Shown here one piece after another: positions 1 to 34,575 of a stretch of DNA of 34,575 nucleotides. Origin of the DNA: Bacteroidales bacterium. Lineage in GTDB: Bacteria; Bacteroidota; Bacteroidia; Bacteroidales; JAIORY01. Within the stretch, counting starts at the first letter, position 1. Each line of letters starts with the position of its first letter. The notes under the pieces were generated by a model that saw only the letters and a program-made list of their open reading frames with translations, was not told the origin of the DNA and ran no database searches. The stretch is from NCBI GenBank assembly GCA_030630005.1, contig DAOVNY010000003.1:1-34575 (forward strand), given 5' to 3'. Both the position numbers and the translations under genes were made by a program.

Positions 1-684
1 GGTATGTACACTGTAGCTTTAGCAGGGACTGTTGAAGCCGGTTTTTCTTCTGCTTTAACTAAAACAGATGATGTTGAACCTCCACCACAATATTTTGAAC
101 AACTTTACATGATTGGTGAAGGAGTTAGTGATTGGGATACTGATTTACCTACTGTTGCTGTATATGGTAATCCACAGTTATTCTGGAAAATTGTTTGGAT
201 AACAGAAGAATTGGAATTTAAATTCCGTCCTGATGATACCTGGGGTGGTGATGAGTTTGGATATGAAACTGACTTAGGTGCTGGTGAATATACCATAGGT
301 GAAACCAACTTAATAGTAGCTACAACCGGATACTATATGGTTGTTGTTGATTTAGAACTAAATAAAATTTCAGTTGTTGATCCAACTGTTTATCTTATTG
401 GTGATTGTGTTGGAGGCTGGGATCAAGCCGTTGCGGAAAACTTATTTACAGTTGACAACCCAAACGAAGTTGTTACTATAACTAAAGATTTGCTTGCCGG
501 TGATCTTAGAATGTATGCCGCACATCCTTATTTCTTTGATTGGTGGCACGTAGAATTTATGATTTTTGATAATCTTATTGAATTCCGTGCAGATGGTAAT
601 GATCAAGAAAGAATCACACTAACTGCCGGTACGTACACTATTGATCTTAACTTTAAGACAGGTGCCGGTTCTATTACTCAATAG
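1..684 (+). CDS. SusE/SusF-like outer-membrane glycan-binding protein, 3' part
   Basis: The frame is open from the first base of the window, and the codon before the first Met is Gly, so the gene is cut at the left edge and the Met at base 4 is probably internal. About 227 residues remain. They contain two similar beta-rich modules, each opening with a Y(M/L)IG(E/D)...W motif (LYMIGEGVSDWD and VYLIGDCVGGWD) and rich in Trp and Tyr, as in the starch-binding modules of SusE/SusF. Proteins of this family are surface lipoproteins that hold glycans near a SusCD transporter. The signal peptide and any SusCD partner would lie left of the window. It converges on the minus-strand sugar catabolic cluster and ends just before a strong terminator. 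Substrate cannot be told. Confidence 0.75.
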   Translation, partial: GMYTVALAGTVEAGFSSALTKTDDVEPPPQYFEQLYMIGEGVSDWDTDLPTVAVYGNPQLFWKIVWITEELEFKFRPDDTWGGDEFGYETDLGAGEYTIGETNLIVATTGYYMVVVDLELNKISVVDPTVYLIGDCVGGWDQAVAENLFTVDNPNEVVTITKDLLAGDLRMYAAHPYFFDWWHVEFMIFDNLIEFRADGNDQERITLTAGTYTIDLNFKTGAGSITQ

Positions 685-689
685 AATTA

Positions 690-746
690 ATTCTTAACTA
701 ATAAAAAAAGCTCGCAAATTGCGAGCTTTTTTTATTAGTTAAGAAT
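690..746. terminator. Perfect bidirectional intrinsic terminator
   Basis: A 28-bp perfect inverted repeat (690-717 and 719-746) has a one-base centre. The GC-rich core is GCTCGCAA/TTGCGAGC, flanked by an A-run on the left and a T-run on the right, so it gives a hairpin plus U-tract on both strands. It lies between the convergent SusE/F-like gene (ends 684) and the DUF1080 lipoprotein gene (ends 758) and would stop transcription from both. Confidence 0.93.
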
Positions 747-757
747 ATTAAACCTAT

Positions 758-1552
758 TTACAACTCCTTAATTTTTATATTCCTAAACCACACATCATCA
801 CCATGGTCCTGTAGTCCGATATAACCTTCTTCGGCAGTATTAATAAATTCTTCCCAGTCTTTAAATTTGCTGTTAGCACATAAGTCTTTCCAATCCTGTG
901 TCCAGAGATGATATTCAACAACATTTTCGCCATTCATAGTGTGAACAACAGTTCCGTTATAAACAAGGATATTTATTTTATTCCACTCCCCTGCCGGATT
1001 TGCATTTTGAGGAACAGCAGGAATAAGATCGTATAAAGCACCTGCCTGACGATTTCCATCTTTTCCAAGCTTTGCATCAGGATGTTTTGCATTATCCAAT
1101 ATTTGCATTTCGGGAGATGACTTCCAAATAGGAACTCCTTCAATTTCCTGAGCGAGATAAAATATTCCGCTATTTCCACCTTCCGAAACTTTCCATTCGA
1201 GAGATAATTCAAAGTTTTTGTATTTTTTATCTATGATGATATCTCCACCACCACCGGCTTCGCCCCTGCCTGATGACAAACAGTGGATAGTTCCGTCTTC
1301 TATCACCCATCCTTTTTCAGGGAAATTTTCTTTATTGTATCCTCTGAAATTATTTGATGTTTTACCATCAAAAATCAAAACCCAAGCATCATCAATTTCT
1401 TGTTGAGTGAGTGTATTGGAAGTTTGTTCGGATATTGTTGCCGTTTCTTCTTTTTGATTGATTTGCTCATCTTTTTGTTCACTTTTTGGAACACATGAGA
1501 ATAGTAGTGCAAACACGATTATTAAACTGCTAATATTTGTTAATCTTTTCAT
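758..1552 (-). CDS. DUF1080 / 3-keto-disaccharide hydrolase-family lipoprotein
   Basis: 264 residues. The N-terminus is a lipoprotein signal (hydrophobic stretch, then LLFSC with the lipobox Cys near residue 20), followed by a Gln/Glu/Thr-rich linker and one DUF1080 domain from about residue 55. Family marks are WVLIFDGKT, GWVIEDGTI, NFELSLEWK, GGNSGIFY and the closing DVWFRNIKIKEL. DUF1080 (PF06439) is a concanavalin-like fold; characterised members cleave 3-keto-glycosides made by Gfo/Idh/MocA oxidoreductases. It is the last gene of the minus-strand cluster and stops before the bidirectional terminator. Its natural sugar cannot be read from sequence. The family assignment is strong, the reaction inferred from family and context. 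Confidence 0.88.
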   Translation of the reverse strand: MKRLTNISSLIIVFALLFSCVPKSEQKDEQINQKEETATISEQTSNTLTQQEIDDAWVLIFDGKTSNNFRGYNKENFPEKGWVIEDGTIHCLSSGRGEAGGGGDIIIDKKYKNFELSLEWKVSEGGNSGIFYLAQEIEGVPIWKSSPEMQILDNAKHPDAKLGKDGNRQAGALYDLIPAVPQNANPAGEWNKINILVYNGTVVHTMNGENVVEYHLWTQDWKDLCANSKFKDWEEFINTAEEGYIGLQDHGDDVWFRNIKIKEL

Positions 1553-1619
1553 TTGTTTATATTTTTATTTGTTTGTTTTTGATGTTTTCTAAATCTGAAA
1601 TCTAAATTCTTAAATCTAA

Positions 1620-1742
1620 AGGAGGGTTCTAAAAATAGTGAAGTTCGAGGCGCAAGAAATTTTAAAACCGGATTTTACCTTTGTAAATGAGGATTTTAAA
1701 ATTTTGAAGCAACGAAGAAATTTGCATTTTTAGAACCCTCCT
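1620..1742. repeat. 123-bp inverted-repeat element (MITE/REP-like)
   Basis: Perfect 17-bp terminal inverted repeats, AGGAGGGTTCTAAAAAT at 1620-1636 and its complement at 1726-1742, enclose a second imperfect inverted pair (aaattttaaaacc near 1658 and ggattttaaaattt near 1691). The element fills most of the spacer between the Tat Gfo/Idh/MocA gene and the DUF1080 gene, and its right end reaches within five bases of the stop codon at 1747. It encodes nothing obvious. The form suggests a dispersed non-autonomous palindromic element, although a role as an RNA hairpin in the operon transcript is also possible. Confidence 0.7.
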
Positions 1743-1746
1743 AAAA

Positions 1747-3237
1747 TCACAACTTCCATCCTTCCCGATAAGTATGCCTAACATACTCTTCGGCAGCAGG
1801 TTTTGCATCAATTGTATCATATTTAGTATCGAAATGCGGATGTCCGTTGATTACAGTAAATTTGTCGGAAGAAACCACTCTGATCTGATCATCAGCATTA
1901 ATATTTGTAACTCTCATATTTTCTCCATCCCAAAGTAATTTTCTTTTCAGGTCTTGCAAACGAATTGCGAGATTACCCATAACCACCATTTCAGTCAAAG
2001 GACCGGCATAATCAAAATTAGAACTTGGCAATAATCTATTATCAGGACTTTCTTTACAAGCTCTTACCCAATCCATTTCATGACCGCCTTTCCATGCATC
2101 TTTCACTCTACGAATTGTTTCCGGCGGACGTTTATAATCTTTATCAAGTTCTTCGGGAAGCAATACCGGATTTTGACCGTAACATCCACACATTAATTTT
2201 CCTTTTGATCCTACAAAAATAACTCCACCATTTCTGTCACCCAATATCTGTCCGTCTTTTAGTTCTTCCGGTCTTTCGGGTAATAATCCGCCATCGTACC
2301 ATGTTAATTTCACAGCAGGTAATTTTATATTTTTAATAGAATTACGCTTCGGAAACTCATAAATAATTTTTGAGGCATGAGGAGCACTTTCAGTATTTAC
2401 CTGTGTTGAGCTTCCCTGCACACTTATTGGTTTGCCAAGATTCAGGGCTTTAAAAGCCGGATCCATAATATGACAAGCCATATCGCCAAGAGCACCGGTT
2501 CCAAAGTCCCACCATGCACGCCAGTTCCAAGGTGTGTATGAAGGATGATAAGGACGGTATTTTGCAGGTCCTATAAATAAATCCCAGTCTAAAGTAGAAG
2601 GAACCGGAGGAGTTTCTGTTGGTTTTTCCAAACCCTGAGGCCATATCGGACGGTTTGTCCATGCATGGACTTCCTCGATCTCACCAATAGCACCATCCCA
2701 GATCAACTCACAAAGTTGTCGGATATCATCATTAGAGTTTCCCTGATTACCCATCTGAGTGGCTACCTTATATTTTCGGGCAGTTTCGGTTAAGACTCTT
2801 GCCTCATAAACCGAATGAGTTAAAGGTTTCTGAACAAATACATGTTTCCCTCTTCTCATTGCTTCAGCAGCAATAATAGCATGAGTATGATCAGGAGTAG
2901 CAACAACCACAGCATCAATTTGATCACCCATCTGATCAAACATTTTTCTATAATCCTTGAATTTTTTAGCATTAGGATATTTATTAAAAGTCCCGGATGC
3001 ATAATCCCAGTCAACATCACATAAGGCTACAATATTCTGAGAATTCAAATTATTGATATTAGTACCACCAATGCCGCCAACTCCAACGCCGGCAATATTT
3101 AATTTATCGCCGGGTGCAAAAGATCCCAAGCCTCCGATAGAAGCAAAACTTGGAAGAATAGTTAATCCGGCAGCTGCAGTTGCAACATTACCGATAAATT
3201 TCCTCCTTGAAATTTCATTACTATTTTTCTTTTCCAT
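1747..3237 (-). CDS. Tat-exported Gfo/Idh/MocA family oxidoreductase
   Basis: The preferred start is the Met at 3237 (496 residues), because the protein then opens with a twin-arginine signal: ISRRKFIGN at residues 9-17 and a hydrophobic run to about 32. An in-frame Met at 3303 only adds a low-complexity extension. The Rossmann motif GVGVGGIGG is near residues 50-58, followed by VVVATPDHTHA, and the lysine motif is QKP (136-138) where EKP is usual. GALGDMACHIMDP lies in the C-terminal substrate domain. The family uses tightly bound NAD(P) to oxidise or reduce sugar hydroxyls. Tat export implies folding with cofactor in the cytosol and activity in the periplasm. Gene order with DUF1080 proteins suggests 3-keto-sugar chemistry. 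The sugar is unknown. Confidence 0.9.
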   Translation of the reverse strand: MEKKNSNEISRRKFIGNVATAAAGLTILPSFASIGGLGSFAPGDKLNIAGVGVGGIGGTNINNLNSQNIVALCDVDWDYASGTFNKYPNAKKFKDYRKMFDQMGDQIDAVVVATPDHTHAIIAAEAMRRGKHVFVQKPLTHSVYEARVLTETARKYKVATQMGNQGNSNDDIRQLCELIWDGAIGEIEEVHAWTNRPIWPQGLEKPTETPPVPSTLDWDLFIGPAKYRPYHPSYTPWNWRAWWDFGTGALGDMACHIMDPAFKALNLGKPISVQGSSTQVNTESAPHASKIIYEFPKRNSIKNIKLPAVKLTWYDGGLLPERPEELKDGQILGDRNGGVIFVGSKGKLMCGCYGQNPVLLPEELDKDYKRPPETIRRVKDAWKGGHEMDWVRACKESPDNRLLPSSNFDYAGPLTEMVVMGNLAIRLQDLKRKLLWDGENMRVTNINADDQIRVVSSDKFTVINGHPHFDTKYDTIDAKPAAEEYVRHTYREGWKL

Positions 3238-3499
3238 ATTTTTATTTTTATTATAAAATGACTGAAATGACTGAAATTTAAAAATATCAATTCTTGGGTT
3301 CACTTCGAAAAGTTAACAAAAAGAAAATGCCACTAAGACACCAAGACTCAAAGAAACACAAAAAAAATCAATTATAAATATTTCTTTCTCCATCACTCCA
3401 TTACTCCATTTATTTCCCATATTTCCCTTATTTCCCTTACGACCAGAGGGAGTCCGTATGGATTCCCAATTTCAAATTTCCATTGCAAATTATTACTGA
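3238..3499. repeat. Repeat-rich spacer
   Basis: This 262-base spacer separates two Gfo/Idh/MocA genes and shows no convincing reading frame. It contains an A-rich stretch, short ATTTCCC/TTTCCCTTA iterations around 3411-3440, two units of the CCATTACT-type octamer (near 3391-3412), and at 3439-3463 a 25-mer, starting ACGACCAGAGGGAG, that recurs in inverse orientation at 33598-33622 with two mismatches. Confidence 0.6.
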
Positions 3500-4519
3500 T
3501 CAGTTACCAAATGCTTTTTCAATTATTTCTATTGTTCTTGCAGCTTCTTCCGGTTTAACCATCATTTCCTTTCCCTTTTCCAGAACATCATAAACATTAT
3601 GATAAAAACCCTGATATCGCCCTGCTAAAGTTTTAATTTTCTTTTCAGAAATATTTCCGTCTTTTATTGTTTTCAATGAACCATAATATTTTTCAGAGTC
3701 CTTTCCCCAATCTTTCCCTCTTGGGATATTGCCGTTTTTCAAAGCTTCTTCCTGAGGATCAATACCGTATTTTACAAACTCACCATTATTCCCCTTCAAA
3801 ATAAATCTTGGACCTATTTTATCAACCAACATACCAGCCGTTAAAATTACTTTTAATTTTTCATATCTCAAAACCAGTCTGAAATAATCATCCACCTTGC
3901 TTTCTTTTCGTTGAGACTGAATATCTGCCTCAATTTTTTCAGGAAATCCGAATAATGATAATGCCTGATCAATTAAATGAGAACCGAGATCGAATAATAT
4001 TCCACTTCCGGGAAGGTTTTTATCTCTCCATGCATTGTCTTTAAATTTGGGGGCATATCTATCAAAATGAGCTTCGTACTCATACAATCCACCAAGAACA
4101 TTGTTTTCTATTAATTTTTTGATTGTAAGAAAATCTCCATCCCAACGACGGTTTTGATAAACAAATAATTTCAGGTTTTTTTCTTTTGCCAGATCAATTA
4201 GTTGTTTTGCTTCCGCAGAAGTTGGGGTAAACGGCTTTTCGACAACAACGTGTTTTCCTGCCAGCAAGGAGTTTTTCACCATTTCAAAATGAAGAGTATT
4301 TGGAGTAGTGATCACTATCAAATCAATTTCTTTATCATTCAAAAGATCAGAAATATTTCTGACAACAGCTACATAAGGATATATTTTTTGTGAATTATTA
4401 TGTTTTCGTTCAACTACTTTTATAAGTTCAAAATCAGGATTGGCATCAATAAAAGGAGCATGAAAAACCTTCCCCGACAAGCCAAAACCAACTAATCCTA
4501 CTATAATTTTTCTTGACAT
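3500..4519 (-). CDS. Cytosolic Gfo/Idh/MocA family oxidoreductase
   Basis: 339 residues from the Met at 4519. A Met eight codons upstream (4543) is possible but adds MQNIRFYK before the conserved MSRKIIVGLVGFG opening. The protein has no export signal, unlike its two paralogues here. The Rossmann loop is GFGLSG (11-16), followed by VITTPNTLHFEM, EKP at 94-96 with the presumed catalytic lysine, and GSGILFDLGSHLIDQAL in the substrate domain. It resembles the short single-chain sugar and inositol dehydrogenases of the YdgJ/IolX type. In this cluster it may reduce an imported keto sugar after cleavage outside the membrane, which is inference from gene order. Confidence 0.88.
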   Translation of the reverse strand: MSRKIIVGLVGFGLSGKVFHAPFIDANPDFELIKVVERKHNNSQKIYPYVAVVRNISDLLNDKEIDLIVITTPNTLHFEMVKNSLLAGKHVVVEKPFTPTSAEAKQLIDLAKEKNLKLFVYQNRRWDGDFLTIKKLIENNVLGGLYEYEAHFDRYAPKFKDNAWRDKNLPGSGILFDLGSHLIDQALSLFGFPEKIEADIQSQRKESKVDDYFRLVLRYEKLKVILTAGMLVDKIGPRFILKGNNGEFVKYGIDPQEEALKNGNIPRGKDWGKDSEKYYGSLKTIKDGNISEKKIKTLAGRYQGFYHNVYDVLEKGKEMMVKPEEAARTIEIIEKAFGN

Positions 4520-4562
4520 TTTATAAAATCTTATGTTTTGCAACTAATATTAGTGCCTAAAG

Positions 4563-4723
4563 TTTGGAGTGCCTAAAATGCCTAAAGTTATTGGTTATTA
4601 CTAATTAATGTAAAAATGTCAAACATTTTATATCCCTAAATCAAAACAAATTTATTTTCATAGAATAAACCCAGTCAAATTAGTTACTCAGTTTGTATTT
4701 CAAATAACTTTAGGCACTCCAAA
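4563..4723. repeat. Inverted repeat with TGCCTAAA iterations
   Basis: In the 241-base spacer between the cytosolic oxidoreductase and the isomerase gene, TTTGGAGTGCCTAAA (4563-4577) is matched by its exact complement at 4709-4723. The left side also carries GCCTAAAGTTATT (4580-4592), complementary to the bases around 4704-4716, so the octamer TGCCTAAA occurs three times on the left. No coding frame is evident. Confidence 0.65.
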
Positions 4724-4760
4724 TTTTAGTTCACTTTAAGTACCAATTAAATCCAAAGCT

Positions 4761-5618
4761 TTATTCATTTAACATTTTACTCAAATTCCTATAACTAATT
4801 GAAACACTTTCTAATGGAGGTTTTCGACAAACATCCTGTTCAACAAAAAAGTATTTCATTCCTGATAGTTCTTTGTATTTGAATAACTCCTTAAAATCAA
4901 TTATTCCATTTCCAACTTCCGTAAAAAATCTTTCTTCACTATCTTCCATATCTTTTACATGCCATAGTTCAAATCGTCCGGGATATTTTTTAAAATAGGT
5001 GATCGGATCAAAACCTGCTTTAATTATCCAGTAAAGATCGAGTTGCATTTTAACCAATTCTTCATCAGTTTCTTTTAAAAGAACATCGTAAGGAATTATG
5101 CCTTCAATATTTACAAATTCAAAATCATGATTATGATAAGCAAATTGAACACCGGACTTTTTACATAACTCACCAATTTTATTAAAATCTTCAGCAAGCT
5201 TTTTATAACTGTCTATACTTTTTCTTTTTTCGACAGGCAACCAGGGAAGTACCAGATACTTAATTTCTGATTCACAGGTGTCATCAATTACTTTTTGAGC
5301 ATTATCAAACTCAAAACCTGCATGAAAACTTGGCAGAATCATACCGAGATCATTTACCATTCTTTTAAATTCTTTTGGTTTTAATCCGTAAAATTTACCA
5401 TTTGAATAACCGGCAGCTTCAACAGAATTATAACCAATTTGAGCAAGTTTTTTAAGAGTTCCGTACAGATCATCTTTTATCAAATCTCTGACAGAATAAA
5501 GTTGTAATCCAATCAGTAATTTTTTTGATCCGGGAAATGAACACATTTCAAAAGGAAAGATAATACTTCCTGCTGTTATTGCAGCTATTGACTTAATAAA
5601 GGTTCTTCGAGTTTTCAT
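4761..5618 (-). CDS. Exported sugar phosphate isomerase/epimerase-like TIM-barrel protein
   Basis: 285 residues from the Met at 5618. The longer frame to 5687 translates repeat DNA (PETQNPKLETQ) and is unlikely. The N-terminus MKTRRTFIKSIAAITAGS has an RR pair and hydrophobic run and looks Tat-like. The body is a xylose-isomerase-like TIM barrel (AP endonuclease family 2): LQLYSVRD, SVEAAGY, FAYHNHDFEF, QLDLYWIIKAG, ELWHVKDM and FVEQD contain the acidic and His residues expected to bind a divalent metal. Members isomerise or epimerise sugars or keto sugars. It lies between two oxidoreductase genes of the cluster and probably acts on the same keto-sugar intermediates in the periplasm. Exact reaction unknown. 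Confidence 0.85.
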   Translation of the reverse strand: MKTRRTFIKSIAAITAGSIIFPFEMCSFPGSKKLLIGLQLYSVRDLIKDDLYGTLKKLAQIGYNSVEAAGYSNGKFYGLKPKEFKRMVNDLGMILPSFHAGFEFDNAQKVIDDTCESEIKYLVLPWLPVEKRKSIDSYKKLAEDFNKIGELCKKSGVQFAYHNHDFEFVNIEGIIPYDVLLKETDEELVKMQLDLYWIIKAGFDPITYFKKYPGRFELWHVKDMEDSEERFFTEVGNGIIDFKELFKYKELSGMKYFFVEQDVCRKPPLESVSISYRNLSKMLNE

Positions 5619-5745
5619 AATTATTTGAGTTTCGAGTTTTGGGTTTTGGGTTTCGGGTTTCGCCAGACATTTAACTTCCATTACCATTACTCCATTACTC
5701 CATTACTCCATTACTCCATTACTCCATTACTCCATTACTCCAAAT
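5619..5745. repeat. Short tandem repeats: GGGTTTCG-type and TCCATTAC octamers
   Basis: The spacer upstream of the isomerase gene starts with iterations of gagttttgggttttgggtttcggg (about 5626-5660). It then has six exact tandem copies of the octamer TCCATTAC at 5691-5738, plus a partial copy on each side. Octamer tracts of this kind can change length by slippage. The same GGGTTTCG-type tract occurs at 33641-33675. Confidence 0.85.
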
Positions 5746-7329
5746 TTATACAATCCTTTTCTTCTCTTTATCCCAATACACTTTCCTGTTTTCGCGATAA
5801 GCAATTGTACCCATGTGTGATGTAATTGCGCCCTCAAAACCACGATCGATATTACAACTCGGCTGAGTTCCTTTTCTTATACAGTCAATCCATTCCTTAA
5901 TGTGAAGGTGAGTTGTATCAACCATTTTACCTCCGCGTTGAGTGTATAACAAACCTCTTCCGGCAAAATATTTTTCGGTAGGAGAAGATATTGCATCCAC
6001 TTTTTCTACTCCGGGAACATAAGTATAAAGCGGACTTGATGGGTCAAATATTCCTTTTTCAATCTTTTCTTTATAACGTGTAGAGTTACGATCGGCAGTT
6101 ATTGTAAGGGTATTGCCAAGTTCCATCGAAGCATCATGCCCCATAATCACTCTGCCTCTTTTACGACTGCTTGCCAGACTGGCACTATAAACTAAAGACA
6201 TATCCTTTTCGGGAAATTCAAAAACAGTTTGAAGTACATCAGGGACTGTCCGTCCATCCTTAAAGTGATAAATACCACCGGAAGAAATTGCGGAATCAGG
6301 AATTCCAATATCCATAATTTGATTTATCGCATCATACTCATGAGTAAGCAAATCACCTGATAATCCTGTGCTATAATCCCACCAGCAACGCCAGCGAAAG
6401 AACCTTTCGAGACTGAATTTATGATAAGGTGCATGTCCTATAAACTGATCCCAATCAATAGTCTGAGGATTAGCATCAGGGTGGATTTTATAAACCCATG
6501 CTCCGTTTGAAGTATTCCGGTTTGTAGTAACTTCAATTAAACTTATCTTGCCGAGAATATTTTTTTCAATTGCTTCACGGGCTTTAAAATAGCTCTCTGT
6601 TTGCCTCCCCTGATGACCAAGCTGAAAAACAATATTATTTCTTTTTACGGCTTCAACAACTTCATAAGTTTCCGTAGCTGTCCATGTCATTGGTTTTTCG
6701 CAATAAACATGTTTTCCTGCATTTGCAGCGTCAATTGTCATTCGTCCGTGCCAATGATCGGGAACAGAAATAATGACAGCATCAATATCATCAGCGGCAA
6801 GAAGTTCTTTGTAAGTCCGGTATCTTCTTGGTTCAGTTCCCATTTTCCCGACTGTTCCTTCCCTGTTAATATTTGAAGCTGCCTTTTGAGCATTTTCAGC
6901 ATAAACATCAAAAATATCACAAACACCATTTATAACAACATTAAGGTTTTCCTGTTGTAAGAAATTTTTATATCTTTTGTCGTTTTTATCCTTTAAAGCT
7001 TTTTCTTTCAGATCGTCAATATATTGGGGATGAGCGAAACCGGCACCACGAGCAAGATGTGGTCCACGAATTCCAAATCCTATTAATCCTAATCTTATTT
7101 GCTTTCCTCCGGCTGTTAATTCAGTTATTTCCGGTGCTGCGTGACTAAGATCAAGTTCTTCATTAATGGTAGTCCTAAGTATATTATCAAATTTATTTTT
7201 CCGGTAAACACCGTAAGCCATTGCACCCAGCACAGGAACAGTTGCTAATCCTTTTAAAATATCTCTTCTGGAAAATCTACCGGAATTGGTCTGATTTTGG
7301 TTTTTACTATCCTTTTGTCTCTCGTTCAT
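5746..7329 (-). CDS. Tat-exported Gfo/Idh/MocA family oxidoreductase
   Basis: 527 residues. The N-terminus is polar and Asn/Gln-rich, then a twin-arginine motif FSRRDILKGL (19-28) and a hydrophobic run to about residue 42. The nucleotide-binding loop is GLIGFGIRGP (81-90), followed by VIISVPDHWHG, EKP at 211-213, and in the C-terminal domain WDQFIGHAP, RCWWDYSTGLSGDLLTHEYD. This W/H-rich motif is typical of the long envelope Gfo/Idh/MocA proteins of Bacteroidetes. The start at 7329 is supported by the signal and by lack of a better Met. It lies 91 bases downstream of the DoxX gene. Expected to oxidise or reduce a sugar in the periplasm, substrate unknown. Confidence 0.9.
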   Translation of the reverse strand: MNERQKDSKNQNQTNSGRFSRRDILKGLATVPVLGAMAYGVYRKNKFDNILRTTINEELDLSHAAPEITELTAGGKQIRLGLIGFGIRGPHLARGAGFAHPQYIDDLKEKALKDKNDKRYKNFLQQENLNVVINGVCDIFDVYAENAQKAASNINREGTVGKMGTEPRRYRTYKELLAADDIDAVIISVPDHWHGRMTIDAANAGKHVYCEKPMTWTATETYEVVEAVKRNNIVFQLGHQGRQTESYFKAREAIEKNILGKISLIEVTTNRNTSNGAWVYKIHPDANPQTIDWDQFIGHAPYHKFSLERFFRWRCWWDYSTGLSGDLLTHEYDAINQIMDIGIPDSAISSGGIYHFKDGRTVPDVLQTVFEFPEKDMSLVYSASLASSRKRGRVIMGHDASMELGNTLTITADRNSTRYKEKIEKGIFDPSSPLYTYVPGVEKVDAISSPTEKYFAGRGLLYTQRGGKMVDTTHLHIKEWIDCIRKGTQPSCNIDRGFEGAITSHMGTIAYRENRKVYWDKEKKRIV

Positions 7330-7420
7330 AATTATTTATTCTAAATCTTTAATTATTCCCCCAAAGGGGAAGGAGCTACTTTGTATAAAATATATAGTTA
7401 TTATTTCTAATATTCAAAAG

Positions 7421-7933
7421 TTATTTTTTCACTGCCGACTGTTTACTTCCGACTTCCGACTTTTTTTTAAAAATCAATCTATCCATGCCAATAATCTTGC
7501 TTGTCGGAAAAACCAGTAACACAGCAAGAGTAACTAATTCAACAAATATTTTATTTACAATTAGATAATTCCCCTCTGTTGGGAGATTATAATCCAAACC
7601 GGGAAAAGGTGGATGAGACAGATAATACATTGTCAGTAAAACTATTCCTGCTATCTTAGCTATCCTGGCAAGGCAACCCAAAATAAGCCCCAGTCCAATT
7701 GCAATCAATCCATAGATATTCATAATATCAACAACATTAAGAACGCCTTGATCAGCAGCAATTGATTTATAAAAACCAGACATAAAACCCTGAGAATCCA
7801 TCAGGTATCCAAAACTTGACCATGCCGGATCAATCAATTTCACTAATCCTTCATACAAAAAAAGCCAGCCGATAATAACTCTTAATATTACAAGCATACT
7901 TAGCTGGCTTTTTGAATAATTCTTATTTTTCAT
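7421..7933 (-). CDS. DoxX-family membrane protein
   Basis: 170 residues with about four membrane segments (roughly 12-28, 65-88, 92-107, 125-145). RVIIGWLFLYEGLVKL is a DoxX-type opening helix. DoxX-like proteins are small inner-membrane proteins; some are thought to be quinone-linked subunits of dehydrogenases. Placed directly before a Tat-exported oxidoreductase, it could pass electrons from periplasmic sugar oxidation to the membrane, which is inference. The last dozen residues (SEVGSKQSAVKK) are encoded by a heptamer-like repeat tract (AGTCGGA/GTCGGAA, about 7430-7463), so the C-terminus seems to have grown into spacer repeat DNA. Confidence 0.85.
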   Translation of the reverse strand: MKNKNYSKSQLSMLVILRVIIGWLFLYEGLVKLIDPAWSSFGYLMDSQGFMSGFYKSIAADQGVLNVVDIMNIYGLIAIGLGLILGCLARIAKIAGIVLLTMYYLSHPPFPGLDYNLPTEGNYLIVNKIFVELVTLAVLLVFPTSKIIGMDRLIFKKKSEVGSKQSAVKK

Positions 7934-8007
7934 ATTTATTTTTTAATCTGTGAATCTGTGGCTATTTTTTATATAATTTTTCGCAGTGGACTCAATCTTA
8001 AATCAAA

Positions 8008-9273
8008 TCACAATTCTAAAATCAAAACATCTTTCCATCTCACCATAATTCCACCACCGCTATGGATTTGAAGAGCAACCACTCCGGTAGCTTCACCAAT
8101 TTTTTCATCAATTAAATTAGTCATTTCTTCTCCATTCAACCATGTAACAACATTATCATCAATTACTCTAATTCTCATAATATTCCACTCACCCATTTTA
8201 AGAAATTTCTCTTTTTCCTCAGGAATTTCATTAAGCCAGCCTCTACCACACGATTCATAAATTCCACCTGTATTTTTCCCGGGAGGTGCCACTTCTACCT
8301 GCCAACCACTGATCTTTGTTCCGTCAAGGGATGAACGAAAAAAGATACCGCTGTTACCATTTGTTTCCTGTTTGAATTTTAATGTAAGCTCAAAATTCTT
8401 GAATTCTTTTTCTGTGGCAAGGTATCCGTATTTTTTATCAGGTCCGCTTTCGCAGATGAGTTCACCATTATTGACAAACCATTTTTCAGTCCCGTGAATT
8501 TTCCAGCCATCAAGATTTTTTCCATTAAATAATGAAACAGTATTTTCATCAAGCTCTCTGATCTTAATATTTCTGAACCAAACAAGACTTCCATGATCCT
8601 GCAAGGCAATATGTCCTTTTTTTGCCAGTCCATAGCCCTGATAATCCTTCCATTTACAGTTTTTAACCAGTTCTTTCCATTCATCAGTCCAGAGTGTATA
8701 TTCAACAACTTTCTCGCCGTTAAGCCAGTGCTCAACATGATTACCGGCAACAATTATCTTTGTAGTATTAAATTCACCAACGGGTTTTATTTTCGTTTCT
8801 TTTGCAGGATGCATTGCATAATTAGCAGCAGTCATTTGCCAGTCTTTAAGTTTTTGAGGAAAACCAATATCATCTATCAACTGATATTCGGGACCCGTGG
8901 AATAAACTGTAGAATAATCTTCTTCAAGAACACGATAAAAAATACCACTATTACCGGCTTCGGAGATCGCCCACTCTATTTTGAGTTCGAAATTATCAAA
9001 CTGCTCATCAGTAATGATATCACCGCCAAGGTCACCTCCTTTACCCAGTCCTGTAAGCAAACCGTTTTTCACATCCCATCCTGTAAGAGTATCAGATTGA
9101 AATCCACGCCATCCATTTGTTGTTTTACCGTCAAATAAAAGGTTCCATCCTTCCTGCTTTTCCTGCTCTGTAAGAATATTATTATTTTTTTGATCTTTTT
9201 TACAATCGGAGTTGTAATTACATGAAACAAAGACAGAAACAAATAGAAGTACAAAAATTGATTTCCTGATCAT
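8008..9273 (-). CDS. Tandem DUF1080 (3-keto-disaccharide hydrolase family) lipoprotein
   Basis: 421 residues. A lipoprotein signal ends at FVSC (Cys18). Two DUF1080 domains follow. Domain 1, about 40-240, runs from GWNLLFDGKTTNGWRGF to LVWFRNIKIREL. Domain 2, about 243-421, runs from VSLFNGKNLDGWKIHG to VRWKDVLILEL. Each has its own NSGIF motif (GNSGIFYR, GNSGIFFR). This is a fusion relative to the single-domain protein at 758-1552. Domain 1 resembles that protein more closely (shared WTDEWK/WTQDWK and LQDHG) than domain 2 does. It is the first gene of the minus-strand cluster, with a -7-like box 38 bases upstream. Likely role is outer-membrane-anchored cleavage or binding of 3-keto-glycosides. 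Confidence 0.9.
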   Translation of the reverse strand: MIRKSIFVLLFVSVFVSCNYNSDCKKDQKNNNILTEQEKQEGWNLLFDGKTTNGWRGFQSDTLTGWDVKNGLLTGLGKGGDLGGDIITDEQFDNFELKIEWAISEAGNSGIFYRVLEEDYSTVYSTGPEYQLIDDIGFPQKLKDWQMTAANYAMHPAKETKIKPVGEFNTTKIIVAGNHVEHWLNGEKVVEYTLWTDEWKELVKNCKWKDYQGYGLAKKGHIALQDHGSLVWFRNIKIRELDENTVSLFNGKNLDGWKIHGTEKWFVNNGELICESGPDKKYGYLATEKEFKNFELTLKFKQETNGNSGIFFRSSLDGTKISGWQVEVAPPGKNTGGIYESCGRGWLNEIPEEKEKFLKMGEWNIMRIRVIDDNVVTWLNGEEMTNLIDEKIGEATGVVALQIHSGGGIMVRWKDVLILEL

Positions 9274-9310
9274 AATATAAAAATTAATGGCTCTGTAAAT
9301 TTTTTATCAA

Positions 9311-9318
9311 CAAATGTA
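9311..9318 (-). promoter_or_regulatory. Bacteroidetes -7 box for the sugar cluster
   Basis: Read on the minus strand this is TACATTTG, an exact match to TAnnTTTG, 38 bases before the ATG of the tandem DUF1080 gene. A TTTG lies upstream at 9335-9338 (16-base spacing, a little short for a -33 element). It marks the probable start of the cluster transcript. Confidence 0.5.
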
Positions 9319-9377
9319 AGTAGAAAACTTTAAACAAATAGTATAGTTATTTTTAAAGTATGGTATGGATTCTAAAT

Positions 9378-11069
9378 TTACATTTTCCCATGACGCAAGA
9401 TAGAAATAAGAAGCCAAAATCCTAAAAGCCCTGCAGCAATAAAACCTACAACTCCAATAACAGGAACATCATTCCATAAGGGCGGGATTTTTGAAAGCAC
9501 TATTAATGAAGAGCCAACTATTATTGAAGCGAGAACAATAGCAAAAGAAATTCGGTTACTGATGCGTTCGTGTGTGCCAAGCATAGGGTCAAGTCCTTTA
9601 TGCTCAATATCCATTTTTATTGTACCATTTTTTACTTTTTCGATAATTTCGCGAATTTCAAAAGGCAGTTCTTTCATCAGTTGCAGCAATTCTTCAGAAG
9701 AAATGAATAAGTCTTTTGCAATTTTGCGAATGTGCAAGCGTTCCCTGATCATCTTCTTTAAATAAGGCTCTATATGTACTGCCACATTAAAATCAGGATC
9801 AAGTATTTCTCCATTTCCCTGTAGAAGCAGCATTGACCTCCCCAGCAAATACAGATCGGAAGGCATTTTTAAGTTATTTTCAGGATAGAATTTCATTAAA
9901 TCATTGACCAGGGCAGCCATGTCCATTTGTTCCAACGATTGATTAAAATACCTATCTATAAGTTCTGTGATCTGTAATTCCAGTTTCCGGGTTTTTACTT
10001 CGCCATCTGTTTCACACAATCTGAGTAAATTCCTGATAATTTTGTCGATATCGCGATGAATTGCTCCGGCAGCCATTGATGTGATTAGTTCTCTTGTAGT
10101 CCGGGTAAGTGTTCCCATCATTCCATAATCAAGAAAACAAATTACGTTTTCAGGCAATACTAAAATATTACCCGGGTGAGGATCAGCATGGAAAAATCCA
10201 AATTCAAATATTTGTTTTGATACCAGGTCAGCTCCCCTTCTTGCAATAATTTTACAATCGAGGTCATTTGCTTTGATACTTTTAATATCTGAAATTTTAA
10301 TACCATCAATATATTCTATTGTCAGGATTTTTTTTGTACTAAAATTCCGGTAGCATTTGGGAACATATATGTTTGGGTCTTTCTGAAAATTATTACCAAA
10401 TCGTTCCAGATTTGAAGCCTCAATAGCAAAATTCAACTCCTTGTGAATAGCTCTTTCAAATTCTTCAACAATTTTAACAATGTTCAAAGATCTCATTTCC
10501 TGAACATGCTTTTCCATCATCATAGCGAGATGAAACATTATTTCCAGATCAGTTTCAATAGTCCGATCAATTCCCGGACGCTGAACCTTAACTACAACTT
10601 CCTCTCCTTCGATAAGAATTGCTTTATGCACCTGGGCAATGGAAGCAGCGGCGAGAGGTGAATATGAAATACTTTCAAATACTTCCGAAATTGGTTTTCC
10701 CAACTCTTGTTCAACAAGGGAAATTGCTTTTTCTCCGGAAAAGGGAGGCACAGAATCCTGAAGTTTTTCTAATTCATGTATTAATTCAATAGGAATTAAA
10801 TCTGCCCGTGTACTCATTACCTGACCAAACTTGATAAACGTTGGTCCGAGTTCTTCCAAAACAAGTCGCATACGTTCCCATCGCGAAAGAGTATGAATTG
10901 TAGAATCTGCCTTCCTGAAAACAATCTTTCTACCAAAATCAATAACGCTCTCTAACCTTGACCGGGAAATAATATCGGCAAACCCATATTTTGTAAGTAC
11001 ACCGATAATTTCCATATAGCGGTTGACATGACGATATGTTTTGCCAATCATTCCGATCTTACGAATCAT
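9378..11069 (-). CDS. UbiB/AarF (ABC1) family atypical kinase
   Basis: 563 residues, typical family length. The KxGQ signature is KFGQ (80-83), the Ala-rich loop AAASIAQVH is at 140-148, a lysine in VVVKVQRPG at 161, HADPHPGN at 294-301, and the DYG metal-binding motif at 314-316. Two hydrophobic segments at the C-terminus (about 512-560) anchor it in the inner membrane. UbiB proteins have ATPase activity and support isoprenoid quinone synthesis or lipid handling. Here the quinone would probably be menaquinone, so the role is uncertain. Its ATG is one base past the TAA of the phasin-like gene, and the AAAGGAG overlapping that stop serves as ribosome site, so the two are translationally coupled. 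Confidence 0.92.
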   Translation of the reverse strand: MIRKIGMIGKTYRHVNRYMEIIGVLTKYGFADIISRSRLESVIDFGRKIVFRKADSTIHTLSRWERMRLVLEELGPTFIKFGQVMSTRADLIPIELIHELEKLQDSVPPFSGEKAISLVEQELGKPISEVFESISYSPLAAASIAQVHKAILIEGEEVVVKVQRPGIDRTIETDLEIMFHLAMMMEKHVQEMRSLNIVKIVEEFERAIHKELNFAIEASNLERFGNNFQKDPNIYVPKCYRNFSTKKILTIEYIDGIKISDIKSIKANDLDCKIIARRGADLVSKQIFEFGFFHADPHPGNILVLPENVICFLDYGMMGTLTRTTRELITSMAAGAIHRDIDKIIRNLLRLCETDGEVKTRKLELQITELIDRYFNQSLEQMDMAALVNDLMKFYPENNLKMPSDLYLLGRSMLLLQGNGEILDPDFNVAVHIEPYLKKMIRERLHIRKIAKDLFISSEELLQLMKELPFEIREIIEKVKNGTIKMDIEHKGLDPMLGTHERISNRISFAIVLASIIVGSSLIVLSKIPPLWNDVPVIGVVGFIAAGLLGFWLLISILRHGKM

Positions 11070-11070
11070 T

Positions 11071-11379
11071 TTACTCCTTTGTTTTTTTACTTAGAGAACT
11101 TTGCAGCTTATCCAATTGTTTTTGGATTTTTTTCAGGTCTTCATGAGTTGCTACTCCTAACTTATCAACAACCTTTTTTACTTCACCATTAATCTTTCCC
11201 TCAATCTGTTGCTTAGTTTCTTCCGAATGTTTAAGAAGTTCATCTGCAAATTTACGACTTTCTTCCTTTGTTAATTTTGCCTCTTCGGCAGTTTTTTTTG
11301 CAAATTCTTCTACTTTTTCTTTAGTCATCAAACCAATTCCGATTCCTGTAAGAATCCCTTTTTTTAATAGATCAATCAT
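11071..11379 (-). CDS. Phasin-like coiled-coil protein
   Basis: 102 residues, Lys/Glu-rich. The N-terminus MIDLLKKGILTGIGIGLMTKE is a short amphipathic or hydrophobic helix, the middle a long charged helix, and the C-terminus (EDLKKIQKQLDKLQSSL) a heptad-like coiled coil. It resembles PHA-granule regulator (phasin) family proteins, which are often next to ubiB-like genes. No PHA synthase gene is present here, so a granule role is not supported. A strong Shine-Dalgarno AAAGGAGGT, unusual in this phylum, lies seven bases before the ATG. First gene of a two-gene operon with the UbiB kinase, which suggests a membrane or lipid-linked partner. Confidence 0.8.
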   Translation of the reverse strand: MIDLLKKGILTGIGIGLMTKEKVEEFAKKTAEEAKLTKEESRKFADELLKHSEETKQQIEGKINGEVKKVVDKLGVATHEDLKKIQKQLDKLQSSLSKKTKE

Positions 11380-11432
11380 TTTTTACCTCCTTTTAATTTA
11401 ATAATATTAATTTCTTTTTATAGTTTTCTTTA

Positions 11433-11440
11433 CAAATATA
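11433..11440 (-). promoter_or_regulatory. -7 box for the phasin-like/ubiB operon
   Basis: TATATTTG on the minus strand, matching TAnnTTTG, 54 bases before the ATG at 11379. No clear -33 TTTG at normal spacing. Confidence 0.45.
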
Positions 11441-11497
11441 ACAAATTTATTTATCATCATCTTTCACAAGTTCAGATGCTTTTGAAATACTGATTTA

Positions 11498-12937
11498 TTA
11501 TTTTTCAGTTTTCTGTAATAAATCACTATATTCGAGTTCATTAATATTTTTAGTTAATTCCGTTAGTTCTTCATCATAATTAACCATAGTCTGAAAATAA
11601 TTTGCATCTTTTAAAGCTTCATCTGCTTGTTTGTTTTCAGGTTTTGAATTATCGGTAATTATATTTTCTCTGAAATTTTTATAATGGTCTCTTATTGAGC
11701 ATGGCATTAGATGATTTTTGCGTATTTTTTCATAATCAAGCTGCCACTTACGCCCGTTTTTCATAAACCGAGATTGAACTGCATCGCCAAGATTTTTCCC
11801 CTGTTTAAATAAATCATAAACATTATCAACATAATAAGGCACAAAAACACAGGGCATAATATTGCCGTTCCAATCAATATAAATATACCCGTTATTCCTA
11901 CCATAAGCTACGCAACCATTACTAATAATACCGCTATTCCAAAAATCGGCAACAGGATATTTTTTTTCAGATAATACTTTTTCCCAAACTTTGTAAAGTT
12001 CTACTCTTTTTTCAGGTGACACAACCAAGTCAAAGGTTTCTTTACCACGCCCGATAGGCATAAATTGAAATTGCCACATATACGAAACTCCCAATTTTTC
12101 AAAATAATAATCGTAGAATTCGTCAGTAAGTAAAATATCACAGTTTTTACTTGTTGCTGTTACAGAAATTCCAAACGGAACACCAGCTTTCCTTAGATTT
12201 TCCATGGCTTTAAGTATTTTATTGTAAACGCCTTTTCCCCTGCGCTCATCTGTTTCATCTTCATAACCTTCAACAGATATAGCAGGTGTAACATTTCCTA
12301 ATTCCGAAAGCCTTTGAGCTATGGAAGGCGTTATTAAAGTCCCGTTAGTATAAACCAGAAAAAAAACATCACTATATTTTTCAAAAATATCCAACAATGT
12401 TTTGCCTTCACTTTTATACATAAACGGTTCACCTCCGCTAACCACAATGAATTTTCTCCCAAAAACATCGTGAACATCACCAATTATTCTGTCAACAACA
12501 GGATATGGTAATGTTGGGACCGTATGGTTGGTACTTCCCGCATAACAACCCGTACATTGTAAATTACATCTCTGCGTTGGTGAAATAACAACAAAACCGG
12601 GCGGATACTCACCATATTTTGATTTATATTCGGTTTGTAATTTTCCTATTTTATCCCCTGCCTTTGTTATTAATTTTTTTCCAACTAATGTATGAGTACT
12701 TCTTTTTAATCCATTCTTGGAATAATATCCTTTCCCTAAGTTCTTTTCAATAATGTTTAGCAGACTTGAATAAAACTGGTATCTTTTCAATCTTTCCTCG
12801 TAAGATCCACTATCAATATCTTTTGAGAATTTATTAAACATATAATTATCTAATTGTCTAACGGCAACAGTCCTAAGATGTTTGTTAAAAATAATACTTT
12901 CAACTGCTTTTTGAAAAATTACTTCCTTTGTTTTCAT
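11498..12937 (-). CDS. Radical SAM protein with SPASM-like C-terminal cysteines
   Basis: 479 residues. The radical SAM cluster motif CNLQCTGC supplies Cys124, 128 and 131 (CxxxCxxC), followed by GGEP (VVSGGEPF) for SAM binding. The C-terminal part has further cysteines (SNGCVAYG, IMPCVFVP, LMPCSIRDH) in the pattern of an auxiliary-cluster SPASM-like domain. An N-terminal helical region of about 110 residues precedes the barrel. SPASM proteins modify peptides or carry out other oxidations; no precursor peptide gene is evident nearby. A TetR gene lies immediately upstream on the same strand, and the two promoters share a candidate operator. Substrate unknown. Confidence 0.88.
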   Translation of the reverse strand: MKTKEVIFQKAVESIIFNKHLRTVAVRQLDNYMFNKFSKDIDSGSYEERLKRYQFYSSLLNIIEKNLGKGYYSKNGLKRSTHTLVGKKLITKAGDKIGKLQTEYKSKYGEYPPGFVVISPTQRCNLQCTGCYAGSTNHTVPTLPYPVVDRIIGDVHDVFGRKFIVVSGGEPFMYKSEGKTLLDIFEKYSDVFFLVYTNGTLITPSIAQRLSELGNVTPAISVEGYEDETDERRGKGVYNKILKAMENLRKAGVPFGISVTATSKNCDILLTDEFYDYYFEKLGVSYMWQFQFMPIGRGKETFDLVVSPEKRVELYKVWEKVLSEKKYPVADFWNSGIISNGCVAYGRNNGYIYIDWNGNIMPCVFVPYYVDNVYDLFKQGKNLGDAVQSRFMKNGRKWQLDYEKIRKNHLMPCSIRDHYKNFRENIITDNSKPENKQADEALKDANYFQTMVNYDEELTELTKNINELEYSDLLQKTEK

Positions 12938-12976
12938 TTTTAAATTTTTATATGATTCATTTACAACAATTATACC

Positions 12977-13002
12977 ATTTGACTTAATATCGTTTATTAG
13001 TC
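12977..13002. promoter_or_regulatory. Candidate TetR operator upstream of radical SAM gene
   Basis: This 26-base site opens ATTTGACTTAATATCG. It matches the site at 13608-13632 at 20 of 25 aligned positions with one gap, and is itself an imperfect palindrome (TGACTTAATA facing TTATTAGTCA, 12980-13003). It lies 40 bases upstream of the radical SAM start. Confidence 0.5.
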
Positions 13003-13019
13003 AGTTTTGTATAAAAAAA

Positions 13020-13598
13020 TTACCTCTTCTCTATTCCCCTGACAAGAATTGAAACCAATTCGTTTAACCTGCTTCCCAGTTCATTATATTTATCTTCTAT
13101 AAAGAAAGGTATTTCCAAGCCTTTTAAAGCTGTCAAAATTGCAGGAGCTGTTATTTCGACACTATTTATATCAAATTCGTTATTATTCACTCCGCCGGTT
13201 AAAATAGATTTTATAAGAATTGTTTCCTCATTATCATATCTTTGTCGAATATCCCCAATAAAATCAAGGTAATTCAAATAATTATTTTTTATTGCATCGT
13301 GAAAATTAATTAACTCATTTAATGTTTTCATTCTAACAGTAATGTAGTTTACCAATTTTTCTTTAGCATTATTTCCATTATCTATAGCTTCAATTAGTTC
13401 AGTTCTTAATGTTTGAAATTCCTTATCAACAACTTTTTGGAATAAGTCTTCTTTGCTTTCAAAATGATAGTAAACAGAGCCTTTGGCTTTATGAGCAGCG
13501 CGTGCAATTTCATCTACTGTGGTTTTGTGGAAACCGAATTTACTGAATATATTAGCTGCTACATTTAAAATTCTTTCTTTAGTTTCATCAATTTTCAT
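13020..13598 (-). CDS. TetR/AcrR-family transcriptional regulator
   Basis: 192 residues. The N-terminal helix-turn-helix is clear: RILNVAANIFSKFGFHKTTVDEIARAAHKAKGS then VYYHFESKEDLF (about residues 9-53), the standard TetR DNA-binding signature. The C-terminal helical domain (about 60-190) would bind an unknown ligand and dimerise. Its promoter carries a motif also found before the radical SAM gene just downstream, suggesting it represses both itself and that gene. It is separated from gdhA by a terminator. Confidence 0.92.
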   Translation of the reverse strand: MKIDETKERILNVAANIFSKFGFHKTTVDEIARAAHKAKGSVYYHFESKEDLFQKVVDKEFQTLRTELIEAIDNGNNAKEKLVNYITVRMKTLNELINFHDAIKNNYLNYLDFIGDIRQRYDNEETILIKSILTGGVNNNEFDINSVEITAPAILTALKGLEIPFFIEDKYNELGSRLNELVSILVRGIEKR

Positions 13599-13607
13599 TT
13601 CTATTCG

Positions 13608-13632
13608 ATTTGACTAATTAGGTTTATTCGTA
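13608..13632. promoter_or_regulatory. Candidate TetR autoregulatory operator
   Basis: A 25-base site (opening ATTTGACTAATTAGG) lies between the -7 box (13633-13640) and the tetR ATG (13598), that is, over the expected transcription start. It shares ATTTGACT, AAT and GTTTATT blocks with 12977-13002. The placement fits repression by blocking RNA polymerase. Confidence 0.5.
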
Positions 13633-13640
13633 CAAATATA
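13633..13640 (-). promoter_or_regulatory. -7 box of tetR
   Basis: TATATTTG on the minus strand, matching TAnnTTTG, 35 bases upstream of the tetR ATG. No good -33 element seen. Confidence 0.45.
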
Positions 13641-13700
13641 CTACAATTTTATTATAATTATGATAATTTTTAATTTTTTTTTACTTTAGTAATCAATACA

Positions 13701-13730
13701 AAAAAAAGCCCCTCGTTTAAAACGAGGAGC
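13701..13730 (-). terminator. Intrinsic terminator of gdhA
   Basis: On the minus strand the hairpin GCTCCTCGTTTTAAACGAGG (13730-13711) continues into GGGC and is followed by seven T (13707-13701). One mismatch in the lower stem. It lies 37 bases downstream of the gdhA stop and isolates gdhA from tetR. Confidence 0.85.
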
Positions 13731-13766
13731 TTTAACACAAATTCACTTAAAATAAACAAAGATAAT

Positions 13767-15104
13767 TTATATAATACCTTCATCCATCATTGCATTAGCA
13801 ACTTTAAGGAATCCGGCAACATTTGCACCTTTAACATAATTTATATAACCATCATCTTCGGTACCGTATTTAACACAAGCTTCATGGATATTAATCATAA
13901 TATCATGTAATCTTTTATCAACTTCTTTTGCAGGCCAATTCAGTTTCATTGAATTTTGTGACATCTCAAGTCCCGAAGTTGCAACACCACCGGCATTAAC
14001 AGCTTTTCCGGGTCCAAATAAAATTTTATTTTCCTGAATAATTTCAACAGCTTCAGGAGTAGATGGCATATTTGCACCTTCGGCAACGCACATACATTTA
14101 TTATTTACTAAATTTTGAGCGTCTTCTTTATTTAGTTCATTTTGAGTAGCACAAGGTAAAGCAACATCACATTTTACTTCCCATGGATGTTTTCCTTTAT
14201 GGAATTCAGCTTCTGGGAATTCGATTGCATAAGGTGCAACGATATCCTGGTTTGAAGCTCTTAACTCAAGCATATACTCAATCTTTTCGCCGGAAATTCC
14301 TTCAGGATCATAAACATAACCATCGGGACCTGAAAGTGTAATAACTTTTCCGCCAAATTCAGTAACTTTCTTAGCAGCACCCCATGCAACATTACCAAAA
14401 CCGGAGATAGCAACTTTTTTACCTTCAAAAGTTTCGCCTTTAGTTGCAAGCATTTCTTTTGCAAAATAAACAGTTCCAAATCCTGTAGCTTCAGGACGTA
14501 TGAGACTTCCACCCCAGTTTATTCCTTTACCGGTAAGTACACCTGTATGCTCTCTTGCAAGTTTTTTATATGCACCATATAAGTATCCAATTTCTTTTCC
14601 ACCAACTCCAATATCACCGGCAGGTACATCTGTATCAGGTCCGATAAGATGCCATAATTCTAACATAAATGCCTGACAGAAACGCATTATCTCTGTATCT
14701 GATTTTCCTTTAGGATCAAAGTCCGATCCTCCTTTTCCACCACCCATTGGTAATGTAGTAAGGCTATTTTTAAATATCTGCTCAAAACCCAAAAATTTAA
14801 GAATACTTAAATTTACACTTGGGTGAAAACGTAATCCACCTTTATAAGGTCCAATAGCATTATTAAACTGTATCCTGTATCCAAGATTAACATTAACTTT
14901 TCCGTTATCGTCAACCCATGATACCTTAAAAGTAAGAATTCTGTCAGGCTCAATAATTCTTTCAATTATTCCTGCTGATTCAAATTGAGGATTGTCTGCA
15001 ACGACATCTTCAAGTGTTTCCAGTACTTCTCTAACAGCCTGTAGATATTCTTGTTCTCCGGGATGTTTTTTTTCGAGCTTACTTATTATTTTTTCAAGAT
15101 CCAT
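13767..15104 (-). CDS. gdhA: NADP-type glutamate dehydrogenase
   Basis: 445 residues, the normal length of the hexameric small-subunit enzyme. It interconverts 2-oxoglutarate plus ammonia and glutamate. Family motifs are GPYKGGLRFHPSVN with Lys88, LPMGGGKGGSDFDPKG with Lys124 near the active site, DVPAGDIGVGGKEIG, and the nucleotide-binding VAISGFGNVAWGAA. The length and motif set match the NADP-specific assimilatory group, but cofactor choice is not proved by the sequence alone. It stands alone, with its own promoter-like site (15198-15230) and terminator (13701-13730). Confidence 0.96.
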   Translation of the reverse strand: MDLEKIISKLEKKHPGEQEYLQAVREVLETLEDVVADNPQFESAGIIERIIEPDRILTFKVSWVDDNGKVNVNLGYRIQFNNAIGPYKGGLRFHPSVNLSILKFLGFEQIFKNSLTTLPMGGGKGGSDFDPKGKSDTEIMRFCQAFMLELWHLIGPDTDVPAGDIGVGGKEIGYLYGAYKKLAREHTGVLTGKGINWGGSLIRPEATGFGTVYFAKEMLATKGETFEGKKVAISGFGNVAWGAAKKVTEFGGKVITLSGPDGYVYDPEGISGEKIEYMLELRASNQDIVAPYAIEFPEAEFHKGKHPWEVKCDVALPCATQNELNKEDAQNLVNNKCMCVAEGANMPSTPEAVEIIQENKILFGPGKAVNAGGVATSGLEMSQNSMKLNWPAKEVDKRLHDIMINIHEACVKYGTEDDGYINYVKGANVAGFLKVANAMMDEGII

Positions 15105-15375
15105 AACTCAAATATTTAAATATTGTTTAAAATGTTTATTAAAATTTTTATTTATTTCTACTGTTATAAAAATAACAATGTTAATTAATTCACAGCGCAA
15201 AATTACATTTTATAAAATGATATTTCCAAATAATTTTGGAATATTTTTATAAAGTTTTTTAACAAAATTTGCCGCAGATTCACAGATTACAAAATTAATC
15301 TTTTTGTGCTATGTTTATGGAATTCCTGTTCTGAATATTTCGTAAGTTGTAGGGGGCTATTTTCTATCATTTCCA
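15105..15375. other. Intergenic region between hsdR and gdhA
   Basis: 271 bases, very A/T-rich, with the gdhA promoter in its left half. No reading frame with family signs was found and no terminator hairpin for hsdR stands out. Confidence 0.5.
15198..15230 (-). promoter_or_regulatory. Promoter of gdhA
   Basis: On the minus strand TTTG (15230-15227), 21 bases, then TAATTTTG (15205-15198), close to the Bacteroidetes -33/-7 consensus. This would give a leader of about 85-90 bases before the gdhA ATG. Confidence 0.55.
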
Positions 15376-17712
15376 TTAGGCTACTTTTATTTCGTATAAA
15401 TGTTTCTGAAAATCAATAAATAATGAGCTTATATTTGCAACATCGCCCAATATTTCTTTTGCGTCTTCCAACGATTGGTATTTATTTGTTAGTAAGATTG
15501 GTAATTTTTCCTGAGCAAGTTCTCCAACTCCTGTTTCAATATATTTGCTTAATACAAATTCAATAAATTCCTTTTGTTGATCATTTAGTAATGCAAAAAT
15601 TGTTGCTTCTGCTCTTGTTACTCTTTCTTCTCTTGTTATCGGTTTTATGTCGCTGTTAAACACATATTCCAATACATCAAATAAGTCGCTTTTTTCTGCA
15701 TTGATTAGTTTTTTCAAAGTGTTTAAATCTTCTTTTCCGAAACCTGCTTCGTCCAACTTCTCAAGCAAAATTTTACGTGTCATTGGGTTGCTCCATAAAG
15801 TCCGTAATTCTTCTTCGCTTTTAAAGAAGTTAGGAAGTTCACCAAACAAATTATTTAAAAACTCTTCTGCCGAAATTGGATTACCGTCTGCATTCCAAAA
15901 CGAAGTAGCAATCATGTGTTGTATTTCTCTTTCTTTTCCGTCTTTCAGTTTTATCTTAATTCTTTTCTTTTTTTCTTTTGGTTCATAAATACCATCTTTC
16001 TCCAATGCTGTTGACGGCTCTTTAAATTCTTTTGGTTTATATTCTTTGGGTTCTTCTTCAACCGGCTCACCATCCCATTCCGGATCAGAAAATCGTTGAT
16101 AAGCATCTACAAAATCGTAAATAGTAAAAAACTCTTTCCCATCAAAAAGACGTGTTCCTCTCCCCACTATTTGTTTAAACTCAATTATCTGATTTACCGG
16201 TCGCATCAAAACAATATTACGGATATTCCGGGCATCAACTCCTGTTGATAGTTTTTGTGAAGTTGTTAAAACTGTCGGAATTGTTTTTTCATTGTCTTGA
16301 AATTTTCTTAAAAATTGCTCTCCAATCTCTCCATCATTGGCGGTAACACGAACACAATAATCAGGGTCTTTGCTTTTCTTGTATTGATTTACCAATTCCC
16401 GAACAGCAGCTGCGTGGTCTTGTGTAGCACAGAAAATTATTGTTTTGTCATTCTCATTGGCTTCGTCCATATAAATCCGAACTCGTTTTGCCTCTCGTTC
16501 TTTTATTTCAATGATTCGGTTAAAATCAGGTTCTTCATACAGTTTTCCTTCTTCAATTTCGCCTTCAATAATATTATCATCACTTGTATAAATATAATCG
16601 TCAAGCGTGGTTTTAATTCGTTTAACTTTGAAAGGCGTTAAAAAACCATCATTAATACCTTCTTTAAGCGAATAGATATAAACCGGCTCGCCAAAATATT
16701 TATAAGTGTCAACATTGTCTCTTCGTTTTGGCGTAGCTGTTAAACCCAATTGAACAGCAGGCGAAAAGTACTCTAAAATCCCTCTCCAATTTCCTTCGTC
16801 ATTTGCTCCGCCACGATGACACTCATCAATTATGATAAAATCAAAATAGTCTTCGGGATACTGCCCAAAACTTGGTACTGAATTCCCTTCAGCATCAGAA
16901 CCACTCATGAAAGATTGAAAAATGGTAAAGAAAATGCTGCCGTTGGTTGGCACTCTACCTCTCATTCTTATTTCGCTGGGTTTAATTCTTACCATTGCAT
17001 CATCAGGGAATTTTGAAAAAGCATTAAATGCCTGGTTTGCGAGAATATTTCGGTCTGCCAAAAACAAGATGCGAGGTCTTCGGTTCCCGTCTCTTTGTAA
17101 ATTCCAACGAGTATAAAAAAGCTTCCATGCAATTTGAAAAGCAATAGCTGTTTTCCCTGTTCCTGTGGCAAGAGTTAATAAAATACGGTCTTTGTTTTGT
17201 GCAACGGCTTCCAAAGTATTTTTTACTGCAATTTCTTGATAATATCGCAATTGCCAAGTACCGCTTTTATCTTCATAAGGAACGGAAGCAAATTTATCTC
17301 GCCATTCGTTTTGGTCAGAATAAGTTTTATCCCAAAGTTCTTCAGGAGTAAGAAAATCTGAAACCAAACCCTCTGCACCTGTTTTCATACAAATTTGGTA
17401 AATCTCTTTTCCGTTGGTTGAGTAAGTAGTTTCTAAATTTAGTTTTTCGGCATATTGTTTTGCTTGTGCCACACCTTCGCCTACTTCCAACTCATCGCTT
17501 TTAGCTTCAACAACAGCGAGTTTAACACCTTTGTAAACCAAAATATAATCAGCAATAAGTGGTTTTTTCCTGCCACCGCCAACTTGTATTTTTCCGTCTG
17601 TAATCTTACAAACATTGCGTTCACGAAGGATTTTAGAACCTTCAACAACTCCCCAACCACAAGATTTTAATTTGGGGTCTATTAATTCTGCTCTTGTTTC
17701 CGCCTCATTCAT
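15376..17712 (-). CDS. hsdR: Type I restriction endonuclease, R subunit
   Basis: 778 residues. The N-terminal nuclease domain has D55 (IADYILVY) and E69-x-K71 (VVEAK), a PD-(D/E)XK site. The helicase has Walker A ATGTGKT (182-188), DECH (296-299), LGLTATPKR, and motif VI QIVGRGTRLF. The C-terminal third is the EcoEI-R type coupling domain that contacts HsdM/HsdS. All motifs look intact. Role: ATP-driven translocation and cleavage of DNA lacking the methylation. It is the last gene of a long minus-strand operon led by hsdM, but six accessory genes or remnants separate it from hsdM and hsdS. The spacer before it carries two 14-bp repeats, GGTTAGTTGTTAAT (about 17730-17757). Confidence 0.93.
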   Translation of the reverse strand: MNEAETRAELIDPKLKSCGWGVVEGSKILRERNVCKITDGKIQVGGGRKKPLIADYILVYKGVKLAVVEAKSDELEVGEGVAQAKQYAEKLNLETTYSTNGKEIYQICMKTGAEGLVSDFLTPEELWDKTYSDQNEWRDKFASVPYEDKSGTWQLRYYQEIAVKNTLEAVAQNKDRILLTLATGTGKTAIAFQIAWKLFYTRWNLQRDGNRRPRILFLADRNILANQAFNAFSKFPDDAMVRIKPSEIRMRGRVPTNGSIFFTIFQSFMSGSDAEGNSVPSFGQYPEDYFDFIIIDECHRGGANDEGNWRGILEYFSPAVQLGLTATPKRRDNVDTYKYFGEPVYIYSLKEGINDGFLTPFKVKRIKTTLDDYIYTSDDNIIEGEIEEGKLYEEPDFNRIIEIKEREAKRVRIYMDEANENDKTIIFCATQDHAAAVRELVNQYKKSKDPDYCVRVTANDGEIGEQFLRKFQDNEKTIPTVLTTSQKLSTGVDARNIRNIVLMRPVNQIIEFKQIVGRGTRLFDGKEFFTIYDFVDAYQRFSDPEWDGEPVEEEPKEYKPKEFKEPSTALEKDGIYEPKEKKKRIKIKLKDGKEREIQHMIATSFWNADGNPISAEEFLNNLFGELPNFFKSEEELRTLWSNPMTRKILLEKLDEAGFGKEDLNTLKKLINAEKSDLFDVLEYVFNSDIKPITREERVTRAEATIFALLNDQQKEFIEFVLSKYIETGVGELAQEKLPILLTNKYQSLEDAKEILGDVANISSLFIDFQKHLYEIKVA

Positions 17713-17752
17713 AATTGTTAATTATTAATGGTTAGTTGTTAATGGTTAGTTG

Positions 17753-18115
17753 TTAATACTTGATTAAGTTTAATTTTGTTGTTTTAATAATACTTGTAAT
17801 TAATTTTATCATTTCAATAGCATCAATATTAATACTTTCAAATTGTTCTATACTTAAATAATTAGTTTCTCTTAACAGTTCTAACCAATAAATACTTTCG
17901 TTTATTTCTTTTTGTGCAATTGCCATTTTATGAATAAAATCAGCCTTGCTCTCAGCGTGTTCTGCCTATCTAACCAAAGCACTTACACTTGTACCACTTC
18001 TTAACAACTGTTTTGAAAGAACATATTCTTTCTTTTCTGATTGAATAAATTGATATAGTTTCACAATGCGAATTGCAAATTTAAAACTCTTCTCTTTTAC
18101 AATATTTTTCTTCAT
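17753..18115 (-). pseudogene. Four-helix-bundle (S23/IVP-like) gene broken by a TAG
   Basis: Reading from ATG at 18115 to TAA at 17753 gives 120 residues with one internal stop, TAG at 17968-17966 (codon 50). The product around it, RSGTSVSALVR then AEHAESKADFIHKM, closely follows the four-helix-bundle protein family (TIGR02436, related to 23S rRNA intervening-sequence proteins), where the missing residue is usually Glu in REAE. A single G-to-T change in GAG would explain it. The frame is otherwise undamaged, so the mutation is recent, a sequencing error, or read through. The function of the family is poorly known. It lies between the BRO-like gene and hsdR. Confidence 0.8.
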
Positions 18116-18161
18116 CTTAATATCTTCATTAACAATTTATAATTAACCATTAATAATTATT

Positions 18162-19016
18162 CTACTCATTGTCAATTTTCAATTTTCCATTATCAATTAA
18201 GTTGTTTTTATCAGAAACAACGCTTCTTCCTAACTCTTTTTCAGTATTTCTTCTTGCATTTCCTGCAACTTTGCCACCTCTTTTAGCTACACTTTTATTT
18301 TTATAAAAGGTATCGGGTTTCTCTTTTTTAGAAATCTCTGTGGTAACCCGCTCTCCTAACATTGTGAAAATAAGCTCCAAATCATCCATATTGTCACGTA
18401 AGTTAATTTTCGACTTTTCAGGGATGTTTTTAAACTCTTTATATTCACTTGGTGTCATACCAAAAGTTGCTTTGGAAATTTCGGCAGTTAAAATAGCATA
18501 ATCTCTATGTTCTTTTATACCTCGCTCTTTCCATTCATCCGTTAAGTTTTGTCGAATGGCAATTCCTCGCAGTCGTTTATCAATCCAATCTTTTGGATAG
18601 CCCTTTTGCTCATAAATTTCTTTCATCCGTTCTTGAGCAAGTTCGGGGTTTTCTATCTCATCTAAGCGTTCTTTACCCACTTGTGCCAACCACTGTTTAA
18701 ATGGTTCAGCTTTTTTTGATGGAATGGATTGAATTAAACGTAGAATATCTTTTGTATCAGCAATATCAGTCATTCTCATTTTACCATCGGCAGATAGCAT
18801 TTTCAACCGGTTACAATTTGTAACCGTTTCGTTCCCCTCTTTTAAAAGTCTATGTTTTAAAACTTTCCAATAATTTCTTGCCCCCTGATAATCTTTCTGT
18901 TCTGTTAATATTTCTACAATATCAACAATTGAAAAATACCATTTTTCTTCTGTTTCGTCCCAGTGAGTTCTGATTTTTTGCTCTTGAAAAAGTTGTAATT
19001 TATTTGATTTATCCAT
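18162..19016 (-). CDS. BRO/DinD-like protein (Bro-N domain)
   Basis: 284 residues. The N-terminal Bro-N domain (about 7-110) includes KWYFSIVDIVEILT, ARNYWKVLKHRLLKEGNE, TNCNRLKM and IPSKKAEPFKQWLA, a fold shared with phage antirepressors and expected to bind DNA. The C-terminal part (ERGIKEHRDYAILTAEISKA, SEYKEFK, AKRGGKVAGNARRNTEKELG) is like DinD. Such genes often sit inside type I R-M loci. A 19-bp palindrome lies within the coding sequence (18808-18826). The last dozen residues (LIDNGKLKIDNE) are encoded by a TCAATT-type repeat, suggesting the frame runs into spacer DNA. Two more palindromes lie just upstream of its start. Possible regulator of the R-M operon or a stress-linked protein, unproven. 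Confidence 0.85.
   Translation of the reverse strand: MDKSNKLQLFQEQKIRTHWDETEEKWYFSIVDIVEILTEQKDYQGARNYWKVLKHRLLKEGNETVTNCNRLKMLSADGKMRMTDIADTKDILRLIQSIPSKKAEPFKQWLAQVGKERLDEIENPELAQERMKEIYEQKGYPKDWIDKRLRGIAIRQNLTDEWKERGIKEHRDYAILTAEISKATFGMTPSEYKEFKNIPEKSKINLRDNMDDLELIFTMLGERVTTEISKKEKPDTFYKNKSVAKRGGKVAGNARRNTEKELGRSVVSDKNNLIDNGKLKIDNE
18808..18826. repeat. Intragenic palindrome in BRO-like gene
   Basis: CGGTTACAA-T-TTGTAACCG, nine perfect pairs around one base, with two more pairs after a mismatch. It encodes the TVTNCNR stretch of the Bro-N domain. Same core (CAA-W-TTG) as three other palindromes in this locus. Confidence 0.9.
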
Positions 19017-19035
19017 ATTAATTCCTTTTAAAATT

Positions 19036-19068
19036 ATTCAGTTGTACCCAAATTGGGTACAACTGAAT
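19036..19068. repeat. 33-bp perfect palindrome upstream of BRO-like gene
   Basis: ATTCAGTTGTACCCAA and its exact complement flank a single A. The right edge of the BRO-like ORF is only 19 bases away, so a hairpin would sit at its ribosome-binding region or act as an operator. Read on the minus strand it could encode SVVPNLGTTE then stop, but that frame is only 22 codons long. Confidence 0.9.
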
Positions 19069-19081
19069 TTTGTAATCTATC

Positions 19082-19100
19082 TAGGGACAATTTGTCCCTA
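19082..19100. repeat. 19-bp palindrome upstream of BRO-like gene
   Basis: TAGGGACAA-T-TTGTCCCTA, nine perfect pairs around one base, the same 9+1+9 design and CAA-T-TTG centre as the palindrome inside the BRO-like gene. It lies 13 bases from the 33-bp palindrome. Confidence 0.9.
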
Positions 19101-19156
19101 TGTTAAATCTTATATTCTCCACTATACAAAATTTTAAATTCTTAATCAAAACCCAA

Positions 19157-19246
19157 TCAAGAAACTTTTTTATGCCACTCCCCGTAAGCTTCTTTGCCTT
19201 GAAATACTACAAGTTTATTTTGTGGAGCTATATTTTTATTCTTCAT
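19157..19246 (-). pseudogene. Fragment of a BRO-like N-terminus
   Basis: A 29-codon frame from ATG at 19246 to TGA at 19157 reads MKNKNIAPQNKLVVFQGKEA and then YGEWHKKVS. It aligns with the opening of the intact BRO-like protein (SNKLQLFQEQKIRTHW) and with typical Bro-N starts. It begins 14 bases after the stop of the three-Cys-motif gene. It is best read as the remnant of a second, decayed BRO gene whose palindrome may survive at 19082-19100. A tiny functional peptide is less likely. The similarity is short, so confidence is limited. Confidence 0.4.
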
Positions 19247-19260
19247 TATTTGATTGTCTG

Positions 19261-20013
19261 TTAAAATATTGCATATTGTTGTTCAATAATTTCAGGATAT
19301 TGTTGCCAAATCTTACCATCTAAAATTTTTCCATTTTGCTTTTTATTTCGTTTTACTTTATCAGCCCCCAAAGTACCCCATTGTTTAAAGAAAAAAGCAA
19401 TATCTTTTTCTTCACATTGCTGTTTTATGTTTAAGACCCAACTTTTTTCCATTGACCTTGCCCTGTTGCCACTTTCTCCACCAACAATTACCCAATCAAT
19501 GTTTTCAAAATTTATTCTTCCCAAATCTTCAAGTAATGGTTCTACCGAAAGAAATAAAACACTTGCTTTTAATTGTCTTAATTTGTCTATCCTTGGCAAA
19601 CCTTCTTTTTTGTTATCAACTGTTACGCCAAGCCAAATATTTTTAGGTATTTCTCTTTGAGACAGATATTGAAACATTCTATCCGCCCTTTTTGTCAGAA
19701 TTTGATAAGTGTGATGCGGTGTTTCTTTAATTACATCAAAAATTTTATTCAAATATTCTTCGGGCATATCTTTATGAAAGATATCACTCATTGAGTTAAC
19801 AAAATAAACAGTTGGTTTTTTTCTTTTAAAAGGGTCATTTAGCCTACTTGGCACAGTATTAAATGTAAAACCATTTTCATAGCCTTCAACTCCCATCGCC
19901 TGTAATCGGATAGCCATTGTTTCAGCATAGCAATTTTTACAGCCTAAACTAATTTTTGTACAACCTGCCGAAGGGTTCCACGTTTGCTCTGTCCATTCTA
20001 TTTTATGTGCCAT
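19261..20013 (-). CDS. Three-Cys-motif phage Gp37/Gp68-like protein (DUF5131)
   Basis: 250 residues from the ATG at 20013; an alternative TTG nine bases upstream is not needed. The opening MAHKIEWTEQTWNPSAGC, then TKISLGCKNCYAE, carries Cys18, Cys25 and Cys28 (CX6CX2C), the mark of the phage Gp37/Gp68 family (PF07505), which resembles radical SAM Fe-S sites. Other conserved parts are YFVNSMSDIFHKD, YQILTKRADRM, WLGVTVDN, LFLSVEPLL and DWVIVGGESG. The family's usual partner TcmP is absent. Gene starts nine bases after the RAYT stop, so it belongs to the R-M operon. The reaction is unknown; nucleic acid modification or repair is a guess. Confidence 0.88.
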   Translation of the reverse strand: MAHKIEWTEQTWNPSAGCTKISLGCKNCYAETMAIRLQAMGVEGYENGFTFNTVPSRLNDPFKRKKPTVYFVNSMSDIFHKDMPEEYLNKIFDVIKETPHHTYQILTKRADRMFQYLSQREIPKNIWLGVTVDNKKEGLPRIDKLRQLKASVLFLSVEPLLEDLGRINFENIDWVIVGGESGNRARSMEKSWVLNIKQQCEEKDIAFFFKQWGTLGADKVKRNKKQNGKILDGKIWQQYPEIIEQQYAIF

Positions 20014-20022
20014 AGTTATCAA

Positions 20023-20646
20023 CTAATAAAATTTATCATTATCCCAATTATCAGGATTATTTTTAATGTATTCTGTAATTGTATTATATGAATTTTCATT
20101 TCGTATTATATGTTCCCAATAATTTCGTTGCCATATTTTTTTATCAAATGGTTTCCAATTTTTTGTTTTTACCCCGCGAATATATTCAACGGTGGTAATG
20201 GATTGAAATGCTCCAACCATTTGACCTAACGTTTTTTTATTTTGAATTTCCGTTGGGGTTTCCGTTGGGGTTTCCGTTGGGGCAATCCCTTGTGGTTGCC
20301 CTTTTTGATTTGGGTCGACCACGAGGGTCGCCCCTACGGTATTTTCGTTTTGGGTGGATGCGTTGTTATTCGGGGAAACGATTTCCAATATGGCGTGAAA
20401 ATGGTTGGGCATTGTAATATATTTGTGTAATTGAACGTTTTTAAATCGTTCGGTTAATTTTAACCATTCGTTATTTATCATTATTCCGGCATCATTCAAA
20501 ATCATTTTGCAGTTTTTAATATTACCAAATAAATGTTCCCTGTTTTGACAAACAATGGTAACAAAATACAATCCTGCCTGCGAATAATCATATCCTTTTA
20601 ATCGGATTGACCTACGATGATGAATATTTGGATTATATTTTGTCAT
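20023..20646 (-). CDS. REP-associated tyrosine transposase (RAYT, Y1_Tnp/IS200-like)
   Basis: 207 residues. The family opening is RRSIRLKGYDYSQAGLYFVTIVCQNR, the HUH-type metal site is HFH in MPNHFHAIL, and the C-terminal helix has IWQRNYWEHIIRNENSYNTITEYI with a candidate catalytic Tyr. All key parts are present, so it is probably functional. RAYTs are single-copy, domesticated relatives of IS200 transposases that act on REP palindromes. Between residues about 100 and 135 is an insert, TVGATLVVDPNQKGQPQGIA then PTETPTETPTEI, encoded by two REP-like hairpins and three 12-bp tandem repeats. It starts three bases after hsdS and ends nine before the three-Cys gene, so it lies inside the operon without breaking it. 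Confidence 0.9.
   Translation of the reverse strand: MTKYNPNIHHRRSIRLKGYDYSQAGLYFVTIVCQNREHLFGNIKNCKMILNDAGIMINNEWLKLTERFKNVQLHKYITMPNHFHAILEIVSPNNNASTQNENTVGATLVVDPNQKGQPQGIAPTETPTETPTEIQNKKTLGQMVGAFQSITTVEYIRGVKTKNWKPFDKKIWQRNYWEHIIRNENSYNTITEYIKNNPDNWDNDKFY
20247..20282. repeat. Three in-frame 12-bp tandem repeats inside RAYT
   Basis: TTTCCGTTGGGG occurs three times exactly (20247-20258, 20259-20270, 20271-20282). On the minus strand each unit encodes four residues (P-T-E-T pattern), so copy-number change would keep the frame. Confidence 0.95.
20280..20337. repeat. Two REP-like hairpins inside RAYT
   Basis: Hairpin A, 20280-20301: GGGCAA pairs with TTGCCC, with an inner CC/GG. Hairpin B, 20312-20334: GGG-T-CGACC faces GGTCG-C-CCC around ACGAG, followed by TAC. 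Both are GC-rich in an AT-rich locus and look like the REP palindromes that RAYTs recognise, yet stay in frame as the GATLVV...GQPQGIA segment. Confidence 0.75.
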
Positions 20647-20649
20647 AAA

Positions 20650-21858
20650 TTAAAATTCCCCATTAAACGCTTTTTGCAAAACCGACTTTTTTAATTCCCC
20701 CAAATCTACAATTTTTTTCTGATAAACAGCTTCCAATCTTTTGGTTTCGGCTGAAAGAGCATCAAGTTTTTTGACAATGGTTTGTTGTTCGGATAAGGAT
20801 TTTGGAAATGGAATAATAATACTTTTTACTTCGCTATTTGTTACTGCTGGGTAACTTGCTCCTTTTTGAAGTTTCTCCATTTGTTGATTAAACCCAAAAG
20901 TTAAAAGGAAGTAATAAATGAAATTGTTATTCAAAAAATCTTTTGCCCTTAAAACATAATAACCCGTACTACAAACCTGATTATTATATTCTTCTGTAAT
21001 TATTGTAACTCGACTATGTGTTGGGCGAACAGTTGCAAAAATTACATCATTTGTTTTTATAAGTTTTCTTGCTCTACTTGGTGCATCTTTACCTAACAAT
21101 ATAGATGTTTCTTCAATCTGTTTTGTTTCTTTATTAACGCTTGATACATCAAGATAAATAAATTCTTCGTTAGGATTTAATTTTGGGTTTACTGTTTCTG
21201 TTTTTTGAAGGACTTTCCCCAAAGTCTTCTCTTCCCAATCATCTCCTTTATTCTCAAACACCCCTTGCAAATAACTCTCAAAAAGTTCCTTAGAATTTTT
21301 AAGGTTTTGTTCGGCATTGGTTTTTGCCTTGGCTATGGCGGCAAAGGCTTTATCAAGAATGGCTACTATGCGTTTTTGTTCGGAGAGTGGTGGGAGTGGG
21401 ATTTGGATTGCTTCAATTTGAGCCTTATTAATTGAATTAAAAACTGCACCTGTATTACAAACAATCTCATTTTCGTGTTTTAATAAATAATTAAATAGAA
21501 ATTCTTTTTCAATTAATTTACTTGCTCTAATTGCTGCAAGTCCACGACCAATACAAATTCTTTGAGTTGAAAAATTTATTGGACCAACAGGAGCACGAAC
21601 TGACATTAAAATATCGTTTGCTTTTGCTTCTTTAGTTATTTTGGTTGTCCACTTAGTTGGTTCTCCAATGTATTTTTTAGTAAATTCCTTCTTGCCCTGA
21701 TAAAAAGGCAATCCATTTTCTTTTGTATTATAGTATTTTCCCTCTGGTGATTGACCTGCAATTACTTTACAAACCTCCCCCAACTTTTTCATTTCCCAAC
21801 CCTTCTTTTTCAATTGAAAATTATTTTCATTGTCCACTATCAATTGTCCTTTATCCAT
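20650..21858 (-). CDS. hsdS: Type I restriction-modification specificity subunit
   Basis: 402 residues from the ATG at 21858, which overlaps the rhuM stop by eight bases; a longer frame to 22005 lies within rhuM and is rejected. Two target-recognition domains, each followed by a conserved helical region: GWEMKKLGEVCKVIAGQ opens TRD1, then QIPLPPLSEQKRIVAILDKAF; DDWEEKTLGKVLQK opens TRD2, then IPFPKSLSEQQTIVKKLDAL. HsdS chooses the DNA sequence methylated by HsdM and cut by HsdR. Both halves are complete, so a bipartite site is expected; its sequence cannot be predicted here. The first dozen residues (MDKGQLIVDNEN) are encoded by a TCAATTG-type repeat. Confidence 0.93.
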   Translation of the reverse strand: MDKGQLIVDNENNFQLKKKGWEMKKLGEVCKVIAGQSPEGKYYNTKENGLPFYQGKKEFTKKYIGEPTKWTTKITKEAKANDILMSVRAPVGPINFSTQRICIGRGLAAIRASKLIEKEFLFNYLLKHENEIVCNTGAVFNSINKAQIEAIQIPLPPLSEQKRIVAILDKAFAAIAKAKTNAEQNLKNSKELFESYLQGVFENKGDDWEEKTLGKVLQKTETVNPKLNPNEEFIYLDVSSVNKETKQIEETSILLGKDAPSRARKLIKTNDVIFATVRPTHSRVTIITEEYNNQVCSTGYYVLRAKDFLNNNFIYYFLLTFGFNQQMEKLQKGASYPAVTNSEVKSIIIPFPKSLSEQQTIVKKLDALSAETKRLEAVYQKKIVDLGELKKSVLQKAFNGEF

Positions 21859-22714
21859 TGTCAATTGATTTAATTTTATCCAAAACCTTAACAGAAGAGA
21901 TATCCATTTTAGAAAAGGCAAACCATTTTTTACCAAGGTCTTTAAGTGAAGCCCCAAAGTGGTATATTTCTTTTTCATCAATAATAAGAAAGCGGTCGTG
22001 AGCATCTTTAAACTTTTTTACTTCTATGGTTTGGTATTGCTCGTTATGTTTCTTTATATCCAAGCTAAATTGTTTTGAGATAGTTTTAGTAAGAATAGTA
22101 AAACTTACGCCATTTTTTCGCTTTGCAAAATGAGTTAAAACTGTATCATCAACATAATTATCTATCAGAATTATAGATTTCTTTGCTGTCCGAAGCAAAT
22201 CGGAAACAAAAGAGTAAGCATCAAATATTTGTCCTTTAAAGAAAACATCTTGCTTAGGCGGTAAACTCGCATTTATTTGTAAATCAATACCATCAACTCT
22301 TTCCATTATGGTATGAACATTATCTTCAATACGGTTCATTCTTTGATTTAAGGAGTAGCCTTTTAATAAATAATCTTTTAGAATTTTATTTGCCCATATA
22401 CGAAATTGCGTACCTTGTTTCGATTTTACTCTATAACCAACAGAAATAATTACATCAAGATTGTAGTGTGCAATTTGTCGTTCAACTTGTCTTTCTCCTT
22501 CATTTTGAACTGTCGCAAAATTTGCGACAGTTGAACTTTTATTAAGTTCTCCCTCGTCAAACACATTATTTATATGCTTTCCAATAGTTTTTATATCTCT
22601 ATCAAACAAAACCGAAATTTGCTGTCTGTTTAGCCAGACAGTTTCGTCTTCTACTTTCACTTCTAATCGTGTTAGAAGCTCCTCTGACTGATATAGTATG
22701 ACTTCATTCTTCAT
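21851..22714 (-). CDS. RhuM-family protein with PLD-like C-terminal half
   Basis: 287 residues. Residues about 1-130 match the RhuM family: TVWLNRQQISVLFDRDIKTIGKHINN, HYNLDVIISVGYRVKSKQGTQFRIWA. The C-terminal half (about 155-285) resembles a single phospholipase D-like domain: SFVSDLLRTAKKSIILIDNYVDD, then HDRFLIID (239-246), a variant of HxK(x)4D, and GASLKDLGKKWFAF. The start overlaps hsdM as ATGA and the end overlaps hsdS by eight bases, so translation of hsdM, this gene and hsdS is coupled. Function in R-M systems is unknown; DNA binding by the RhuM part is plausible. A 25-bp palindrome lies at 22508-22532 within codons 60-69. Confidence 0.88.
   Translation of the reverse strand: MKNEVILYQSEELLTRLEVKVEDETVWLNRQQISVLFDRDIKTIGKHINNVFDEGELNKSSTVANFATVQNEGERQVERQIAHYNLDVIISVGYRVKSKQGTQFRIWANKILKDYLLKGYSLNQRMNRIEDNVHTIMERVDGIDLQINASLPPKQDVFFKGQIFDAYSFVSDLLRTAKKSIILIDNYVDDTVLTHFAKRKNGVSFTILTKTISKQFSLDIKKHNEQYQTIEVKKFKDAHDRFLIIDEKEIYHFGASLKDLGKKWFAFSKMDISSVKVLDKIKSIDNG
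22508..22532. repeat. Intragenic 25-bp palindrome in rhuM
   Basis: AACTGTCGCAAA-A-TTTGCGACAGTT, twelve perfect pairs around one base. It encodes STVANFATV of the RhuM-like protein. It shares the odd-length form and CAA-W-TTG-like centre with the three palindromes in and near the BRO-like gene. Confidence 0.9.
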
Positions 22715-24201
22715 ATCAAGCTTTTTATATTTTCTAAAATAGTTGCACTTTCTTTATCCAGTTCAGTCATATTTTTCAAAATTTCGGCAGGTTGGCGTAG
22801 TGGTGCTTCTTCGAGCGTATTCGGGTTTTTAGCGGAAAGGTCCATTTCGGCTACGCTCAATGAACTTATATCTACAGTCCAAGAATTTTCGCTTTCCTTT
22901 TGCGTTTTCTGGAACTCAACAAACTCTGCTAAATCATTTTCGTTAAGCGGATTTGTTTTGCCGAGGTTTCTGTCTAAATTCAGTTGGTAAAACCACGTTT
23001 TTTGTGTGGGCTTTCCTTTTTCAAAAAACAAAACTACGGTTTTAACACCTGCACCTGTGAAAGTTCCGCCCGGCAAATCTAAAACGGTGTGCAAATTACA
23101 ACTGTTCAATAATTCTTTACGCAAGGCAATGGAAGCATTGTCGGTATTGCTTAAAAAAGTATTTTTAATTACAACACCTGCTTTTCCACCAGCCTTCAAT
23201 ATTTTAATAAAATGCTGCAAAAACAGACTTGCAGTTTCTCCTGTTTTTATGGGAAAGTTTTGTTGCACTTCGGCACGTTCTTTTCCACCAAAAGGAGGAT
23301 TAGCCAAAATTATATCGTAACGGTTTTTTTCTTGTATATCGGCAAGGTTTTCGGCAAGTGTGTTGGTATGCACAATATTAGGGGCTTCAACACCGTGCAA
23401 AATCATATTCATAATACCAATAATATAGGCAAGCGATTTTTTCTCTTTGCCGTAAAAGGTCTTCTTTTGTAAAGTATCTGTATCGGTAGTAGAAAGAGAC
23501 ACCCTGCTGTGCGTCTTTACATTTTTAAGATATTCAAAAGCTTCCACCAAGAAACCCGCAGAACCAACCGCACCATCATAAATTTTGTTGCCAATTTGGG
23601 GAGCAACCACTTTTACTATGGTTTTAATCAGAGGTCGTGGTGTGTAGTATTCGCCACCGTTTCGTCCTGCATTTCCCATATTTTTGATTTTCCCTTCGTA
23701 CAAGTGGCTCATTTCGTGCTTTTCTTTATGAGTTCTAAAACGAAGCTCGTCAATTAAATTTACAACTTCTCGGAGATTATAACCGCTTTGAATTCTGTTT
23801 TTCAATTCGCTAAAAATCTCGCCAATTTTATATTCTATGGTATTAGCATTTTCAGCATTGGTTTTAAATTTTTTCAGATATTGGAAAAGTTCACCGTTTA
23901 CAAAGTCCACAAGGTCATCGCCTGTTAATGCGTTGTGGTCAATTCTTGTGCTGAGTCTTGTCGAAGTATTTCCGTTTTCTAATTTTGGTGCAGCCCAAGT
24001 AGTCCATTGATATTTTTTGTCAATAATTTTTTCGTAGGTTTTTCCTGAAAGTTCGGCTGCAGTCTGTTTGTCTTTTTCTAAGTCGTCCAAGTATTTCAAA
24101 AACAATACCCAAGAGGTTTGTTCTACATAATCTAATTCACTTCCACATCCTGCGTCTTTGTGGAGTATGTCGTCTATATTTTTAAAAGTCTGTTCAAACA
24201 T
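22711..24201 (-). CDS. hsdM: Type I restriction-modification DNA methyltransferase subunit
   Basis: 496 residues, normal for HsdM. The N-terminal helical domain (HsdM_N, about 5-150) is followed by the N6-adenine methylase domain: GGEYYTPRPLIKTIVKV, SAM-binding YDGAVGSAGFLVEAF (208-222, in place of the textbook DPACGTGGF), and the catalytic NPPFGG (301-306). ILKAGGKAGVVI and FTGAGVKTVVLFFEKG are also typical. It forms a complex with HsdS to methylate adenine and guards the host from HsdR. First gene of the operon; its stop overlaps the rhuM start as ATGA. No strong -7 box was recognised before it. Confidence 0.95.
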   Translation of the reverse strand: MFEQTFKNIDDILHKDAGCGSELDYVEQTSWVLFLKYLDDLEKDKQTAAELSGKTYEKIIDKKYQWTTWAAPKLENGNTSTRLSTRIDHNALTGDDLVDFVNGELFQYLKKFKTNAENANTIEYKIGEIFSELKNRIQSGYNLREVVNLIDELRFRTHKEKHEMSHLYEGKIKNMGNAGRNGGEYYTPRPLIKTIVKVVAPQIGNKIYDGAVGSAGFLVEAFEYLKNVKTHSRVSLSTTDTDTLQKKTFYGKEKKSLAYIIGIMNMILHGVEAPNIVHTNTLAENLADIQEKNRYDIILANPPFGGKERAEVQQNFPIKTGETASLFLQHFIKILKAGGKAGVVIKNTFLSNTDNASIALRKELLNSCNLHTVLDLPGGTFTGAGVKTVVLFFEKGKPTQKTWFYQLNLDRNLGKTNPLNENDLAEFVEFQKTQKESENSWTVDISSLSVAEMDLSAKNPNTLEEAPLRQPAEILKNMTELDKESATILENIKSLI

Positions 24202-24289
24202 TTATTTTCATTCTTTAATTTAATTCAAGAAAGTAAAAATACCATTAATTCAATTATACTTCCAAGATGATGAATTATTCAAAATAACA

Positions 24290-24961
24290 CTAATTTCCTA
24301 ACATCTCGGAAGATATTAATTCACCCGAATCATATAAATATGTTTCTATTATTTTTCCATCCCAGTCCCAAGAGGTTTCTTTTCCGTGCCTGACAGAATT
24401 TTTATAATGTATTTCTCTTTTCAATTTACCGTTCGGATACCAGGCTTTCATTGTTCCTGAACCATTAATATAATCTCCTATTCCTAAAACACTTCCATTT
24501 TTATCATAATACATCCATCTTCCATCAATGTTTCCATGAAAATATTCTCCTTCTATTTGTATTTGTCCATCAGAATACCATTGTTTTACAGTTCCATGAA
24601 GCGTATCATTAATATAATTTTCTTCCGAAACTTTCCTGCCGGTTACATTCCATGTTATTGAAATTCCGTTAAGCAAATTATTTTTATAGTTTTCTTCTGA
24701 TTGTTTTATCCCGTTATCAAACCATCTTATCGAGGGACCATTCAAAAGATCATCAGTATAATTAGATTGCATCTTCAGTTTTCCATCTTTATACCACCAT
24801 TTTGCAGTTCCATTTATTTTTTTTCTCTGATAATTAATTTCAGATTTTTTATTTCCATTTTCCCAATATGTTACCTCCGTATTATTGCAGGAAACTAAAA
24901 AAAATGTAATGATAAAAATAAGTGGTAAAATTTTTTGATTTGTTTTTATATTGATTCTCAT
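24290..24961 (-). CDS. MORN-variant (YwqK-like) repeat lipoprotein
   Basis: 223 residues. A signal peptide ends at FFLVSC (lipobox Cys25). The rest is about eight repeats of roughly 22 residues built around W(Y/F)xxGxxxxxxxYxxxxxxG, for example KWWYKDGKLKMQSNYTDDLL and QWYSDGQIQIEGEYFHGNID. Such MORN-variant repeats form an extended beta structure; YwqK-type labels call them antitoxins, but that is not supported for lipoproteins of this kind. It starts 13 bases after the stop of the LysM gene and is probably co-transcribed with it. Likely at the outer membrane, function unknown. Confidence 0.85.
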   Translation of the reverse strand: MRINIKTNQKILPLIFIITFFLVSCNNTEVTYWENGNKKSEINYQRKKINGTAKWWYKDGKLKMQSNYTDDLLNGPSIRWFDNGIKQSEENYKNNLLNGISITWNVTGRKVSEENYINDTLHGTVKQWYSDGQIQIEGEYFHGNIDGRWMYYDKNGSVLGIGDYINGSGTMKAWYPNGKLKREIHYKNSVRHGKETSWDWDGKIIETYLYDSGELISSEMLGN

Positions 24962-24974
24962 TATTTATTAGGTT

Positions 24975-27482
24975 CTACTCCTTAAACACAACATTATCAA
25001 CTTTGTGAACTTCATAATTCTTATACCTTTTAATATTCCAGTAAATATTCTCGAAACCATTCATATTTATTTGTTTATCAAAATAATAATTTGTTTGAAG
25101 AAGTGGAGGATGATAATAAGGAAGGCATTCCTCAAAATCTTTTCCAAATTTCATAAGTGCATTGAAAAAATACCATCCAATATCAAAACCAGTATATGCC
25201 AGATTATTTGGTTCGGTTTTATATTTACTTCTGAAACTGTCAATAAATCTTTGCACACCCTCATTATTATAATCAATAAAAGCAGAAGAAAATGTATGAA
25301 AATCAAGATTTACTAACATTTCCGTATCCAAATCTCTAATTTTATCCCATTGAGGCAAGCCAATCAATTGGATATCAAAAGTGTCGCGAAGAATATTTAA
25401 TCTTGAAAGAATATCAGTTACAAATGATTTATCATCTGAAAAAATGATAATAATATTTTTTCGTTTAACAGATGCATTTTCAATTATTCCATAAATACTG
25501 TCACGGGAATATATTATTTCGGTAATTGAATTATTAAAAGTGATAGTATCGGGTAATAATCCCAGTGTGTCGTTATAATACAAAGTACCTTCAAATGCTA
25601 TACTGTCCATTATTTCGCCTTCGGCAAGACTTGTATCCCTGACAGAACATTCGGCAAGAAGATTATTCAGATAAAAGGTTGAAACTTTAATACTGTCAAC
25701 AATAATTTTATTCAGGGTATCAGAAAACTCTTCAAACACCTTAGATTCTTTATAATGATTATGTCTCAACAAAAATATCTTCGAATCAGTGTAAGTCTCC
25801 GAAATATATGCTTTCATTTGTTCTGTTTGTTCCTGTATTGAGGGCTGAACCTTAAAAACATAAGGATTATTAAAAATTATCTCCTGTCGTTGAGCTAAAG
25901 GATTTACAATTCTGATTTTAAAAAGACGCGCAAAATTGGCAGCAAGTGTAAAACTTTCGCTATACAAAGGTCCAATTATTAAATCCATATTAATGAGCAA
26001 AGGATCCTGCAAAACCTTAATGGTTTTTGTAATATTCTGATCAACATCATAAATATGGAGATTTAGTTTTAAGCCCATTTTTTCAAGCGAATCTACTGCA
26101 AGCATCACCCCTTCATACATCTGGACAAAATGAAACGAAGGGCTTTTATCAAATTTTTTCAGATCATCAAAATCTTCAATATTCAAACTATCAATTTCTT
26201 CGAGATACAAAGGCAGCATTAAAGCTACATTATATGTTTTTTCGGAGTTTTGTGAGTTTGCAAAACAGTTTAAACTATCATAATTTGTGATTTCCCTTTT
26301 AACAATAATTTTCCGAAGCAGGCTTGTATCGGGTATATAATCAGGTTCGGGATCGGGCTTAACCGGAATTCGCACATAATCACCTTCTCTGACAACTCTA
26401 TAAACTCCCGGATTCATATCTTCTATTTCTTCAACTGCAAGTTCATATTTACGGGCTAAACGGCGTAAACTTATCCTATTACGTTCTACTTTGTGGAAGA
26501 TGTAGTTTTTACTATTTTTTTTTTGAGGGATTTTTATTTTTTGTCCTTGAGAAATTCCGTGATCTAATCCGGGATTAAGGCTTTTCAATTCTTCAATACT
26601 CACTTTGTATTTAAGTGCTATTCCATAAAGGGTTTCGTATCTACTAACTGTGTGAATCGTATAATTTTTTTTCTTATCTTGATCAACTTTCACATTTTCT
26701 ATTTCAGCAACTTTCAAAATAGAAGCACCTTCGGGTATTTTAATAATCTGACCTATACTAATATCCGTACCTAAAGAAGGATTAGCTTTCCTTAATTCAT
26801 TAATTGGGACAGCATATTTTCTGGAAATCCTGTATAGATTTTCTTTTGCCTTAACAACATGATTAAAATACTTTTGATCTTTTTGTTTTGGCAGATATGT
26901 TGTTTTTGCAGGTTTTTGAATATCAGTTGTTACTTTTGGTTTAGTTTTTTGTGGCTTAAAAACATCAATCGAAGTTTTTGGTTCTGTAATTACTTCATCA
27001 TTCTGCATACTAACCGGAATCTTAATATATTCTCCTTCCCGCAAAGGCACACGAACATCCTGATTAGCATATTCTATATCTCCGATCGGAACCATATAAA
27101 TTTTTGAAATCTCCTGAAAAGTTTCACCTTTTGTGGCAACATGAAAAAAGTAATCAAAATTTTTCATGGTAATTGATCTGGATATTTTTGCTTCGCGACT
27201 GGTAACAGGTATCTTTAATATTTGTCCAAGCCCGATACTTTCTTTTGAACCCGGGTTTTCAAAAATTATATCTTCAACAGGGACAGAATAAACCTTTGAA
27301 ATTGAATATAAAGTATGACCTTTTTGAACTTCGTGCATATAATAAGACTTCCCGTTGATAAATTTAACAAGATCGGATTTCATAATTGGATTTTGACCCT
27401 GCACCTGTGAAAGCAAAACGGTGTTAAAACAAATTAACATTGACAAAATACCTAAGAATCTTTTAACTAACGAAGTATGCAT
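24975..27482 (-). CDS. Five-LysM protein fused to a periplasmic-binding-like domain
   Basis: 835 residues with an N-terminal signal peptide. Five LysM domains lie at about 48-93, 112-157, 205-250, 274-319 and 327-373, each with the pattern HxVxxGxTLYxIS...V...I...NPxxxxxIxxGQxIKIP. From about residue 417 a ligand-binding fold of the type I periplasmic-binding (LivJ-like) class begins (YNVALMLPLYLEEID, MYEGVMLAVDSLEKMG, DLIIGPLYSESFTLAA, LAYTGFDIGWYFFNAL). LysM modules bind peptidoglycan; the second half may sense or bind a small ligand or act structurally. A MORN lipoprotein gene follows. Role in cell-wall sensing or remodelling is inference. Confidence 0.9.
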   Translation of the reverse strand: MHTSLVKRFLGILSMLICFNTVLLSQVQGQNPIMKSDLVKFINGKSYYMHEVQKGHTLYSISKVYSVPVEDIIFENPGSKESIGLGQILKIPVTSREAKISRSITMKNFDYFFHVATKGETFQEISKIYMVPIGDIEYANQDVRVPLREGEYIKIPVSMQNDEVITEPKTSIDVFKPQKTKPKVTTDIQKPAKTTYLPKQKDQKYFNHVVKAKENLYRISRKYAVPINELRKANPSLGTDISIGQIIKIPEGASILKVAEIENVKVDQDKKKNYTIHTVSRYETLYGIALKYKVSIEELKSLNPGLDHGISQGQKIKIPQKKNSKNYIFHKVERNRISLRRLARKYELAVEEIEDMNPGVYRVVREGDYVRIPVKPDPEPDYIPDTSLLRKIIVKREITNYDSLNCFANSQNSEKTYNVALMLPLYLEEIDSLNIEDFDDLKKFDKSPSFHFVQMYEGVMLAVDSLEKMGLKLNLHIYDVDQNITKTIKVLQDPLLINMDLIIGPLYSESFTLAANFARLFKIRIVNPLAQRQEIIFNNPYVFKVQPSIQEQTEQMKAYISETYTDSKIFLLRHNHYKESKVFEEFSDTLNKIIVDSIKVSTFYLNNLLAECSVRDTSLAEGEIMDSIAFEGTLYYNDTLGLLPDTITFNNSITEIIYSRDSIYGIIENASVKRKNIIIIFSDDKSFVTDILSRLNILRDTFDIQLIGLPQWDKIRDLDTEMLVNLDFHTFSSAFIDYNNEGVQRFIDSFRSKYKTEPNNLAYTGFDIGWYFFNALMKFGKDFEECLPYYHPPLLQTNYYFDKQINMNGFENIYWNIKRYKNYEVHKVDNVVFKE

Positions 27483-27914
27483 ATTTATTTCTGTGAGAAA
27501 TTCAAAAAAACAAAACCAAAAATAATAAAATTTCTGTTATGTAAACGAAAATATTTAATAAAAATTACTTGATAAATTATTAATTGGGGAATCCATGTAA
27601 ACGTATTGTGGTCGTATGAGTATTGGAGTGGTGGAGTGGTGGAGTGGTGAGTCCACTCCGAAAAGTGCTTTGGGCTAAAGCCCCTTATGTTTGTTTAGAT
27701 GTTTATATCCACGTCCTAAAGAACGTGGCAATTCAAAAGTTATTGCAATTCAATGAATTACCCTGCCATTTATGGCAGGGGTAAAAAAAATTATACAGAA
27801 GAAAATGGACTTTAGTCCATAATAAATTGCTTTTCGGAGTGACTTCATTATTCCAACCATCCTCCAACAATTACCAACAATTACAACTAATTACAATAAA
27901 TTACAACAAACCAC
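27483..27914. repeat. REP-type palindrome cluster in a 432-base gene-free region
   Basis: No reading frame is supported. The region holds three tandem GGAGTGGT octamers (about 27625-27648) and then a module bounded by the 12-bp inverted pair CACTCCGAAAAG (27654-27665) and its complement (27830-27841). Inside are four hairpins: GGGCTAAAGCCC (27672-27683), CCACGT...ACGTGG (27709-27728), CCCTGCCATTTATGGCAGGG (27761-27780) and ATGGACTTTAGTCCAT (27805-27820). This is the style of clustered REP elements mobilised by RAYT proteins. The -7 box of the LysM gene lies at its left edge. Confidence 0.85.
27517..27524 (-). promoter_or_regulatory. -7 box of the LysM gene
   Basis: TATTTTTG on the minus strand, matching TAnnTTTG, 35 bases upstream of the ATG at 27482. 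Confidence 0.45.
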
Positions 27915-29444
27915 CTATTCCCACTCAATAGTTGCAGGAGGTTTTGAGCTGATATCATAAACAACCCTGTTTACTCCTTTCACCTTATTTATTATGTCGC
28001 TCGAAATTTTCGCCAGAAATTCATAAGGCAATTGCGACCAGTCGGCAGTCATACCATCGGTTGAGCCAACAGCCCTCAAGGCAACAACATTTTCATAAGT
28101 TCTTTCATCGCCCATCACACCTACAGATTGAACGGGTAAAAGTATTGCACCTGCCTGCCAAATTTTATGATAAAGACCGTTTTCTTTCAATCCTTCAACA
28201 TAAATATGATCAACATCCTGCAAAATTCTAACTTTTTCATTTGTTATTTCTCCGAGTATTCTGATACCAAGTCCCGGTCCCGGAAACGGATGTCTGTTTA
28301 AAATATCAGGAGACATTCCAAGTGCATTTCCAATTTTTCGAACTTCATCTTTAAAAAGAGAATTTAAAGGTTCAACGATTTTAAGTTTCATAAAATCGGG
28401 CAAACCGCCAACATTATGATGAGATTTTATGGTAGCTGAAGGACCGTTAACCGAAACAGATTCGATAACATCAGGGTAAATTGTACCCTGTGCCAACCAT
28501 TTTACATCTTGAATTTTATGAGCTTCGTCATCAAAAACTTTGATAAAAGCATTTCCAATTATCTTACGTTTTTTCTCGGGGTCGCTAACTCCTTTCAAGC
28601 GATTAATAAAAAGATCTTTTGCATCAACACCTTTAATATTCAGTCCCATGTGTTGATATTGATCGAGAACTGATTCAAATTCATATTTCCGCAAAAGTCC
28701 GTTATCAACAAAAATACAATGCAGATTTTTACCAATTGCTTTGTGTAAAAGAACTGCCGCCACAGAAGAATCAACTCCACCCGAAATTCCGAGTACAACT
28801 TTATCATTTCCAAGCTTTTGTTTTAAACCGGAAATTGTAGTTTCAATAAAAGATGAGGGAGTCCATGAACCACCACATCCGCAAATATCTGAAACAAAAT
28901 TTCTTAACAATATCTTACCTTCTGTCGTATGATAAACTTCAGGATGAAACTGAATACCATAAGTCTTCTCATTTTTGATATGATAAACAGCAAACTGTAC
29001 ATCTGAAGTCCCTGCAATAACTTCATAGTCATCGGGTGCATTTAAAATTGTATCGCCATGCGACATCCATACCTGCGTGCCTTCACTTAATCCTTTAGTC
29101 AATTCGTTTTCCGAATTTATATTTGAAAGATTTGCCCTGCCATATTCACGAATTTCCGATGGAAGCACTTCTCCCCCGCATTGTTGCACTATGTATTGTG
29201 CACCATAACACACTCCAAGTACGGGATACTTTTTTCTTATTTTTGAAAGATTAATTTGAGGTGCATTTTTATCACTCACCGAAAACGGACTACCTGATAA
29301 AATAACACCTTTTATATTTTTTGTCATTTCCGGTATTTTATTATACGGATGTATTTCGCAATAAACATTTAATTCCCTCACTCTGCGTGCAATAAGTTGA
29401 GTATATTGAGAACCAAAATCTAAAATTAAAATTATTTCTTCCAT
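27915..29444 (-). CDS. guaA: GMP synthase (glutamine-hydrolysing)
   Basis: 509 residues from the Met at 29444 ([21 protein letters not shown]). The frame to 29492 adds a Cys/Lys-rich leader foreign to the family. The enzyme converts XMP, ATP and glutamine to GMP in the last step of guanine nucleotide synthesis. The glutamine amidotransferase half has Cys79 in GVCYGAQY and His167/Glu169 in FHPE. The ATP-pyrophosphatase half has SGGVDSS (221-227), and the C-terminal dimer domain ends KPPATIEWE. All catalytic residues are present. A -7-like box lies only five bases before the ATG, so the transcript may be leaderless. Confidence 0.97.
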
Positions 29445-29448
29445 TTTG

Positions 29449-29456
29449 CAAAGATA
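29449..29456 (-). promoter_or_regulatory. -7 box very close to the guaA start
   Basis: TATCTTTG on the minus strand fits TAnnTTTG, with its 3' end five bases upstream of the guaA ATG. If used, transcription would start at or next to the A of the start codon. No -33 TTTG at normal distance. Confidence 0.35.
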
Positions 29457-29497
29457 TTGATTTTTGTTAATTTTACATCGAGAAAAACACAAACATC

Positions 29498-29944
29498 ATG
29501 GCAACAAAAAAAAGCAAAAATAATATCTACAAATCTCTCTTTTTTCTAACATTAATAATTCTAATATCTTTTGTTATTACAGTTTACATAAAGTGTCCTG
29601 AAGCTTTTAATTTTTCTAAAGAAAATGATTCAAAAACTATCTCATCCGAATTAACAAAAAATACATGGGTAAGCAATATTGACGGAGCAATGTTAAATTT
29701 TAATACGGATAATACTTTTGGAATAGATATTCCTTCTGTTGAATCATCTGCAAAAATAACAGGAAAATACATAATTGAAGAGGATAATATTTCTTTCACT
29801 TTTGATCCGGAATCAGATGTTTGTAATAAAGAACAGGGAAAATACACTTATAAAATAACTGCTGAAAAACTCGAATTTAAAGTCGTTTCTGATAATTGCA
29901 AATCGCGGAAATACCAATGGACAGCGGGTTGGTTTAAGTTGTAA
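29498..29944 (+). CDS. Small membrane-anchored protein with lipocalin-like domain
   Basis: 148 residues. A Lys-rich start is followed by one membrane segment (about 13-32), then a beta-rich domain with TWVSNIDGAMLNFNTDNTFG, GKYIIEEDNISFTFD, GKYTYKITAEKLEFKVVSDNCKSR. The pattern is like lipocalin-like domains of small Bacteroidetes envelope proteins, with two Cys (VCN, NCK) that may form a disulfide in the periplasm. Divergent from guaA; its stop codon directly abuts the stop of the convergent M23 peptidase gene with no spacer. No specific function recognised. Confidence 0.75.
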   Translation: MATKKSKNNIYKSLFFLTLIILISFVITVYIKCPEAFNFSKENDSKTISSELTKNTWVSNIDGAMLNFNTDNTFGIDIPSVESSAKITGKYIIEEDNISFTFDPESDVCNKEQGKYTYKITAEKLEFKVVSDNCKSRKYQWTAGWFKL

Positions 29945-31678
29945 CTAATAAATCACATTCGCTTTAAAAGAACTTTCATTCCCGCAATTATCCGTAACTT
30001 TTAATTCAAAAACATTTTTGCCTTTTTTCATGTGTTTATCAATAAAGTACGTCAGCTTATCATTTTTAGCATCGTACTCCATCAAAACCCATTTTCCATT
30101 CAAAGTTCCACGATAAGTATCTATGCCGGATAATTTATCGGTAATCTCAATTACAATGGTTTTATATCTGCGTATTTTTTTATTATTATGAATATTTAAT
30201 GCTTTGATCTTAGGAGGTTCTGTATCCAACATCACAGCAAATTTCCCAAAACTTCTTAAACGTGTTTCAATAAATCCATCTTTATAAATACCACCAAAAG
30301 ACGCAGGATCTTCGTCATCTTCAAGCAGAACAATAATCGCTTTATCACGATATTTTTCAGGAAGATTATCAGGTTTTAAACTAAGTTTATATTTTTTATG
30401 AACAGGAGTATTTTCATTATGAATATGAAAAATACGGGAAATACAATTATCTTCAGCTTCAGTAGTTTTATATTGAAAATTGAACGAGCTGTAAAAAGAA
30501 TTCTTCGGGAAAACCGCAATAATATTTTCATTCTCAAACTTATTCTCTACATCAAATTTAAATTCATTTAAAGAGTCGGTTTTTGTATTTACAGTTTCAA
30601 TAATTTTACAAGGCGGACAACTTTTTACCGTAAAATTTAATTTGGAAGAATTATTATAAACATCCTTTACAACATAGGTAATTTTATGATAAGATGAATC
30701 TGTAAAACTAACCACACCGTAATTCAGGACACTGTCATAAATACTGAGTTTATTATTGGGTTCAACAAAACTTTTTTGTATTCGGCGCTTATTTTTTTTA
30801 AATTCTCCATAATCAATCAAACTGTTAATATATCTTGATTCGTTGAATGAAAATCCATCAATACTATGCGAATAATACAAAATCGAATCAACATAAAGTT
30901 CAATAGAATAAATCCCGTTTCTGTTTGCTGCATCGTTGTGTAAATCATAGGTTTCAATACCAAAAGTAATATTACCACTCAATTTGATTGTGTCATTTCC
31001 TTGCAGTCGATGTTTTGAACCCCATCCAGCTATTTTATATTCAAACGGCTTATTAGAATTATTTACCAAAGAATTACTTTTCATTGGATAAACCATTATT
31101 GTTTTGATTTTCGGACGGTAATAATCATCTATTCGAATTCCGAAAAGTAAGGGATTTACAGGACGTTCAGACTTTTCTTCTCTGAGTTCAAAATGCAGAT
31201 GAGGACCTTCCGAGCCTCCCGAATTTCCTGAAAAAGCAATTACATCACCTTTCTTTATTTTTATTTTATCCTTGTCGGGAAAAATATTTACCACATATTC
31301 TTCACGTTCGTATTGCTTTTCCAGAACAAGTTTCTGTATCTTTTTATTAAATTTGCTAAGGTGCGCATAAACCGAAACATATCCGTTTGGATGAGTAATA
31401 TAAAGTGCTTTTCCAAAACCATCTGACGCAACTTTGATCCTTGAAACATAACCATCGGCAACAGCGTAAATATTTTCACCTGTCGAACCGTTTGTTTTAA
31501 TATCAATTCCCGAATGAAAATGATCTGTGCGAAGTTCACCGAAAGTCCCGGAAAGTTTTATTGTAAAATTAATTGGTGATCTGAAATAGTTCTTCGGATA
31601 CTCTTTTTGAGAGTATGCTGTGATTGCAAACGCAAAAAGTAATATTAAAGTGGTTAAATTGGTTTTGTTTCTGATCAT
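29945..31678 (-). CDS. M23-family peptidase (LytM-type) with large C-terminal region
   Basis: 577 residues with a signal peptide (to about residue 23). The LytM/M23 domain is at about 47-175: HFHSGIDIK with His55 and Asp59, and GPHLHFELR with His160 and His162, so the zinc ligands and catalytic His are present. The M23 domain is N-terminal, followed by about 400 residues of beta-rich sequence ending with an Ig-like segment (DTEPPKIKALNI, ITDKLSGIDTYRG, FELKVTDNCGNESSF). M23 enzymes cut peptidoglycan cross-links or act as regulators of such enzymes. The arrangement is common in Bacteroidetes. Ends directly against the preceding plus-strand gene. Confidence 0.93.
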   Translation of the reverse strand: MIRNKTNLTTLILLFAFAITAYSQKEYPKNYFRSPINFTIKLSGTFGELRTDHFHSGIDIKTNGSTGENIYAVADGYVSRIKVASDGFGKALYITHPNGYVSVYAHLSKFNKKIQKLVLEKQYEREEYVVNIFPDKDKIKIKKGDVIAFSGNSGGSEGPHLHFELREEKSERPVNPLLFGIRIDDYYRPKIKTIMVYPMKSNSLVNNSNKPFEYKIAGWGSKHRLQGNDTIKLSGNITFGIETYDLHNDAANRNGIYSIELYVDSILYYSHSIDGFSFNESRYINSLIDYGEFKKNKRRIQKSFVEPNNKLSIYDSVLNYGVVSFTDSSYHKITYVVKDVYNNSSKLNFTVKSCPPCKIIETVNTKTDSLNEFKFDVENKFENENIIAVFPKNSFYSSFNFQYKTTEAEDNCISRIFHIHNENTPVHKKYKLSLKPDNLPEKYRDKAIIVLLEDDEDPASFGGIYKDGFIETRLRSFGKFAVMLDTEPPKIKALNIHNNKKIRRYKTIVIEITDKLSGIDTYRGTLNGKWVLMEYDAKNDKLTYFIDKHMKKGKNVFELKVTDNCGNESSFKANVIY

Positions 31679-31743
31679 ATAAATTTGTTTCTGGTTGCTT
31701 GTTTCTGGCTGATTGATAATTTAGGTTAAATCAGTTTTTGCAT

Positions 31744-31776
31744 AAATCCTCCAGATTTTAAAAATCTGGAGGATTT
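31744..31776. repeat. 33-bp palindrome, copy 1
   Basis: AAATCCTCCAGATTTT faces AAAATCTGGAGGATTT around one base, followed by CGA. It lies between the divergent M23 and lipoprotein genes. An almost identical palindrome, also followed by CGA, is at 32333-32365 on the other side of the lipoprotein gene. Confidence 0.92.
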
Positions 31777-31819
31777 CGATAAAAAATTACTTTTTTACAA
31801 AAGTAATTTTTATTAATTT

Positions 31820-31827
31820 TACATTTG
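31820..31827 (+). promoter_or_regulatory. -7 box of the small lipoprotein gene
   Basis: TACATTTG matches TAnnTTTG, 28 bases before the ATG at 31856. Confidence 0.45.
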
Positions 31828-31855
31828 ATCTTTTTGAAATAAAATTATTAAACTG

Positions 31856-32287
31856 ATGCCTAAAAAACTTTTTCCGATTATTTTATTAACACTTGGACTG
31901 ATATTATTTTCGGGCTGTTACAAAAGGGCTGAATTAGCTTCGATATATAAAGTTGATGTAAACTTTGAAATAACAGTTTTAGATAACCTTAGTAATCCGG
32001 TTATAGGTGAATTTGTTTATTATCGTATGTTAAAATATACAGGCTACAGTAATACTGCTTCAGATATTAATGAAGATAAGGATCTTACCGATAATGAAGG
32101 TAAGATATATCTCACATACACATGTATCTTAAATCCGACAGAAATTGTTCGTTTATATTGCATGCTTAACGGATTCGATGATCCAAATATAGGACTCGAA
32201 ACAATATTTTACGACGATGTGGAAGCAGCAAGTTTCGATGGAGAATATGCGTTAATTGATAGAAAAATTACTTTATATAAGGATTAG
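31856..32287 (+). CDS. Small lipoprotein with a beta-sandwich (Ig/carboxypeptidase-regulatory-like) domain
   Basis: 143 residues. The lipoprotein signal MPKKLFPIILLTLGLILFSG precedes Cys21. The rest reads like one beta-sandwich domain: VDVNFEITVLDNLSNPVIGEFVYYRM, DLTDNEGKIYLTYTC, EYALIDRKITLYKD. The phrase V.D..G...V..A.V....T...G resembles carboxypeptidase-regulatory-like or Ig-like adhesin modules, but family assignment is weak. It has its own -7 box and stands alone between two copies of a 33-bp palindrome, a sign that it may be part of a moved unit. Function unknown. Confidence 0.8.
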   Translation: MPKKLFPIILLTLGLILFSGCYKRAELASIYKVDVNFEITVLDNLSNPVIGEFVYYRMLKYTGYSNTASDINEDKDLTDNEGKIYLTYTCILNPTEIVRLYCMLNGFDDPNIGLETIFYDDVEAASFDGEYALIDRKITLYKD

Positions 32288-32332
32288 TATAAAATACAGA
32301 AATAGCAGCGAATGCGCAAATAACTGTAAAAC

Positions 32333-32365
32333 AAATCCTCCAGATTTTTAAAATCTGGAGGATTT
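32333..32365. repeat. 33-bp palindrome, copy 2
   Basis: Same arms as copy 1 (AAATCCTCCAGATTTT and its complement), with T instead of A at the central base, followed by CGA. It lies between the convergent lipoprotein and gcvT genes and could act as a bidirectional terminator there, but copy 1 is between divergent genes and cannot. Confidence 0.92.
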
Positions 32366-32410
32366 CGACAATTCAATTACAATTAATTTTTTCTCTATAC
32401 CCTTATATCT

Positions 32411-33499
32411 TTACCCTTTATAGAACGGCAACTTAACAACTTTAGCTTTAAGAAGTTTTTTTCTTACTCTGATATAGATTTCAGTATCAAATTTAGTATA
32501 TCCTTTGTTGATGTATCCCATTCCGATACCTATTTTAAGCATTGGAGACATTGTTCCTGAAGTTACCTCTCCTATTGTATTTCCTTCTTCATCACAAATT
32601 TCGTAATGTTGTCTTGGAATTCCTTTGTCAATCATTTCGAAAGCTCTCAGCCGGCGACTTACTCCTTCTTCTTTTTGTTTGGCAAAAATTTCACGATCAA
32701 TAAAATCATTTCCATCGGTAAATTTTGTTATCCAACCCAAACCTGCTTCAATCGGTGAAGTAGTATCGTTAATATCGTTTCCGTAAAGACAAAAACCGGA
32801 TTCAAGTCTGAGTGTATCACGTGCAGCAAGTCCGATTGGTTTTATTCCATATTCTTTTCCGGCTTCAAGTACTGCATTATATATTTTTTCGGCATCTTTA
32901 TTTTCCATATAAATCTCACATCCACCTGAACCTGTATATCCTGTAGTTGACAATAAAATATTTTCAACTCCCGCAAAAGTGAGTTTTTTGAAAGTATAAT
33001 AAGTCATGTCCGTGATATTTTCTCCGGTAAGACTTTGCATTGCCTGTAGTGCCATTGGTCCCTGAACAGCTATCTGAGCATAATCATCAGACGCATTTGT
33101 AAGTTCCGCACCATTTACATTTTGCTTGTTGCACCAATCCCAGTCTTTGTCGATATTTGCAGCATTTACAACAAGTAAATATAATTCTTCACTAAATCTG
33201 TAAACCAAAAGATCATCAACTATTCCACCTTTTCCATTGGGGAAACAAGTATATTGGACTTTTCCGTTAACAAGACTGGCAACATCATTTGTAGTAACTC
33301 TTTGCACAAATTCAAAAGCCTTAGTACCTCTTACCCAAAATTCGCCCATGTGCGAAACATCAAAAACTCCTACTCCTTTTCGTACTGTCTCGTGTTCGAT
33401 ATTAATTCCTTCGAACTGAACCGGCATATTATAACCTGCAAACGAAACTATTTTAGCTCCCATTTTTTCATGAATACTTGTTAAAGCTGTATTTTTCAT
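32411..33499 (-). CDS. gcvT: Aminomethyltransferase (glycine cleavage T protein)
   Basis: 362 residues, normal family length. T protein moves the methylene group from the H-protein aminomethyl arm to tetrahydrofolate and releases ammonia. Seen: [28 protein letters not shown] at the start, [33 protein letters not shown] with the conserved Asp pair, [31 protein letters not shown] and the C-terminal [21 protein letters not shown]. The gcvH and gcvP genes are not in the window, as is common in this phylum. A -7 box lies 39 bases upstream. Confidence 0.96.
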
Positions 33500-33537
33500 T
33501 ATTTTATTTTTTTTATTGAAGATGATTTTTCAGAGCA

Positions 33538-33545
33538 CAAAAGTA
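33538..33545 (-). promoter_or_regulatory. -7 box of gcvT
   Basis: TACTTTTG on the minus strand, matching TAnnTTTG, 39 bases before the gcvT ATG. Confidence 0.45.
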
Positions 33546-33734
33546 TAAAATACTTCGATATTTTAAAAAATATTTAGTTTTAAGTTTTGGGTTTCCCATC
33601 CATACGGACTTCCTTTGGTCGTACGGGCTAACTTCGTGTCGCAGGTTTCGGGTTTTGGGTTTCGGGTTTTGGGTTCAACTCAAAATTTCAAACTCGAAAC
33701 TCAAAACCAAACCATCTCCACCCATAATTTTATG

Positions 33735-33742
33735 TACTTTTG
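33735..33742 (+). promoter_or_regulatory. -7 box of the right-edge gene
   Basis: TACTTTTG, matching TAnnTTTG, 18 bases before the ATG at 33761. Confidence 0.45.
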
Positions 33743-33760
33743 AAAAAATTTCAGATAAAA

Positions 33761-34575
33761 ATGCAAAAAACAAAATATCTAATCATTTTTCTAATTTTCT
33801 TTTCTCTGACCGCCCATTCAGCATATATTTTAATACCTATGGACGAAACTCAGAAAAACCACCTGAAAGCTTATGGAATTGCTTACTGGGTTTTACAACA
33901 TGATTTTGAAGTCAGTTGGTTATTAAATTATAAGGGTGGCAGTTATATGTTTAAATATAATAAACTTTTTGAAGATGAGTGTTTAATTCGTGATGTGAGT
34001 TTTAAGGTGATTGCTGATGTACAGTCAACGGCAATTCTGCAAGATATAGCCCAACCCGAAATAAATATGGATGCAATAAAATTACATAAAGCACCCAAAA
34101 TCGTTATTTATTCTCCTAAGAACAAACAACCATGGGACGATGCGGTTACTCTTGCTCTTACTTATGCCGAAATTCCTTACGATGTTATTTATGATGTTGA
34201 AATTTTGAATGGCGTTTTACCCTTGTACGACTGGCTTCATCTACACCATGAGGATTTTACCGGACAATACGGTAAATTTTGGGCAAGATATCATAATTAT
34301 GCATGGTATCAGGAAGATGTGAGAATTTCGGAGGAGACAGCCAAAGAAATGGGTTACAGCAAAGTTTCATTACTAAAACTCGACGTTGCAAAAGAGATCA
34401 GGAATTTTGTGATGGGTGGAGGATATCTTTTCGCAATGTGTTCAGCACCCGACAGCTACGATGTGGCACTTGCTGCCGAAGGAGTTGATATTTGTAATGT
34501 AATGTTTGATGGTGATCCGCCTGATCCAAATGCACAGGATAAACTTGATTATAGTAAATGTTTTGCTTTCGAGAA
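33761..34575 (+). CDS. Secreted protein of the so-called asparagine synthetase B family, 5' part
   Basis: The frame is open from ATG at 33761 to the window end (271 full codons, no stop), so the gene is cut by the right edge. A signal peptide (MQKTKYLIIFLIFFSLTAHS) is followed by AYILIPMDETQKNHLKAYGI, AYWVLQHDFEVSWLLNYKGG, KAPKIVIYSPKNKQPWDDAV, LHHEDFTGQYGKFW and MGGGYLFAMCSAPDSYDVAL. The sequence recalls Bacteroidetes proteins labelled asparagine synthetase B by automatic annotation, although it has an export signal and no visible glutaminase or ATP-pyrophosphatase motif. That label should not be read as function. The C-terminal part lies outside the window. Confidence 0.85.
   Translation, partial: MQKTKYLIIFLIFFSLTAHSAYILIPMDETQKNHLKAYGIAYWVLQHDFEVSWLLNYKGGSYMFKYNKLFEDECLIRDVSFKVIADVQSTAILQDIAQPEINMDAIKLHKAPKIVIYSPKNKQPWDDAVTLALTYAEIPYDVIYDVEILNGVLPLYDWLHLHHEDFTGQYGKFWARYHNYAWYQEDVRISEETAKEMGYSKVSLLKLDVAKEIRNFVMGGGYLFAMCSAPDSYDVALAAEGVDICNVMFDGDPPDPNAQDKLDYSKCFAFE

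Follow-up and report, generated by a model that had tools for sequence, protein, structure and literature searches.

A predicted TetR operator suggests a lipid-linked regulon for a twitch-like radical SAM enzyme in a Bacteroidales genome

TetR/AcrR autorepressors of the QacR and Bacillus FadR type act through palindromic operators located near the promoter, an arrangement also predicted for the regulator described here (TetR1). In Porphyromonas gingivalis (PG1175-1181) and Prevotella, TetR genes share operons with MMPL transporters and LolA-like proteins, and PMC10434189 describes these operons as induced by iron starvation. Flexirubin and aryl polyene modules yield products that are placed in the outer membrane (PMC3992019, PMC8253772). 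The SPASM class of radical SAM enzymes is defined by the seven-cysteine motif CX9-15GX4C-CX2CX5CX3C-C (PMC6231123), and at the DNA level TAnnTTTG is the published -7 consensus of Bacteroides promoters (PMC7366714). A literature search found no publication describing the operator of TetR1.

The locus lies in a stretch of 34,575 nucleotides, analysed at its full length and called here the window, from a 2.26 Mb draft genome of a Bacteroidales bacterium (84.7% completeness; the host genome); the named entries of the genome collection closest to it are Bacteroidota MAGs. The genes around tetR1 all share the minus strand and run from glutamate dehydrogenase through tetR1, radical SAM (rSAM) and phasin-like to UbiB. 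The tetR1 gene (13020-13598) codes for a 192-aa TetR/AcrR regulator and is followed, co-directionally and after 82 bp, by the rSAM gene (11498-12937), whose 479-aa product carries a Radical_SAM domain (PF04055, 1.7e-23) and a twitch-like C-terminal domain. Upstream of tetR1, a GC-rich hairpin with a T-run (13701-13733, minus strand), read from the sequence, is a probable terminator of the glutamate dehydrogenase gene and would probably isolate tetR1 transcription from it. The phasin-like (11071-11379) and UbiB/ABC1 kinase (9378-11069) genes are adjacent but probably stand outside the regulon. Their membership was considered and rejected, because a 10.7-bit site upstream of them is not kept in a related genome (G083) and the pair has a promoter of its own; the TATATTTG box of this separate promoter (11433-11440, minus strand), unassigned to the regulon, is kept in G083 (locus L249), there without an operator. 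Elsewhere in the window, judging from the sequence, positions 15376-24201 appear to hold a Type I restriction-modification locus, with hsdR-, hsdS- and hsdM-like ORFs and interleaved extra ORFs, among them one for a BRO-like protein and a small one that is transposase-like (20023-20646). At positions 758-9273, putative genes for DUF1080-like proteins, Gfo/Idh/MocA-type oxidoreductases and sugar-isomerase-like proteins are clustered.

A sequence-only reading of the window had pointed to two similar sites, ATTTGACTTAATATCGTTTATTAGTC at 12977-13002 and ATTTGACTAATTAGGTTTATTCGTA(C), also written ATTTGACTAATTAGGTTTATTCGTAC, at 13608-13632, and both are present with that sequence at those positions. 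The match at 20 of 25 positions attributed to them holds once a 1-nt gap is allowed, not in an ungapped comparison, for which the best count is 15. The first site is, as described, imperfectly palindromic; its 5-bp outer arms TGACT/AGTCA (24 nt) match exactly, and its palindrome is statistically unremarkable by itself. The second is likewise palindromic and nearer to the family consensus. Similarity within the window, however, has no value as evidence on its own, since the local alignment score of the two intergenic regions was equalled or exceeded by 1044 of 2000 pairs after dinucleotide shuffling. Being at chance level for AT-rich DNA, this similarity left comparison with relatives as the way forward. 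It is also what a chance resemblance would produce, an explanation that is hardly credible nonetheless, as it is contradicted by the cross-genome matrix, the conservation of position and the genome-wide localization set out below. As predicted operators the two sites appear to be real, undetectable by in-window statistics and established by comparison.

The comparison relied on a tetR-type matrix made from 18 sites that precede tetR homologues, all taken from genomes other than the host. With this matrix the operator at the tetR1 promoter (O1, TTTGTACGAATAAACCTAATTAGTCAAA, 13609-13636, minus strand) scores 26.0 bits, against 7.7 bits for the next best place on both strands of the 34.6 kb window, or 8.4 bits if a one-base insertion is allowed. 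In the other genomes, the regions upstream of tetR homologues carry TAnnTTTG and then, directly, GTACTnnnAAACnnnnnTAGTCAAA. The corresponding -7 box of tetR1, TATATTTG (13633-13640, minus strand), agrees with the Bacteroides consensus, is kept in homologues and overlaps O1, which implies autorepression of tetR1. The sites had been placed at two promoters, and for tetR1 this is borne out. Moreover, the features expected of an autorepressor, that is, a palindromic operator overlapping its own promoter, are kept in the homologues sharing the recognition helix of TetR1. At one of the other loci (L158, G011:C166:7392-7498), two operator copies lie 83 bp apart in the gap between tetR and an MMPL gene, and a third is found upstream of tetR.

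TetR1 belongs to the TetR/AcrR family, judging by its N-terminal helix-turn-helix domain (TetR_N, PF00440, 1.6e-16) and by the all-helical ligand domain and Foldseek matches of its AF2 model (pLDDT 90.8), the closest folds being QacR, 6AZH (from Clostridium, putatively a regulator of fatty acids), Cytophaga 3F0C and Bacillus FadR. It falls outside the FadR-type acyl-CoA sensor family NF053878, with 58.6 bits against a cut-off of 200; an acyl or lipid ligand is plausibly suggested by the neighbouring genes, and is not itself a result. The recognition-helix segment KAKGSVYYHF (13461-13490, minus strand) defines a helix class, A, that co-occurs with the operator: the latter is found upstream of 19 of the 21 TetRs with helix [KR]AKGS[VLI]YY and of 1 of the 16 with KGKSS-type helices, a contrast that is informative mainly for the other helix classes, the matrix having been trained on class A sites. 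In two TetRs of a third type, with a KGRRT helix (L138, L143/L249), TGCACA..TGTGCA arms surround the same AAAAC centre, which may represent a natural specificity switch. Related TetRs are also encoded ahead of TolC-MFP-RND efflux operons (L141, L153, L156, L162), with another palindrome-like motif upstream, TTTTGGAACG ... AGTCGAA.

The second operator (O2, AACTGACTAATAAACGATATTAAGTCAAA, 12978-13006, minus strand) corresponds to the first of the two sites and occupies the gap between tetR1 and the rSAM gene. Only on the assumption of a 20-nt ACT..AGT span does it reach 19.1 bits, with none of 300 shuffles as good, a generous figure given that the extra base was put into the matrix where it fitted; at all other sites this span is 19 nt. 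With the full tetR-type matrix, which has different flanks, O2 scores 7.9 bits and falls inside the window background, so that the argument for it is drawn from the comparison of gap sites. A site is found after tetR in 14 of 18 homologous loci (P<=0.03 each, 300 shuffles per locus), mostly 18-29 nt past the tetR stop codon, and O2 lies at +18 nt as in its orthologues. The 19-nt form stands at the same place in five orthologous gaps (L005, L006, L007, L134 and L234), and in all of these save L007 it is followed by a conserved TGGYATRATTnTTG. A similar element of the host, TGGTATAATTGTTG (12964-12977, minus strand), lies just 3' of O2 and is plausibly the -7 region of an rSAM promoter, meaning that the second of the two promoters initially proposed is plausible but unproven. 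One of the close relatives (L006, 2907-3204) has lost the rSAM gene save a short C-terminal remnant, having kept tetR, the gap operator and a downstream SDR gene; it also bears another, incomplete copy of tetR that has an operator to itself (196-513). The SDR of the relatives was not found by a search of the host genome, run without a positive control.

The position of O2 raises the question of whether only O1 matters, with tetR1 and the rSAM gene forming one transcript from the tetR1 promoter and O2 being a decayed, non-binding remnant. The two genes do share a strand across a short gap in which no GC-rich terminator was seen, and O2, with its span of 20 nt against 19 in homologues, could bind weakly. 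The perfect TGACT/AGTCA arms of O2 and its score in the 20-nt form speak against decay, as does the retention of the gap site in homologues whose flanks have diverged, and this explanation is regarded as unlikely, if worth keeping in mind. Both motifs flanking tetR1 are very probably, on sequence grounds, binding sites of TetR1. The initial prediction of TetR self-repression and rSAM control has good computational support from phylogenetic footprinting, from the agreement between recognition helix and operator and from the genome-wide rarity of the motif.

The regulon also seems to be larger than first proposed, as a paralogous regulator and its MMPL operon have the same operator. This second TetR of the same class (TetR2) is split across two contig ends of the host genome, with its start and promoter on contig C223 and the remainder on C62; the fragments have an identical overlap and are accordingly taken as one gene. 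On C62, Pfam assignments give the order TetR2, MMPL, Acyltransf_2, LolA_like, patatin, LysE, GT2 and DUF1302-like, and no ketosynthase was seen in this neighbourhood. Operator counts in the host genome come from pattern searches. A first, loose whole-genome pattern was discarded as mostly noise, and the strict pattern KACKNNNAAACNNNNNTAGTMNAA is matched exactly at three places, namely the promoters of tetR1 and tetR2 and the gap between tetR2 and the MMPL gene; the genome scan suggested at the outset therefore returns the two tetR loci only, and further sites may be missing from this count as the draft is incomplete. Eight weaker, one-mismatch matches inspected in the host genome fall mostly in or across coding regions, none with a clear TetR or lipid-operon promoter context.

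Of 144 intergenic gaps not touching tetR, only three reach at least 16 bits, and these lie within the same TetR operons, one ahead of MMPL, one ahead of ACP-MMPL and one ahead of patatin. An O2-type pattern gave 11 matches in 14 genomes, a count not above that of the reversed-pattern control (12), so that only location is distinctive (8 of the 11 are in TetR/MMPL/rSAM/patatin operons); the operator patterns were, in addition, refined on some of the sites that they later found. In two genomes (G083 and G190; loci L235 and L236), a homologue of the rSAM enzyme, about 60% identical, is encoded between the MMPL and LolA/acyltransferase genes of MMPL-LolA-acyltransferase-patatin-GT operons, whose components were confirmed by Pfam. 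The rSAM gene directly follows a class A TetR in G186, G083, G062, G115, G175, L005 and L007, and further homologues (L238-L241, L245-L248) are away from TetR and MMPL genes. The operator common to both host loci would therefore link in trans genes that relatives hold in one operon. Together with the operator at TetR2 and its MMPL gene, the rSAM genes in MMPL operons of relatives make the regulon look lipid-linked, which suggests that the enzyme belongs with a lipid-export set and not with a peptide-modifying system.

The near identity of the TetR2 helix (KAKGSLYYHF) to that of TetR1 and the sharing of the operator by the two loci would also be expected if the sites were bound mainly by TetR2, or by both proteins, in which case rSAM repression would depend on the ligand of TetR2. 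However, L005 and L007 have TetR1-rSAM pairs with operators and no TetR2 seen nearby, and TetRs with autoregulation commonly target the promoters of their own genes, making this alternative a rather improbable one.

The enzyme itself has the CX3CX2C motif of the radical SAM superfamily (C124, C128 and C131, within the PF04055 domain), invariant in 18 homologues. Only three further cysteines are invariant in all 18, namely C342-X15-G-X4-C363 and C413. With three auxiliary cysteines where SPASM requires seven, the original label of SPASM-like does not hold; the cysteines fit the twitch pattern (CX9-15GX4C and one or two later), and the enzyme is better called twitch-like, although the two-sequence structural model (pLDDT 43) is too poor to be of help. 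The closest solved relative by profile is SkfB (1.3e-18), and weaker matches include the lipid-linking GDGT synthase 7TOL, in the core only.

SkfB being a sactipeptide maturase, and peptide maturases being among the NCBIfam matches below cut-off, the rSAM enzyme might be supposed to mature a ribosomal peptide, with the TetR sensing a peptide or antibiotic. The evidence runs largely the other way: the NCBIfam scores are far below the cut-offs, the full SPASM motif is absent, no listed ORF of at least 60 aa was found in the adjoining gaps (82 and 118 bp, which leave little room for shorter ones), there was no RRE family match, and the linked genes encode lipid enzymes and exporters. Peptide maturation is consequently judged very unlikely, and the search for a substrate peptide anticipated for this regulon finds no pointer to one; its members and gene neighbourhoods suggest lipid modification and export instead.

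From the computed operators, their conservation and the membership of the regulon, we infer binding, repression, the ligand class and the enzyme substrate, and arrive at a model that we hold to be probable. In this model TetR1, as a dimer or a pair of dimers, would bind the palindromic operator GTACT/TGACT-nnnAAACnnnnn-TAGTC/AnAA. At O1, over the end of the -7 box and the likely transcription start, it would repress its own gene; at O2, just upstream of the likely rSAM promoter, it would repress the rSAM gene. TetR2 would use this operator too, at the promoter of its own gene and ahead of the MMPL-acyltransferase-LolA-patatin-LysE-GT2-DUF1302 operon, the two loci probably forming one regulon with possible cross-regulation. 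The repressors would come off the DNA on binding a hydrophobic ligand, plausibly a lipid or fatty-acyl molecule. Lipid modification, in which the rSAM enzyme would perform one step, and export to the outer membrane would then be switched on. More speculatively, the enzyme may be the founding member of a lipid-modifying twitch family that acts on an outer-membrane lipid before the co-regulated MMPL-LolA system exports it, while two paralogous TetRs with a common operator sense the lipid or its precursor, a tentative idea.

Compared with known systems, TetR1 has the same fold as the QacR and FadR autorepressors (PDB 1JT0 and 3WHC; TM about 0.75-0.80), with only 23-26% identity, a different operator sequence and a target that is codirectional rather than divergent. 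In the PG1175-1181-type operons, likened here by gene content, genes for an MMPL transporter and for a protein that sorts outer membrane lipoproteins are co-transcribed with a TetR/AcrR gene. These operons include ABC transporters but lack a radical SAM enzyme, and the passages of PMC10434189 consulted report no operator for them. Their iron-starvation response makes an iron-linked signal possible for TetR1. The flexirubin (flxP-flxU, PMC3992019) and aryl polyene (apeD/J/L/M, PMC8253772) modules share with the C62 operon an acyltransferase, a LolA-like carrier, a glycosyltransferase and an RND/MMPL exporter, whereas the C62 set has no ketosynthase in sight and adds patatin, DUF1302 and, in relatives, the rSAM enzyme. 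The latter has in common with SkfB and SPASM/twitch enzymes (PMC6231123) the CX3CX2C core and the CX15GX4C start of the auxiliary domain, and differs in having only three auxiliary cysteines, in the lack of a precursor peptide and its lipid-linked neighbourhood. The operators are thus ordinary in kind, those of an autoregulated TetR with a local regulon, a kind already known. What they bring is a tie between a radical SAM enzyme, so far an orphan, and one particular set of lipid-export genes, and a case in which genes of one operon in relatives are split in the host yet keep the same operator. The substrate question becomes testable, with a lipid rather than a peptide as the candidate, and a defined operator is gained for a TetR class present across many Bacteroidota families.
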